Part shown: positions 1-64,000 of the stretch, piece by piece
Numbering within the stretch: the first letter of the stretch is position 1
Layout: each line of letters begins with the position of its first letter
Origin: Cladocopium goreaui
Taxonomy: Eukaryota > Sar > Dinophyceae > Suessiales > Symbiodiniaceae
Direction: 5' to 3'
Assembly: GCA_947184155.2 (NCBI GenBank)
Contig: CAMXCT020001391.1
Location: 124,001 to 188,000 of the forward strand
DNA: 64,000 nt
Program-made: the position numbers and the translations under genes
The notes under the pieces: model-generated
The model's input: only the letters and a program-made list of their open reading frames with translations
Databases searched by the model: none
Told to the model about the DNA's origin: nothing

Positions 1-797
1 CCCGATTTGCGCCGCTTGCTCGATGGCAGCACTGCACCGTGATCATGTTCAGCCATGTAGCGCTCTGTGACATATTTGTCAAGTTGATCTGACAAAAACC
101 TCACTATCCCGTGTTGCAGCTGAGATAAACAAGTCCCCGAAGGGTTGCCAGGTGGCCAGATATGTTTGCCCGCAGCCCGTCTGTGACGTTGTACCTGGAA
201 CGCAAATAGTACCAAGTCGATCAAAGGCACAGAATCCTGATCATCGAAGCAATGAGCCAGCTCACCAGCGTCCACCATTGACTGCCATTCTGCCTTGAAG
301 ACATTCAACACTGTTGCATGTGTCATTGCAAGGGACCTCCTCAATCGTGTCACCATCCCACTTGCACTCACCGTGAGAGGAATCATGTTCTCCATTTCAA
401 TGTCCGCATTGTGCTCGCAGCATAAAACTGCCCGATTGCAGAGTTTGGGCAGCCAACCTTTGGTGTAAGAAATCAAAGACTGCTTTCGTGAGTCTCGCAG
501 CATATAGCCTAGGAAGGCTACTATCGCTGAGGAAGTTGCAACAGTTTCGTGCAGCTCATCTGCAGCCTGCTGAGTTCGTCTTGTATGGATCCAGTCATCT
601 TGGTTCTCACTTGTCCACTTCGACTGCTTCACACCATGAACGAAGAACTGCACCCACTTGAAAAACACACGAGTTTCACCTTTGCTTCGCAATTTGTCAT
701 GCAATGGCGCCAAACTCCACCACAGCGTCGAGTTGTTCACAATGTAACCTCCAACGGAAAGGAGATCACTATCTTCAGCAAAGGAAGCTTGCTTGCA
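1..797 (-). CDS. Exon of unknown protein, open at left edge
   Basis: Reading the minus strand from 797 gives about 265 codons without a stop, running off the left edge. A likely splice acceptor (cag) lies at 800-798 just before the first codon. The product is unrecognised. It has a typical globular composition with aromatic residues and helical stretches, for example around the stretch LHDKLRSKGETRVFFKWVQF, and ends inside the window with a basic SSKRRKS stretch. I think it belongs to the same minus-strand gene as the exon at 1657-2343, because the only intervening sequence is intron-like with one further candidate exon. Function cannot be assigned. I am fairly confident it is coding because of the long open frame, and unsure of the exact exon limits. 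Confidence 0.6.
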
Positions 798-1404
798 CTG
801 CGCGTGCAAAAGTCGCATGAATCGTCAATTGGGCCATGTGACACAAATAAAGCAGGTCCATCACTGTCTCTGTCAATCATGCCCAAAAAAACACATGTAA
901 CATCTTTAGGACTTTAGGATGATCCCTTGTGCCTTCCCTGCCATGTCTGCATCCTGGGAATCCTGGGTAGTTAGTAATAATCAACCAGGCATCCCTCACA
1001 TGGAAGCCACAGCAGCTATGCCAGCTATGCATCCCAAGCGTTCAATGCAAACACGGCAATTCCACGACACATGTGAATCAATGTCCACAAACACATCCAG
1101 CACTTCAAGCGTGACAAATCACAACTGCAAGGACGCAACAAACCTGACAAGCTCGTCTATTTCGTTTCTTCCAGCATATGTCATGTTCGTCTATATCAAG
1201 CTCCAAGCATGACATCTTGCAAAGCTGACTCACCGAAAATCATGTGCCATTTGGGATTTTTTGAACAGCGCAGCAAAGCCAGGTATCATCACATGTCCGA
1301 CACTCCCAGAGTCCCAGCGTCACTGCTGTGGAATGCAACAGCAGTTACTGGTCAACATTTACTCGGCGTCTCTTGCAAACAGACCATGAAAAGCTACATG
1401 GCTT

Positions 1405-1545
1405 ACACTCAGCTTGCGCGCCCTCTCTGCTATCAGGGAGGGCAATGAAATCAGCCCGCAACTTCTGAGCAGCAAACTTGATGAGCGACATGAAGCGCTC
1501 CATGGCTTGCGTGGATGCCATCCGACCACGCAAACCTCACAAGTG
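1405..1545 (-). CDS. Probable short internal exon of the same unknown gene
   Basis: A minus-strand frame reads MASTQAMERFMSLIKFAAQK and continues as an amphipathic helix-like segment to a GAGT/GTAAGC donor-like site near 1405. It lies between the exon at 1657-2343 and the open exon at 1-797. The acceptor and the phase joining it to the upstream exon are unresolved: the acceptor gtgag at about 1545 would put the join in a different frame. The exon call is therefore provisional. Confidence 0.35.
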
Positions 1546-1656
1546 AAACAAACCACTCCAAACCAACGCTGGCCGGAAAGCATCGGGTATCAGAAAGAAA
1601 ATATACATACAGAATCTAAAACTAGTCAAGAAGCAATTGAGCGAAGTGTGTACAAC

Positions 1657-2343
1657 CTCAAGCTGATGAACTGCTTTCATCGTGAAGGATTTGTGCATCT
1701 TCAGCTGCAACAAAGCTGCAAACTCCCAAGGCAACGGCGCACCCTTAAGGTCCACATTCATCTCGGTCCAATCATTCGTGTCAAAGAACTTCTGGTTGAT
1801 CTTAGCGTAGAAAGCCTTGATGGCTGTGGCAGGCTCGAAGGCAAACTCGTATCCACTACTGAGGATATAGTCCAGATCTCCTGCACATTGCTGAAGCACT
1901 TGCTGAAAGTGGTAAAGAAACGGCGCATATACACAGACGTTGTCGGTGCTGTCCATGCTGAAAAAGACCTCTGCAATGAAGCTGTCCAGTGTCTCATAGG
2001 CTGTAGTAAAGTGGTGAAATGTGCGTAGAGTCACATGAACTGCATCACTTACATTCTGGTGCTGCTGCAGCTCATCCAGCAAACATTTCATGATGGCCTG
2101 AATTGCCCTCAGACGCCACTGTTCCCACGACATGGACTGACTCTTTTTCAAAGCAGCCTGCTGCATGTCTGCTGCAACACTACAATCAGCAGCAACTGAG
2201 GCCATGAGGCAGTGAAGGATGGTCAGACACAAGTTGAACCAATACTCGCTTCCACAAGCGACCAATGAAACAAATCTCGTTTGACATGCTGAATTCACTG
2301 TAGCCAATGCTTGCTTGACAAGTGCACCCACAAGTTCGTTTTT
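1657..2343 (-). CDS. Exon of unknown protein (same gene as 1-797)
   Basis: This minus-strand exon starts after an acceptor (tttag, 2348-2344) with codons for KNELVGALVKQALATV and runs 229 codons to a GT donor at 1656-1655 (HQLE/gttgta). There is no ATG near its 5' end, so an upstream exon or a trans-spliced leader site must provide the start. The protein is rich in Leu, Ala, Phe and Tyr, has a predicted all-helical character, and shows no motif I recognise. It sits 152 bp downstream of the methyltransferase-like gene and is read in the same direction, so both may belong to one unidirectional cluster. Function is unknown. Confidence 0.55.
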
Positions 2344-2494
2344 CTAAAGGCATGCGCTAGCATTTGTATTTACTTTTAACTAAAGCACTCAACATGCACA
2401 AGCCAATTGATCTTTTGCTCTTCAAGCGTCTGAGACAAGTTTTAATCACCTGCTGCCTACCTAATTAAAACCACAAGTTTGTGCACTTCACAAA

Positions 2495-3547
2495 CTAATG
2501 AATTGCCTGTGCAGCTTGCCACGATTGAATCACATGGCGCCCAAACTGTATGCTGTACTGTTGGGATTCCACAAGCAGCTCTTTCACACCTGTGAATGAT
2601 CCGTCCTCCCCTCGCTCAGCCAACTGGAATTCCGACTTGCGAACATACGGCTTGTTGCGTTGCATCAGGGTCATCCAAGGCTGCCTGGACCATAGCTGCA
2701 GAGGTTTCAAAGTGGGACCTCCAAAACAAAAGTGGTAGGTCACGTTCTTCTGAGATCCTATAAATTGCAGAACTGCAGCCAGGGAGCCTGATTCAGGCGC
2801 CACAGAATTCAACGGTTGTTCCAAACCGTCATGAAGGTCAAGCAACACTGCTAGCAGCAGAAGCAGTGCTGACAGATCAGCCAAGACATTGCCTTCCAGC
2901 ACAAACCTTGCAGACTCATTGCCCAGCCAACTGTTGTCAATGCTTCGCAAGCTAACAGATCTGCAAAGAATCACAAAACTGGAGCAAGGAAGCCCTAGCC
3001 AGCAAAGTGCTCCTGGTTTTGCCGACGCCATTGCAAGAAGCCACAGGCGAAGCCCTGCTGCTTGAAGCACGTCATGGTCGCTGTTCAGCAAGTAGTCCAG
3101 AGCAACGCCAACATACCCCTTCTCAATTGCAGCACGAGAAAGATTGGCAGTGCCGCAGAAATACTCAATGAATTGGAGACGTGCAACTCCACGTTCTCTA
3201 TTGCTCCATGTGCGAACGCAAAGAGCTGTCAGCATATCTTTCAAACACCAGCCTTGCATCCATGGAAATGCAGTACACAGGTACTTCGGCCACAGCATCT
3301 GCGCTCGTCCACCACTGCAGTGATCATCATACTGACAAAAACGGTCAATCTTGGCATGTAGTTCAGCAATGGCACCCATGTCCTGGCACTGCAGCGCCCC
3401 ATGCTCATCCACAGGAAACGGCTCGCAGTCGGCCAAACTATGTGCAGTGACATATGCGCTGCAAGCTTTCAGTTGCTGTGTGACTTGTTGCTCCCGCTGC
3501 AGCAAGGCATTCATACGGCTTGCGACGCTGCTGGCATCCGCCTCCAT
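2495..3547 (-). CDS. C5-methyltransferase-fold protein (degenerate DNA methylase-like)
   Basis: An intact 350-codon minus-strand frame from ATG at 3547 to a TAG at 2495. Its C-terminal two thirds show the landmark order of a cytosine-C5 methyltransferase fold: a motif-I-like EYFCGTANLS near residue 128 (SAM-binding loop), an acidic-residue ALDY near 149, a motif-IV-like LGLPCSS near 185 with Cys in the catalytic position, and a motif-VI-like EQP near 243 in place of ENV. The first 110 residues are a helical N-terminal extension. I remember this arrangement as a very abundant dinoflagellate family, often annotated only as hypothetical. Whether it methylates DNA is unproven: motif VI is changed and motifs VIII-X are not evident. 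The gene lies in a same-strand cluster with the RING gene upstream. Confidence 0.6.
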   Translation of the reverse strand: MEADASSVASRMNALLQREQQVTQQLKACSAYVTAHSLADCEPFPVDEHGALQCQDMGAIAELHAKIDRFCQYDDHCSGGRAQMLWPKYLCTAFPWMQGWCLKDMLTALCVRTWSNRERGVARLQFIEYFCGTANLSRAAIEKGYVGVALDYLLNSDHDVLQAAGLRLWLLAMASAKPGALCWLGLPCSSFVILCRSVSLRSIDNSWLGNESARFVLEGNVLADLSALLLLLAVLLDLHDGLEQPLNSVAPESGSLAAVLQFIGSQKNVTYHFCFGGPTLKPLQLWSRQPWMTLMQRNKPYVRKSEFQLAERGEDGSFTGVKELLVESQQYSIQFGRHVIQSWQAAQAIH

Positions 3548-3618
3548 TGCACTCACATGTGTTAGCTATTGTCTCAAACTTGGTATGTTTGAGCTCTTTT
3601 GTGCTTTTTTCTTCCTAA

Positions 3619-3870
3619 TGAGATCAAATGAGATAAAATTGAGATAAAATGAGATAAAATGAGATAAAATGAGATAAAATGAGATAAAATGAGATAATCC
3701 GATCGGCCTCAAATGAGATAAAATGAGATAACAATTGTCTCAAATGAGATAAAATGAGATAATCCGATCGACCCGACCGACCGATCAGCCGATCTATTGT
3801 CTCAAATGAGCTAAAATGAGAAAAAATGCAATATTCCGATCAGCCAATCTGTTGTCTCAAATGAAATAAT
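3619..3870. repeat. AAATGAGATA minisatellite
   Basis: About a dozen copies of a 10-bp unit aaatgagata, interrupted by TCCGATCGG/CCGACCGA blocks and by ATTGTCTCAAATGAG, which makes the array partly palindromic (tctca...tgaga). It fills the spacer between the methyltransferase-like gene and the RING gene. From 3871 to 4437 I see no coding signal apart from opposite-strand frames. Confidence 0.85.
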
Positions 3871-4437
3871 GTGAGCTACACAATGTCTAGCTAAATAATG
3901 TGATTCATGGATGCAAACTTATCAAAGTAAAGGAACTACAGAATACAATGCAATGAGCATTGCCTGTATGCACCTCATGCCCACTGCAGCTGAGCCACAA
4001 AAACCCTTTGCAAAAAACATCAGCTGACCACGATTCAAATGCTGCAGCCTTCAGAATGCTTATGAATTATGCTTTAACCTTTGTCAAATGACGCTCAATC
4101 TCAAGCTTGCATGCCGACAATCAACTAACCAAACGCAAGCAGTGCACACACATATAAACTGTACTGACAATAATGCCATGTTGTTCCAGGCCATGAAACT
4201 TCCCCTCCATGCCACGAAGAGTTCTCAGCTTCTCAATGCCAAAAGATGCGGGCTGCTGCATTTTGAACCGTTCTTGCGAGCTCACGCTAATGATTCCTAT
4301 GTTATAGTAATGCCAGGCACATATGCCGCAACCCTTGCGATGACAAAAACATCATGTGCTCTAGCAGCAGCATGGCATGGTCACATCAGACCAGCATCTG
4401 AAGGCAATCCCTCAGAGCAAAGAAAAACTGCATCGCT

Positions 4438-6183
4438 TCACAAGACCATGTCTTCAGCCGCAGCTGCTGCAGCTGCCACATCATCCCTTGAACCAGCAGC
4501 AGCTGCTGCAGCTGCCACATCATCCATTGAACCAGCAGCCGCTTCCATGTTTCCAAGATCCACAAAGTCCGGGTCATCATGCACCACGGGGCATCTGAAG
4601 GGGCACCAGCCACGTGGATGCTGTCCGATAGTCCAAGTCTTTTCCAAGCACATCGAATGAAAGACATGTCCACAGGTCAAGGCCAGCAGCTCTCCATTGC
4701 TCCAGCTAGCTGTCAACGCCTGGTAACAAATCACACACACCTTGGAATTGTCACTTGCACCGGACAGCGCTGCATTCACAGCCTCCATGGCACCATCTCC
4801 ATCTGCCACAGCATGATTTGCCATTGCAGCAACATGGCTTTCAGCTGCAGCTGTCGCCACCATTCCATCACCATTGGCCTGGTCTCCATTCTCAACAGCC
4901 ACAGCCACTGGAGGTGTTGGCACCAGAATCGCATTCAGAGGGGACGCACTCTCAGCAGCCACACCCACTGGAGGTGTTGGCACCGGAATCGCATTCGGAG
5001 GGGGCGCACTCTCAGCAGCCACAGCCACTGGAGGTGTTGGCACCGGAATCGCATTCGGAGGGGGCGCACCAGCAGCTGCAGCTGCCACACCTGCAGTGGC
5101 CAATGGCGCCAACGGAACTGCAGGAAGAGCCTTCCCAATTGCAACACGAGCAGCTGGCGGTGGAGCCGCCTTTGACATTGCAGGAGGGCCTTGAGGAGGA
5201 AGCTTGGGGACAACAGCAAGCATGTCCGGAAGCTGCATCTGATTGGGATCCGGCACATGCGGTGCCTTCGGGTTCGTCTTGGGGCGAGTTTCAGAAATTG
5301 TCATCCACTCGTCGTTGAAACCTTCATTGGCTGCCATTGCGTTGACAAAGTCGTCAGAAAGCAAGGGCTCCCGCCTCAACGCAGCAACTGTCTGCTCCAT
5401 CGCCTCATGTGCCTCTTTGATCTTGTTGTGCTGTATCCGAAATCGAGCATTCATTGCGGCATAGGTCTTGACACGCAAACGTGAGACTGGCGTGCAAGGC
5501 TTGACCCTTGTCAGGATCCACACCAGCTTGGCCAAAGCAGCCTGGCTCAGATCCGAAGTTGCCGTTGGGTCCAGCTTGTTGTCTATGGCTTCGCATACTT
5601 CTGACAAACGCACCTGGGCAGAGACCCAAAATATTCACGTGGCGTTTCAATCATGTTGCAATTTGTGACCAAAACAGCTACTGATTGCAAATACATTCAC
5701 TCACTGGTCTGCAATATTATATGTATCCACTCCACTTCAGACTTCCCCCCCTGGCACCTTCGGCAGTGTGCGAATCATTGCTGCACCACGGGTGATGTCC
5801 TTCCTGGAGAAGAGCAAAGCCTGAGATTGATCCAGCATATTCATTGCAGCTTGCATAGCCTCCTCAGCAGAAGTGGCTGCGGGTACTCCAGCTGCTTTGC
5901 TCTTTGCCACTGGACTCTCTGCAGCAGCATCTGAAGAAGCAGCAGCTATTGAAGGAGCAGCGATTGGAGCAGCACTGCTGGAAGGAGCAACTTCAGGCGC
6001 CGGCGCCTCATCAGCTGAGCTGGAGTCATCTGGATTCGGAAACCCGTGTGCATTGCCCATGCCACTCATCATTGCGGCCAGCATCGGGTTGGCCATCATA
6101 GGGTTGGTGGCCATCATGGCATTCATCATGTTCATCATTGGGTTCTTCATGACCTTCTGCTTCTTGTTCGCGTGTCGGCCCAT
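4438..6183 (-). CDS. RING-finger protein, two exons (probable E3 ligase-like)
   Basis: Exon 1 (6183-5758) begins at ATG with MGRHANKKQKV, then a Met/Asn-rich stretch (NPMMNMMNAMMATNPMM) and an Ala/Ser/Pro-rich acidic segment. A GT donor at 5757-5756 and an AG acceptor at 5615-5614 remove a 144-bp intron in phase 0. Exon 2 (5613-4438) has a helical segment, a Pro/Ala-rich region with three 20-residue repeats, and a RING-like finger (CVIC ... TCGHVFHSMC ... CPFRC). It ends in Ala-rich tandem repeats with MDDV/RDDV linkers. Total about 533 aa. RING domains usually recruit E2 ubiquitin enzymes, but the last cysteine pair is spaced CxxxC rather than the usual CxxC, so activity is uncertain. The join of the two exons is my inference from splice signals and reading phase. 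Confidence 0.6.
4895..5074. repeat. Three 60-bp coding tandem repeats
   Basis: Three consecutive 60-bp units inside the RING gene exon 2, each encoding a 20-residue block with the core PPPNAIPVPTPPV. They are nearly identical (a few substitutions), which points to recent in-frame expansion by replication slippage or unequal exchange. Confidence 0.9.
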
Positions 6184-7354
6184 GGTCTGAAGCGTCACAG
6201 ACAAAGCAAGACAAACGGTGGCACTTGACTTGCCTTTGAGACTGAAAGACTTTAAAAAGCAAACGCGATGCGGGTTCAATGGCTCTCACCTTGTATTTAC
6301 TTGCAACCTACCAACTCAATGATGAAACCAACCAGAGTTCAAGACTTGACGATGTCATGCAGATTCAAAGCATTGACGCAGACACTTCTTGCATGCAAGT
6401 ACTTGCGATTGCAGACATCACAAGCATCTTGAAACTTGTTGTATACACCACACAACATTTTCAATCAAGACTAAGACTAAGTTCAAGCTAACCTGCTGCA
6501 CAGCAAATCTTTTCAACGCAGATATGAACAAATGCCACCAACGCTGCTGCGAGGTGGTGTCACTTCCTATGCCTGCAGAGGCTTTGCTGCTAGCGCCAAT
6601 CAAAGTTCCAGGCTCGGGTTGCAAGCAGCCATTGAATGCTGAAGCTGTTCCTGAGCCAATCAAGATGCCGGGCCATGATGACCTCAGCAATAATATGAAG
6701 GACTCCGTACTGCTATGCCAAGGATTGCATCAGTTCCACATACCCGGCTGGGGCCGGTGTGTCAACTCGGCGGTACAAACGCCGTGTCATGCCTTCCACT
6801 ATGATCAAAATTCAATGAAGTCGGCCTCATCTTGGCAACAGAAAGATGCTCAGGCCCCTAGAAACTAGATTATTTCTTTGCAGAACACTTGAATTTGAAA
6901 CGCAATGGATTTAAGATTTGCAAGAGGCAAGCAAAACCTGGAGCCAAACAGCCGCAACAGTGCCAAGCACATGTGAATGCCCAAAACTCCCGACAGTGCC
7001 ACGCACAAGTCAATGCACATGCACATTTCACAATATGAACTCAGCGCAACACACAAGCTGCACAAGTTACAACACAATTCAGAAACTGACGCAAGACGGT
7101 GTGGTGGGTTTTCCAGAGACTCTTAGACTCTTCAAGTATTTCCATCAGACTTGCCAAGCCCCAGACGACTTGAGACAAATCTCACTGATGTAGACAGCTG
7201 CACCTGTTTCAGGCGCACATTTTCATGTAGGCATCAGCAAACAGTGATTGTCATATGCCACAAGAAATGAGCTCAATAGGCGGCAGGCTGCACACAACAA
7301 TGGAACATCCTCGCAAGAACTGAGATATAGAAAAAAAGTTCCCAGCGGCCCTTG
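6184..7354. other. No supported gene
   Basis: This stretch contains only short frames without recognisable domains on either strand. From about 7130 a diverged copy of the repeat described at 7355-8555 begins (cttgccaagcccc ... cacctgtttcaggcgcac). Confidence 0.5.
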
Positions 7355-8555
7355 CAGTCAAGTCAGCTTTGCCAAGCTTCAGACAATTGCAGACAAAGCT
7401 CGGAGGCTCGTGTAGGCAGCACCTGCTTCAGGGTGCGCATTCTTATGTCAAGCGACTTCTTTTTCAATTCAATGCGATCCAATCAATTCACAAAACAGCA
7501 ACAAGTAAACCCACGATGCACCACAAGATAAGACAAGAAGTCTGAGACTTGCTGCACCGCGTCGGGTGTCAAGCTACAAGCCAAGCAGGTGAGGCATGAC
7601 AAAGATTCAAACCACAGAATCCCTAGCAAGTCAAGTCCAAGCATTTCACTACCTGAGGCTTGCGCAAGATCCAAGCCACAACCCAAGCAAGTTGTAGACA
7701 GTCCTGGCTAGCAAGCTTACTGGCACAGGCATCGGCATCTATACAAAGGCCATAAAAGACATTGCAGCACTGTCGAGCAGATGTCCAGGCTCAAGGCAAC
7801 AGGTCAACAAACAGATTTGCAGATCAATGCATCTGGTTTTGAGGCCATAACAAGGTAAGTACTAAACGTTGTTGGTAACAACATTTTTCAAATGGCATCT
7901 GTCTTGAAGGGTTGCGCGTTGCCTGCAAAAAATGAATTGGAGCAACCCCAACGGGAAAGCTATTCCGTTGGGGTTTGCGCTGGGCCATTTTTGGCAGCCG
8001 AAAAAATTCTCCAGAGACTTCCATGGGGCCGCAAACCATTGAACTTTGGTTTCCTGCTGGGCAGAACCCAAAAATGTGTGGGACCCAACACAAACAGCTG
8101 CAACCTTTTGAAGCCGCCGTTTTGGTGACCCAACCCAAATGGAAACTTGCCAGATTACAACAACTCATCATCTTAGCAACGATTGTCATTGAGAAGCTGA
8201 AAAAGTAACCACTTAAGTAAGTGCGGTAAGTTTGCCTGCTATCAAAAGTCAGATTTTCCAAGCCCCAGGCAATCGCAGACAAAGCTAGCGAGACAGCACC
8301 TGGATTCAATGCAAGCGACTTTTTTCTCATTCTCACGCAGTTCAACCAAATCGCACATCCCACGAAGCACCAAATTCAAGAACACTGACTGAGACTTGCA
8401 CCGCGTCCGGATTCAAGCTACAAGCCAAGCAGGTGAGGCATGACAAAGATTCAAACCACAGAATCCCTAGCAAGTCAAATCCAAGCATTTCACTAGCTGA
8501 GACTTGCGCAAGATCCAAGCCACAAGCAAGTCGTAGACAGTCCTGGCCAACACAA
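7355..8555. repeat. Direct duplication of a ~300-bp segment
   Basis: Positions 7355-7710 and 8245-8555 are direct copies. The best block (about 7553-7708 against 8397-8546) is nearly identical and includes caagctacaagccaagcagg in both. A weaker third copy starts near 7130. The material between holds a short hairpin. No coding potential is evident, so this looks like non-coding segmental duplication rather than LTRs (no terminal TG/CA, primer site or ORF between). Confidence 0.75.
7945..7976. repeat. Short hairpin with AACCCCAACGG arms
   Basis: AACCCCAACGG at 7945-7955 pairs with CCGTTGGGGTT at 7966-7976 across a 10-nt loop. It resembles the hairpins at 8.7-9.2 kb in style but not in arm sequence. 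Confidence 0.7.
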
Positions 8556-8710
8556 GCTCCAACACAAGCAAGGTGCAAGATTTGTGCGGTCTGGTTCTGG
8601 AATCATGTCGGTGTTTATTTTAAGCCCAAGTTAGCAAAATAAAAGCAAAAATAGATAGCAAATGAAGGTAAGACCCACAGGTAAGTACCAACATAAACCC
8701 AACGTACGCA

Positions 8711-9260
8711 ACGCATGGCCCCGACATGACCCAAAAACGGCAGCGTTTCTCAACCCAGACCTAATTTTCTTTAGGTCTGGGTTGAAAATTGCTCAACATA
8801 TCCCCACATGATCGCCGTTCTTGGCCCAACCTGGGCTCAACATAGGGTCAACATGGCCCCAACATAGCCCCCAAGCGCCCAACATAGGGCCAACATAGGT
8901 CCCACATAGGCCCAACATGGCCCTGACATGAACCAAAAACGGCGGCGTTTCTCAACCCAGACCTAATTTTCTTTAGGTCTGGGTTGAAAATTGCTCAACA
9001 TATCCCCACATGATCGCCGTTCTTGGCCCAACCTGGGCTCAACATAGGCTCAACATGGCCCCAACATAGCCCCCAAGGGCCCAACATGGCCCAACATGGT
9101 CCAACATAGGCCCAACATAGGCCCAACATAGGTCCCACATAGGCCCAACATGGCCCCGACATGACACAAAAACGGTGTGTTCATTTAAGCCCGGATACCA
9201 GGCCTTAAAAGAACACGCCGCTCTTGGCCGAACATAGGCTCAACATGGCTCCAACATGGC
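8711..9260. repeat. Tandem hairpin array in CCAACATGG minisatellite
   Basis: Two 202-bp-spaced copies each contain a perfect 14-bp stem (CAACCCAGACCTAA and its complement) at 8751-8784 and 8953-8986. A third copy at 9177-9216 keeps the outer flanks (ccaaaaacgg ... ttggcc) but has a different stem (GTGTTC.TTTAAG.CC). Between them run 10-11-bp units of the form cccaacatgg/cccaacatag. No coding role is seen. Confidence 0.85.
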
Positions 9261-9299
9261 CCCAAGATAGGAGAGATTCACTATTTATATTCGCATGTT

Positions 9300-9820
9300 T
9301 GTGCTCGCTATGTCAGTAAATCATTGGTGCTTTTCCCTGCCCCAGAACCAGCCCGGCAGGGGACTGACAATCCAAGATTGTTGTTCTTTGCAAACCACTG
9401 CACACTTTTGAATTAATGTCACAGTTGGAATATGTCACCCTCATGCACGCTTTGCGCTTCTCTGAGCTTGTAGCTTCGAAGACCAATCAGCATGGGCAAA
9501 ATCACCTGGCACACGCAGCTACAATATACACTTGCAAAGGGCGATGGCCATGCAAAGACATGAGCCCACACTAACTTGACTGTTGCAAAGGCAAGTTCCA
9601 AACTATTTTCCTTCTCACGCTGAAAATGTCGAAGGCCAACGTTGCCAAACATCTTAACTTAAACATTTCGGAAGCAGCGCAGCTAACTTGCTCAACCGAC
9701 CTTTCTTGTTGGTATCTACTGACTGCCCACACCTGCAGTGCCTCTGGATTAAAGACGGATTCCATGTGGGTTCAACTTTCCAAACAAACATGCTCGTGAC
9801 CACTTTGCAAAAAGCTTGTG
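9300..9820. other. No supported gene
   Basis: Only short frames on both strands with no recognisable motif. I see nothing here that I can annotate. Confidence 0.5.
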
Positions 9821-9821
9821 A

Positions 9822-9902
9822 GTGTGACAACATGCAACAGCTGGTGACTGTGACAACTTGCAACAGCTTGCGACTGTGTCAACTTGCAACAGCTTGTGAC
9901 AG
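9822..9902. repeat. 27-bp minisatellite
   Basis: Three tandem units of about 27 bp with the core gtgacaacttgcaacagctt. Non-coding. Confidence 0.75.
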
Positions 9903-10399
9903 ATTGTCTGTCTCTCAATCCCTCCATTTGTTTATCCTGCACCCACAGGCAGCACAAGATGACACGCATTCAGAGCAATAGTGGGCTGACGAAGCCCATG
10001 ATGTGCCACGGCCGGCCCGCACCTCAGAAACAAGCAACTAGCAAAGGGACCAACTTTCACAACGAAGAATCAACACCAAAAGAAAAGTAAAGAATACCAT
10101 GTTGCATGAATTCCTTTGAAAGGGCTCCTCAGGATGAACATAGGAGAATGTTTGCTGTGTGCGCGCCACGCCCATTCTTGAGAACCTCTTTCAGGGGAAA
10201 CTACAGTAAACAATTTCAGGGCACAGCACCATTGTGCTTTGAAATTTGCTGTTTGTTTGTTGTGGCAGGCATGAGTGTCTCTTGCGCTGGGACCACAAAA
10301 GTGAGATGCACCTTCTTTTCTGGATCTGAAGCAACAATTTGACACACCAGACCAGGAACCCTTGTCCTGGCACAAAACCAAACAATTCAACACACTAGA

Positions 10400-10680
10400 A
10401 AATTGTGCTCCAAGCGCGGCCTTAGAATCTGAGTACGAGGTCGAGGTCCTCTGCCTTTTCCACGGCCGTTGTGGCACAGGCGGCGGTGAAGGTGGTGGAG
10501 GCGGAGGCGGGGGTAAAATCCGAGACCGTGGATCTTCCTCCTCTTCCTCCACCTCAGCTTCCTCGCTTGGATCATCAGATCTGTCAGAGTCAAACCCCAT
10601 CTCGACCCTAAGTTCTTGAATCCACCGGTGGATCTCATCATCAGCATCTGGATGCGGCGACTTCTTGTCAGAATCCAACC
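10400..10680 (-). CDS. Probable exon: acidic and poly-proline protein
   Basis: After an acceptor-like aaccag (about 10686-10681), a minus-strand frame reads LDSDKKSPHPDADDEIHRWI, then a Glu-rich acidic stretch, then eight or more prolines, then a basic PWKRQRTSTS segment. Composition is strongly protein-like and biased (acidic, then proline, then basic), as in disordered regulatory proteins. No ATG is present, so it would be an internal exon. The 3' limit is unclear, and the frame beyond about 10400 looks intronic. The opposite strand in this interval is the GGT/GGC-rich shadow. Confidence 0.4.
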
Positions 10681-11870
10681 TGGTTCATGATGAGACCAAT
10701 GAGCAACAAGCAAACATGGGCCAGCTGGCACTTGGGTTAGCCCTAAACCTGGATTGCCCTTTGGTTCTTGATGATATTTTGTCCAGGTCCAGCACAATAG
10801 AAACAATCAAACCTAAGCACACGCGAGGCACCCAGTGTAGGAGAGCAACCGAAAGGAGCAGTCGAGCAACAAAGCTGTCAGCAGCACGGCTGAAGCACTT
10901 CTGTGAAGGCCCTTGCTACCTTGGCGGTCCACTGATTGCATCACGCGACTGCGACACAACAGCTACAAGGCAAGTGGCATCCCAACAATTAAAAAAAAAA
11001 AGCCGCATGCACAAACACACAAACGCACTACTTAAAACAGAAGAACTCGGGCAGATCCAAGAAACACACCACACTGATGACAAGTTGGTGATTGCCATGC
11101 AATCTGACATGAGTTTTGATCATCTCCACAAGTTGATAGACCGCCTTCGAACCAGCTTGGGAGGCCCAAGCAATGCGCTTCAGATCTGCCAAATTTACAG
11201 AAGGATTGCCTCAGGTCAAGCTGCAGAACACGGTCCAGGTAATTTGTCAAAATTGGCTCCAAGTCGCAAGCCCCGGATGGATGAGAAGCATTGCTTGGCC
11301 CCACAGTTAAATGGTTAGATTGCATGAGCACATAAATTCTTCCATCATAATTTTATGATTCCTCTGCCGGCTTGGGATCCAAAATTTGGCCCCCCCAGGG
11401 CCCCCAAGTCCTTGGGAGGCCCCCCCCAAGCCTTGGGCTGGCCCACCCAAATTTATTCAGGGTTTTGAACCCCCTTTCCCTCAATACCAAGAAGAAATTT
11501 GGTAACCCAAAAACTGTCGTTGAATGTAACCACCTTGGATTTTTTGAATCTAAGTTCAATCCAAGATACCACACTGACACTGATCATCATCCTTCCAAAA
11601 TCCCCGGACATCATAATGGATGTGGGTGGCTTGAGGAAACTCACCTTGGGTCGTGTTTGGACAGCACATAAAAGAAACAAATCGCACCCATGAAAGAAAT
11701 ACAAGAAGCATCTGCGCCGCAGAAAAGAAATATGATAATCCAAACCTTCTGGCACTAACTGACTTGTGCGTTTTCAAACAAATAGGTAAACCTCCACAGG
11801 ATTGACCTGTGAAACTCGTGTGCCATCTCTGAATCCTTGCCAAACTACGTTTCAGATAGCCAGGGATTAA
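10681..11870. other. No firmly supported gene
   Basis: Short frames only. A CCCCCAAG/CTTGGG-rich palindromic patch lies at 11385-11440. There is no convincing exon apart from the weak candidate at 11885-11970. Confidence 0.4.
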
Positions 11871-11884
11871 GTGACAGCCTTTTT

Positions 11885-11970
11885 TCCCTGTGGCGGTGTT
11901 GTAGACGAACTCAACGCCCCAAGCCACCAACATCACATGATCGAAGGCACCCATGGCGCCGAACAGCTGT
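11885..11970 (-). CDS. Candidate exon of unknown protein
   Basis: A minus-strand segment reads LFGAMGAFDHVMLVAWGVEF followed by VYNTATGKK. The composition suggests a buried strand-helix element of a globular protein. Exon limits are not resolved. It may belong with the exons at 12921-14244, or be chance. Confidence 0.3.
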
Positions 11971-11999
11971 GAAACTTGTGTTTTCGCGCTGCTGGATTA

Positions 12000-12900
12000 T
12001 TGAGACTTATAGTACTTAAGCAGTTTCAGGCTGTATTGCGTGAGGCTACATGGTCTCAGGCTACATGGCCTCAGGCTATCGTAGTCCTGCTGCCTGAAGA
12101 ATCTGATATTTTGATGATAATACGCCACTCTGCAATCGCTTGCGCGTTGTGAATTGCAAGCTGCAGCAACTCAGTGCATAAAAGTGATCAAGTAAGAGTC
12201 AAGAGGAGCCCATGTCATGTGAATCTGCCAATCAAGCAAACTTCTCACCCAAAAACAAACAACGACCACAACATTCAATGCGCAAATTAGGTTGAAGCAC
12301 CTGCGCCAAGTATTGGTGATTCTGCCTTACAGGTTTGAAACCTCAGTCAACATTGTCATGCATGTTGGCGGTGACATGACAAGGGGCCTGCAGTCAAATA
12401 AATAGTCCACATTCTCATCAGCTCCAACAACAACAAAGCTTCTTGCCAAGCAAATGATTGTCCACTGACCACATGCATTGTAACATCTCAAAATTCAGGC
12501 CCAAACAGACAAGTGCGCACCTGAGAAAGCACAACTGAACAATCAAAAAGAACTCCCACGGAACGCCCAGGCATCATTGACACATGACAAGTGAAGGCTT
12601 CAACGAAAAATTGCAATTCAATGTAATGTTTTGGTCAAGTAAGGCTGATCGCATCCAACCAACTACATGAATCGCAGCAGCAAACACTATGTTGTCAAAG
12701 TGTTGTTGCCTGCGTAACAACTGAGATTTTGGCAAGCTGGTCACTTGCATCCAAGCCTGGCAAACATCAAAGTACGGCAGGGACTCAAATGAATTCAAAG
12801 TGAACGAACAACTCTTCTAAAACATTGCAAGGGAGTGCGCAAGTTTAGAACAACATCGCTGTCCATCATCCAGCTCTGCAAACAAGGATGCAGTTTTTCA
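12000..12900. other. No supported gene
   Basis: No exon, RNA or repeat stood out. It may be intron of the minus-strand gene whose exons lie at 12921-14244. Confidence 0.4.
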
Positions 12901-12920
12901 TCCTCAAGCAGACCATAGGA

Positions 12921-14244
12921 TCACTGCATGGCGTTGGCTTCAGCCCATGAGATGCACTTGCCAGGGGGCTTGGCTCTCTTGGTAACCTTGCCCTTAGTCG
13001 ATCCCATGTCGACCAGGTACACGCCTTTGCTGAGGAACCTGGGCCCAGCACTGTTGTCGCAGAACAAAAGAACGCATGACAAGCACATCACATGGCATGG
13101 GAAGGAGCAGACACCGAATTAAGGTTCAATCACACTCCATTGCAAAGATGCATTGACCGCTGCAAAAACATTCAACAAGATTTCCTTTGAAAGGGGCCCG
13201 CAAGGTGAAAGAGGTCCTGGCCAAGAATGTTCCTTATGCGCACGAAACCCCCAAGATTAATTTCGACCGAGTTTTTCATACAAAGGCAAAAACTCGGTCG
13301 AAATTAATCTTGGAGGCTTCTAGGCCAGGACCCTTTCACCTTGAGGATCCCTTTCAAAGGAAACTTTGTTTTTCATTGATTCAATGCAAAACTCATCCAA
13401 GCTCCTGGCGTTACCACAAGTTTGCCGTCCTCGTTTGGCAGGAGGCCTCACGAAAAAACACATCCAATTAATTCTCACACAGTTTTTCTTACAACATTCT
13501 CAGTCCAATGCCATGAGTGCCTGGGCCCCTGGCAAAACATGTCAGGCTCGACACCATGAGTGGTCTGCACATGGTAGAAGCGCTTGTTGTCCAGGCAGAT
13601 GACCATGTGGGGTGGCTGCACACATGAAAAAACGCACATTCGCATCCCAATTCAAAGTCGCACAACCACATGCAGTGCGATGAATCAGCATATCATGGCA
13701 TAAATAAATAAATATCATTGAAAACAGCTGGCCTCTTCACTCTCCATCCTCAAGTTCATCGCTGCCACCGCCTTACAACACGGTGGTATTGGTAGAAATT
13801 TGTCTGGCTGGGCAAGAACACAAAGTACTCAACCATAGAAAACCTAAGATACTTTTCAGAAGTTTCACAAATCCAAAAGTGCATTCATGATAGCAAACAG
13901 CAGTCCTTGCCTTCTGGTCATCTGGGTGCTTTTTGCGCTCAGCCGGGAACAACTTCATGGTGTTCTCGTGGAGCTTGCCCAAGACCGTGCTGAAAAATGG
14001 ATCAAGTTGTCAACAGTTGTCTGCAGAAAACCCGTGACACATCATCAGATCTACTGCATAGCTGGCTTGCAATGGACATTCATGGCTACACGGCTGACAT
14101 GTCTGACAGTGCATGACATCCAGGCCTCAGCCCTGGGCTTCGCTGGCACTGCACACAGTTGATCACCCAGCCATCACCAGAAGGCACACAGAGGAAGCCA
14201 CCTGCCGGCGAATCCACCTGGACAACCAGCTCCAGTGCCATGGC
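12921..14244 (-). CDS. Probable multi-exon host gene (four exons seen)
   Basis: Four short minus-strand exons with plausible splice signals. (a) From 14244 (acceptor ttttccag), reading AMALELVVQVDSPAGGFLCV, to about 14150. (b) 13989-13911 (acceptor tttttcag, GC donor at 13910-13909), including GKLHENTMKLFPAERKKHPD. (c) 13615-13555 (acceptor tgtgcag, GT donor), including HMVICLDNKRFYHV. (d) About 13050 to a TGA at 12921, including FLSKGVYLVDMGSTKGK and ending ISWAEANAMQ. Introns would be about 150-500 bp. I do not recognise the protein. The phases between c and d are unproven. More exons probably lie upstream (beyond 14244). The foldback element 13181-13363 sits within the c-d intron. Confidence 0.45.
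13181..13363. repeat. Foldback (MITE-like) element
   Basis: A 183-bp near-perfect inverted repeat. The outer arms are TTTCCTTTGAAAGGG and its complement, followed by GGTGAAAG/CTTTCACC and GGTCCTGGCC/GGCCAGGACC. The core is a perfect 26-bp stem (13251-13276 with 13288-13313) around an 11-nt loop. A partial relative with the same arm start (ttcctttgaaaggg) is at about 10109-10200. Confidence 0.85.
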
Positions 14245-14299
14245 CTGGAAAAGCAATCTGAAACCAGTGCAATCACTGGCATAACTGGTTTGATAACAA

Positions 14300-16186
14300 C
14301 TTGACAAGTTTGCCGCAACACCACACCAAAGCCACCAGTAAAGGCATTCGGCCTCCAAGAAGCACAAAGCCCCCAGTCCTGGGAACAGAGCTGCAAAGAG
14401 CACATCACAAAGATATCCGCTCAAAACCAACTCAACCCCTTTGCCATTGGTTATATATATATATATTTTTTGACATTACCTCGACAATCCAATCTTGAAG
14501 GGTGGGTCAACCTAAATTTAGAGGTGTAAAACAAATGTGTGACCTGAGGCCTCAACCAAGCCAATGGCCGAGTGACCAGCTGAAACAAACACAACAAAAA
14601 CTGAGCCAAACATTGCACAAAGCACCCAACCAATCCACAACTGCAACTCAAGGAGAAGCAAGTAGCAAGTGGCAACTTCGTTGGCTCAAAACTTCAAAAG
14701 CTAAAAACTCAGCATGGTATCAATACAAAATTCAGTCAGGCACACCTGGAAAACTGCCAATCAAGGTAGAAACTGGAAGCCTCATAGCAACAGGAACAAG
14801 CAGTGTAAGGCCAAAGAAACCTGGGCAACTGCTACTCTACGAAACACGACAAAATTGTGATTTGTGAGACATGAACCAAACACCTGTGAGCAACCTGATC
14901 AAGCAAAAAGTTCAATGCTTCCATCTACACCCATCATGCTGAGGTCCAAGCCAAACAGGGACACAGTCACTGGAAAACTGGAAGGACCTAAGCTGCAGGC
15001 CGAGCAAATGTGTTCCAGGTACTCAAGACACCTGTTGCATTCAAACTTCGTTTGTTCTGCAAGTTTGTGATTTGTTCAAATGTCGTCCAAGACAAACAAG
15101 AATTCAAGCCAAGCAACAACTCAAACATGATGACATGATGGGAAAATAAAATGCAATGACTCTAATTGCAACATCTGCGTAGTGTCCAATTTGCTGCAGC
15201 TAAGCCCACGGCCTGCAAGAGGTAAGGTCGGGAGAACTAAGGACCAAGGAATCTACAATGTTTTGAATGGTCAACATGAACTTATATAGTTATTTCAAAA
15301 AAACTGAAGAACAGCAACTGTAAAATTGCAACCGACCACGGAGTCAACATTTCCCATGTTAAACATGTGCTATGCCACAACTGTAATTGAAACTGATGTT
15401 CGCAACGCGTGCTGTGCCACATATTTCCGACAAGTCAACTAACTGTTGAAGCTGCTGTTGAAGTTGTTGTCCGACAAGCAGTAATGGTGTTTTCTCAAGG
15501 CGTGTTGTGTTATATGCTTGTCTTTGCACAATAAATAACCCAACATGTTTTTGTTAAAGGTTTGGAGCTCCACTGCTGGCACCAAAATATTGACCATAAC
15601 CTTGGCATGTGCGACTAACTTTTCAGTTGCACCTTTGCATGTACATTGCCTTGTTGCGTATTGTCATTGTTTAAAACGCTGTATGTCAAACAACCCAGGT
15701 ATGAATTTTCAATGGTAAAGCATGTATGTACAACCAATATGATATCACTAGACCTGTAGCATGTCCATGATTGTCAACACAGTCTCCGGTTTCAATTTGC
15801 CATGTTTTTTCTCAAAATAGTTTTTCAAAAGGTTCCTGATTTAAACCTCCCCTAAGTAGGCATCGACACCGGGTTAGGGACTGGAGGTTCGGAGGGTCCG
15901 GTTTCAATTTTCTTCAAGGAAATTGCCTGATATTGGGTTTTTGGAAAGGGATCAATTCATATACCACCCCAAGACTTCCAAGACTTGGGCCCCAAGATTC
16001 ATTGTTTTCGAAATTTTGGGTTGTATATTGGATTTGTTCATATTTTTTGGGGATTTAGATTGGGGGTATTTGGTCATATGTATTTGAGGGATATGATAGT
16101 CAGCTAGTCCGCAATCCATGGGGGTTTTACCAAGAAGAACTGGGGATAGAACAGCAGTGATTTTGAATGCCACTTCATTTCTAATA
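14300..16186. other. No supported gene
   Basis: Short frames without domains. An AT dinucleotide tract lies near 14450. Upstream exons of the 12921-14244 gene could lie here, but none is convincing. Confidence 0.4.
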
Positions 16187-16286
16187 CCCTCTGGTAAACT
16201 AACATAGCTATGGAAAATCACCATTTTTAATTGGAAAACTCACTATAAATGGCCATTTTCAATAGCTATGTTAAATTACCAGAGGG
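16187..16286. repeat. 100-bp MITE-like inverted repeat (CCCTCTGGTAA ends)
   Basis: Terminal arms CCCTCTGGTAAACTAACATAGCTAT and their imperfect complement ATAGCTATGTTAAATTACCAGAGGG flank a short AT-rich centre. No clear target duplication could be read. Confidence 0.8.
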
Positions 16287-16668
16287 CAAAATGTGGGAGG
16301 GTTTGTGATGGTTGGTTTACGGTACCACATGATTCCTTTTCCTCAAATAAGATTGAATTCCAACATACAGAACCCCAAATGAAATCAAATGAATAGATCC
16401 AATATTAAACGCGTTGTTTGGTTGGCCAGGTAGTCAATATGAGATGGAAGGGATTGTTGAACATATGTAAAGCGACCAGCATTGAATAACATTTAGGGAG
16501 TACATGCCACTTATGCATTTAACTATAGTAGCGTTTGAGAACTATGAAGAGGGAAGGAAGGTAGGTGGATCAACAGCAGGCTTGTGCATTTTAGCATCGA
16601 ATATAATTGGGATTTAGTAGGTGTATTTGTTATGTTATATAATTATATATATATATATACATATAACA

Positions 16669-16771
16669 TGGAGGTTTCTTAAAATGGGGGATCCCCAAAA
16701 CCATGGGTTTCAATACTACCATTGTCTAATTTTGGATGATTTTGGGGTACCCGCATTTTAGTAAACCTCCA
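16669..16771. repeat. MITE-like element, TGGAGGTTT family copy 1
   Basis: Arms TGGAGGTTTCTTAAAATG...CCCCAAAA and their complement enclose about 40 bp. Flanks read tataaca on the left and tataacc on the right, a probable imperfect 7-bp target duplication. A related copy is at 18046-18170. Confidence 0.7.
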
Positions 16772-16920
16772 TATAACCAATGATGCTTTGTTTTGTTGGT
16801 GGTTTCAAAGAAAAGAAACTGCCATAGAAATGGGATGATCCCTGTAAGCTGCAAACAGCCCTTGCGCAGGCCCAGCAAGAATATGGTTTTTGTGTAAAAC
16901 ATTGTGTTATTTGTGGAGAA

Positions 16921-17012
16921 CACAGTTTGGTGTAAAACAGCTCTTTGTGTAAAACAGCTCTTTGCGTAAAACAGCTCTTTGTGTAAAGCGGCTCTTTGTG
17001 TAAAAGAGGGTT
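16921..17012. repeat. ~17-bp tandem repeat GTGTAAAACAGCTCTTT
   Basis: Four to five tandem units. The long minus-strand frame across 16758-17405 contains these units as TKSCFTQRAVLHKEL-like repeats and has no other support, so I do not call it a gene. Confidence 0.8.
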
Positions 17013-17639
17013 TGGGCGGAAAAACATGACATTGGTTTTGTTCAAACCACGGTTTAAGTTTAAACCAAAGCATGTGTGTAAACAAGGGTTTTGGAAAAGG
17101 CCATATTGAGGAAGGCTTTGGAAAAGGCCATATTTAGAAAGATTATGCGTGTAAAAGGTGTTCGGCGCAAAAGCCAGTGGATCAAGTATTGGATATAAGA
17201 AGCGACGGAGCAAACCGATGGCAAACAACAAAAGCGGAAACAACCATCGAAATGACAGCAAGATGTGCAAAACCAAGCCGGTGTTGAGCGAGGCATGGGC
17301 AGAGTTGAGCCCACCACAACGTAAGGAAAGATGAAGGCGAAACGAAGAAGAGCTAGGGCTAGGGGGGGGTGGGTTCAAGTTAGACGAGGCAAAAATCCGC
17401 GCCAATGGGAAAGTCTAGACAAAGACCAAGACACAACAGACAGCACAACTACGAACAAGCAAGATCCACAAGACACGCCGGCAGGCCGGCGGATCTTTTT
17501 TTTCAGGAGGTTGGCTCAACCACGATGTTGCGCGTCGGTGTTTGAGAAATCCTGGGGGAAGCCTTCAGATAAGATAAGACAAGGTGTTTGCTGAGCTTTT
17601 TGTGCGCGCTTGATCAATGTTTGGTCATAGGCACTTGCC

Positions 17640-17780
17640 GAATTTTGTCAAAACATGTTTCAGCATAACATGTGTCAGACTACATGTCAGGCTGGATGTC
17701 AGAGTATATGTCAGGATAGAAGTCAGAATTGATGTCTGGACAAATGTCCAAACATGCCAAACATACACATCAGAATTGTT
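17640..17780. repeat. ATGTCAG-type degenerate minisatellite
   Basis: About eight spaced copies of atgtcag/aagtcag with a 12-20-bp period. Non-coding. Confidence 0.6.
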
Positions 17781-18045
17781 GTCAAACCTCAGGATGTTTA
17801 TCATAGTACGGGGATCACAGGAGGTAGACTAATTGAGCCACACCCAAACAATCCCAAATTGAACATCAGATGATCTACTCATGTTTCCTTATCCTAGCGC
17901 AATGATGCGATGCGCAATGTATCCTCTATCCTCTTGTTAGAAGGGGCCCCAGTGTAGTTTTACTGAAGTTCCTGGGTACCTCCGGGTACTGTAGTTTAGC
18001 AATGGCAAATCCTGTTCAATAGGTGATCAATCGTGATCATGTATA

Positions 18046-18170
18046 TGGAGGTTTCCCAAAATGGGGAAACGGGGGACCCCCAAATCATCCAAGTCATTAG
18101 ACTCATTAGACCAAACTATAGTATTGAAACCTATAGTGACTTGGGGATCCACCATTTTAAGAATGGCCCA
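18046..18170. repeat. MITE-like element, TGGAGGTTT family copy 2
   Basis: Arms TGGAGGTTTCCCAAAATGG and an imperfect complement (ccattttaagaatggccca) mark a diverged relative of the element at 16669-16771. Confidence 0.55.
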
Positions 18171-18299
18171 TATCTATAAACGATGATTTGGCTGACCAGA
18201 TGGCCTGCGGTGAAGAAGTGTTGCCCTTAGACGGGACCAGCCCTGTGCCTTGGCAAACGTCTCAGCACCGGTGGATTGCAGGGAACCTTTTTGGAACAA

Positions 18300-18400
18300 C
18301 TGGTTTTGGTTTGGAACATGGCTTTTATTTTTCCATATTGGGAATAATCATCCCAACTGACTATATAGTATTTTTCAGAGGGGTTGAAACCACCAACCAG
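18300..18400. repeat. MITE-like element, CTGGTTGGTGGTTT family copy 1
   Basis: Begins CTGGTTTTGGTTTGGAAC and ends GAAACCACCAACCAG, an imperfect terminal inverted repeat. A better-preserved copy is at 40559-40689, sharing the internal tatttttccata and tttcagagg.ttgaaacca blocks. The copia element inserted 7 bp downstream of its end. Confidence 0.7.
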
Positions 18401-18402
18401 TC

Positions 18403-18407
18403 AATTG
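18403..18407. other. Target-site duplication AATTG (left copy)
   Basis: The same five bases follow the right LTR at 30353-30357. This choice of boundary gives LTR ends ACTTGAAA...TTTCGAGT, which are themselves short inverted repeats. Confidence 0.85.
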
Positions 18408-18580
18408 ACTTGAAAGGTACATGATCTATCATACCTCAGGCACATTGTTGTCCATGTAACTGTCCTGGCTCTAGAGCTCGACCTAGGTAAACACAAGACT
18501 TCGTCACAAGCGGACAGAGGAAAACAGACATTTGCGGAAACAGTACTTCTTTGTCACTTTAGTTCCTCTATTTTTCGAGT
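18408..18580 (+). repeat. 5' LTR (173 bp)
   Basis: Begins ACTTGAAAGG and ends TTTTTCGAGT. The terminal bases AC...GT differ from the usual TG...CA. Identical to the right LTR except at 18464. It should contain the promoter and R/U5 region, but no TATA box is obvious. Confidence 0.95.
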
Positions 18581-18596
18581 TGGTAGCGGAGCCGGG
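18581..18596 (+). promoter_or_regulatory. Primer-binding site (initiator tRNA-Met type)
   Basis: TGGTAGCGGAGCCGGG starts at the first base after the LTR. It has the TGGTA start expected for pairing with a tRNA 3' CCA end, and closely resembles initiator-Met primer sites of copia/Ty1 elements (TGGTAGCG, TGGTATCAGAGC). Confidence 0.8.
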
Positions 18597-18694
18597 AACC
18601 CCGGCAGTAACCCCCATTTAAGGTATCTGCTATACCCTAAGGGTCGACTCGACTGTTTTCATTTCTTTTCATCCTTACTCCATTGATTGTCATC

Positions 18695-21600
18695 ATGTTC
18701 ACCGCCGTGCTGAAGTTGTGTGCCGTGTTAGTAGTGGCACTGGTGGGGTCTGTCTCAGCCAGTACTGGGCTGGTGATCAAGAGTCGCAACACCAGCGCTC
18801 TTGTGATCCAGTCCAGTGCGGTTGGGGCAGGCTCGATCAGTGTCACTACACACTGGTATGCAGCGAGCAATGGTCGCAAAGCCCCAGTACAGGCCAGGTC
18901 CGAAGGCGAGTACAAGCCCAGCCTGGTGAATGGGGATCTTTGGAGGCAGGAGCTGAATTCGACCCTGGTGCGGCTGCACCACTCAAGGAGGAAGTTCAAG
19001 ATGAACCCTCGAGATCAGCGTAGGGCAGAGCTTTTGCGTAGGCGGCTTAGACGGCAGCAGAGATCGGTACTTGAAAGATTGCTAACCATGTACGACTCTA
19101 AGCTGAAACATCTAAAGTCCCGTCACATGGAACTCTGTGAGCTGGTCTATGGGAAAGATGCAGCCATTAGATCCAGGAAACATTGCATGAACGGATCGAG
19201 AGCAGGCAATCGGAAGGTGAAGTCTCCTGAAGCCCATGGCAATTCGGGTTCGATGACCGCTGGTCACCGTGATGGTAGATCGCTCTCGGACTCGACACTG
19301 GTGCTAGCCGCTGGAGGCGGCCTCAGCACATGTGCATTAGTGGCTTGCATGGTGCCAGGAAGGAGTAGCCATCCAAGATTGCCCCCCGCATGGAGCCCAG
19401 AAATGGAGCATCAGTATAGCTTCAGTACTTGGTCTAGGGACATCTTAATTTGGAGCATTGCTACAGATGGGGATGCATCTCGAAAGGCGGCTAGTGTGAT
19501 TTCTCAACTGCAGGGATCAGCCAGGGAATTCAGCAGGACACTTCCGCCCCAGACCATCCTGACAGGGGGTACCGTAAATGGTACCCAAACCGACCCACTA
19601 ACGTTTTTGATGTATCAACTTAGCACCCGATTTGCCAGGCTAGGTGAGGAAGTCCGGCTAGGGGCAGTAGGAGATCTGTTGTCATTTGGAAGGGAATCCA
19701 ATGAAAGGATCGACATGCTGTTGACTAGGTTTGATACTACCCGCATGCGTGCGGCAGAGACAGGTGGGCTCGCCCTGAGCTATGCTGGTCTTTCTTGGTT
19801 GCTGATCCGTGCAGTTGGTGTCTCGGATTCTCAATTGATCCAACTACTACAGCCACTCGGTGGTGCTCTCCCTGCTGATGAACAGCAGTTCACGGAGTTG
19901 AAAGGTGCCATTCGACGCATGGGTAGGATCATTGAAAATGCACCAGGAAATATGTCCAACATGTTGCGGGGTAGACAAAATCCAACACACAGTTACCATA
20001 TTCAGGACGAGCACTCATGGAATGAAAATGTATTCACATCACAGAATGACCAACCCAGTAGTTCTTGGCATGACCAGAGTTCTTGGCAATCCCAATGGCA
20101 TTCATCCGAAGCATACCCCACTTATACACCGCCGCAAGATCCATACGTGTATTTGTCAGAGGGTCAGGGTGACAGTGGCACAGACACTGACACCAGCAGT
20201 GACTATGGCGAAGAAGCCTGGCCAGCTGCTGAGGGTGCCACGGCCAATGAGCAGGCTGCCGAGCTCTACTGGGCCTATTCCCGTGCTAAGGCACGTTGGA
20301 GGTCATTCATGGGCAAGCCGACCCGAAAAGCTCGGAGGTTTGCCCGCAGAGCCATCTATAAAGGTGGAAAAGGTGGTAAGTCAAAACATGGAAAACCCAA
20401 AGGCAAGATCATCAACACTTCATCTTATTTGTCCGAACTCAATGAATCCCAGCTCATGGAAATTTTCCCTGCCTTTAGGGCAAAAGGTGGAAAGAAAGGG
20501 GCAGGGAGTGGCAAGGGTAAGGGCAGAAAGGGCAATCCAAGAGGCCCGGATGGACGTAAGATGAGATGCCACGAATGTGGTTCGGAAGATCATCTGGTTG
20601 CCAAGTGCCCACGACGGGCTGCAGCCAATGACTCGTCTCAGAACTTGTTCGTAGACTTGGACACCGCCGACCAGATTCCCCCAGGTGTAATCACATCAAC
20701 CACGGTCCTCATGGTCAATGAAGTAGATGCTAATGTTGGACAAGAATCCAGAACTGATCATTGGTCGACAGTTTCTGGTGGACCCCCATCTAATGCATCC
20801 ACATTGCCAGCAGCACCTCAGGACCCGTGGGCCAATAGTGATCCTTGGAGGCGGTACAACGAGAGCAGGACGGGGAGACAGGTCGTTGGGGGGATTGTGA
20901 ATCCTATGCCACCACTGCCGCGCACGACCCGGGCAGTGGATATGGCCGATCAATCCTTGTACATGCAGAGTGTCTTCAATGGCTTGAATGGCCTGATGCA
21001 TCCGACCACTGAACCACGATCTTTCGGACCGCCAGTGATGAACCAATTTACCTATAACACCCCATTAGCCACTAATCCAACGAATAACCTTCCCCAGAAT
21101 AACCCCACTAATCCACAGGGCAGAAATGTAAACAATGAACCATTTTCACAGCAACCTGTTGCAGAATCGACTACTATTCAAGAACCATATGTTGCCCAAA
21201 ACATGCAACCACCACCAATGCAGTTGCCACCGGTCCAACGGCACGAAGTGTCGCAACACCCACTGATCGTGGGACCAGGGGAGATCCCAACAGTGATCCT
21301 ACAACATCCGGCCCCGGAGTTGCCAGAATGGGCATTGATGCCCGAGTTTAATTTCTTGCAGGGGACTGCCTCGGAAGTGCGTGCACCGACCTATCATCCG
21401 ATTGTCTCAGAGAATGCTATCAGCACACTTGACACGATCCGTAGTCAAGTTGTGGGGGAATTTCATCAAGCAAACCAGTTGCGTGAGATCCCAATAGCTT
21501 CTAGAGTATCAGAAAGGGTCAGTGAGCCAGCATTCAATCATCCGCAGGTACGTGCTCTTCATCATCAGCACCGGACGATGATGACACTGCAGGAGATGAG

Positions 21601-23740
21601 GACTCGTGAATCGGAAGGTTCGAGGAGTGAGGTGAATCCGGCCCACACAGTAACACCCTCGAATAATCCCACAGAACCCATGGTAACTCCAAATGTCGGA
21701 CAACCCAATGCTGAATACTTAGGGGATGAGCATCGCTGTAGCATCTGTTTGGAAGAGTATAATGCAGGGGAACAATTGGTGCGATTGACCTGCAGACATA
21801 CCTACCATGAGGGCTGTTGGACTGACATCCTATTGAGGGAAGAAAACCCAACATGCCCATGTTGCCGCGGCGGGGGACATGTAGTTGCACACTACCGCTA
21901 CATTGCACCCACTTCTCCAAGAGATCAGCAGGATGAATTTAGGACACCACACGGGACACCCACCTTTCCATGGTGGCCTGAGACCGCAGAGGCGTCTGGA
22001 GCCACATCAACTTACCATTCATCCACCCAAGTGCCTGGTCACCAATCAATTGTAGTTGATCCCGGGGCATGGACCAATCTAGCAGGTCAGCAATGGGCTG
22101 AACGCCAAGCCACAGCCGCGCGGAATGCGGGCTTGAGGTCAACGCGTAAGTCAATGACTAATCCAATGGCTGTCAGGGGAGTAGGACAGGGTACTCAAAG
22201 CTGTACGCATGTTGCCACATTGCCGATAGCAATACCCAACATCATCCACCCCCGATCTCAACCGGAAGAAGGTGATGGTCCATTGGTTAGGGGCGAATCT
22301 GTATCATTCAACTTCGAAACCCCCATGGTAGAAGGGGAGGGCCGTGACCTCCCGGCACTACTTGGTTTGAGGAGCATGAGCAATCACAATGCCGTGCTGG
22401 AAATGGCACCTGGCAGGGAAATGCTCACCCTCACAGCCACGGGTAGCTATACCATTAGCTGGGGTTCGGACGCGATTCACATTCCACTTGAGAGGGCTCC
22501 CAGTGGACATCTTGTGTTTAGGACCGACGCATTCCAGAGCATTCCCAGGAGAGGTGGTGGTTTACCCCCAACGGTCTATGGGTTATATAGCCATATGAAT
22601 CGTCAGTACCAAGAAACTCCAGATGTTCCCATTGGTGTAGCCCCAAGTGATAATCCGTATGCAGATGTCCCCGAAACCCCAGCAGAAGCACCTGCCAGAT
22701 CATCAACAGAAGCCCCAGCCAGGAGTGCAACAAGAACTGGACAACCATCTCCAGGATCACCATCAACAACCCCATCACCTGCATCACCACCACCACTGCC
22801 AAAGACAGGACAACCATCATCAGAACCACATCCAGCACCAAGACCAACACCAACACCTGCACCACCATCACCAATACCAAAGGCAGAACCACCATCAGCA
22901 GAACCAGCTCAACCATCGATGCCAACACCCACGGAGAGCACAGCATTTCCACCAGCACCACCACCTGAAGCGACTGTAGCAGCAGTTCCAACATATCTAA
23001 CACCACAGGCAACAGTGATGACAGCAACAACAGAATCATACACAGCCAAAGCAACGACTCCGATCAAGGCCATGCCGGCGAAACTTGGTGAGCCTGCAGC
23101 AGCAGCACCAACAACCACCATGTCAACACCCACTCAACCAGCAAAAGCAGCAACGCCAACCATCGCAACAACAACACCTGCAAAACCGTCGACACCAACA
23201 CCATCACAACCACCACATCCAATTCCGGCGATGCCATCGCAACATCATCCACCACCAGCGAAGCCAGCGGCAACAGCAACACCTGAACAATCAATGCCAG
23301 CACGACCACCAGCACCAACACCATCATCACAACCAAAACTACCAATGGCAAAAGCCCCAGGACCTATCAACCGACCAAGGTCGCCTGCTGACACCCCGGC
23401 CAAGGCAGTTGCGGAGGCTGAAATGGTAGCAATGCCGACACGGTCTGAACCATCCAGAACTACAACCACCACACCTGGCCCCAAAGCCACAACTGAAAGA
23501 ACATGGCGCGGGGCAGGTAAAGCCGCTACACCTCATTCACAGCCAGCACCAGGAGCAAAGGAGCCAGCACCAAAACCATCAACACCAGCTACAAGAACAA
23601 GAAGAACCACGGACACTGCTACAGCGACAACAGCAACAGCATCACACACACATCACCGCGCATCGCGCCAAGTAAATCACCATCTCCTGTTAGGTCACCC
23701 TCTAGTGGCACCGACGTGGCGGCAAAAGCCAAAGCACTGA
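18695..23740 (+). CDS. Copia polyprotein part 1: gag, CCHC, RING-H2, protease
   Basis: From ATG 18695 (MFTAVLKLCAVLVVALVGSV, a hydrophobic signal-peptide-like N-terminus) the frame runs 1681 codons. It holds a basic Arg-rich region (about residues 105-130), a gag-like helical domain (about 230-430), and a CCHC knuckle C625-x2-C628-x4-H633-x4-C638. A RING-H2 finger follows (C1015, C1018, C1033, H1035, H1038, C1041, C1054, C1057), then an aspartic-protease motif VVDPGAWTNL with D1122, and a long Pro/Thr/Ala-rich tail. In retroelements the knuckle binds RNA and the protease matures the polyprotein. The last 30 or so codons are probably out of frame: from about 23645 the adjacent frame carries the natural continuation, implying an indel in a (CA)n run. 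Confidence 0.9.
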   Translation: MFTAVLKLCAVLVVALVGSVSASTGLVIKSRNTSALVIQSSAVGAGSISVTTHWYAASNGRKAPVQARSEGEYKPSLVNGDLWRQELNSTLVRLHHSRRKFKMNPRDQRRAELLRRRLRRQQRSVLERLLTMYDSKLKHLKSRHMELCELVYGKDAAIRSRKHCMNGSRAGNRKVKSPEAHGNSGSMTAGHRDGRSLSDSTLVLAAGGGLSTCALVACMVPGRSSHPRLPPAWSPEMEHQYSFSTWSRDILIWSIATDGDASRKAASVISQLQGSAREFSRTLPPQTILTGGTVNGTQTDPLTFLMYQLSTRFARLGEEVRLGAVGDLLSFGRESNERIDMLLTRFDTTRMRAAETGGLALSYAGLSWLLIRAVGVSDSQLIQLLQPLGGALPADEQQFTELKGAIRRMGRIIENAPGNMSNMLRGRQNPTHSYHIQDEHSWNENVFTSQNDQPSSSWHDQSSWQSQWHSSEAYPTYTPPQDPYVYLSEGQGDSGTDTDTSSDYGEEAWPAAEGATANEQAAELYWAYSRAKARWRSFMGKPTRKARRFARRAIYKGGKGGKSKHGKPKGKIINTSSYLSELNESQLMEIFPAFRAKGGKKGAGSGKGKGRKGNPRGPDGRKMRCHECGSEDHLVAKCPRRAAANDSSQNLFVDLDTADQIPPGVITSTTVLMVNEVDANVGQESRTDHWSTVSGGPPSNASTLPAAPQDPWANSDPWRRYNESRTGRQVVGGIVNPMPPLPRTTRAVDMADQSLYMQSVFNGLNGLMHPTTEPRSFGPPVMNQFTYNTPLATNPTNNLPQNNPTNPQGRNVNNEPFSQQPVAESTTIQEPYVAQNMQPPPMQLPPVQRHEVSQHPLIVGPGEIPTVILQHPAPELPEWALMPEFNFLQGTASEVRAPTYHPIVSENAISTLDTIRSQVVGEFHQANQLREIPIASRVSERVSEPAFNHPQVRALHHQHRTMMTLQEMRTRESEGSRSEVNPAHTVTPSNNPTEPMVTPNVGQPNAEYLGDEHRCSICLEEYNAGEQLVRLTCRHTYHEGCWTDILLREENPTCPCCRGGGHVVAHYRYIAPTSPRDQQDEFRTPHGTPTFPWWPETAEASGATSTYHSSTQVPGHQSIVVDPGAWTNLAGQQWAERQATAARNAGLRSTRKSMTNPMAVRGVGQGTQSCTHVATLPIAIPNIIHPRSQPEEGDGPLVRGESVSFNFETPMVEGEGRDLPALLGLRSMSNHNAVLEMAPGREMLTLTATGSYTISWGSDAIHIPLERAPSGHLVFRTDAFQSIPRRGGGLPPTVYGLYSHMNRQYQETPDVPIGVAPSDNPYADVPETPAEAPARSSTEAPARSATRTGQPSPGSPSTTPSPASPPPLPKTGQPSSEPHPAPRPTPTPAPPSPIPKAEPPSAEPAQPSMPTPTESTAFPPAPPPEATVAAVPTYLTPQATVMTATTESYTAKATTPIKAMPAKLGEPAAAAPTTTMSTPTQPAKAATPTIATTTPAKPSTPTPSQPPHPIPAMPSQHHPPPAKPAATATPEQSMPARPPAPTPSSQPKLPMAKAPGPINRPRSPADTPAKAVAEAEMVAMPTRSEPSRTTTTTPGPKATTERTWRGAGKAATPHSQPAPGAKEPAPKPSTPATRTRRTTDTATATTATASHTHHRASRQVNHHLLLGHPLVAPTWRQKPKH

Positions 23741-24231
23741 GGCGAGTTCCCCGCCCAGTGCCTAAGGGACCACCACGGGGGTCGGTGGGAGCCACTGTTG
23801 CCGGCGCAACGCCGGCCAGTAAGGCACCACCTCCAAAGGCCCCGGAGCCTGGAGTGACCATGAGCGTGGGGATTGAAGGCATGTCGATGCCGGTAGAGGT
23901 ACCTACCCCAACAGTCCCCATTAATTTAGCCGGACCTCCTAGAACGATTCCACCTAGACCTGGGGCCCCTAATGAGTCAGGAACAATGCTAAAGGAACCC
24001 CCAGCAGAACCATCCTCATCCATGAGGGCACCAGTGGCACCACCAAAAGAGCCCCCTGGACCTCCACCAATGCAGCCGAAGGAACCGCCTGGGCCACCAC
24101 CAGGGTGGACCCCTGAAACTAGTGACCACCCTCCTAAGGCTAAAGCTAGGGTAAGGATTGGATGGGGCGAAGGTGAAGTCAGAATGACGTCCGAAGTAAG
24201 ATCAATGAGACCACGGGGTAGGGACCAGTAA
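23650..24231 (+). CDS. Copia polyprotein part 2: Pro-rich linker (shifted frame)
   Basis: The frame opens through TSPRIAPSKSPSPVRSPSSG and continues as a Pro/Gly/Ala-rich disordered linker to a TAA at 24229-24231. It carries no ATG and makes sense only as a continuation of part 1 across a frameshift in the cacacaca run at 23643-23650. The next pol frame opens at 24222, so a second shift lies at 24222-24231. Confidence 0.7.
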   Translation, partial: TSPRIAPSKSPSPVRSPSSGTDVAAKAKALRRVPRPVPKGPPRGSVGATVAGATPASKAPPPKAPEPGVTMSVGIEGMSMPVEVPTPTVPINLAGPPRTIPPRPGAPNESGTMLKEPPAEPSSSMRAPVAPPKEPPGPPPMQPKEPPGPPPGWTPETSDHPPKAKARVRIGWGEGEVRMTSEVRSMRPRGRDQ

Positions 24232-27200
24232 CTACACATGCATACCTGGCAGAGGATGAACTATTCCAACCACCGACCAAGGCCCTAATTATTGATGAAC
24301 ATCACGATGTACCAGCCTATTTTCAACGACACCAATATGAAGTAGATGTTATTGACCCTCGGACCATCTTGTACACCAAACATCAAGCACCGAAGAACAT
24401 CAGACTCGGCCACTATAAATTTGTTTGGATAAATGCCCCCATTCGAGGTAAGCATATCCCCCCTGATAAGTATAGTGCTTGCTTAGAAGAGGTGAGGCAG
24501 CTGCTGCTAGCATCCGAGGAGTCAAACACCTTCTGTGTCCTGATTGGAGCTTTCGGCGGAATTTGGAGACATCCCGGTATTGAACAAGTTGCCAAGACCG
24601 AACACTGGAAGAAGTGCTACCATAGGCTATGCCATTTCAGTTTGAAAGTAGACCACTCCTCCAAGCATCCGTCCAGTGCATGCATCGTGACCTTGTCATT
24701 TTGTCTACCGTCCATTGTTAGTCACTCATGTAAATGTGAGGTGACCACTCATTACATGGACTGGTTAAAAGAATATTGTGACAAGCAGCGATGCGATGCC
24801 ATGCGCTCCATATCTTTAGCCGTACTCAAAGAATGTGCATCCGAGATGATGATTGATCCCAAGGGTGAGGTGTGCACTTCAACTTCACAGGGAACACCCG
24901 ACTTGCACGGTACAGACCAGCCGGTCGGCCGTGAAACCGATGAACACTTAAGAGAGGATCAACAGGATGCATATCCCACTTGGCAGAAAGTTCAGCAGAA
25001 AGAAAAGGAGAAGAAGCTTAAAGCGGAGGGTAAACATAATCCTAAGAAACGCAAGTTCGTCATTGAAGATCACCACGACGACTGCGGCAATGATCTTAGT
25101 GGATTAGGACCCCATGTAATGGAAGAGGATAACTTAGCCCCCCAAGATTTAGCCCTTTTCTTAATGACCGATTATGCCAATTCCAGAGTGCGCCAAGTTG
25201 AATCACTCGAGCATGCATTGATTCAAGCCAACGCCGACTCGTCACCTTTGGATGTCATTGAGATTTGCGGTGGTGAAGCCAGATGCACCACAGTAGCCAT
25301 CCGCAGAGGACTGAGAGCAGGAGACAACTTTGACATCATCTGTTCATGTGACTTAAATGATGAATCCAATCAAAACAAAGTCATCAAGTATATAAAGGAA
25401 TCCAAACCTCTGGTTACTATCATGGCACCCACGTGCACACCTTATGGACCCATGTCAAACATGGTTAAACATGTCAATTGGGAGTCATGGAAAAGAAGTT
25501 TGGATTATGCACGACCTCATGGAAAATTTTGTGGACGTGTAGCATTACTTGTTGAAAAGATGGGTTTATTCTTTATAACAGAACAACCACATCCATCAAA
25601 GCTTTGGGAAGAGTCCGAGTGGCAGGAAGTATTAAAATTGTCTACTACTGTCAGCATAGTGATTCACCAATGCATGACCGGCCAAAAGGGCCCTGATGGA
25701 GGACCAGCTAAGAAACCCACGAGATTCATCGCTAACCATAGGACTCTCTTAGAACCGTTGACTAAGTATGTTTGTGATGGAAGTCATGAACATGAATTAC
25801 TTGAAGGAGGAAAAGCTAGTCACTGTAAACTGTGGACATGGAAACTAGCTACATCGATAGTAGATGGAATAACTAACCTTCGAGAACTAGTCAACTCAAG
25901 AGAGCATGCCTATCCAACCATCGGCACGAGCACTGATGCATCCGAGCCAAGCAGTGAACCCGCTGAAGATCCAGATAAGAGACCAGCAGTCTGCCCAGGA
26001 TGTAAAGGACATCTAAATAGGAATGATCCAAGGCACACTCGTGACCCTGACACCTGTAAGTATCCTTTAGATGCCCCCGTAATATGGACATGTCCTGGGT
26101 GTAAGAAAATGAAACCTGCTGGTGATAGTTCACATACTTATGCCCAAGGTGAGTGCAAACACATGACCATAGCTCACCGCAAGGGCATTCATCGAAAAGG
26201 CCATCATCCCAGAGAGCCAGCCAAGCGAGCTGATGAACTTCCGGTTCAGGCCCAACTGCCTGATGGAACCGATTTGGGAGCCGGTGAAGGAGCTGCTAGT
26301 AGTTCAGCCGTAGAGGCAGCACCACCAGTAGAAGACAGGATTGTCCCTTACAATCCAGATGACGGCGAACCTGCCGAAAGCAGACTCCGAGGCCCTTATC
26401 GAAAGTTCCGGGATGCGGCCGCAGGTAGTGAACATCCATCTGACTGGTCTAGATTTGATGTCACTCATAGTCTAAAAGACTTGAGAAGTAGTCATGAACC
26501 AACTATTATTCGAACACTCAGGAAGCTGCATTTAAGATGGTGGCATGCAGGCCCCACCAACATGACTAGCGTTTTAAGAAATGCAGGCATACCTGAAGAA
26601 GTCATAAGCTACATTCCTGACATCATTTCAACCTGCCGTGAATGCCGCAAGTGGGCACCAAAAGCCAAAGATACTCAACCCTCTGTTTCTTTGGCCATGA
26701 ACTTCAACGAAGTAGTAGAAACCGATTTGATGTTCTATCGAGAATTTGTTGTACATCACTTTATTTGCAGAGCGACAAGATGGCATGTTGCTGTGGAAAC
26801 TCCTAACAAAACAGAAGACCAATTAATCACGAACTTTCACACAGCATGGGTATCCATCTTTGGCCCACCTCAACAGCTTGTCACCGACAGTGAAGCTGGT
26901 TTGACTTCATCCAGCGCTGAAGCGAGATTGAAGCGTATGGGTGTAGTCTTAAAGGTAAGAGGCAAGGACCAACACGCTCGGTACATCGAGAGGAGAGGAG
27001 CGATCTTAAGACATGCGATGCATGTGATGGAATCCCAAGCCATAAGAGAAGGTATTGACATCAACTTCCCATCATTACTTGCCAATAGCGTCTTTATGGG
27101 TAACGCACTAACACATGTAGGAGGAGTTACACCCTACCAGGTAGTGATGGGAAGACAACCAGCATGCCTTCCGCCAATTACTGACAACGCCGGCTTGGAA

Positions 27201-28562
27201 GAGAGAGTTGATGCTCGCATCCGCGAACTTGCACTGCAGTCTATGGTCTCAGCCACGAGTGCATCTCGTATCAAAAGAGCTCTGGGGTCTAAAACTGCCT
27301 TGTCGGGAGAAAACCGTTTTGCAAAAGGAGACTTGGTAGGGTTATACCGAACGCCCCCGAGCAAAGACATGAGTGGCTGGACCGGTCCATATGAAGTCGT
27401 AGAGTGTGTAGCCGCAGATGGCATTGTAGCTCTTAAAATAAATGGACAGACCAGACCATATCGCCTCCAAGATGTACGCCCAGCACAATACTATGCAACA
27501 GTTTCTCTTTATGGACACACCAATGCGGATATCTCTTTGAACGCCATGGAATACATCCATCAATTTTTGAATGAACTCCCTGATGGCCGTGTTGAAGTTT
27601 TTGGGTATGTAAATGACAGACTGACAAAAACCACCAAGCGATGGCCCAAAATTTCAAAAGCACTAGAGTTCATCATAGCAAATTCCCTCCAGATGGATGA
27701 TATCTGCACTGTAAGAATTGGACATAAAATCAAACAGCTGCAAGATCTGAACGACAGATACCGCAATGTGATTTTCAATTGGAACATGAACAACCCAGAT
27801 GCAATGCTCATACATGTTGCCGATCATCCGAGACAAAACATCAACACAATCTTTGGCCCACAGGAGTCCTTCGTCGCAACAATGCAGTGTTTTATGCTAG
27901 ACAGAGATGTCGGGATGACACTTGATGATTTTGAGGAGAGAGTGCTGGACCGTCCGTCGGCTATGGCGCATCTCGATCGAGAGATCGAGGTGGGTCGTAG
28001 TGATGGGCGGCTCAGTACGATCGCCGAGGAATCTCAAGTTAGCATCGACTCTCCAGAGGTTGAAGCATTGTATATACAACACTTCGAAGGTGCTCCCAAA
28101 GAAATCCAAAGTGATCTCAAGGAGCTGTGCTGGGTAGTTCTCAACGAACCAGTAGATGAAGTAGCAGATGTGGAGATTAAAGATGATTGGTGTTATTTTT
28201 CAAATCCAGATAACCACAATGATTGGGATCTAATACCACCAACAGTCAGTCCAGATTTCGACGAGTATGATCACACTTTTGAATTTGATGAAAATGATGA
28301 ACCATTTCTGGAAGTGTTGATCTCAGAAAGTATCACTGAATGCTTCCAAGACAGTCGCGATGTGTCTAAACCCAACACAATGAAAGTATTCCTTAATGCA
28401 GAAGCCAAGAAAGAAGTCATCGAGAGAGATACGGACTTGCTTACTGCTAAGGAGTTGATTGACCATCGTAAAGAAGTTGATGAAGCAACAGTTAAAGAGT
28501 ACGAAACCTGGCATAAGTATAATTGTTTGAACGGATCCCCAAAAAGAAGTGTAAGGTTCTGA
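24222..28562 (+). CDS. Copia polyprotein part 3: methyltransferase-like domain and integrase
   Basis: Open from 24222 to TGA 28562. Numbering from 24369: a methyltransferase-like domain begins with DVIEICGGEAR (295, motif-I-like), then APTCTPYG (353, motif-IV-like with Cys) and TEQPHP (EQP 405-407, motif-VI-like). A zinc-binding pair follows (H721, H726, C756, C759), then the integrase core with D786, D840 and E874 (IERRG, the copia AERxNR position). The integrase inserts the cDNA. The methyltransferase-like part lies where most copia elements have only the pre-integrase region. From recall, this extra domain is common in dinoflagellate copia proteins. The frame ends early through loss of one T near 28526. 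Confidence 0.9.
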   Translation, partial: GPVTTHAYLAEDELFQPPTKALIIDEHHDVPAYFQRHQYEVDVIDPRTILYTKHQAPKNIRLGHYKFVWINAPIRGKHIPPDKYSACLEEVRQLLLASEESNTFCVLIGAFGGIWRHPGIEQVAKTEHWKKCYHRLCHFSLKVDHSSKHPSSACIVTLSFCLPSIVSHSCKCEVTTHYMDWLKEYCDKQRCDAMRSISLAVLKECASEMMIDPKGEVCTSTSQGTPDLHGTDQPVGRETDEHLREDQQDAYPTWQKVQQKEKEKKLKAEGKHNPKKRKFVIEDHHDDCGNDLSGLGPHVMEEDNLAPQDLALFLMTDYANSRVRQVESLEHALIQANADSSPLDVIEICGGEARCTTVAIRRGLRAGDNFDIICSCDLNDESNQNKVIKYIKESKPLVTIMAPTCTPYGPMSNMVKHVNWESWKRSLDYARPHGKFCGRVALLVEKMGLFFITEQPHPSKLWEESEWQEVLKLSTTVSIVIHQCMTGQKGPDGGPAKKPTRFIANHRTLLEPLTKYVCDGSHEHELLEGGKASHCKLWTWKLATSIVDGITNLRELVNSREHAYPTIGTSTDASEPSSEPAEDPDKRPAVCPGCKGHLNRNDPRHTRDPDTCKYPLDAPVIWTCPGCKKMKPAGDSSHTYAQGECKHMTIAHRKGIHRKGHHPREPAKRADELPVQAQLPDGTDLGAGEGAASSSAVEAAPPVEDRIVPYNPDDGEPAESRLRGPYRKFRDAAAGSEHPSDWSRFDVTHSLKDLRSSHEPTIIRTLRKLHLRWWHAGPTNMTSVLRNAGIPEEVISYIPDIISTCRECRKWAPKAKDTQPSVSLAMNFNEVVETDLMFYREFVVHHFICRATRWHVAVETPNKTEDQLITNFHTAWVSIFGPPQQLVTDSEAGLTSSSAEARLKRMGVVLKVRGKDQHARYIERRGAILRHAMHVMESQAIREGIDINFPSLLANSVFMGNALTHVGGVTPYQVVMGRQPACLPPITDNAGLEERVDARIRELALQSMVSATSASRIKRALGSKTALSGENRFAKGDLVGLYRTPPSKDMSGWTGPYEVVECVAADGIVALKINGQTRPYRLQDVRPAQYYATVSLYGHTNADISLNAMEYIHQFLNELPDGRVEVFGYVNDRLTKTTKRWPKISKALEFIIANSLQMDDICTVRIGHKIKQLQDLNDRYRNVIFNWNMNNPDAMLIHVADHPRQNINTIFGPQESFVATMQCFMLDRDVGMTLDDFEERVLDRPSAMAHLDREIEVGRSDGRLSTIAEESQVSIDSPEVEALYIQHFEGAPKEIQSDLKELCWVVLNEPVDEVADVEIKDDWCYFSNPDNHNDWDLIPPTVSPDFDEYDHTFEFDENDEPFLEVLISESITECFQDSRDVSKPNTMKVFLNAEAKKEVIERDTDLLTAKELIDHRKEVDEATVKEYETWHKYNCLNGSPKRSVRF
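24887..24913 (+). repeat. Internal copy of the 3' LTR junction
   Basis: acagggaacacccgacttgc inside part 3 resembles acaggagaacacccgacttg at the start of the right LTR (30164-30184), including the 13-bp identity AACACCCGACTTG. Confidence 0.5.
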
Positions 28563-30133
28563 TCGACGCCAAGCTAGTCTCTAAGTGGAAATATGTAGAC
28601 GGGAAGCGCATCATCAGGATGCGATTGGCCTTGCGAGGGTTCAAGGAACCGCAAACCGAAGATGAAGTGAACTTCTCGGCCACTGCGCAAAGAACATCCC
28701 AAAAGATTCTAGCTAGTGAAGCAGCCTGCCACAAAGATTGGAGTTTTGTCGCTGTGGACATAAGCAAAGCATTTCTTCAAGGGCTCACCTTTTCCGAGAT
28801 GAATAAGTTGACCGGAGAGCCCGAGAAACACATAAGCTTTACTGTCCCGGCAGGAACAGCCAAACATCTCAGACGGATCCCAGGATATGAAGATTTTGAT
28901 GAGCGAACGGAAGCTCTCAAGTGTCTAAAACCTGGCACTGGCTGTAGAGACGCTCCCAGAGCATTCAACTTGAGGCTAATCAACATCCTCAAGGAATTAG
29001 GGTTTCGAGCATCTCTATATGACCCCCAATTATTAATGTTACATAAGGAAGAAACCCTAGTCTTAGCTATAACCGTCCATGTAGATGACATCAAGATGGC
29101 AGGTCTGAAATCAGAAATAGATTCTTTGGTTAAAACTCTGGAAGGACACTTTGGGAAATTGACGTACCAAGAAAGTGAATTTACAAACTGTGGTATTTGT
29201 CATAAAAGACTCCCAGATGGAACCATCACTCTTGATCAGACAGAATACCTTAGTGCATTAAAACCTATAAACCCAAAACACTATGCCAATCTCCAGAAGG
29301 ACGCACAATGCCCCGAGCACCTCAGAGCGCTGTATTGGAGCTTGTTAGGAGCCGTTGCCTATTCCGCCCTAACACAGGCGTGGGTCTTAGTCTACATAAT
29401 TTCCCTCCAACGTGTAACTCAGAACCCCACTGTTACACATGTCAAAAGACTGAATGCACTCACCCGAGAGCTTCAACGTCGTCCCCAGAGATTAGAGTAT
29501 AGCTCAATGACTTGTAGCAGGGTTGTTGAGCTATATTCTGATTCAGCATTCTCCAGAGAAAATGATAAGGGATACGCTTTGAGAGGTGCAGTATATCTTC
29601 GAATGGGCACTGATGTGAGAGGAGTAAAGAGATGCCATTTGATTGAGGCCGTTTCTCAATCTCATAAGCTCGTGGTGCGCAGCACATTCGCCGCTGAGCT
29701 GTTGGCACTCACAGCATCCGTTGATCAAAGTTTTATAATTATAACTACCCTTCATGAAATGTGTTTCGGACCCCTTAGTCCCCAATCCAGTATAAATCTA
29801 AGAGAAAATGGAGGTTACCTCATCGAACTTTATGTCTGGATAGACGCCAGGTCAGTTTTTAGTGCGGTGGAAAATGAAAACTTCAAATACCCAACGGAAA
29901 AGTCACTACTCTCTCATATCTCATGGATTAAACAGTTGACCACCTCGAAGATCATCAACATTTTAGGCTGGGTCGACACACGCGACATGATAGCCGATGG
30001 AATGACCAAAGGTTCCATCGATCGGTCGCAGTTAATTAGTGCTATGAAGGGGTTTGTACGAAGACTACACCCCGCCGAATTCATGAAGACCAGAGGGACA
30101 CGTCCTCTGGCAAGCACAGATACTGACGTTTGA
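28523..30133 (+). CDS. Copia polyprotein part 4: reverse transcriptase and RNase H
   Basis: This frame overlaps part 3 by 40 nt and has no ATG. It continues part 3 if TGTTTG at 28525-28530 once was TGTTTTG (giving NCFERIPKKKC). RT motif A is AVDISKAFLQG (D79), and the catalytic box is VHVDD with D188 and D189. RNase H shows D340 (YSDSAF), E392 (FAAELLAL) and the terminal block GWVDTRDMIADGMTKG, all typical of copia. All expected catalytic residues are present, so only the frame breaks argue against function. Confidence 0.92.
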   Translation: MFERIPKKKCKVLIDAKLVSKWKYVDGKRIIRMRLALRGFKEPQTEDEVNFSATAQRTSQKILASEAACHKDWSFVAVDISKAFLQGLTFSEMNKLTGEPEKHISFTVPAGTAKHLRRIPGYEDFDERTEALKCLKPGTGCRDAPRAFNLRLINILKELGFRASLYDPQLLMLHKEETLVLAITVHVDDIKMAGLKSEIDSLVKTLEGHFGKLTYQESEFTNCGICHKRLPDGTITLDQTEYLSALKPINPKHYANLQKDAQCPEHLRALYWSLLGAVAYSALTQAWVLVYIISLQRVTQNPTVTHVKRLNALTRELQRRPQRLEYSSMTCSRVVELYSDSAFSRENDKGYALRGAVYLRMGTDVRGVKRCHLIEAVSQSHKLVVRSTFAAELLALTASVDQSFIIITTLHEMCFGPLSPQSSINLRENGGYLIELYVWIDARSVFSAVENENFKYPTEKSLLSHISWIKQLTTSKIINILGWVDTRDMIADGMTKGSIDRSQLISAMKGFVRRLHPAEFMKTRGTRPLASTDTDV

Positions 30134-30164
30134 GCTCGAGCCAGTTACATCATCTTACCAACTT

Positions 30165-30179
30165 ACAGGAGAACACCCG
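30165..30179 (+). promoter_or_regulatory. Weak polypurine-tract position
   Basis: The plus-strand primer site should lie directly before the right LTR. The sequence there is acaggagaacacccg, only partly purine (AGGAGAA), so the call is by position rather than by strong sequence. Confidence 0.35.
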
Positions 30180-30352
30180 ACTTGAAAGGTACATGATCTA
30201 TCATACCTCAGGCACATTGTTGTCCATGTAACTGTTCTGGCTCTAGAGCTCGACCTAGGTAAACACAAGACTTCGTCACAAGCGGACAGAGGAAAACAGA
30301 CATTTGCGGAAACAGTACTTCTTTGTCACTTTAGTTCCTCTATTTTTCGAGT
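30180..30352 (+). repeat. 3' LTR (173 bp)
   Basis: Matches 18408-18580 except T at 30236 for C. Followed by the AATTG target duplication at 30353-30357. Confidence 0.95.
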
Positions 30353-30357
30353 AATTG

Positions 30358-31830
30358 AAGAAGAGCCTGGAATGAGTTATGCCGGCTGTTGAAACATGAG
30401 TTCTTTGACCCAAGCAACACGTTGGCGTTTCAGGAACCTGATACTGAAATTGCTAGTCCGTAGCTGTGGTGGTAGCTGGAGGAGTCCAATGGGGCATCGA
30501 TCGCAGGGGTTGAACCCATCTCAAACAAAATAGATGTGTTATATCATGTTCCTTCTATGCTTGTTCATGATGGTTTGTAATTTTGGAGGTCCAGACAAAT
30601 TTGTGACCTTTCCCCACTTGTTTTTTTCTTGCAGCTGAAACAAGAGGACAAAATGAACCGAATCCAAGAAATGGATGTTGAATTACGCATGTCAGTGTTT
30701 CGCCTGGATGAATCTATGGGGATGTTCACCGTAGTTCCGAAAGAATCTGTGTCGCATATCGCACCAGGTGTCCCGAAAACTATCCCCAAACACCATCGAA
30801 ATCACTCCAGATCTCAGTTCTCATTCAATTGGTTCAGCTTACAACTCATGTCAGATACGCATGTACAAGCGTGTACTTCAGATTGGAAGCATTGTCAATA
30901 TGTTAGATGCACCATGATGCACCTATATAGTATATGTATGTAAAAATCAATCTAATCTATCAGCTTTATATCTGAGATATGATCAGATCTATAAATGCAT
31001 TTGATTGCATGTGTGTGTGTCAGACTAGTCTAGTATGTTTGGAAACATATTCATCACGTCTACGTGTATACGATATTCGTGTGTGTGTGCGTGTGTGCCA
31101 TTGTATACCACTAACAAGTTTCATGAATGCATTTGCACACAGGAGATTGTGGCATCAGACTACCTGACAGTCTATGTCAAAAACCTATGTCATAATCAAG
31201 CATGGCATAGTCAATGTTATTTTTGTTTCAACAGTATGTCATGGTACGCATCACAAGGGATTTGATCCATAAACAGGAACCATTTGATGGCGATAAATAT
31301 TCATTTATTATCCAAAAACCTATATCTAATCTGGCCCTATATTGATGGTTAAACATATCCAGACTAAAAATTAAGACTTCATCGTTTTCCTGATCAAATC
31401 CCTTGGTCCAGAAGGCAAATCAGGAATCCGCAGTTCATGATTTTCCCATATTTTCCCACTGGATTTTTCCGACATCCTCGCATTTTAAGGACCAAGTGTT
31501 GAAGCCCGGGCGGCAGCTGCCCTATTTGAGTCAAGCGCAGATGCCTGACGAGCAAAGAGCAGTGTCTGGGCGAATTATGCAGCGGTGATGGTGCATTCTG
31601 GTGCAGGGAAAACCGACAGCCATGGCGAATGGGCCACGGAGCCGACAACTGGCACGAATTGTGTCCAATTATCGGTTTATGATGGACTTTTTGGGTGGGA
31701 TAGAACAGTATTTTTGTAAAGGCTGGAGGTCCTGGAGCAACACTTTTCAGGAGAGATCAACCAATCAATGTAGGCATCTGATTGACTTAACCATTTATTT
31801 ATTATAGGGACAAGAATGTATTGACTATAC
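30358..31830. other. No supported gene
   Basis: Short frames only; TG-rich and AT-rich sequence. No domain or RNA recognised. Confidence 0.5.
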
Positions 31831-31840
31831 ATATATATAT

Positions 31841-32009
31841 ATGGGGGCAAGTCAAAATAGGAGGTCCGGAACAAGCTCCGGGACCACACCCGTTCCATAC
31901 CCCCGTTCCATACCCCCGTTCCATACCCCCGTTCCATACCTCCTTGAAGGATCCGTTCCATACCTCTGTTCCATACCTCTGATCCATACGTTATTATATA
32001 TTATATAAT

Positions 32010-32040
<31 letters not shown>

Positions 32041-32925
32041 TAATTATATATATATATATATTTGATTATGTGCAATCTGATTTTACATTTGTACGCACAT
32101 ATAAGCGCACGTACATACATGCGTGCATACATGCAAGAATACGTTTACTATGCCCAAGCCCTGTGATTGTGTTGGCAAGTCTGTGCCTGCAGCACTTACA
32201 GCTGCTACCTACTTTGTTGTGTGATGGTAGGGATGTGCTTGGCTGCTGCCAGCTGGCAGTCTAAGAATGGATTGCTTGTAACCCTCCCTCCCTCTCAACC
32301 TGTGGCAGGTTTGTGCCTGCACCACTTAAAGTTGCTGCAGGCTGTGGCACAGCTGTGGTGTTTGATTGTAGAGATGCGCTTGGCTGCTGCCAGCTGGTAG
32401 TCTAAGAATTGCTTGCTGCGCTATTCTCGCTCCAAACTGCGAATATTGATAAAGATGTGCTGCGTGGTGGCAGTGCTGTGCTGGAGTGGTCCGTTTCGTT
32501 CCAGACCCCCTTCCATACTGTTCCATACCCGTTCCAGACCTGGACCACCCATGTACCACCCCTGACCCACTGGTGAACACATGGCAGGTTCTCACATAGA
32601 CTGCTCGTAAGCCATCCTTTGCGCGTGGGTTATGGGAGGGTAGAGTCTTGCTATGCAGGGACGCATTCTACCCCATAGGGACCTCTGAGTTTTAAGAGTA
32701 GGAGGTGGGACCTGCGTGACAGGTCTGAAGCTGAGCCGACAGCTTCACATGGTAGCCAGTGGGTGACACTGGCTACCGGTCGTGTCGTATCTAGTGCACG
32801 AGCACTAGCCATGCAAGGCAAACCTGCGTTGAACAGGTGTACAACAAGGATGTCGTGCAGATGAGGAGTAGCTTCAACGTGCATATCCTTGAGATGTATA
32901 TTATATGTGTTACATATATATAATG

Positions 32926-32957
<32 letters not shown>

Positions 32958-33082
32958 TATTTACTTATTTATGTATAGCCTATATTTCATCACACTCCAA
33001 AGGTCCGGAACAAGACCCTTCGTTCCATACGTCCGGAACACCGCGGAACGTTCCATACACAATTTTGACTCGGGACCATATA
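31841..33082. repeat. 1.25-kb foldback candidate with GTTCCATAC arrays
   Basis: The left end TATATATGGGGGCAAGTCAAAA is matched in inverse at the right end (TTTTGACTCGGGACCATATATA). Both ends have GGTCCGGAACAAG and several GTTCCATAC units (about seven at 31889-31990). The interior has a roughly 130-bp direct repeat (32180-32270 and 32310-32410) around ttggctgctgccagctgg. No transposase ORF is present, so it would be non-autonomous. Confidence 0.4.
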
Positions 33083-33599
33083 TATATATAGATAGATAGT
33101 GTGTATATATATAATCATCGCTGGTTGATTGGTGGCGTCATTTCTTGTCAATGTCCCGGCCTGGAAGTTTGCCAATTAAACGGGCAAGACAAAGTGACTG
33201 TGGGCGCTCCATGTACTCCATGTGGATGTCAACTTCGCATCTAATCAATCCCTATGGATCCATATCATATGACTGTGGGGGATGAACTAATCATGGTTTC
33301 CTGGCGCCAGAAATTCATTGCCAAAAATCATGCCAAAAATCCCAGGCCCCGGGTGAAAGTACGTCCTTGGAGCCTCCAATTCTTTATCCTTCAGCATCTG
33401 AGATGAAACTCGTGGAGCGTGGGGGTTGTGTCCGAAGGTTACCCTTCGTGTTAGCAATGAAAAGCTGTGCCAGAAGATGGGTCAAAGATTGTTATGATCT
33501 TATGTGAGGCCCGGGTACAGTGAGCTGACATATTCAAGATATTCAGTGTTGTTCGTTTTTTCTGGGAGGTGGTGTTGGTCAAAAACCAGGGTTGCACAG

Positions 33600-34170
33600 A
33601 ACCAACCAAATAGAAGATATGTTCTTTGTCTCAAAAGGTCTTCCGAGAGGAAATTTTGAGGCTTTGTTTGGTATCCTTCTGATGTGCCAAGGCTGATAAG
33701 GCTCTGATAGAGTGATATTTACAGTGTTTTGACATTTCCCGATCACACAACAAATATTGATTATAACTCAGAGTTGCAAAGAGGTCCTCCCCCAAAGGGG
33801 GAAGGCATCTGAAACGGACCGTCTTTTCGACTTTGCCAGACAAACAAGCAAATCCTCGAGGTGTTTGTTTCTTTGGGAGGTCATGTTGGTCAAAAACAAG
33901 GGTTTCAAAAAACTAACCAAATAGAAGATATTCATGGGAATTAATTTTCATGATGGATACTTCAAAAAATATGTATTGAATATCTTCTATTTGATCAGTT
34001 TTGTTTGTAAACGAATATCTTCTATTTTGATTGGTTTTTTTCCAACCCGGTTTGCGAGCCACATTACCCAAAAAAAACAAACTTGCAGGTGGTCCGCCTC
34101 TGTGGGAGGACAGCCTTGGCATATCGGACCTCGTAGGACCCTTTCCAACAAAGAATATCTTCTATTTGTT
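33600..34170. repeat. Dispersed CAAATAGAAGATATTC repeats, both orientations
   Basis: Copies of accaaatagaagatat at about 33606 and 33911, and inverted gaatatcttctattt copies at about 33976, 34012 and 34154. The first two also share gttggtcaaaaacnagggtt upstream. This looks like a decayed inverted-repeat element. Confidence 0.55.
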
Positions 34171-34664
34171 TTTTTTTACATCCCCCATGTTGCATCTTCT
34201 ATTTACTTTAATTATCTTTAATTGTTGAATATTATCTTCCGACTTTGATGTCTGCAATGTGTTGGTCTGAAAATAAGGCATCAAAAATTCATTGCTTGAT
34301 CATCATATGCCCCAATGTCATGGCTATTCTGGGGGCATGCCCCATTAACACACAAGCTCAAATGAGACACAGTCGGTGCGTTAGTTTTATATATATATAT
34401 ATACATTATATCCCATTGTATCTTTGTGATATCCCATTGAACCACACTTTTTGATGGTTAAGTCACCACAAGATCCCCATGATATCTCCATTGTGGAGAT
34501 GTTCCAGTCTAGGTCAAGAATACCTTTCTGCACTTCGAAGCGGAGAGCGGAAACCCAGCGCAAGTAGTGCAACGACTTTATGGACGAGTTGAGGTTGAAC
34601 GTTTCCCACCCGGCCAGGTGAGGGTATCTAAATTCTAACAGAACTTCCCACAAACACATACGTA

Positions 34665-35445
34665 CATAGATAGATAGATAGATAGATCGATCGATAGATA
34701 GATAGATAGATCGATCGATAGATAGATAGATAGGTGGATAGATCGATAGATAGATAGATCGATCGATAGATAGATCGATAGATAGATAGATCGATAGATA
34801 GATAGATAGATCGATAGATAGATAGATCGATAGATAGATAGATAGATCGATAGATAGATAGATCGATAGATAGATAGATAGATCGATAGATAGATAGATA
34901 GGTGGATAGGTGGATAGATAGATAGGTAGATAGATAGATAGATAGGTAGAGATAGAGATAGAGTTAAGAGAGCGAGAGAGATAGAGATAAATACAGATAG
35001 AGATAGATAGAGATAGATATAGATAGAGATAGATAGAGATAGAAATAGATAGAGATAGAAATAGATAGAGATAGATAGAGATAGAGATAGAGATAGATAG
35101 AGACAGAGATAGAGATAGAGATAGAGATAAATAGATATAGAGATATAGAGATATAGAGATATAGAGATAGAAATAGATAGAGATAGAAAGAGGTAGAAAG
35201 AGATAGAAAGAGATAGATAGAGATAGAAATAGATAGAGATAGAAATAGATAGAGATAGATATAGAAATAGATAGAGGTAGAAATAGATAGATATAGAAAT
35301 AGGTAGAGATAGAAATAGATAGATACAGAAATAGATAGAGATAGAGATAGAGATTGATAGAGATAGATAGAGATAGAGATAGATAGAGATAGAGATAGAA
35401 ATATATAGATAGAGATAGGTAGAGATAGAGATAGAGATGGATATA
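34665..35445. repeat. (GATA)n / GATAGA microsatellite, ~780 bp
   Basis: Long tracts of GATA with GATC, GGTA and GAGATA variants. The long minus-strand frames here (YLSIYLS repeats) are translations of the satellite and not genes. Confidence 0.97.
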
Positions 35446-35449
35446 TACA

Positions 35450-36865
35450 TATATACATTTATTTACATATACATATATAAAAAACCGGGCAACCGCCCCC
35501 CAGAGACAATCATCGAGCAAGGCCAGCTCTCTCGAACCGCAGGACCCAAACCTTATGTCAGTAGGCAGATCAGATGTCAGATAGAATCTAAGAATATATC
35601 ACGAGATATGCCAAGGTAGGGATCACACGAAGTAAATTAATTAATTACTGGTGACTATGTCATTTGTGGGATTAGGTATGATACTTGTTTGCCAGAGAAG
35701 TAATCCCTAAATCTCTACCACGCATTTCAACTTTAGGCTTCTCATCCATGGTCAATGGTGCATCCCAGAAGATACTTGCACCCACCCACCTTGTGTTGAA
35801 CGCTTCCTGGACAGTCAGCAGAAATTCGACTGTTCACATTGGATCGGGGACGAAAGATTGTATGACACAAAAGTGAATAGTGGATCTGTATTGTAGGAAA
35901 ATGCATTCGATTCTCCCAAAAGATCCCAATTCAGAAACATTCAGCATAGATTGGATATTATTTCTGAACATGAACAAGTAATTGAAAGTAATGGGAGCAC
36001 TCCGAAAATCAGACACACACATATATATATAATATATATTATATATAATATTATCCATATATAATATTATTTAATATTATCCATATATAATATTATATAA
36101 TATTATATATATTATATATATATAATCTTCAAATACCTTCAACCTTGACCCCGGTCTTCGTACGTCGAAACAAGTGTGGAACTGACCCATCAGGTCCTCG
36201 GAGCCAATCCTCCATCGAATCCGCACGTGGCCAACGGATCGAGGCCGAGATCAGCACACGGATGTCCAAAGCACAACTGTGTCATGACATATAGGACGTA
36301 TATGTATATGTAATATATATATATTATGTATAACCCATAGGATCCATGTATGGTATATATGCTAACATTTGGGGTATATTGATGGTAAATGTTACATAAT
36401 GTTACCATATATCGCATACATGGATCCTATGGGTATATATTATGTATATGTATCATATATGAATGTACAGATATATCTCAGGGATAGGGCCATTCTCCGA
36501 TGGGGAGCGGGGGGCTCTAATCTTCAACGTGGGGTGGGGTGCGGCGCTCTACACCGTAGGCATTTCCAACACTCACTTCCCAGAATAAGGGGGAGTTTAA
36601 AAATGAAATGCACATGATGTAGAAAACATTCTTCAATTGAATTTCGAAAGTGGTCATGCTTGCACAGACATGTCAAATTTGGCTCAAGTGGAAAACAAGA
36701 GGTGACAGAAAAAGAAGGGCTCGAAAAGGACACCTGCCGGACTGCAAAACTGGTGGCAAAGGGAGGCGAACAAGCGCCAAAATCGCGCTGAAAAAAGTGC
36801 CGGATGTAATCCGAATGTGTTTTCTGAAACCCGTGGAAATAGAGCCAAAAATTGCCAATCTTAAT
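35450..36865. other. No supported gene; AT-rich inverted repeats
   Basis: Contains TATAATATTA palindromes around 36030-36125 and an inverted pair, gtataacccataggatccatgta and tacatggatcctatgggtata, at about 36328-36440. No coding signal. Confidence 0.5.
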
Positions 36866-37052
36866 CTTAGTAGTAGTAGTAGTCGTCGTCGTCGTCGTCG
36901 TCGTAGTCGTAGTCGTAGTCGTAGTGGTAGTCGTAGTCGTAGTCGTAGTCGTAGTCGTAGTCGTGGTGGTGGTGGTGGTGGTGGTGGTGGTGTTGGTGGT
37001 GGTGGTGGTGGTGGTAGTGGTCGTAGTAGTAGTAGTAGTAGTAGTAGTACCT
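36866..37052. repeat. Trinucleotide satellite (GTA, GTC, GTG)
   Basis: A pure run of GTA/GTC/GTG triplets. It yields poly-Ser/Arg, poly-Val and poly-Thr frames on the two strands, none with flanking coding support. Confidence 0.97.
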
Positions 37053-37384
37053 ATATATATATATACATACATGTATTAACCTCACAATTGAAATGGTATT
37101 CACATGCCAGCATGATGAAATGTCCTGCAACTACTCGAGCTTTGACCCATGTTGATGCAAAATTGTTCGAACTCATGACGCACTCAGTATAGTTTCATCC
37201 AATCGACTTGTTTGGGCGGTTCCGATTCTCAACTTTGGCAAATGCCCATGCAATCGTGAATGATTGTTTTAATTGTATTTGACATGGATTTACTTTGACC
37301 AGTTGTATATGATATTGTTTACACAGGTGTTCCAGCGATCTCTATTACATACTGTATAATTTAGGTGCATACTTCCGTAGCTGC

Positions 37385-37460
37385 ATTACTGTACATTGCA
37401 TTACATTGCATTACATTGCGCTACATTAAGTTACATAGTGTTACATAGCGTTACATTAGA
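37385..37460. repeat. CATTGCATTA-type minisatellite
   Basis: Degenerate tandem copies of a 10-11-bp unit, (ca)ttgcattaca / gttacata. Confidence 0.65.
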
Positions 37461-37687
37461 CTGATGATTCATTGATTATCCATCATTACACATGACATAC
37501 ATACTTGTGTGCGCAAATGATCACAAATGCATACGGAGTATGTTTTAGCATGTTTTAGCGATGCTCATACATGCACTGTACGGTATATACCATCAGCTTT
37601 GTTCCTGTCTCAAAAGCGGGTCCGTTTTGTCTTCCGAGAAAGAAATGAGGACTTTGGAGCCTATAGTTCTGGCCATGGCATACTTTA

Positions 37688-37835
37688 TTTATCTATCTAT
37701 CTATAAAATCTATCTATCTATCTATCTATCTATAAATCTATCTATAAATCGATCTATAAATCGATCTATCTATCTATCTATCTATAAATCTATCGATCTA
37801 TCTATATATCTATTTATCTATCTATTTGTCCGTGA
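37688..37835. repeat. (CTAT)n microsatellite
   Basis: CTAT runs with AAAT and CGAT interruptions, the complementary orientation of the GATA array at 34.7 kb. Confidence 0.95.
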
Positions 37836-37839
37836 TTTA

Positions 37840-38967
37840 ATCTTGAATCTAGATGTCTTCTAATTTATGTTTATCTCATCCAATCTTGCATAGCATTATG
37901 TTGTCGTATCAGTTTGTATTTGTTACTAGCGTATCGATTTTTGTTTATTATGTTGGTGTCTTTTTGCAATGGCGATTTCGGGTACTTAAACTGGGGGTAC
38001 CTAGTATAAGGCCTGCGTAAGGGCCATGTAAGGGGATTTGTCCCCAAAATGTGGTTTTTAGATGGTACAGTATCTGCATTTTTTTTAGTGCTGAAATTGC
38101 CATTGATTTCTTCAGATCTATCTAATCTGTCTCTGTTTTTATTGTCTATCCTGGTATCCTATCTATCTTAGTTCATCTATGATTGTCCATCTTATCTACC
38201 TCTATTTATCTGCTGATCTATTTTATCTATGTTGCGTGGATTCTTTCACCCTAGTACGTCAATGGCCGCCAAGTTAATGTTCTGGCTAACTTGCCACAAT
38301 GGAGTGAAACACATAGTGGCGAAATGCCATGCGTGTTTGGGATGGGGACCGTGGCGCCTCATATTGGGACCGTGCAGTCCGAAGAGTCTGGTTTTCAACC
38401 CCACGGAAACACGCGTCCAGTCGGTTTGATACACGAGACTGTGGTTTGTCACGTGGAAGGTTCCAAGCCAACAAAAATCCATACTTTCCAATGCCACTGA
38501 TTTTTCCGGTGCCTCCTGACAACGGTAACTAATTAGGGTCACAACTGGTTGATGGACTGGACCCACTGACGGCAGCCAAGGCAAACGTTGTTTGGTGGTT
38601 TCAGCCTGTTGACTTCCCGTTCTCCATTTGGATGTTGAAGTAATTTGGGATTCCAAAACCATCTGAAACCATCCAGAACCATCCAAAAAAATTGGACGTT
38701 TGATGATTTTAAGGGTTCCCCCCTCTGTTTTCAAAGCACCATTATATAAATGTTATTTTTGAAGAAACCCAGTGGACTTGCTGTCTATTTGATGCACCGA
38801 CTCAGGCACTACTTGGAGCCCGATCTGAGGCTGAGAAGTGCCATTTCAATTTCAGCTGTCTATGAGTTCGTGATCTGACTGGAATATCTAAGCGAGAAGG
38901 AAGTGGGGTCGCAAAAGAATGTTTATCAATATTAGAAGAAGTGGGCCTTACAAGAATGTGTGCATGA

Positions 38968-39000
<33 letters not shown>

Positions 39001-40558
39001 ACATAGTATATAGATACATATGTATGAGAACATATGATGTATGTCATTATGTGCCAGATCGCGTTTCCACAATTATTTTTCCTGACATTTTGCCCTTCCA
39101 GTTCAAGAAATAGAGAATTCTGTTGTGGAGCCCTGCATATGCCTAACCTCTGAGTAATCACCATCTGCAGTTCGTGGCACTTGAATGCAAGGATGACAGG
39201 AGCTGGTGGAGTCCTGGAGTATAGGAATTGCACCGCTCCATGGGATTCCATATATATACATAGTATATGATATATGTATATATATACATAGTATATGATA
39301 TATATATACATAGTATATGATATATATATAGTATATATATATATTCAAGTAAATCCACATTTTCAGTGATGAAATCCAATGGGATGCAGATCACGATGCT
39401 CGCTGCCCCAGCCCGGATCCAGAAGGGTCAGCGTTGTTTCTAGGCCGCTGGGGTATTCTTCCCAGGGATTCCAGAGTTACTTAAATGGTTGCAAATGGAC
39501 CTAGGCTATTCCATTGCTATTGTTGTTTCATAAACAATGGACCTAGCTATACCTAGCTAGTTTTACCTATTTATGATTGTAGATATGGAACAGCAATTGC
39601 TATTCCATAGGTCGTTGTTTATGAACCTAGGCTACTTGGACAACAATGATGCGAACTGATTTTGATCATGATCAATAGATAAAATTCGGCTCCTGGCCAC
39701 GTTACTTTGTACCCCCTCAAAATGCTTCAGCTTCATGTGGGGATGGGTCAAAACCCTGGTACCTAGTGAACCCCAAAATAGCTGGTAAATGGATGTTCAC
39801 CCCACTAAAAATGTATCTGTAGGTATTGACCCATACCCATGTTATTTCCCTTTTCCTGCGACATGGACCGCATTGTTTTCTTTGGCTATCAGTGGCAGAT
39901 GGCGGTGATTTTCGTTGGGATCACTTTGGACTTCCTGGGAATGTCAAGGTGCATTTGATGCGCAGAACAATATTCTATTTCGGCCTTGTTGCGACAAGAT
40001 ATGCCCGAAGTAATGAAGCAATCGGCCGGGTTCACTCTGATGGGCATATCGGTGTCGACCTGGTCGATCGATTAGTCTTGCTTTTTCCTTGCAATCAGAG
40101 AAGCTCGTGTGCATCACGCAGCGGGCACAGCGGTGGGTTTCTACCGGTTGCAAGGGGCTGGGCCAGTCGATGCAACATGATGATTCAACAAGTGATGATA
40201 TGTAGTCCCGATTTTACGTCAAGAAGAACATCCACGTGACATAGTCATACACATATATCATACATCATATTACATCATTATAGATCCCATTCAACATAGA
40301 AGGGTTATTCAATATAGATCCCATTCAATATAATATATACTATTCAATCATTATATACATACATCATTATAGATTAACCAAACCATCCATCCCATTCAAT
40401 ATGCTTCAATATCCATCCCATTCAATCATGGCGATCCGCATCGACTGCCTCGACTGCCCAGCCCATCCATGTATTCCCGGTGCAGTGCCATCCAAGGGCG
40501 TTCGGGTTGACCGAGAGACCTGGAAAATTTTCTTGTTACATTGAATTCCATGGCTATA
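37840..40558. other. No supported gene
   Basis: Short frames only. AT-rich near-palindromic tracts lie at 38970-39010 and 39245-39345 (atagtatatgatatata repeats). Confidence 0.5.
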
Positions 40559-40689
40559 CTGGTTGGTGGTTTGGAACATTTGGATTATTTTTCCATGGAA
40601 CATTTGGATTATTTTTCCATAATATATGGGATGTCATCCTTCCCATTGACGAACTCATATGTTTCAGAGGGATTGAAACCATCAACCAG
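40559..40689. repeat. MITE-like element, CTGGTTGGTGGTTT family copy 2
   Basis: Begins CTGGTTGGTGGTTTGGAAC and ends GATTGAAACCATCAACCAG. Flanked by ata on both sides (possible 2-3-bp duplication). Contains a 23-bp internal tandem (gaacatttggattatttttcca, twice). Confidence 0.75.
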
Positions 40690-41150
40690 ATAACTTGTTG
40701 ATACATTTTAATATATTCTGTAAGTGCATTGAAAATGTGAAACAAAAACATGGAACACGGCGATAAACATCCAGAAACCGCCCTCTGATCATCGCCTTTC
40801 TCTATATAGAGCATAGCATGCCTTATGGTTATGTTTCTGATTTTCTCTAGTCACTTTATAGGCTCGGCAAGCACGACCGCTCATTTGGATGCAAATCTTC
40901 TGAAATTTGGCATCACGAAGCTGTATCATCAAGACATACCCATGATATCCCATTATGATTTTAATTATATATTTTTTGTCGAAGAAGAAACATGATACGG
41001 CATCGAAATAATATCATTAAATTCAAAGAATTAAGATCAAAAGAATCAAAATGATAAATATATATATATACCATGCTTGCACGGGGGATAACTGACAGAT
41101 GCACGTGAACTCCAGTTGCCCGGTCATAAATTCCTCTCAAGTCGAATCAG

Positions 41151-41579
41151 ATGTTTGCTGCCAGAGGCCATCTTGCCCTGGCGGGGTTCGTAGGTTACGC
41201 CATTGGTCGATTTGGTTCGCAAGAGACTGGACTCGCTGCAATTGATCTTCACTCACTCAAGACCGAATTAAAAGTGACGAGATTAGCATTGGAGGAAACG
41301 GCCAGCCACACCTGTCAAGCTGAGTTGCATTCGGAGATTAGATACTCCTCATCTCTTCGGGTCGTGTTGCAAGGTTGTCTCGTTCTCCAATTTGCTCTGT
41401 TCATTTGGTCTTGCTGCTGCCTCCGGATTCGTCGGGCTGCGCGTGCAACTCCTCCAGTCCAACAGGAGGCCTCCAGCAGCTCTTCAGGTGAGGACTCTCC
41501 GATTGTGAGTCTGCAACCAGTCCAAAGAGGGCCCATCCGTCCTTCAGATTTGAAAAAGCAAGATGGCCGCAGCACCTAG
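41151..41579 (+). CDS. Small ORF with two hydrophobic segments, upstream of gag
   Basis: ATG to TAG, 142 aa. The hydrophobic segments HLALAGFVGYAIG (about 7-19) and VLQGCLVLQFALFIW (about 72-86) suggest membrane insertion. Between them is a helical region, and the C-terminal tail is Ser/Pro-rich and polar. It overlaps the gag start by 17 nt, so it is likely part of the element rather than a host gene. Function is unknown. Similar short hydrophobic leader ORFs are not a standard DIRS component as far as I know. Confidence 0.55.
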   Translation: MFAARGHLALAGFVGYAIGRFGSQETGLAAIDLHSLKTELKVTRLALEETASHTCQAELHSEIRYSSSLRVVLQGCLVLQFALFIWSCCCLRIRRAARATPPVQQEASSSSSGEDSPIVSLQPVQRGPIRPSDLKKQDGRST

Positions 41580-42553
41580 AGTCCTCACGCTTGATATCCC
41601 TGACATTCAGGTCCTGGTACACTTTCCTGATGATGCTGTCTTCACGTGGCACCATAGGATATTGCTGCGGAAGTTGACTGCTGGCGTTTGGCTCTGCCTC
41701 ACTCCAGACCAAGAAGTGGTCCGCCACGATTTGAACACACAAAGGCACGTGGTTTTGGACCGGACCTCAGGCTTTCCCGCCGGTTTGGCTGACGATGTGT
41801 ACGCATTTGATCCCATCAGCCGGGTCGCGCTCGAAGCGCGAAAACGCAATGCTGCGATGCAGGCAGCAGTGTTGGGAGAAGATGATCCAGGTGAGGCCAT
41901 GTCCTATGTGTGGATCATCGCTGAACCTTCTAGGAAGGACTATGGCGACACCATTGCCTCGGAGCTCATGGATGACCCCAATACTGGCATGGCCTTTGAA
42001 TCCAAAGGCGTTGTTTCTTTGAATGGCGAAGAGGTTTTCGTCCAGAGAATGACCACAGGTGAGGCAGCGGAGTTTTCCAAGTCCAAGCAAGATTCAGATC
42101 AAGATGTGCGCCTCCTGGGCGTTCACACTGACAAAGCTGGCCATCGCAAGCTTGATCTTGCTGAGGCCGTTGCTCTCATGACTGTGGAGAAGGCGGATGA
42201 CTTTCCTTTGCCGGATGACGTCCGTGCAGCTCAGGAGTTCTTGCAGGCGGTCTCTGAAGGCCCGGGAAGCCTACACAGATACCATGTGGACTGGTCCCGT
42301 CTCTCAGGCATCAACGAAAACTCCTCAGTTTGTCATTCCCACCGGATCATTTGTGAGGTGCTTCGCTTGATGATCAGCTATGATCAGCTCAACGTGTCGA
42401 GTCTTGCTGCTGCTGAGCAGCTAGTCAGGTGGCTCGTGCAACTGGAGGTCGCCACCGAAAGAAATAGCCGCGCGCCAGGCTTCTCCGGCTTGGGCTTGAT
42501 CCTGGGTGGGCCAGTCTCGGCTGAAGGCCGAGCAGTCACGGCCAAGTTCAATG
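41563..42553 (+). CDS. DIRS-like gag, 5' part (split by transposon)
   Basis: From ATG 41563 the frame runs 330 codons into the insertion. One base of codon 331 remains before CCCAATAGATTG. The 3' part is 57417-57640. Joined after removing one TG duplication, gag is 404 aa and reads AKFN/EHLTSQLKARAQIWKN across the site. The protein is acidic to neutral with a helical C-terminal part and a Lys/Ala-rich tail (GKGKAKEKAKASAKGG), as expected for a nucleic-acid-binding structural protein. The apparent stop at 42559-42561 belongs to the inserted element. Confidence 0.75.
42552..42553. other. Target-site duplication TG (left)
   Basis: TG precedes the left terminal repeat and TG (57415-57416) follows the right one. 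Removing one copy with the insertion restores the gag frame, which is what identifies the exact boundary. Confidence 0.7.
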
Positions 42554-42565
42554 CCCAATAGATTG
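42554..42565 (+). repeat. Left terminal inverted repeat CCCAATAGATTG
   Basis: Perfect match to the complement of 57403-57414. The following sequence stays similar in character (TTAGTTTAT-like, then AT-rich) but diverges. Confidence 0.8.
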
Positions 42566-42845
42566 TTTTAGCTTAAAAATAAACTATAGTCTAATTCGTA
42601 GGTTTTAAACTATTTCCTAGGATTTAGGTTATTTTCATCTTTTTAAAATATATTATTTCAAGAAGAGAAAATAAATTATTTTTTTTATCGAAATAGTTAT
42701 TTTTTTGGACTTATAGTTTAAAAAAAAAATAATTTTATATTTTAAATAAACCTTCGAAAATAGACTAAAAATAGTTTTTTTTTTTAACCTATTTCTTAGG
42801 AATTAAATTATTTTTTAAACTATAGTTATTTTTTTCGGAAAGCAA

Positions 42846-42897
42846 ACTACGACCAAACTACGACCATATTACGACCCTTGGACTACCAAACTACGAC
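42846..42897 (+). repeat. Left subterminal AAACTACGACC repeats
   Basis: Three to four copies of caaactacgacc (one attacgacc variant). Such repeats near transposon ends commonly bind transposase. The copies at the other end are in the opposite orientation. Confidence 0.8.
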
Positions 42898-43139
42898 CCT
42901 GATTTTTTATATAATTTGTTGTGCTATTTGCAAATATAAATAAATAAATATATATATATATATCTATATCTATATATATAGATAGCCATATATATAGCAA
43001 GAAGGCTATACAGCAGATTTGAAAAAAGGCATGTTATTGATTTTTGGAATTCTATTTCGACATGTGATCCCTCGGGTTCTCTCAAGGCGTTTCAAAGTGG
43101 CTCAACAAACGCTCTCCCATGCTTTTGGTTGTCGCCACA

Positions 43140-44230
43140 ACAAGCCTTTTTTTCATCAACCTGTCTCTTTCTCTTTGTCTTTCTCTTTGTCTTTGTCTTC
43201 CTTTTTGTGTTTCTCTTTGTTTTTCTCTTTGTCTTTCTCTTTGTCTTTGTTTTTGTCTTCCTTTTTGTCTTTCTTTTTGTCTTTCTCTTTGTCCTCCTCT
43301 TTGCCTTCCTTTTTGTCCTCCTCTTTGTCTTCTTCTTTGTCTTCTTCTTTGTCTTCCTTTTTGTCTTTTTCTTTGTCTTCCTCTTTGTCTTGCTCTTTGT
43401 CTTTCTCTTTGTTTTTCTCTTTGTCTTTCTCTTTGTCTTTCTTTTTATCTTTCTCTTTGTCTTTCTCTTTGTCTTTCTCTTCGTCTTTCTCTTCGTTTTT
43501 CTCTTCGTCTTTCTCTTCATCTTTCTCTTCGTCTTTCTCTTCGTCTTTCTCTTCGTCTTTCTCTTCGTCTTTCTCTTCGTCTTTCTCTTCCTCTCTCTCT
43601 TCCTCTCTCTCTTCCTCTCTCTCTTCCTCTCTTTCTTCCTCTCTTCCTCTCTCTTCCTCTCTTCCTCTTGCTGTTTTTCTTTCTCTTCCTCTCTTCCTCT
43701 CTTCCTCTCTTCCTCTCTTCCTCTCTTCCTCTCTTCCTCTTGTTCTTTTTCTTTCTCTTCCTCTCTTCCTCTCTTCCTCTCTTCCTCTTGTTCTTTTTCT
43801 TTCTCTTCCTCTCTTCCTCTTGTTCTTTTTCTTTCTCTTCCTCTCTTCCTCTCTTCCTCTCTTCCTCTCTTCCTCTCTTCCTCTCTTCCTCTCTTCCTCT
43901 CTTCCTCTCTTCCTCTCTTCCTCTTCTCCTTTTCTTCTTTCTCTTTATCTTTCTCCTTCTCTTTCTCGTTCTCTTTCTCTTTCCCTCTTCCTCTTCCTCT
44001 TCCTCTCTTTCTCTTTCTTTTTTCTCTTTCTCGTTCTCTTTCTCTTTCTCCCTTCCTTTTCCTCTCTTTCTCTTTCTTTCTTTCCCTCTTTCTGTTTTGA
44101 TCTTTTTCTCCTTTTCTGTTTGTTTCTTTCTTTCTCTTTCTGTTTCTCTTTTTCTCTTCCTCTTTCTATGTCCTTCTCTTTCTTTTTCTCTCTGTCTCTC
44201 TGTCTGTCTCTTTCTCTCTCTCTCTCTCTA
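43140..44230. repeat. Pyrimidine microsatellite (CTTTGT, CTCTTC units)
   Basis: About 1.1 kb of CTCTTTGTCTTT, then CTCTTCGTCTTT, then CTCTTCCT units. All three plus frames are open and give Ser/Phe/Leu repeats, and the minus frame gives KRKTKRKT repeats. None is taken as a gene. Confidence 0.95.
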
Positions 44231-44234
44231 GGAT

Positions 44235-44575
44235 TTCTTTGTCAAGGTCCCCTCTCTCTCTCTCTCTCTGAGGTTTCCTCCTCTCTCAAGGTGTGTGCCA
44301 AGGAAACTCGATATCTAAGTATTTCACTCAATTACTCAAGGTTTCTCAAGATCTCTCCGGTGTCTCAAGAGCCAAGGGTAGGAAGAGTTGAATTCAGAAA
44401 ACAGCTGTGCGTATAAAATATCCGATTATTTGTGTTTATATACAATCTTTTCTCAGAATCAAGTGTTCATTCTTCTCATACATATCCATCAAACCATGGT
44501 CTCACACGACAATGAGCAGTACAGAACAAGTCAATGTTTTTCGTGGAGCGCTCAAGTTGCCACCAAACTGACTAT
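44235..44575. repeat. Spacer repeat, copy 1 (downstream of transposase-like gene)
   Basis: Homologous to 47245-47625. Shared blocks include tttctttgtcaaggtccc, ggaaactc.atatctaagt, gtctcaagagncaagg and catatccatcaaaccatggt. It lies just beyond the 3' end of the transposase-like gene, so it may act as a 3' untranslated or processing region. Confidence 0.8.
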
Positions 44576-44639
44576 ATACCAGTGGATGCATGCGGTGGCG
44601 CATCAGTTTTGAAATCATTTCACTCGTTTTTTTTCAAGT

Positions 44640-46707
44640 TCAGTGCGCTAAGTCGAGAAAATGTAGGTGAAGGGCCAACCTGTAGTGACGTGCCAGCTTT
44701 GAAGTTTGTTGGTCAACTTTGTTTCCACGAACACAAGCTTTGGCGATTTGTTGCATTCGTTGCATCTGGTCCTCCCCCATAAAGCACCAAATGACTTTGG
44801 GATTGATGCATCGACTCAAAATAGCCAATTCTTGAAGCATATGGCTTTTCGATGTAATGTCGAAGACTTTCAGGCCTTCTTCAACAAAATGGTCTGCAAT
44901 CTGAGTCAAAAGCAATAGCATTCCGTTTGCGGTTTCCTCAAATTCCTGGGCAGGACCCGGGGGAAGGGAGAAGTCTTCCTTGTGATGAGTGATCATGTCT
45001 TCCAAGTGAACATTGTGCTTTAGCATCAATGCTATACGCCTATGCAGCAAAAGTGCCTGATTGGAAAACTGGTTCCACAAGGCCAGCAAAGCCTTTCCGA
45101 AGTGGCGAATTTCTGAAGCTTTGCCACGTAGTTTGGGGTATTTGCCGCCACTTCTGATGAACATCGAAAGTTTTGTCAGATAGCGGAATGGTGTTGGCGT
45201 CTTGTTGTTTCGAAAAAAGTTTTCAAGAAGGCCCAACAGGCTGCAAGGTTTGCTTCCTGTTCCCCCTCCATGACCATGCACACCAATACGAATAGCACGC
45301 TGCCGAAAATGTATTGGTCCACGCCCAAGAACTTCACATGAACCCAATCATAAGCTATTGTCCAGCAGGAAGCACCAGGAAGTGTTAGTAACACACATTT
45401 TGTTCTCTGTTCCCAACTTCTCCACTCTTCAGGGTCCCAACGTGTTGTACGCCATGCAGCTTCTGATCTAAAATCAGACCACGTTATTGGGCCTGTCATT
45501 TTGCATTGGTAATGCATGCATGGGCCAGTCGTTAAGGAATAGTTTGGGGTTCCCAGCATGCTGCAAAAGTAATCCAGGTCACCTGTCAATGCCCACAACA
45601 CAGCTTTCCATCCACCAGCCAGCAATGTGTTGGCTTTCAGGCCCTCTTTTGAATTTGCTGCAAACCTTTGGGGTCATGAGATTTCAAAAACCTACACCTA
45701 GGAAATATGGTTTCATGATGGATGAAATGCACAACTTCAAATTGAAACTCAAACCGTTCAACCTTCAACCATGAGAGACTTTGAGAGGAGTGACATTGAT
45801 GAAACTTTGAAAAGGGCTGCCTTAGCTTTGGGAAAATTCCCGGAAACAGAAACACACAAGGAAAAGTTGCTGTCAATGAGCCAAATTTCTTCACACCTCT
45901 GTGGTCGTGAGATGGCCATTTTCCGGAAGCTAATGTAAGAAAATTCCATTTTAGGAGGGTGTAAAATTCATGCAATGTTCCTTCGGTTTGGTTGCCAACT
46001 TTAAGCTTGTCAAAGAACCTCCAAATCCACATAAGCATCGAAGCGGTGTTTCCATGGCCCAGTAGAGAATACCATGAGTAGTTGGTCATGACACGCGACC
46101 ACACCTTTCCGATTCCTGTTATTGGAACGCCGTCACCGTGGACAGCAAGGGGGACTGTTTGGGCGTCCCAAAAGTCATCGGCCTTCATAGGATGGCCTTG
46201 CATAGATGGGTGTAGCCGCATGCTTCGCCAGAACTTTTTCACACGGTCGACACTTGGTACAATTGCAGTGTTCCAAAGATTTTTGTAGTTGTGGTAAATA
46301 CAAGAAAACATCTCATGAGGTAACAGGAAATATTGCATAGAATTTGGGAAGCCTTTCAAAGGTATTTTTGCGCTGAAAGGTCTTGGAATGGCCGGCACGT
46401 GCTCAACTTTGCTCATCAATTCGGCATGGATATTGTTTGAATGTTTTCCCTTGGTCCCCAAATTGGCCAAAGTTTCCAAATTTTTCAATATAGAAGGGTC
46501 TTCTGCTGCAGCTTTGATGTCTCTCACAGCCATCTCAGCTATCTGTTGTACTCTTTGCGGTGAGAAAAAAACCCATGCAAACAAGCTCAGAAGTAGCAAG
46601 GCTAAGGCAGAGGTCACGTCATTGTTCTCTTCTATACCTTCATTGGACCTCTTCAATCTCTGTCGTAGGCCACCCCGGGGTCGTTTCTTCGGCCGCGAGG
46701 ATTCCAT
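44640..46707 (-). CDS. Transposase-like protein, two exons, one frameshift
   Basis: Exon 1 46707-45897 begins MESSRPKKRPRGGLRQRLKR (nuclear-localisation-like). An intron with GT donor (45896) and AG acceptor (45646) is 251 bp. Exon 2 is 45645-44640. One base is missing in the A6 run at 45213-45218; adding it gives 605 codons with TGA at the expected family end. Landmarks: hydrophobic helix 33-49, VHGDGVP (D192), TGDLDYF (D293), C313-x4-C318, YDWVHVKFLG (D370, H373), WCFMGEDQM (E562). From recall this is one of the most abundant dinoflagellate hypothetical families. The D...D...CxnC...DxxH...E order resembles CMC/Plavaka transposases, which is an inference and not a match I could test. A KRPA-type gene lies upstream. 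Confidence 0.6.
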
Positions 46708-47244
46708 GTAGCAATGGATGGGTATTTTTGAAAAAAAATCTGCAAACAGGAGGCAAGTTTAAGCCGAAATCTTCTCAATTCTTTCAATCAGTTTCTAGAA
46801 AACATAAATTGATCTATGTTTCTTTCTTTATCAAAATAGGTCAATGGTCTACAAAAAACAAAACGTTTTGAAACTCTTGGTGGTTGCAACATTGGATCCT
46901 TGCTTGGGCTGGCTCACTTCCCACAATTTTCCTGCTCCAAAAACCAGCCGCATCAATAGCTCTGATCCAAAACGAAGCTGTAATTTGAGTCAGTATATAA
47001 GCAGGCATTTTGCATGTGATGTATCAAGACAAAGATTGAATTTGATGCTTGACAATGTTCTTGTTCTGAGTCACTGCAACAGGGGTCACAATATAATATA
47101 AATTGCCCAAATATGTAAAGTTACCATGTGTAAGGATGTTTGGCTCAATCTTGGCTGCTCACTGTCAATTTTTTTCAAGCTGCGCTCACAGCTCAGGGTG
47201 TGTTTTTATAGCTCTTGTTGGCCCTTCACCTGCTATACCGTCTC

Positions 47245-47625
47245 TCTCTCTCAAGACCCTCTCTCTCAAGGTTTTCTTTGTCAAGGTCCTCTCTCTGATG
47301 CTTCCTCCTCTCTCAAGGTTTTGTGCCAAGGAAACTCCATATCTAAGTCTCTCAAAGTCATTCAAGGTTTCTCAAAGCCCTCCAATGTCTCAAGAGTCAA
47401 GAATAGGAAGAAATTCAATTAAGAGAACAGAAAACGACAAGTGTGTGTGTGTATGAAAAGTCTCATTGGTGTATTGCATTGCTCATTTTGATAAAATCTT
47501 TTTGCAGAATCAGTTCATTCTTTTCGTACATATCCATCAAACCATGGTTTCACACGACCAGGACCAGCACAGAACAAGATTCAATTTTTTCGTCGAATCC
47601 TTCGAGTTTGAACTTGTTTTGCGTT
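47245..47625. repeat. Spacer repeat, copy 2 (downstream of KRPA-motif gene)
   Basis: Second copy of the 44235-44575 segment, about 150 bp beyond the 3' end of the next gene. It contains CTCTCTCAAGGTTTT and similar units. The gene-free interval 46708-47772 otherwise shows nothing. Confidence 0.8.
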
Positions 47626-47772
47626 CAGGTTGCCTCGCTGACAACAGTGCTTCGCACCCGTCTATGTTTGGAAAAAAGAAGCTCATGCGTTTTCCATAGA
47701 AATTGCCTAAGAGCCCAAAACTATCCTAACCGGGGGTGGAGCATCATATTGAAGAAGTGCCTAATCTAACAT

Positions 47773-49440
47773 TTAGGACTTTGCCTTGGCCCTAGCTTTG
47801 GCTGCTTGAACCTCACCATGGTACTGATCCACGTCCTGGGCGATGGTGCCAATGAAATTCTCCAAGCTGTGGGTGTTGATCGTGGCTTTGTCAGGCAACT
47901 CATTGAACATCAAGAGGGTGTTCAAATTGTTGATGTGAGTGGACAGGGTCTTGTAGCCATCTTTGATCAATTTTTGGGTTTCAGGCTGGCCCACCAACTT
48001 TGATCCATCCTTGAGCAAGCGTTCGCATGCATCCTTAGCCTTGGCAGCAAGCTTCTTCACCTTGTCGGGAATTTCATTTGCGTCCTCCAACTGCTTTTCA
48101 TCAGCCTCCAAGTCCCATCGGCAAGCAGTGCAGAATCAGACATTAAAATTGGCAAAATGATGCAGTAACTACTACTTCTTTGCAAACTTTCAGTTGAGAA
48201 ACTTGTTGAAAATCTTTATCCGAGAGAGGGCTGAGACAGGCGACAATGGTATTTCATGGATGTTGAACCTTTGTTTGTGGTTGACTTAAGAGGTCATACA
48301 TATGTCTAGTCTAGACTTCAGGTCGAACCTGTATCCCTGAGAGAGTGTGAGAGGAGTCTGGCTAAGCAAGCAACAGCACAAAAGTGAATTCTTCAATCCT
48401 GCACCTGTGAGAGAACTGGCAGCGAAACCTTGAGAGATGCTTTGAGAGAGAGAGAGAGAGATCATTTGAGGGAAACTTTCAGGGAACTGATTAAAGAGAA
48501 GTGGGCATTTCCTAGTGTTGGCCTTGTTCACTGAGGTTCCATGGGATGAAATTTAATGAGTCAAACAAGGTATCCATTTCTTGGGGTTGAAGGGGATCAA
48601 GAAAACACGCTCTAAGGATGTGAAGACTTTGCTGTAAAGCATACCAAAAGCCTTGGGTTTGCTTCCATTTCGGGAGCGTTTGTTTTCAATAGGTTTGGAA
48701 AAACGTTTGCCTTTTTTATGGGGCACTGGAAAAAATGACCTGCTGATTTCTCAATTTAACATGTTCACACCTCCAGCCTTGCTCAGTTCAAACTTCCACT
48801 TGAGCTTGGCCATGACACTGGCCAAGGAATGAGCTTGCTCTCTGGAGAGCTTCTTGGACCCAGCCACGTGTTCTCCTTCTTCATTGCCACGCACCTCGGC
48901 ATTGGTGAGCTTCCTGAACTGGAGGTATTCAACGTTGGACTGCTTGTCAACCTTAGACACTAACTCACCATTGTCCAGGGCTTTCTTCATTAAGGCCTCA
49001 TTCCCACCGAAGTGAGATGCAAGCATGATGGTACGGGGTAATGCCTCCGTCTTGTCCTTTGCAATAGACTGGTGGTAAATTTTCCTGTACTCCTGAAACT
49101 CATGCTTCTCAGTTTGTACACTGAAGGTGCCGTCCTTGTTCTTCTGAAACAGGGAATTGATCAAACGGGTCTGAAAGGCTCGAGCTCCATCTTTATTTTT
49201 CTTGGCTTCGATGTTGTACATGTGCACGATGTGCTCCGGTAGTGATCCCTGGTTCAGCATTTTGTGAAACTTTTGCGCTTTCTGCTTGTCACGCGCTACT
49301 TCTTCAGACCCTTCCTTGTCCTCATCATGCTTCTGACTATCCTTGAGTTCACTGACCACGTCCTTGATGGAGCTATGAGAAGCAGGCTTCTTCATAGAAA
49401 GAAGTCCACTCGCTGAAGCCGGCCGCTTCAAAACAGGCAT
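47773..49440 (-). CDS. KRPA-motif protein, probably two exons
   Basis: Exon 1 from ATG 49440 reads MPVLKRPASASGLLSMKKPA and continues as a helical, Lys/Glu-rich protein (FHKMLNQGSLPEHIVHMYN near residue 60). It has an open frame to 48751, with a GT donor candidate just before the stop (KAG/gtgtga, near 48768). The last exon (about 48108-47773) encodes a helical C-terminus ending VQAAKARAKAKS. It has no ATG and begins after an AG, so it must be spliced to something upstream; I join it to exon 1 because the related family, as I remember it, has this kind of C-terminus. The exact splice sites are not resolved. Biochemical role unknown. Confidence 0.5.
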
Positions 49441-49672
49441 TGCTAAGGAACACAAGTTCTAGTTCCAAGGCCCGATGTAATGCTGAAAATCTGAACGAAC
49501 AAGTATATTGGCAGCAAATACTTTGCAGCAATTCACAACAAAGACCATGACTTTGTCACATGCAAAGTATCCACTTTCTTGTCAAATTCATCAAAACCAA
49601 TTCAGAATTTCATTTACACTTGGAAAAAAATATGTTAATTTCAGTGTAATTTGAACTGTGATTTCAAGATGG

Positions 49673-49890
49673 GGTCATAGTTTGGTAGAAACTACGTCGT
49701 AGTTTCTACTCGTACTTTGGTCGTACTTTGGTAGTAGTTTGATAGTACTTTGATAGTAATTTGATAGTTGCCCATCAAAACACATGGTATTTACAATGTT
49801 TTGTGATTTCAAAGTATGACACCTCCGGAAAGTATGACCAAACTACGACTATAAAGTATGACCTACTTTCTACCAAACTACGACCCCATT
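49673..49890. repeat. Central inverted repeat of GGTCGTAGTTTGG motifs
   Basis: GGGGTCATAGTTTGGTAGAAA at 49675 is matched in inverse by TTTCTACCAAACTACGACCCC ending at 49888. Many GTACTTTGGT/TAGTTTGATAG units lie between. It carries the same motif as both ends of the element and sits close to its midpoint (49984). Confidence 0.8.
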
Positions 49891-50208
49891 CTCACAGAAC
49901 AGCTGTCTCTCCTCTCAAAGTCCCTCATGGTTTCTACTTCAAACCAGAATTTTTGTGCATCTTTGTGAATAAAGTTTGATTCTTCACTGCATTCATTCCA
50001 GTGTGAAACTCAAGACTTGCAGCTGACAGTGGAGCTTTGTTTTTGTCGCATCTCGTTGAGATCTAAGCTGAGCAAGCAAAGTTGGGTCCAAATACTCCTA
50101 CTTCTTCACGGTCTATGGAGCTCTAGGGCTAGCCAACTCTACATACGAAAAACTGATAACAAAAGTGCTTCAGTACTTTGAAGACTTATCCCTAGCAACT
50201 ACTGAACC

Positions 50209-51006
50209 TCAGTTGCCCTTCTTCTTGTTGACCTTGCGCTGGCGTTCAAAGCGAGCTGCGCGACGCGTTGCACGGCTTCCTGGGTTCTGAGGTGGTGCTG
50301 GCTGAGAAGATCCAGAAGCATCATGGTTGTCGAGCAATTGCTGGACAACCTCCATCAGCTGCAAGGAGTAGCCGCTGACCTGACCATGCTGAGTCCAATA
50401 TCCGCTTCCATCCATGGTGAGGAAACCAGGCATCTCATCATCCGAAGCATGTTCTTCACTTTCACAATCTTCATCAGGACATGGTGGAGAAGCTGCTGGG
50501 GAATCTGGCGGGTCAGAACCAATTGGCTAGGAATCCATGGGCTCAGACTCGGCTGGCACTGCTGGATTCTGAGACCCACACAGCTCATCCTTTGGGATCT
50601 CACCCTGGACAAACGTATCAGCATTCAAAGCGTGAAGTTCATCAGGGTTTGACATGGTTTCATAGGTATCATTGGGCTGTTGGGTTTCATTCTCAGCAAC
50701 AAAGAGTTCAGGGGGCGTTCCAAAAGAGATTGGCTGGGAATCGGCTGGCTCCAAGGTTTCAGTAGCGGGCACCAGGTCACCAGGGGAATTCACATGAGCT
50801 GGTGGGCTATTACCCAAGCAAATGGTTTCAGCATCAACATCAGGTCCAATCACATTGGTTGCTTGACCCTGGGTTGGCTCTTGGGACTCAGCAGCACACA
50901 GCATTGCCTTCTCAGACATGGGATCCACGGGAGTTTGAAATCCGGGGTCGTGTAAATCCTTTGAGCACTCAGTAGGCTTCAATATCAAAACAATAGTTTT
51001 CCGCAT
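50209..51006 (-). CDS. Acidic unknown protein with in-frame amber codon
   Basis: From ATG 51006 (MRKTIVLILKPTECSKDL) the frame reads 159 codons, meets TAG at 50529-50527, and continues in the same frame for 105 more codons to TGA at 50209. Composition stays the same across the TAG: Pro/Asp/Glu/Ser-rich before (ESEPMDS) and after (PIGSDPPDSPAASPP). An internal repeat pairs PADSQPISFGTPPE with PMDS*PIGSDPPDS, so the amber sits where Gln (CAG) is expected. The C-terminus is basic (RATRRAARFERQRKVNKKKG). No domain recognised. It is either a single nonsense mutation, readthrough, or a sequence error. Confidence 0.6.
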
Positions 51007-51284
51007 GCTTGATCATGAATTTTCAAGCTCTCAAACGCTAGACAAATCTAGTGATCATGATCAAGTACATTGCTAACCTTGCAACCGTGCAACTATCAAC
51101 CGTGAGAGACTTTGAGAGGAGCGACATTGAGTGAAACTCTGAGAGGATTGACATAGTTTGAAGTTGTGAGCTACTCTTGAGTACCTAAACACATTATCTC
51201 TAATATCTTCTAATCCACAGCAATGTTTTTCCATGGAATAACTCTTGGGGTTGAAAGGTTGGTTGTGGGTGAGTTCAAGTTCTC

Positions 51285-51500
51285 AACTCAGGGTCTCTCA
51301 AGGTTTAACATGTGTTCTCTCTACTCTCACGGTCCCTCACATGCACACAGTCCCTCAAGATTCAACATGTGTTCTCTCCACTCTCACGGTCCCTCACATG
51401 CACACAGTCCCTCAAGGTTCAACATGTGTTCTCTCTACTCTCACGGTCTCTAACATGCACACAGTCCCTCAAGGTTCGCTATGCGCTCTCACAGCTCTCA
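51285..51500. repeat. ~60-bp tandem repeat with CCCTCAAGGTTCAACATG
   Basis: Three to four tandem units of about 60 bp (agtccctcaaggttcaacat ... ctctcacggtccctcacatg). Part of the CTCTCAAGG spacer family. Confidence 0.85.
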
Positions 51501-52214
51501 GGGTCCCTCAAGGTTCAAGCTCTATACTGTCACATGTTTGGCTGAAAGGTTTCAAAACAAATAATATTCAGTTTTAAAAATATTGCCATGAAAAATGAAG
51601 TCCATCCACTTGTCATTTTTGATGATATCTTTTCTTTAATGCAAATGTTGATCACATGTTGAAACTCTCAAACCCTCCCAGTCTTGCAGCCATGTACTGG
51701 AGCCAAAATTCAAACGATCACAGTCAGCGGCCACACTCAGCTCATGTCTGCAGGTATTGTGACCTGACTCATTGAGTTGCAAAGTATGTTTCTCAAACCG
51801 TTTGTTTGTGTCACGTATTTGGCTGAAACGCCTCAAGAACATTTTACCCAGTTTAAACATGTTTCTATGAAAACTGAATTCCATCCACTTGTAATGTTTG
51901 ATGATAGCTTTTTTACAATACCACTTGGCAAGCTGACTGCATGAACTGACATGTGCACATGATTTGAACCCCACAGAAATATCTGAAAAACATTGTTCTT
52001 GGTGAAACAACAAATAACTACCAAAAAGGGCGTTTTTTGGTACTTATTTTCAGTACAGCTATAGACATCAAAGACTCAAGCAGCAATGTCTTCCACCTCC
52101 TATCCCAAAGACCCCCGCACTCGTTTTTTTTTCCCTCCCAAAGCTCAAGTCGGCTCGGCTGTTTGATTCCGGGTTGGGCCAATTCCAGTAGCTTAGCCAC
52201 CTGTCACAGCAAAT

Positions 52215-53168
52215 TCATTTGTTTTTTTTCTCCTTTTTGGTTTTTGATCGGCTCCTCGATCTGCTCGCCTTCTTCTTCTGATCCTTGTCCTTGTCCTTTG
52301 TCTTGTCGGCCTTCTGCTTCTTGTCCTTGATGGTTTTCTCCAGCATGTAGGACTCTGCAGCCTCCACTGACCCATACCCATCGTCCCACACTTTGTCCTT
52401 CAGGTTGTCCTGTAACCAGGTCTGTAATTCCTCATCCCCTTCGCCGCTGTCACCTTCAGGTTCAGCTTTAGGGACCTTGCTTCCCATTGCTTTGCTTTTC
52501 GCACTTCCACTCCAGTCTTCGGGGATGGCCCATGGTGGCGGCACCCAAACAGGAGGTGGTGGTGGGAACATGTATCCCATTGGCAGCATTGGCGGTGGTA
52601 CCGGGTACCCATGTGGCACCATCAGAGGATACCTGGGAGGTGCAAAGGGCGGCAAAGGCGGCAGAGGCAGTCGAGGTGGTAAGTGATGCATGGGTGGCAT
52701 CGCAGGAGCCACAGGCGGTGTCTTCTCTGAAGCCTTTGGTGGTGTTTGAGGTTGTCGTAGATCAGGCTCCTGGTTGTCCATCTGGTTCTGTTCATCGTCC
52801 TGGGACTGCGGGTGGTGCTGCTCTGCAAACTCTGCTGTGTGCTCCAGCTGCTCCGGGGGCTGAGCATAGTACCTCCTGCCAGTCTTGCGAGGAACTGCAA
52901 AGTCCACTTCTAAGGGGTACTTTGCCAGTCCATTCAGGTAGGATCCATTCAGGATTTCTATCGCTGCCCGGCATTGGTCCTCTGTTTGGTAGCTCAGGAA
53001 GGCGTTGATGCTTTTGTTTCCATCATATTGCCCACGCTTTACCAGGTACACATTGTATAATCCCTCCGTAGCATTCAGATAGTTCATCTGCTCCACCATG
53101 TCGTGCTCTGTGGTCGACATGTAGAGGTGCTTGACGAACATTCTATGGGGCGGCTTCTCATCTTGCAT
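52215..53168 (-). CDS. RRM-domain RNA-binding protein
   Basis: From ATG 53168 (MQDEKPPHRMFVKHLYM), 317 aa. An RRM-like fold occupies about residues 8-95: the RNP2-like strand RMFVKHLYM, an RNP1-like segment SINAFLSYQT, and a terminal strand PLEVDFAVPRK. A Gln/Glu-rich linker, a Pro/Met-rich segment (PPMLPMGYMFPPPPPVW) and a Lys/Arg/Ser-rich tail (SRSRSRSKTKKEKKNK) follow. RRM proteins bind single-stranded RNA; an SR-like tail suggests splicing or mRNP association. The RNP1 lacks the classical aromatic triplet, so binding strength is uncertain. It lies between the acidic and Lys-rich genes in the same direction. Confidence 0.7.
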   Translation of the reverse strand: MQDEKPPHRMFVKHLYMSTTEHDMVEQMNYLNATEGLYNVYLVKRGQYDGNKSINAFLSYQTEDQCRAAIEILNGSYLNGLAKYPLEVDFAVPRKTGRRYYAQPPEQLEHTAEFAEQHHPQSQDDEQNQMDNQEPDLRQPQTPPKASEKTPPVAPAMPPMHHLPPRLPLPPLPPFAPPRYPLMVPHGYPVPPPMLPMGYMFPPPPPVWVPPPWAIPEDWSGSAKSKAMGSKVPKAEPEGDSGEGDEELQTWLQDNLKDKVWDDGYGSVEAAESYMLEKTIKDKKQKADKTKDKDKDQKKKASRSRSRSKTKKEKKNK

Positions 53169-53814
53169 GGCTTTCGAAAGTGGCACAGGGATTTCGTGGG
53201 AGAAGGTTTAAACATTAAAGCAGTCCAAATGTTTGGAACTGGTTGGAAAGCAGTGCTGGGGCTCAGGGATACTTGAAATTGCCAAACTTGCATGACTTTT
53301 CAAACATGTTGATCATAAAGGTCTTAGAAGCGGTTCTGGAGTTCATGGATGTGTAACTTGAACTCTCTCAGACAGTGAAGGTGAAATCTGTGCAGTGTTT
53401 GTTAAATAGATTGATCATGAAAAGATTAAACTCACATGGTCTGACATTCGGCTTTGTGAAAATAATGGTGGGACTGCATGTGTGTTTTCATCGTTTTCCA
53501 TTGTTTTCCAATGATAGTGTCCTTGAAACGCAAGTATATGGAATATACACATGTACAAGCTTCACATGGACAACTACAGAAGATGGCAATGCTTCTTAGT
53601 TGAAAGCTAGAAAACCTCTTTCAAATTCGACATGCTCACATGAATGCACCATTGTTCTGTTTTACAATTTCCATACCCCCATTGAATTTGAAACAGTTTT
53701 TGGGAATCACTTCATATCCTAGATTCTTTTCAAGCTAAACTACGCTCACATGTCAGAACGCGCCTCACCTTTTTGCTGTGACCACAGGCTTGGTTCGCGT
53801 CTTGAAGCCGGCTC

Positions 53815-53990
53815 AGCCCCTCTCTCTCTCTCTCAAGGTTAGTGTTCAAAAAAATCATCCCTCTGAGCCCCTCTCTCTCTCTCAAGGTTAGTGTTGAAAA
53901 AAAAATCCATCCCTCTGAGCCTCTCTCTCTCTCTCTCTCAAGGTTAGTGTTGAAAAAATCATCCCTCTGAGCATGCTCTCTCATGGTTTT
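53815..53990. repeat. Tandem CTCTCTCAAGGTTAGTGTTGAAAA repeat
   Basis: Three units of about 60 bp, each ctctctctcaaggttagtgt followed by tgaaaaaatcatccctctgag. It lies in the spacer between the RRM gene and the Lys-rich gene; the spacer 53190-54529 otherwise shows no gene. Confidence 0.9.
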
Positions 53991-54529
53991 GAATTGTGAC
54001 ATGACTCTCAATACCAAATTTCCCGTGGGTGGGCCCCCCCCAAAATGGACCCCACCAAGTCCCAAAAATTGGCGCCAAAACACAGGAAATAATGCGATTT
54101 TCCCAGACTTGGGGGGGTCCATTTGGCAAGGTCTAAACCAAGGGGAAATTTACAAACTCTCAAGGTTTCTCTCACGGTTTATCAAGATTATTGTGTATAA
54201 TTTGTAAGTTGTCTCTTTATATAATTCAACTCAAACCTCATCGTGTAAAGCTCTTTGAAACATGTTCACACTTGTATCGTTTCAAGTTTTCGGCTCGGCA
54301 GGCAAAACGTTCTTTTTTCAGTGGCAAGCTAGGTGACACGGTAGCACTGAGCGGTTCCAACATTCTTTCCAGGCTGAACATTTCACCAAGAGAAAGTGCT
54401 GTACACACACAGACACTCACATGAAGTTTGATTTTGAAACACAACTTGAAGAAATCAAATCATTCTAGCTCAACCTGCAGGCAAAATCTGTACGACCGAG
54501 TTCTCATTTTCTAGCTTAGGCTTGCACTC

Positions 54530-56056
54530 TCAGTCAACATCCTCAGGGTTCTTCTGCGTGTTCTCCGAGTTCATCGCAGTCTCTTCAAGGACCTCGGTCT
54601 TCTCGATCTCTTGGATGCCCATCTGTTCCTCTTTGCTCTTCTTCATGTTCTTCGTCTTTTTTTCTTTGGGGATCTTCTTCTTCAGGGTGCTGGCTTTGGC
54701 CTTTGGTTTGCTCTTGGCACTTGCTTTGGGGCTTGATTTGCTCTTTGCAGCTGCTTTGGCCTTTGCACTGGGACATAGTTTGTCAAATTCAGCCCCTGCC
54801 AATCTACCAGCAACCCTTCCCACTGCCTGCGCATCCTCTTTGCACATGCCCTGCCTCATCAACAGTACTTCACTGCGGTGGTATGCATTGCTGGTTGTTC
54901 GCTGTCGTCGAACCTCTCGGGAAACTTCGGCTGGATCAAGGTCTTTGGTGAGATTCAATGCTGCTACAACAATTCCTTCAGGGATACGTTCCTTGAGTTT
55001 GTCCTCATCTTCTTTTTGTGTCAAGCCCAGCGTCTCCGGGGCTGCACCGGGTCGTTTCATGGGGGCTCGGGTGGATTGCTCTTCTGCATCTCCTTTGGTC
55101 TTCTTCTCTTTGCTTTCTGTCTTCTTCTCTTTGCTTTCTGTCTTCTTCTGCACATTCTTCTTCTTTCCTTTCGCATTCTTCTTTGGTTTGGGCGCAATGG
55201 CATTGATCCTTTGGTTTTGGGATTTGCCGTCTCTTGCAATGGGTTCTGCCTCTGCTGCGCTTTTCATCAAGTCTTTCTCTTCTTCAGTCATGTGGAGGCT
55301 GAAGATGGTTTTTTTCTGGGGGGATGGGCTCTCAGCATCTTGGGTTGCTTTTGAGCTGGAGGCGCCAGTTGAGGAAGGCTGCTTGAGGTATGTAATCTTG
55401 ATTTCTTTCTGTTCATCTTCCTCACTTTCTTGCAAGACTCCATCAAAGATTGCATTGAAATCCATAGACACTGATTTTGGGTTCACGGGCTGGCTGCTCT
55501 GATTGCTCGTCGTGTGTGGGGGCGAAGGGGAGGGTGATGCTTCTGCAGATTGTTGGCTGTCGCCATCCACAGGGCAAAGGGCGAGTTGGCTACCCACATC
55601 GACATTGATCAAAGCAAGGATGCTGTCTAAGGCTTGGCGCTGTGCTTTGTCGCATTTTCGGAATGCTTGTTCTCTTTTGTCTGCATGTTGTTTCAAAATA
55701 CGTAAGTGTGCCAACCCCATGCGCACCCAATCATCCATCATGTCAGCTGCATCATCATTGTTCTTCTTCGAATGTCCCCACCTCTTGGTCTCCAAAAGCC
55801 TGAGCATAGCTTGTTTGTGCTTTTTGGCACTCACGATGGTCTTGGGCGCCACAATCACGTAGGCTTTGAAGAGGTCAGCCAAACCACTTAACCACCCAGT
55901 AGGACAACCACTCTTCCAACTGGCTTGGGGGGGCGGCTCCAAAACCTTGAAAACATTGTTCTCACGCTCTTGATCCATGTAGGTTTCAAGAGGCCCGCAG
56001 AGATCAGCAACACTCACTGTTGGATCTGCAGTGAGACGTTGGCGCGGTTGCAGCAT
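54530..56056 (-). CDS. Lys-rich unknown protein (508 aa)
   Basis: The frame opens after an AG acceptor at about 56071-56069, and the first ATG is 56056 (MLQPRQRLTADPTVSVADLC). The N-terminal 170 residues look globular and helical (WLSGLADLFKAYVIVAPKTI; a Lys/Asp-rich HSKKNNDDAADMMDDWVRMG). The middle is Ser/Pro/Glu-rich with KKTESKEKKTESKEKKT repeats, then AYHRSEVLLMRQGMCKEDAQ (helical, about residue 410), then a Lys/Ala-rich tail of the AKSKSSPKASAKSKPKAKA type, as in linker-histone tails. I recall the AYHR...M..G helical block from many dinoflagellate proteins. Likely nuclear and nucleic-acid associated by composition. It is the 5'-most gene of the element. Confidence 0.6.
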   Translation of the reverse strand: MLQPRQRLTADPTVSVADLCGPLETYMDQERENNVFKVLEPPPQASWKSGCPTGWLSGLADLFKAYVIVAPKTIVSAKKHKQAMLRLLETKRWGHSKKNNDDAADMMDDWVRMGLAHLRILKQHADKREQAFRKCDKAQRQALDSILALINVDVGSQLALCPVDGDSQQSAEASPSPSPPHTTSNQSSQPVNPKSVSMDFNAIFDGVLQESEEDEQKEIKITYLKQPSSTGASSSKATQDAESPSPQKKTIFSLHMTEEEKDLMKSAAEAEPIARDGKSQNQRINAIAPKPKKNAKGKKKNVQKKTESKEKKTESKEKKTKGDAEEQSTRAPMKRPGAAPETLGLTQKEDEDKLKERIPEGIVVAALNLTKDLDPAEVSREVRRQRTTSNAYHRSEVLLMRQGMCKEDAQAVGRVAGRLAGAEFDKLCPSAKAKAAAKSKSSPKASAKSKPKAKASTLKKKIPKEKKTKNMKKSKEEQMGIQEIEKTEVLEETAMNSENTQKNPEDVD

Positions 56057-56659
56057 GTTTGCGAGCACCTATCAAAATTTGACAGCTATTGTTCAGAGCC
56101 CAAAATACTGGTTGATAAACCACAGAGTCTAACTATTGAAGTCATTTTCAGTGATACATTTTGATAAAGTTCAGTTGTCTCAGCTCTGCATGCATGTTCC
56201 AAAACCTGTGGCTCTTCTCAAATTGGTTGAAATTTCTACTCACATATTTTAGACTCAACCCCAAATCCCAAAACTCTCCAGGTCTCTCAAAATTTCCCCT
56301 CATGGTTTTTGTATGGATACAAGTGAAACGTGAAACGTATATACAGGACATGCCAACCGAAAACCCTGAGTGAGAGAGGGGGCACACTCAAACACACAAC
56401 CCTGAGTGAGAGAGTCCACTGAAACTGCAATCCTTGAGCAGGAGAGAACAATCCACTGTGACCTGCAAAACCTTGAGTGAGACAGCAATCCACGGAATGA
56501 AATACATGGATATTTGCGAGAATTATTTGACTATACATATGGAAGTGGAACTTCTCTCCACCTTGAAGATGGACAAAACCATTCTCATGACTCCGAATGT
56601 TTTAGAGATTTGCTTCCAGCAAACTGCAACCTTCCAAAAATAGACCTATTTTTTTAATA

Positions 56660-56910
56660 AAACCATTACTCATTGGTTTCAGGAAGTGCCCTCAAGGTCC
56701 CTCATGTAGTCTCTTCAATTCCCCCAGAGTCTCTCAAGTTCCCTCAAGGTTTCTCAAGTTCTTTCAAAAACAGTTTCTCAAGTTCCCTCAAGGTTTCTCA
56801 AGTTCTTTCAAACAGTTCCTCAAGTTTCCTCAGGGTCTCTCAGGTCCCTCAGGGTCTCTCAAGGTCCCTCAAGGTCTCTCAGGGTCCCTCAAAATGTCTC
56901 AAGGTCATCA
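56660..56910. repeat. CTCAAGGTCCCTCAAG spacer array
   Basis: About a dozen 12-15-bp units (tctcaaggtccctcaagttc), the spacer motif of the element upstream of its first gene. An inverted set (cctgagtgagagag) lies at 56365-56490. Confidence 0.85.
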
Positions 56911-57049
56911 TGGATTAAAAAAATTCATCAAACCACAAGGGATCACATCGCAACAAGATGGCACACATACAAGTTTGAGGACAAGTGCGCTATATCACAA
57001 ACACTTTGACATGATATGTTTTCACATTGTATATCCTTCCAAAAATAGG

Positions 57050-57160
57050 GTCGTACTTTGATCGTAGTTTCAAATTTTCTCGAAAATTCAGGGTCGTACT
57101 TTGGCAAAAAAAATGAAAATAAAGGGTCGTAGTTTGATAGAAACTAGGTCCTAACTACGA
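57050..57160 (-). repeat. Right subterminal GGTCGTAGTTTG repeats
   Basis: gggtcgtactttg, gatcgtagtttc, gggtcgtactttgg and gggtcgtagtttgatag, the inverse orientation of the left-end set. Confidence 0.8.
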
Positions 57161-57402
57161 CGGTGTTTGGGCGATGCCCGGGCATCGAAATAAGATATAT
57201 AGTTTCAAAAAATAATATATAGTTTAAAAAATAGTTAAAAAAATAAATAGATTTTTGGTTTTCACGGATGTCGAAAATAGACCGAAAAAAACAAGATAAT
57301 AGACAGAATCGTCGAAGATATTTCGGCAACTCATCATAACCTGTTTCTAAGAAATAAATGAAAACCACCAAACGAAGATAATAGTCAGAAAATAAACTAA
57401 TT

Positions 57403-57414
57403 CAATCTATTGGG
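57403..57414 (-). repeat. Right terminal inverted repeat CAATCTATTGGG
   Basis: Perfect complement of 42554-42565; followed by TG (57415-57416), then the resumed gag frame. Confidence 0.8.
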
Positions 57415-57416
57415 TG

Positions 57417-57640
57417 AGCATTTGACCAGCCAGTTGAAGGCCCGAGCTCAGATATGGAAAAATGTGCGGCTCTATCGCGAGGAGAAGAGGTACTTAGCCA
57501 ACCCTTATCCTGATCGTGGTGGCAACCCTCGAGACCAAAAGGGGGATCTCAAAGGCGGCAAAGGCAAAGCCAAAGAAAAGGCCAAAGCTTCTGCGAAAGG
57601 AGGCAAGCCTGGGGCGGCCGCTGCCGCCGATGACAAGTGA
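57417..57640 (+). CDS. DIRS-like gag, 3' part
   Basis: Resumes the gag frame at the second base of a codon: (G)AG CAT TTG gives EHLTSQLKARAQIWKNVRLY, then REEKRYLANPYPDRGGN and a Lys/Gly/Ala-rich tail to TGA. It pairs with 41563-42553. Together 991 + 224 nt equals 405 codons exactly. Confidence 0.75.
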
Positions 57641-60600
57641 GGCAAGACCGGGCTCCCCGCTTTGGCTGGGCGGGGAAGCAGCCCAACATCACAGCCAAAT
57701 ATCCGAGGCACAGTTTGTGGGGGGCACCGGTACAGTGGACAGGGACCATCCCTACATTGTATCCAGGGACAGAAAGCATGGTGACCCCTTCCCGCTTCCT
57801 CGGCTTGACAAAGATTTTGCCTTCGCAGAAGATTTCAATTTTGATTTGCGTGGGCTTTCTTCACTACACCTGCAGCTGGTCAACGAGGCGATTCGTTCCG
57901 CCAACGGGCTGGCTGGTGTCTGCATGCGAGCGAAACATTCTGCTCTCTCCTTTCCCGCTGCCTCCAGAAAGAGGCCAACTTCAGTCCAGGTCACCATGAT
58001 CAATGACTTGGTTGCACGAATCCTTGAAGTTGGTCCACCTCCTGAAGGCCTTCGAGAAGATGATGCCTTAAAGGAGCTTGCTGGAGCTTCCTACCTCTAT
58101 GAGGAGGCCAATAATCTTGCAAAATATGACCCTGAGAAAATCAAGATCTTCAAAAGGCGTCTGTACCCCTTGGAAGCCCGCAGCCTGTGCTCAAAAGATG
58201 TGGAGGCGCAGCTGAAGCATTTTCAACATTTTGTGGAACGCTCAGAAGAAGAGATTTTAGCAGCATACCCTGAAGGCTTGGGGGTTGAGCCGTATTGGGA
58301 CCCTCAACTCAAGAAGTCCTTAAGAAACCGAGAAGACCTTTATTTCAGGTTGTGGAAAGCAGGGTTGTTGTCGTTTCGTAGGAAGAGAAAAGCACTAATT
58401 GCCTTCTTTGTAATTAAAAAGAAGGATGGAATGCAAAGATTGATTTGCGATGCTCGACAAGCGAACCGATGTCATAGACCTCCACCACCAACCAAATTGT
58501 CCACACCCGCAGCCTTCGGCGGCTTGGACCTCACTGAGTATAACATCATGGAACAAGGCTTTGGAGAAATCTTTGGTTTACATGATGGTGAGGGTCCTCA
58601 GGAACATCCTCCGCGGGTAGCATGTCGGGGGAATGAAGGTGATGTAGGTGATTGTTTTTACAACTTTACTATTGAAGAATTGGCTTCATGGTTCTGCACG
58701 TTTGATAGCTTTTCGGTGGAACGACTAGCTGAGCTAGGTATGGAGCCAACAACCATATTTGATGATGATCTTCAGAAGTACACTCCAGTGCAACCTGGGG
58801 AAGTACTGATTCCCTGCTTCCGCGGGGTTTGTATGGGTTGGAGCTGGGCACTTCACTTGGCGCAGTCCATCGTCACTCACCAGGCCTCCCTTTCAGTCAA
58901 CGGCGATTCCTCAGACCTCTTGCTGGACAAGGCCATTGTGCCGGATATTTCACCGTGTAAGCCTGTTATTGGGGTTTATGTTGATAATCTTCAAGTCATT
59001 GGTGGCAGCGCGTCCTCAATCAATGAACGGATAACTGGCATTGTGAACACCTTCCAACAGTTGGGTATTCCTTTTGTGGTATCTGGAGACGAAGCCTTGG
59101 ATCGCTTTGAAACATTAGGGCTGGTGTTTGATTTGGAACGCCGCTGCATCAGGCACCGTGCGGCAAGATCTTGGCGGCTCTACATGGCCACCCGGGCACT
59201 CCTCCGAAGAGGCAGGATTCGGGGCGAAATGATGCGTGTGTGCATTGGGCATGTGGTTCACCATTTTCAGCTGGCTAGATGCAACATGTCGGCTATACAT
59301 GCGTGTTATCGTTTTGTAGAAGCTTCGTTGGGCAAGCGTTCGCTGGTATGGCCAAGTGTTCGGCTTGGGATGAGAATGGTTCTCGGCCTCATCTTCCTGA
59401 ATGAAGCAGATCTGCAAGCACCATATCACAACACAGTGTACCTAGGTGACAGCTCTTCACACGGGTTTTCACTTATGGAGACCACAGCAACAGAGTTGGA
59501 AGTCAAGACTGCGATGAGGTGTCAAGAGCGGTGGCGATTCGTAGAAGCTCATGTGGAGGTGCCCGACGGTGAGGTTACCCATGGTTGCACCCATGCTAGA
59601 GGTCAGTCTCCACTTCAAGGGTTGGCTTCCTCTACAACGTATGGGAAATCCGTTCGGGCTAAAGCTGAAGTACACATGAAGAGAAAGAACATCACACTCA
59701 AGGGTGAGATACAGAGCACCAACACCGTTACAATTGAAGTTCCCACAATATGTGAACCACTCCGCGAATGCTGGCATAAACCTGGCCGATATCGGTTGCT
59801 TGTTGCCAGGCCATGGAAGTACAAGCTGGAGCACATCAACCTGAAAGAGGCGCGGGTGTTGTTGATGGGGCTCCGCCGGCACTGCCGCAGTGCGCAGAAT
59901 GCTCATTGTAGATTGTTGTCCCTCTCGGACAACCTCTCTTGTGTATTAGCCTTCTCCAAAGGGCGATCAAGTAGCTATGCTTTGAACCAATTGGTTCGAA
60001 GAAGCGCAGCTTATTGCATTTTTTTGGGGATTCGGTGGCACATTAGGCATATTCCTACTGGTGTAAACACTGCAGATGCTCCTAGTCGATGGTTTGACCC
60101 CTCTCCACCCAAAAAGTGGGCCAAAGCGGAGCATGACATGATCCTGCGAACTGCCATTTACGATTCCTCGGCTGCAACTGGGGGCGCGAAGGATGAGTAT
60201 GTGGGTAAGTTTGCAACCAGAGACATTGAGCCCCAACGCATCAACTTGGCAGACACACAATGTTTCAGCAGTAGGGACAAGGATTTTGACATCCCAGATA
60301 TTCACATCCCGTCGGTCATTCCTGTGGTTCTTCCTTTGTTTTTTCTCGAAGTATTTGCTGACAGTGCTAGATTGACATCCTCTATGGCTGCGATGGGTTT
60401 TACGTGTTTGGCTGCATTTGATTTTCGTATGGGTGTCGAATTCGATTTGACCAGGCCTTCAACGCAGAGCCTACTTCTGGCCTTGCTGGAGCGAGGCCTG
60501 GTTTGGTACATCCATTTTGGGCTCCCTGGCGCTTGCTGGTCCAGGGCAAGAAAGGGGATAAAGAATCATGTGCGGGCTAGAGCCCGGGAAAAGGTGTCTT

Positions 60601-61226
60601 TGGAGCTCACCATGTTCACTATTGCTGCCTGCCGGATTCAATATCGCATGGGTTGGTTCTTTTCCATTGAAAATCCCCGAGGATCTAGAGTTTGGGAATT
60701 TCCCCCTTTGGTGGATTTATTCGGCCTTCACCAAGTTCAATTTATTCACTGGTCCATGTGCAGTTACGGTAGTATGTACAAGCAAGACACGTCGCTATTG
60801 ACAAATATGGCGTCGCTTCGGGCACTGGCTCGAGCGTGCACCAAGAATCATCATCACGCCTCGCAATGTGGCACTAAAAGGTTGCCTGCTAGCTGCAAGG
60901 TGAAATCTGGAAACCCCACGGCTTGCGCTGGAGAGTATCCGTGGGGCCTTGCCCAAGCGTGGGCCTTGGCGGTGTATGAGCAAGCGCCACAGGCTGCTTT
61001 CCAAGCAGACGTTTCCAATTTCAGCAGAGTTGTTGGCCAACGCTTCAAAGAAATTGCGCAGCAGCGCCGTCCTCACCGCCAATCAGCAGCTGAAGGCGAA
61101 CGTGGGGCACTGCATCTCCAGGCCCCCCAGCGGACCAGAGCCAAGGCCAAGACTTGCAGTCAGCCGATCCTTTTCCGGCAGCTCACGAATCAGCACTCGC
61201 AGTGGCTCAAGGAGCAAGGCGCTTGA
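57630..61226 (+). CDS. DIRS-like RT - RNase H - methyltransferase-like protein
   Basis: ATG 57630 overlaps the gag stop by 11 nt (frame open from 57516). 1198 aa. RT: fingers AFFVIKKKDGMQRLICDARQ, motif A GDVGDCFYNFT (D338, D341), motif B GVCMGWSWALHLAQ, catalytic box YVDN (Y450, D452, N453) where YxDD is expected. RNase H: D607 (YLGDSSSHG), E740, D767, D816 in NTADAPSRWF. Methyltransferase-like part: EVFADSARLTSSM (907), FGLPGACWSRAR (P966, no PC pair), IENPRGS (E1014). DIRS elements are known to carry a methyltransferase domain after RNase H; here the ENP motif is C5-like or generic. Whether RT is active with YVDN is doubtful. Confidence 0.8.
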   Translation: MTSEARPGSPLWLGGEAAQHHSQISEAQFVGGTGTVDRDHPYIVSRDRKHGDPFPLPRLDKDFAFAEDFNFDLRGLSSLHLQLVNEAIRSANGLAGVCMRAKHSALSFPAASRKRPTSVQVTMINDLVARILEVGPPPEGLREDDALKELAGASYLYEEANNLAKYDPEKIKIFKRRLYPLEARSLCSKDVEAQLKHFQHFVERSEEEILAAYPEGLGVEPYWDPQLKKSLRNREDLYFRLWKAGLLSFRRKRKALIAFFVIKKKDGMQRLICDARQANRCHRPPPPTKLSTPAAFGGLDLTEYNIMEQGFGEIFGLHDGEGPQEHPPRVACRGNEGDVGDCFYNFTIEELASWFCTFDSFSVERLAELGMEPTTIFDDDLQKYTPVQPGEVLIPCFRGVCMGWSWALHLAQSIVTHQASLSVNGDSSDLLLDKAIVPDISPCKPVIGVYVDNLQVIGGSASSINERITGIVNTFQQLGIPFVVSGDEALDRFETLGLVFDLERRCIRHRAARSWRLYMATRALLRRGRIRGEMMRVCIGHVVHHFQLARCNMSAIHACYRFVEASLGKRSLVWPSVRLGMRMVLGLIFLNEADLQAPYHNTVYLGDSSSHGFSLMETTATELEVKTAMRCQERWRFVEAHVEVPDGEVTHGCTHARGQSPLQGLASSTTYGKSVRAKAEVHMKRKNITLKGEIQSTNTVTIEVPTICEPLRECWHKPGRYRLLVARPWKYKLEHINLKEARVLLMGLRRHCRSAQNAHCRLLSLSDNLSCVLAFSKGRSSSYALNQLVRRSAAYCIFLGIRWHIRHIPTGVNTADAPSRWFDPSPPKKWAKAEHDMILRTAIYDSSAATGGAKDEYVGKFATRDIEPQRINLADTQCFSSRDKDFDIPDIHIPSVIPVVLPLFFLEVFADSARLTSSMAAMGFTCLAAFDFRMGVEFDLTRPSTQSLLLALLERGLVWYIHFGLPGACWSRARKGIKNHVRARAREKVSLELTMFTIAACRIQYRMGWFFSIENPRGSRVWEFPPLVDLFGLHQVQFIHWSMCSYGSMYKQDTSLLTNMASLRALARACTKNHHHASQCGTKRLPASCKVKSGNPTACAGEYPWGLAQAWALAVYEQAPQAAFQADVSNFSRVVGQRFKEIAQQRRPHRQSAAEGERGALHLQAPQRTRAKAKTCSQPILFRQLTNQHSQWLKEQGA

Positions 61227-62262
61227 GCGCAAGCGCTCCAAGCAGCGAAAGCAAGACCTTGACTCTTTGGCTTGGGCGCCAGCCCAGGACAGACTCCGGC
61301 TCAAGTCTGTCTCGAAGACCACTTTGTCACGATATTTAGATTGCATAGCTGATTTTGAAGAATGGGCTCGGGCACACCGCAAAAGCACTTCCCTTTTGAA
61401 TTTAGACGCAACTGTTTCGCAATTTTTGCTGGCTGGCTTTGAATCAGGTTGGCATATTTGGCATGGTAGCTATCTTGTATATGGTTTGCAATTGGTGCGC
61501 AATCGTGGCTCTGACAAAGAATTTCTCTGCAATTCAAAGAAGTGCTTGAAAGCTTGGAAGCGCCGGGCACCTGCCCGTGCTCGGGTGCCTATGCCTGAGG
61601 AAGTCATTTTTGCCATTGCTTCGCATCTCTTGGAACAAGGAGAGTTAGGCGCATGTTTGGCGCTCTGTTTGCAGTTTGACACTTACATGCGCCCCTCTGA
61701 GACACTGACCTTGCGGCAAAGTCAACTCCTGCCGCCCGGGCCGAAAGGTTCCAATGCACAGAAGTCTTGGGGAATCATGCTGGCTCCGCAGGAATTTGGG
61801 ATCACCACCAAGACAGGGGAGGTTGATTCCAGTATCATGGTGGGTGATGTTTGCAGACACTGGATGTTTCAAGTCATGGCCTTTTGCCGACAGGGGTATG
61901 CGCCGGCTATTGACAATTATGTTTTTCCTGCACTCACTCTTGCACGGTACGAAAAACTGTTTGCGTAGGCTTCCACTGCCTTGGGGCTCCCCATATCGGT
62001 CACACCCCACATGGTCCGACACTCTGCTGCTAGTAACGATCAGTGTTGCAAGCGACGGTCTCTCCTACAAATTCAGAAAAAAGGGCGGTGGCGATGCCAC
62101 AAATCCATTGCGCGCTACGAGAAAGAAGCCTATTTGTTGCAAGCTTGGGATCGAATCCCCAAGCCTGTCCAGACTGTCGTCCTGGCTCAATCGAAACAAT
62201 TTGTTGGACGGTTGGTTGAAACTCTCCGTGCTTCTACCTTCTACCACCAGATAACCTCATAG
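60976..62262 (+). CDS. Tyrosine recombinase of the DIRS-like element (amber-interrupted)
   Basis: This frame overlaps the 3' end of the RT protein by 251 nt and runs to TAG 62262, with one in-frame TAG at 61966-61968. An N-terminal SAM-like helical domain (LSRYLDCIADFEEWARAHRK) precedes the catalytic part: first Arg in TYMRPSETLTLR (61690), HxxR in PHMVRHSAAS (His 62008, Arg 62017), nucleophile in SIARYEKEA (Tyr 62116). All key residues are present, but the amber separates the first Arg from the rest. The context KLFA*ASTALGLPIS would fit Gln (CAG to TAG). The enzyme integrates circular cDNA in DIRS elements. Confidence 0.8.
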
Positions 62263-62525
62263 ATTACGGCATATGGGCAACAATACAAAGCTTTGAGTGA
62301 CGCATCTTTATTTCTCTGGCCATACCATTTGATGCCTTTGGCGATTTCCAGCTGGCAATATGACAGATGCTTTGATTTGATTTCTCATGCATATACATAT
62401 TCAATTCTTAGACTATTATTGCAGAGCTTTGATTTTGCGAGTTTGGCACTACGCACTGTGACCTTTGCGGTCGTCGGGAAAAGTGCGCTCAGTGGGCAAC
62501 CGCTTGTGTGAGGGAAGTGGCAGTT
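62263..62525. other. 3' region of the DIRS-like element or flank, no gene
   Basis: No ORF. The terminal repeat of the DIRS-like element might be here or in the gap, but none could be aligned by eye. Confidence 0.4.
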
Positions 62526-62625
62526 NNNNNNNNNNNNNNNNNNNNNNNNNNNNNNNNNNNNNNNNNNNNNNNNNNNNNNNNNNNNNNNNNNNNNNNNNNN
62601 NNNNNNNNNNNNNNNNNNNNNNNNN
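62526..62625. other. Assembly gap (100 N)
   Basis: Exactly 100 N, the conventional placeholder for a gap of unknown length. Confidence 0.98.
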
Positions 62626-63570
62626 TGTCCAGCAAAACAAACCGATTTGCAAGGTCAGCTTTCCTCTTGTTTGTGCCTTGCAATGTCTTCAAGCTAGGCA
62701 GCCCCTCCAAAGGTTCAGCTGATAGCCTGGTGGCATCAGAATCCATCAAGCTTGCCAGCCAAAACAGCAAGTCTGGCAGGACATGCTTGCAAACAGACAG
62801 GTATGGGTTGGAGTGTGACAGCTCCTCCTTGGGGTGGGCAACCAAGTAGCACAGAAAGAACAAAATATCCTTCATGCTAGCTGCAAAAGATCCACTGGTC
62901 ACTTTGCACTTGCACCACTCATGTTGCTGAAGCTTCTCCCACACACCCTGGGCTGAAAAATTCCTGCTCAGCACTCTGTGCCAATCTGAAGTCACACCCT
63001 GTGATGAAAATGTCACATCCACCCTCTGCAGTGTATCATTGTCATCCTGGAAGGACAAGCCAACAGCCCCCTTGTCAAGCCCAGAAAGTGAAGAAACCAA
63101 GGTCTGCAGCAATGTGATTGATTTCAGCTTGGCATCAACAGTGGTTCTTCTGTGCCTAACCTGGTAGAAAAGCAGGCACAGCAATGCTCTGGAGGTGACT
63201 GTGTGATCATCCCAAGGCTCCATTTCTGTCTTTTCTTGCCTTAATGTCTTGTAGCCCAGCTCTGCCTCTGGTACATTCAGCTCAGCCAAGAAAACCTTCA
63301 AGCTAGCCAAATTTGTTCTGAGGTAAGCACCACCTTCCTTTGAGGAGGTGAGGTGTTTGTGAACCCTTTCATATAGCCATTGTGGCTGGCCCTGGGCATC
63401 GAAGTAAGCTCTGAGGTTCAGCCCCAAAGCCTTCCATGTGGCCACTGCAAATTTTGGCTGAATGCTGTCTTTGGGCACTGGTGCATCATTCCCCCCAGCT
63501 TCCAAGTCCATGGCAAGGAACCATGACTTGGACTGGATGCCGACTAAGATCGATGCTTCCAAATGAAACC
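62626..63570 (-). CDS. Exon of unknown protein, truncated by gap
   Basis: After an acceptor (ctcaaacag, 63579-63571) the minus-strand frame reads FHLEASILVGIQSKSWFLAM and stays open for about 315 codons to the gap. Landmarks are WKALGLNLRAYFDAQGQPQW and a Leu-rich helical C-terminal half with DILFFLCYLVAHPKEEL. No domain recognised. It resembles the left-edge gene in style (helical, Leu/Gln/His-rich). Upstream is an intron with an AT microsatellite. Confidence 0.55.
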
Positions 63571-63587
63571 TGTTTGAGGGACAATAT

Positions 63588-63715
63588 AATATAATATATA
63601 TATAGCATAATATGATATAATATAATATAATAAAATATAATATAATATAATAAAATATAATATATATAATATATATAATATATATATAATATATATATAT
63701 ATAATATAATATAGG
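63588..63715. repeat. (TATAA)n AT microsatellite
   Basis: Pure ATATAATATAATA tract, probably intronic to the gene on its left. Confidence 0.95.
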
Positions 63716-63719
63716 TTGT

Positions 63720-64000
63720 CTCAAATTGCTTGTGATGGCTGCCAACCCTCACTTCCACCACATCTTGATGCAACATTGAATCACAAACAACTGCTGTCTG
63801 GTTGAGAAACCATGAAATGCATTGGTTCTGTTTGAGCAGGTGAAAAAGTCAAAAGCATGAATCCTCAGGACACAAATGGCAATGCCAATGCCATGTGCCA
63901 TTCAAAAGCATTCAAAGGTGCCAGCACTGCTTGCACTGCTTGCACTGCTTGCACTGCAACCACCTCCCACCTAGCTGGCCTTGTGGTGCCCCAAGGAGTC
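63720..64000. other. No supported gene at right edge
   Basis: Short sequence with a small cttgcactg triplication at 63930-63956. Nothing else seen. Confidence 0.5.

Follow-up and report, generated by a model that had tools for sequence, protein, structure and literature searches.

A ~15-kb insert within a host reading frame

The window is a 64-kb stretch of the Cladocopium goreaui genome (contig C1391, positions 124001-188000). Within it lies an insert of ~15 kb (42554-57414) that interrupts a host open reading frame, has exact inverted repeats at its ends and carries five genes together with three arrays of the motif AAACTACGACC. In order along the window, the features are as follows.

42552-42553, unstranded: left copy of the target-site duplication, TG, read from the flank letters
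42554-42565, plus strand: left terminal inverted repeat, CCCAATAGATTG, from an inverted-repeat scan; exact in 8/8 fetched copies, 7 of them also with the right end
42844-42898, plus strand: left subterminal array of AAACTACGACC, three exact sites; at ~290-340 in five other long two-ended copies
43092-44165, unstranded: pyrimidine-rich simple repeat, over which the divergent copy C2315 does not align
44640-45657, minus strand: transposase gene (T) exon 2, with GDLDYF (second Asp region), the C(2)C motif and WCFMGED; from frames and copies
45898-46707, minus strand: T exon 1, with HGDGVP (first Asp region) and a putative phase-1 GT..AG intron deduced from the letters; from frames and relatives
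47773-48095, minus strand: second exon of the KRPA gene (D), start approximate; relatives P0067 and P0073 show the join to the first exon
48770-49440, minus strand: D exon 1 (MPVLKRPAS...), from codon conservation and relatives; 3' boundary approximate
49673-49885, unstranded: central array of AAACTACGACC in both orientations, upstream of D; also in five other long copies and C6139
50209-51006, minus strand: acidic protein gene (C), with a nonsense codon (50527-50529) in the window copy; open in four young copies
52215-53168, minus strand: gene for an RRM-like, Pro-rich and Lys/Ser-rich protein (B); RRM_1 E 0.019, below the Pfam cutoff
54530-56056, minus strand: Lys-rich protein gene (A), from codon conservation and copies
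57049-57135, minus strand: right subterminal array of AAACTACGACC, upstream of A; from a motif scan and copies
57403-57414, minus strand: right terminal inverted repeat, the exact reverse complement of CCCAATAGATTG; from the inverted-repeat scan and recurrence
57415-57416, unstranded: right copy of the target-site duplication, TG, read from the flank letters

These borders agree with the original prediction, which had claimed perfect 12-bp terminal repeats, a 2-bp TG duplication and exact restoration of an interrupted DIRS gag frame: joining 150 bp of each flank minus one TG restored in silico the open reading ...AVTAKFN/EHLTSQLKA..., and the coordinates of the two host-ORF pieces (991 + 224 nt) sum to 405 codons. 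A domain scan of the window ORFs gave no Pfam match naming DIRS for the host ORF, and the DIRS identity is that of the original prediction. The host ORF is followed by a 1242-aa frame resembling a reverse-transcriptase polyprotein, without Pfam support; reverse transcriptases of Symbiodinium DIRS elements are described as poorly matched by Pfam (PMC5890265).

Elsewhere in the window, Copia-type frames occupy 18641-30133 on the plus strand, with rve (24222-28562) and RVT_2 (28523-30133) both slightly under the Pfam cut-off; a 1699-aa frame upstream of them has a RING finger and a weak zinc-knuckle-like match, and a minus-strand frame at 4438-5634 has weak RING matches.

The transposase gene and its predicted fold

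The five minus-strand genes originally proposed were all recovered: T (44640-46707), KRPA (~47773-49440), acidic, RRM and Lys-rich. The simple repeat at 43092-44165 was left out of the gene count because long ORFs overlap on both strands there. Exon 2 of T is frameshifted near 45,210 in the window copy and forms one open 344-aa frame in the copies C2837, C531, C2006 and C5994. In C2315, T exon 1 was matched by two tblastn pieces around residues 33-50; since these lie in different frames, a frame break is probable in that copy.

The protein database listed 57 relatives of T, those named being from Durusdinium, Polarella, Symbiodinium, Effrenium and Cladocopium. By hmmscan, no Pfam transposase family was assigned to T or its 26 aligned relatives (Transposase_21 was not listed), and RAG1 was absent from the matches in a profile search of PDB sequences. 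The predicted model of one T relative, P0003, has an RNase-H DDE fold of RAG1/Transib architecture: model residues 11-594 match mouse RAG1 ~461-1005, nearly full-length and better than against HzTransib, leaving unmatched what we take to be solely the nonamer-binding part of RAG1. Between the second D and the E, the C(2)C cysteines C301 and C304 are invariant in the 26 aligned rows, and the H(3-4)H position reads HxxxH in the majority consensus of those rows and HxxxE in the window subfamily (second H to E). An annotated C. goreaui protein, P0028, joins the C-terminal part of T to a glycosyltransferase-like part (PF03016) and represents either a gene-model fusion or a real capture.

Helper genes and coding constraint

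The 120-aa frame at 47.8-48.1 kb is read as the second KRPA exon because P0067 and P0073 show the join. The predicted model of KRPA is poor (pLDDT 60), and therefore there is no supported DNA-binding fold among the helpers. In gene A, three of the four young copies have a C-terminal frame unlike that of the window copy, and the frame is broken in C5994.

Comparison of C2006 with C2315 revealed a third-position excess in the minus-strand frames of all five genes, and also in some antisense plus-strand frames (of the eight listed for C2006, five have stops in C2315 and three do not). Within codon-matched pieces a stop was found once only, at the upstream, probably intronic end of D exon 2; the column method added a further stop in C as well as codons with partial gaps in T exon 1, A, B and C, and the dN/dS estimate for B covers 113 codons only. 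As judged from sequence, the five co-oriented genes are kept in order under purifying selection. The window copy itself is a damaged member, with a T frameshift and a C nonsense codon that are both absent from the four young copies, and is probably mobile only with help from intact copies.

Copies in the genome

The 1.166-Gb assembly (6202 contigs) was searched with the first 300 and last 300 bases of the insert. The first 300 bases matched nine places including the window, all eight others with the exact left 12-mer; the last 300 matched 34 places including the window, and 32 of the 33 others extend to the final base. The right 12-mer was exact in 29/29 right-end matches read (L027-L055). Six right-end matches are full at 98-100% (window included), and C2315 and C1484 matched at 81% and 76%; C780 matched over 81 bases at 84%, five places matched at 67-68% (three on C2064, plus C6139 and C57), 19 matches were restricted to the last 34 bases and one was an internal partial match (C1064). 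Flanks are held in common by L029/L030, by L035/L037/L038 and by L048/L052.

When the eight other left-end places were fetched as long stretches, both ends were present at 12/12 in seven of them, so that the ends do occur together in other copies and the first condition named as refuting the original prediction did not arise; in C26, no right end was found within 20 kb of the left end. Four copies (C2837, C531, C2006 and C5994) measure 14.9-15.2 kb, with 98.7-98.9% identity to the window copy and 99.45-99.75% to one another. C2315 (13.9 kb) is 76.6% identical to the window copy, C780 and C1484 are short derivatives of 1062 and 767 bp, and C3840 is another near-identical copy, interrupted by the contig start. 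The 2-bp duplications are equal in 6/8 copies with both ends (window TG, C531 TG, C2006 TT, C2315 CT, C780 TA and C1484 AA) and unequal in C2837 (TA/TG) and C5994 (TG/TA); C2837 and C531 have the same right flank. The family is real; the small divergence between its copies argues for recent multiplication, and it belongs, as a single branch, to a far larger and older set.

Two further observations concern flanks. From C2837:59405 and C531:234577 onward, ~3 kb of right flank is common at 98-99.7% and the left flank is not, which would reflect ectopic recombination, duplication or an assembly chimera. On C2064, the three right ends lie within ~28 kb with an identical printed flank for all three, perhaps a duplication.

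The 34-base right-end matches are members of a non-autonomous family of ~517 bp, of which 17/19 were read; the far end of L045 was not found. Duplications in this family, judged by eye from printed flanks, agree in 16/16 readable copies (TA 8, CA 3, TT 2, TG 2, AA 1), 15 of them independent because L048 and L052 have common flanks.

Gene order across the genome

Conservation of the gene set between matching ends, on which the original prediction depended, was borne out by the other full copies. In C6139, a more distant element with the common right end, A-B-C-D and the initial portion of T are retained at 30-68% protein identity; no left end was seen for it. By tblastn, T was found at at least 119 places (109 loci when merged), D at at least 139, A at at least 72 (63 loci) and B at 22 (20 loci), the counts for T, D and A being minima because scoring covered only some of the first-look candidates. 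Clustering of A, B, D and T with gaps of ≤13 kb gave 69 clusters with at least two gene kinds, 66 of them one-stranded and in the order A-B-D-T (ABDT 15, ADT 21, DT 20, ABD 3, AD 3, AT 2, DDT 1 and ADTD 1, the last with a distant second D after T). The three mixed clusters are C57, where D-T is on the opposite strand, C350, which contains a second, oppositely oriented T, and C6202.

D was found no more than 8 kb upstream of T at 10/10 T loci with ≥60% identity, 23/27 at 40-60%, 18/31 at 34-40%, 8/19 at 30-34% and 1/22 below 30%, for a chance expectation of ~0.2 loci. No partner was found within 8 kb in this arrangement for 49/109 T loci and 79/139 D loci, so the two families also occur apart or beyond detection, and single-kind clusters (D 61, T 38, A 16) speak against a strict synteny rule. 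A T relative and a KRPA relative both lie on a contig sized 735,137, and an A relative and a KRPA relative on one sized 72,828, each pairing being judged from equal size only.

Several variants were seen alongside these patterns. The element at C57:245375-261659 has A-B and D-T on opposite strands, as if the half from the central array to the left end were inverted. A second family of ~15 loci (C4, C591, C3982, C424 and C5835 among them) keeps the gene order unchanged, with T ~47% and KRPA ~34% identical, and is probably young, given the near-equal scores of its copies. Some 40 dispersed KRPA-like copies (frame ~156 aa, ~25% identity) mostly have no detected transposase nearby.

Motif arrays and a proposed mechanism

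With ≤1 mismatch, AAACTACGACC has 15 occurrences in the window, of which 13 fall within the element, in three clusters (left, right and centre). All three clusters are present in 6/6 long two-ended copies, C2315 included; C6139, for which no left end was seen, has the central and right clusters. In plant En/Spm, the element-encoded protein TNPA binds subterminal arrays (PMC2613891). Here the right array precedes A and the central array precedes D, a layout that by analogy points to two transcription units controlled by an end-binding protein of the element's own.

In the mechanism that we propose, T, with its predicted RNase-H fold and RAG1-like layout, would pair both ends, excise the element and insert it through cuts staggered by 2 bp. 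The AAACTACGACC arrays at both ends would be bound, in the manner of TNPA, by a protein that the element encodes, D and A being the likeliest candidates; this protein would also control the transcription units A-B-C and D-T via the right-end and central copies; we give such a motif-binding regulator an even chance. The RRM protein may act on the element's own transcripts, a role we regard as doubtful.

Classification and rival explanations

The insert is almost certainly a transposon with a conserved gene set and very probably an autonomous-type, cut-and-paste DNA transposon of ~15 kb and of CACTA/CMC type. Dispersed copies have common terminal inverted repeats, and a fixed 2-bp duplication occurs in most, as in cut-and-paste elements. 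Of the features of the CMCT clade (CACTA/EnSpm-Mirage-Chapaev-Transib), the insert has a duplication within the 2- to 5-bp range, the C(2)C motif and a predicted RAG1/Transib fold; it also has the subterminal repeat arrays of CACTA/EnSpm, with termini CCC as in animal TRC, not CACTA. The assignment draws on fold, motif and ends because neither a Pfam transposase family nor a PDB-profile RAG1 match was obtained; the element works like CACTA, and its membership there is likely. The original prediction of a new large transposon family thus stands for the gene set and architecture, but known kin exist in the CACTA/CMC group, as indicated by the transposase fold, CCC termini and 2-bp duplication. 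Within the searches made, what is new is the gene set, together with the central array and how deep the synteny reaches, and this variety of large DNA transposon is apparently undescribed.

A 12-bp perfect inverted repeat by itself is weak evidence, since the 64-kb window holds 163 inverted 12-mer pairs under a simple complexity filter, the insert's own included. The insert's pair is nevertheless above chance because it is positioned at the gag break and recurs elsewhere; the alternative of an accidental repeat bracketing a gene array unconnected with it, or of a join made in assembly, is refuted by copies with identical ends and different flanks at many places, and we regard its probability as negligible. 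Large size and several genes would also suit an endogenous virus or Polinton-like element, but a Pfam scan of eight insert ORF pieces found no capsid, polymerase or packaging domain up to E 1, and the short non-autonomous copies, with equal ends and 2-bp duplications, are what a cut-and-paste transposon typically produces, which makes this origin very improbable.

The remaining alternatives concern rank and kinship. No CACTA transposase is among the listed structure matches, so the fold alone cannot separate CACTA from Transib/RAG, and the nearly full-length match of the predicted T model to RAG1, better than to HzTransib, would fit a Transib/RAG-like transposon outside CACTA; however, those elements nearly always duplicate 5 bp and have ends similar to the RSS heptamer (PMC7204232), whereas a 2-bp duplication and CCC were found here, and we consider this placement improbable. 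A separate superfamily, ranking alongside CACTA and Transib and defined by the five-gene set, finds support in the conserved gene set and central motif array and in the absence, across the searched libraries, of any sequence-level match to a named family of transposases; we consider it rather unlikely because the termini, 2-bp duplications and subterminal arrays all suit CACTA-type elements. Less improbable, although we lean slightly against it, is a distinct dinoflagellate superfamily behaving as a small operon-like regulated system, in which a RAG1-fold transposase and four co-inherited helpers, including an RNA-binding protein, would form two transcription units under an end-marking motif, and which would be old, with families at ~30% transposase identity that keep the gene order.

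Significance for dinoflagellate repeats

Novel Symbiodiniaceae repeats are expected to remain unclassified for want of references, according to the C. goreaui genome paper (PMC9412976). With exact ends and gene models, together with a rule of synteny, such elements can now be recognized among the many unclassified dinoflagellate repeats, and abundant unnamed protein families (KRPA, gene A and the T family) become recognizable as likely transposon genes. A transposase lineage of predicted RAG1 fold, with an unusually rich helper set, is added in dinoflagellates. Dinoflagellates use trans-splicing, and why a cut-and-paste element would retain an RRM protein in such hosts becomes a testable question.

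Comparison with known systems

Among the CMCT clade, Plavaka, ESTA and Lanisha resemble the insert in the C(2)C motif and, in some, 2-bp duplications, and differ in the ends of Plavaka (TGT..ACA or CATCA..TGATG), the TA target of ESTA and a TET/JBP gene in some of the group (PMC12730594). As to Transib, RAG-like elements and RAG1, the predicted fold of T matches most of the RAG1 core, but Transib and RAG-like elements have 5-bp duplications and other termini, and RAG-like elements also a RAG2-like gene (PMC7204232). Plant En/Spm and Tgmt* share with the insert short inverted repeats, subterminal arrays at both ends, large size and a second element-encoded array-binding protein, which is putative for the insert; Tgmt* differs in its CACTA termini, 3-bp duplication and products from one large spliced gene rather than separate genes, and the central array of the insert goes unmentioned for either in the excerpted account (PMC2613891). 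Animal TRC elements have a Transposase_21 domain, undetected in the insert, and the excerpted description does not mention a five-gene set for them, but they resemble the insert in CCC ends, 2-bp duplications and multi-kb size, such CCC termini being found in SmTRC1 and in the TRC elements of T. castaneum and A. aegypti (PMC1636069).
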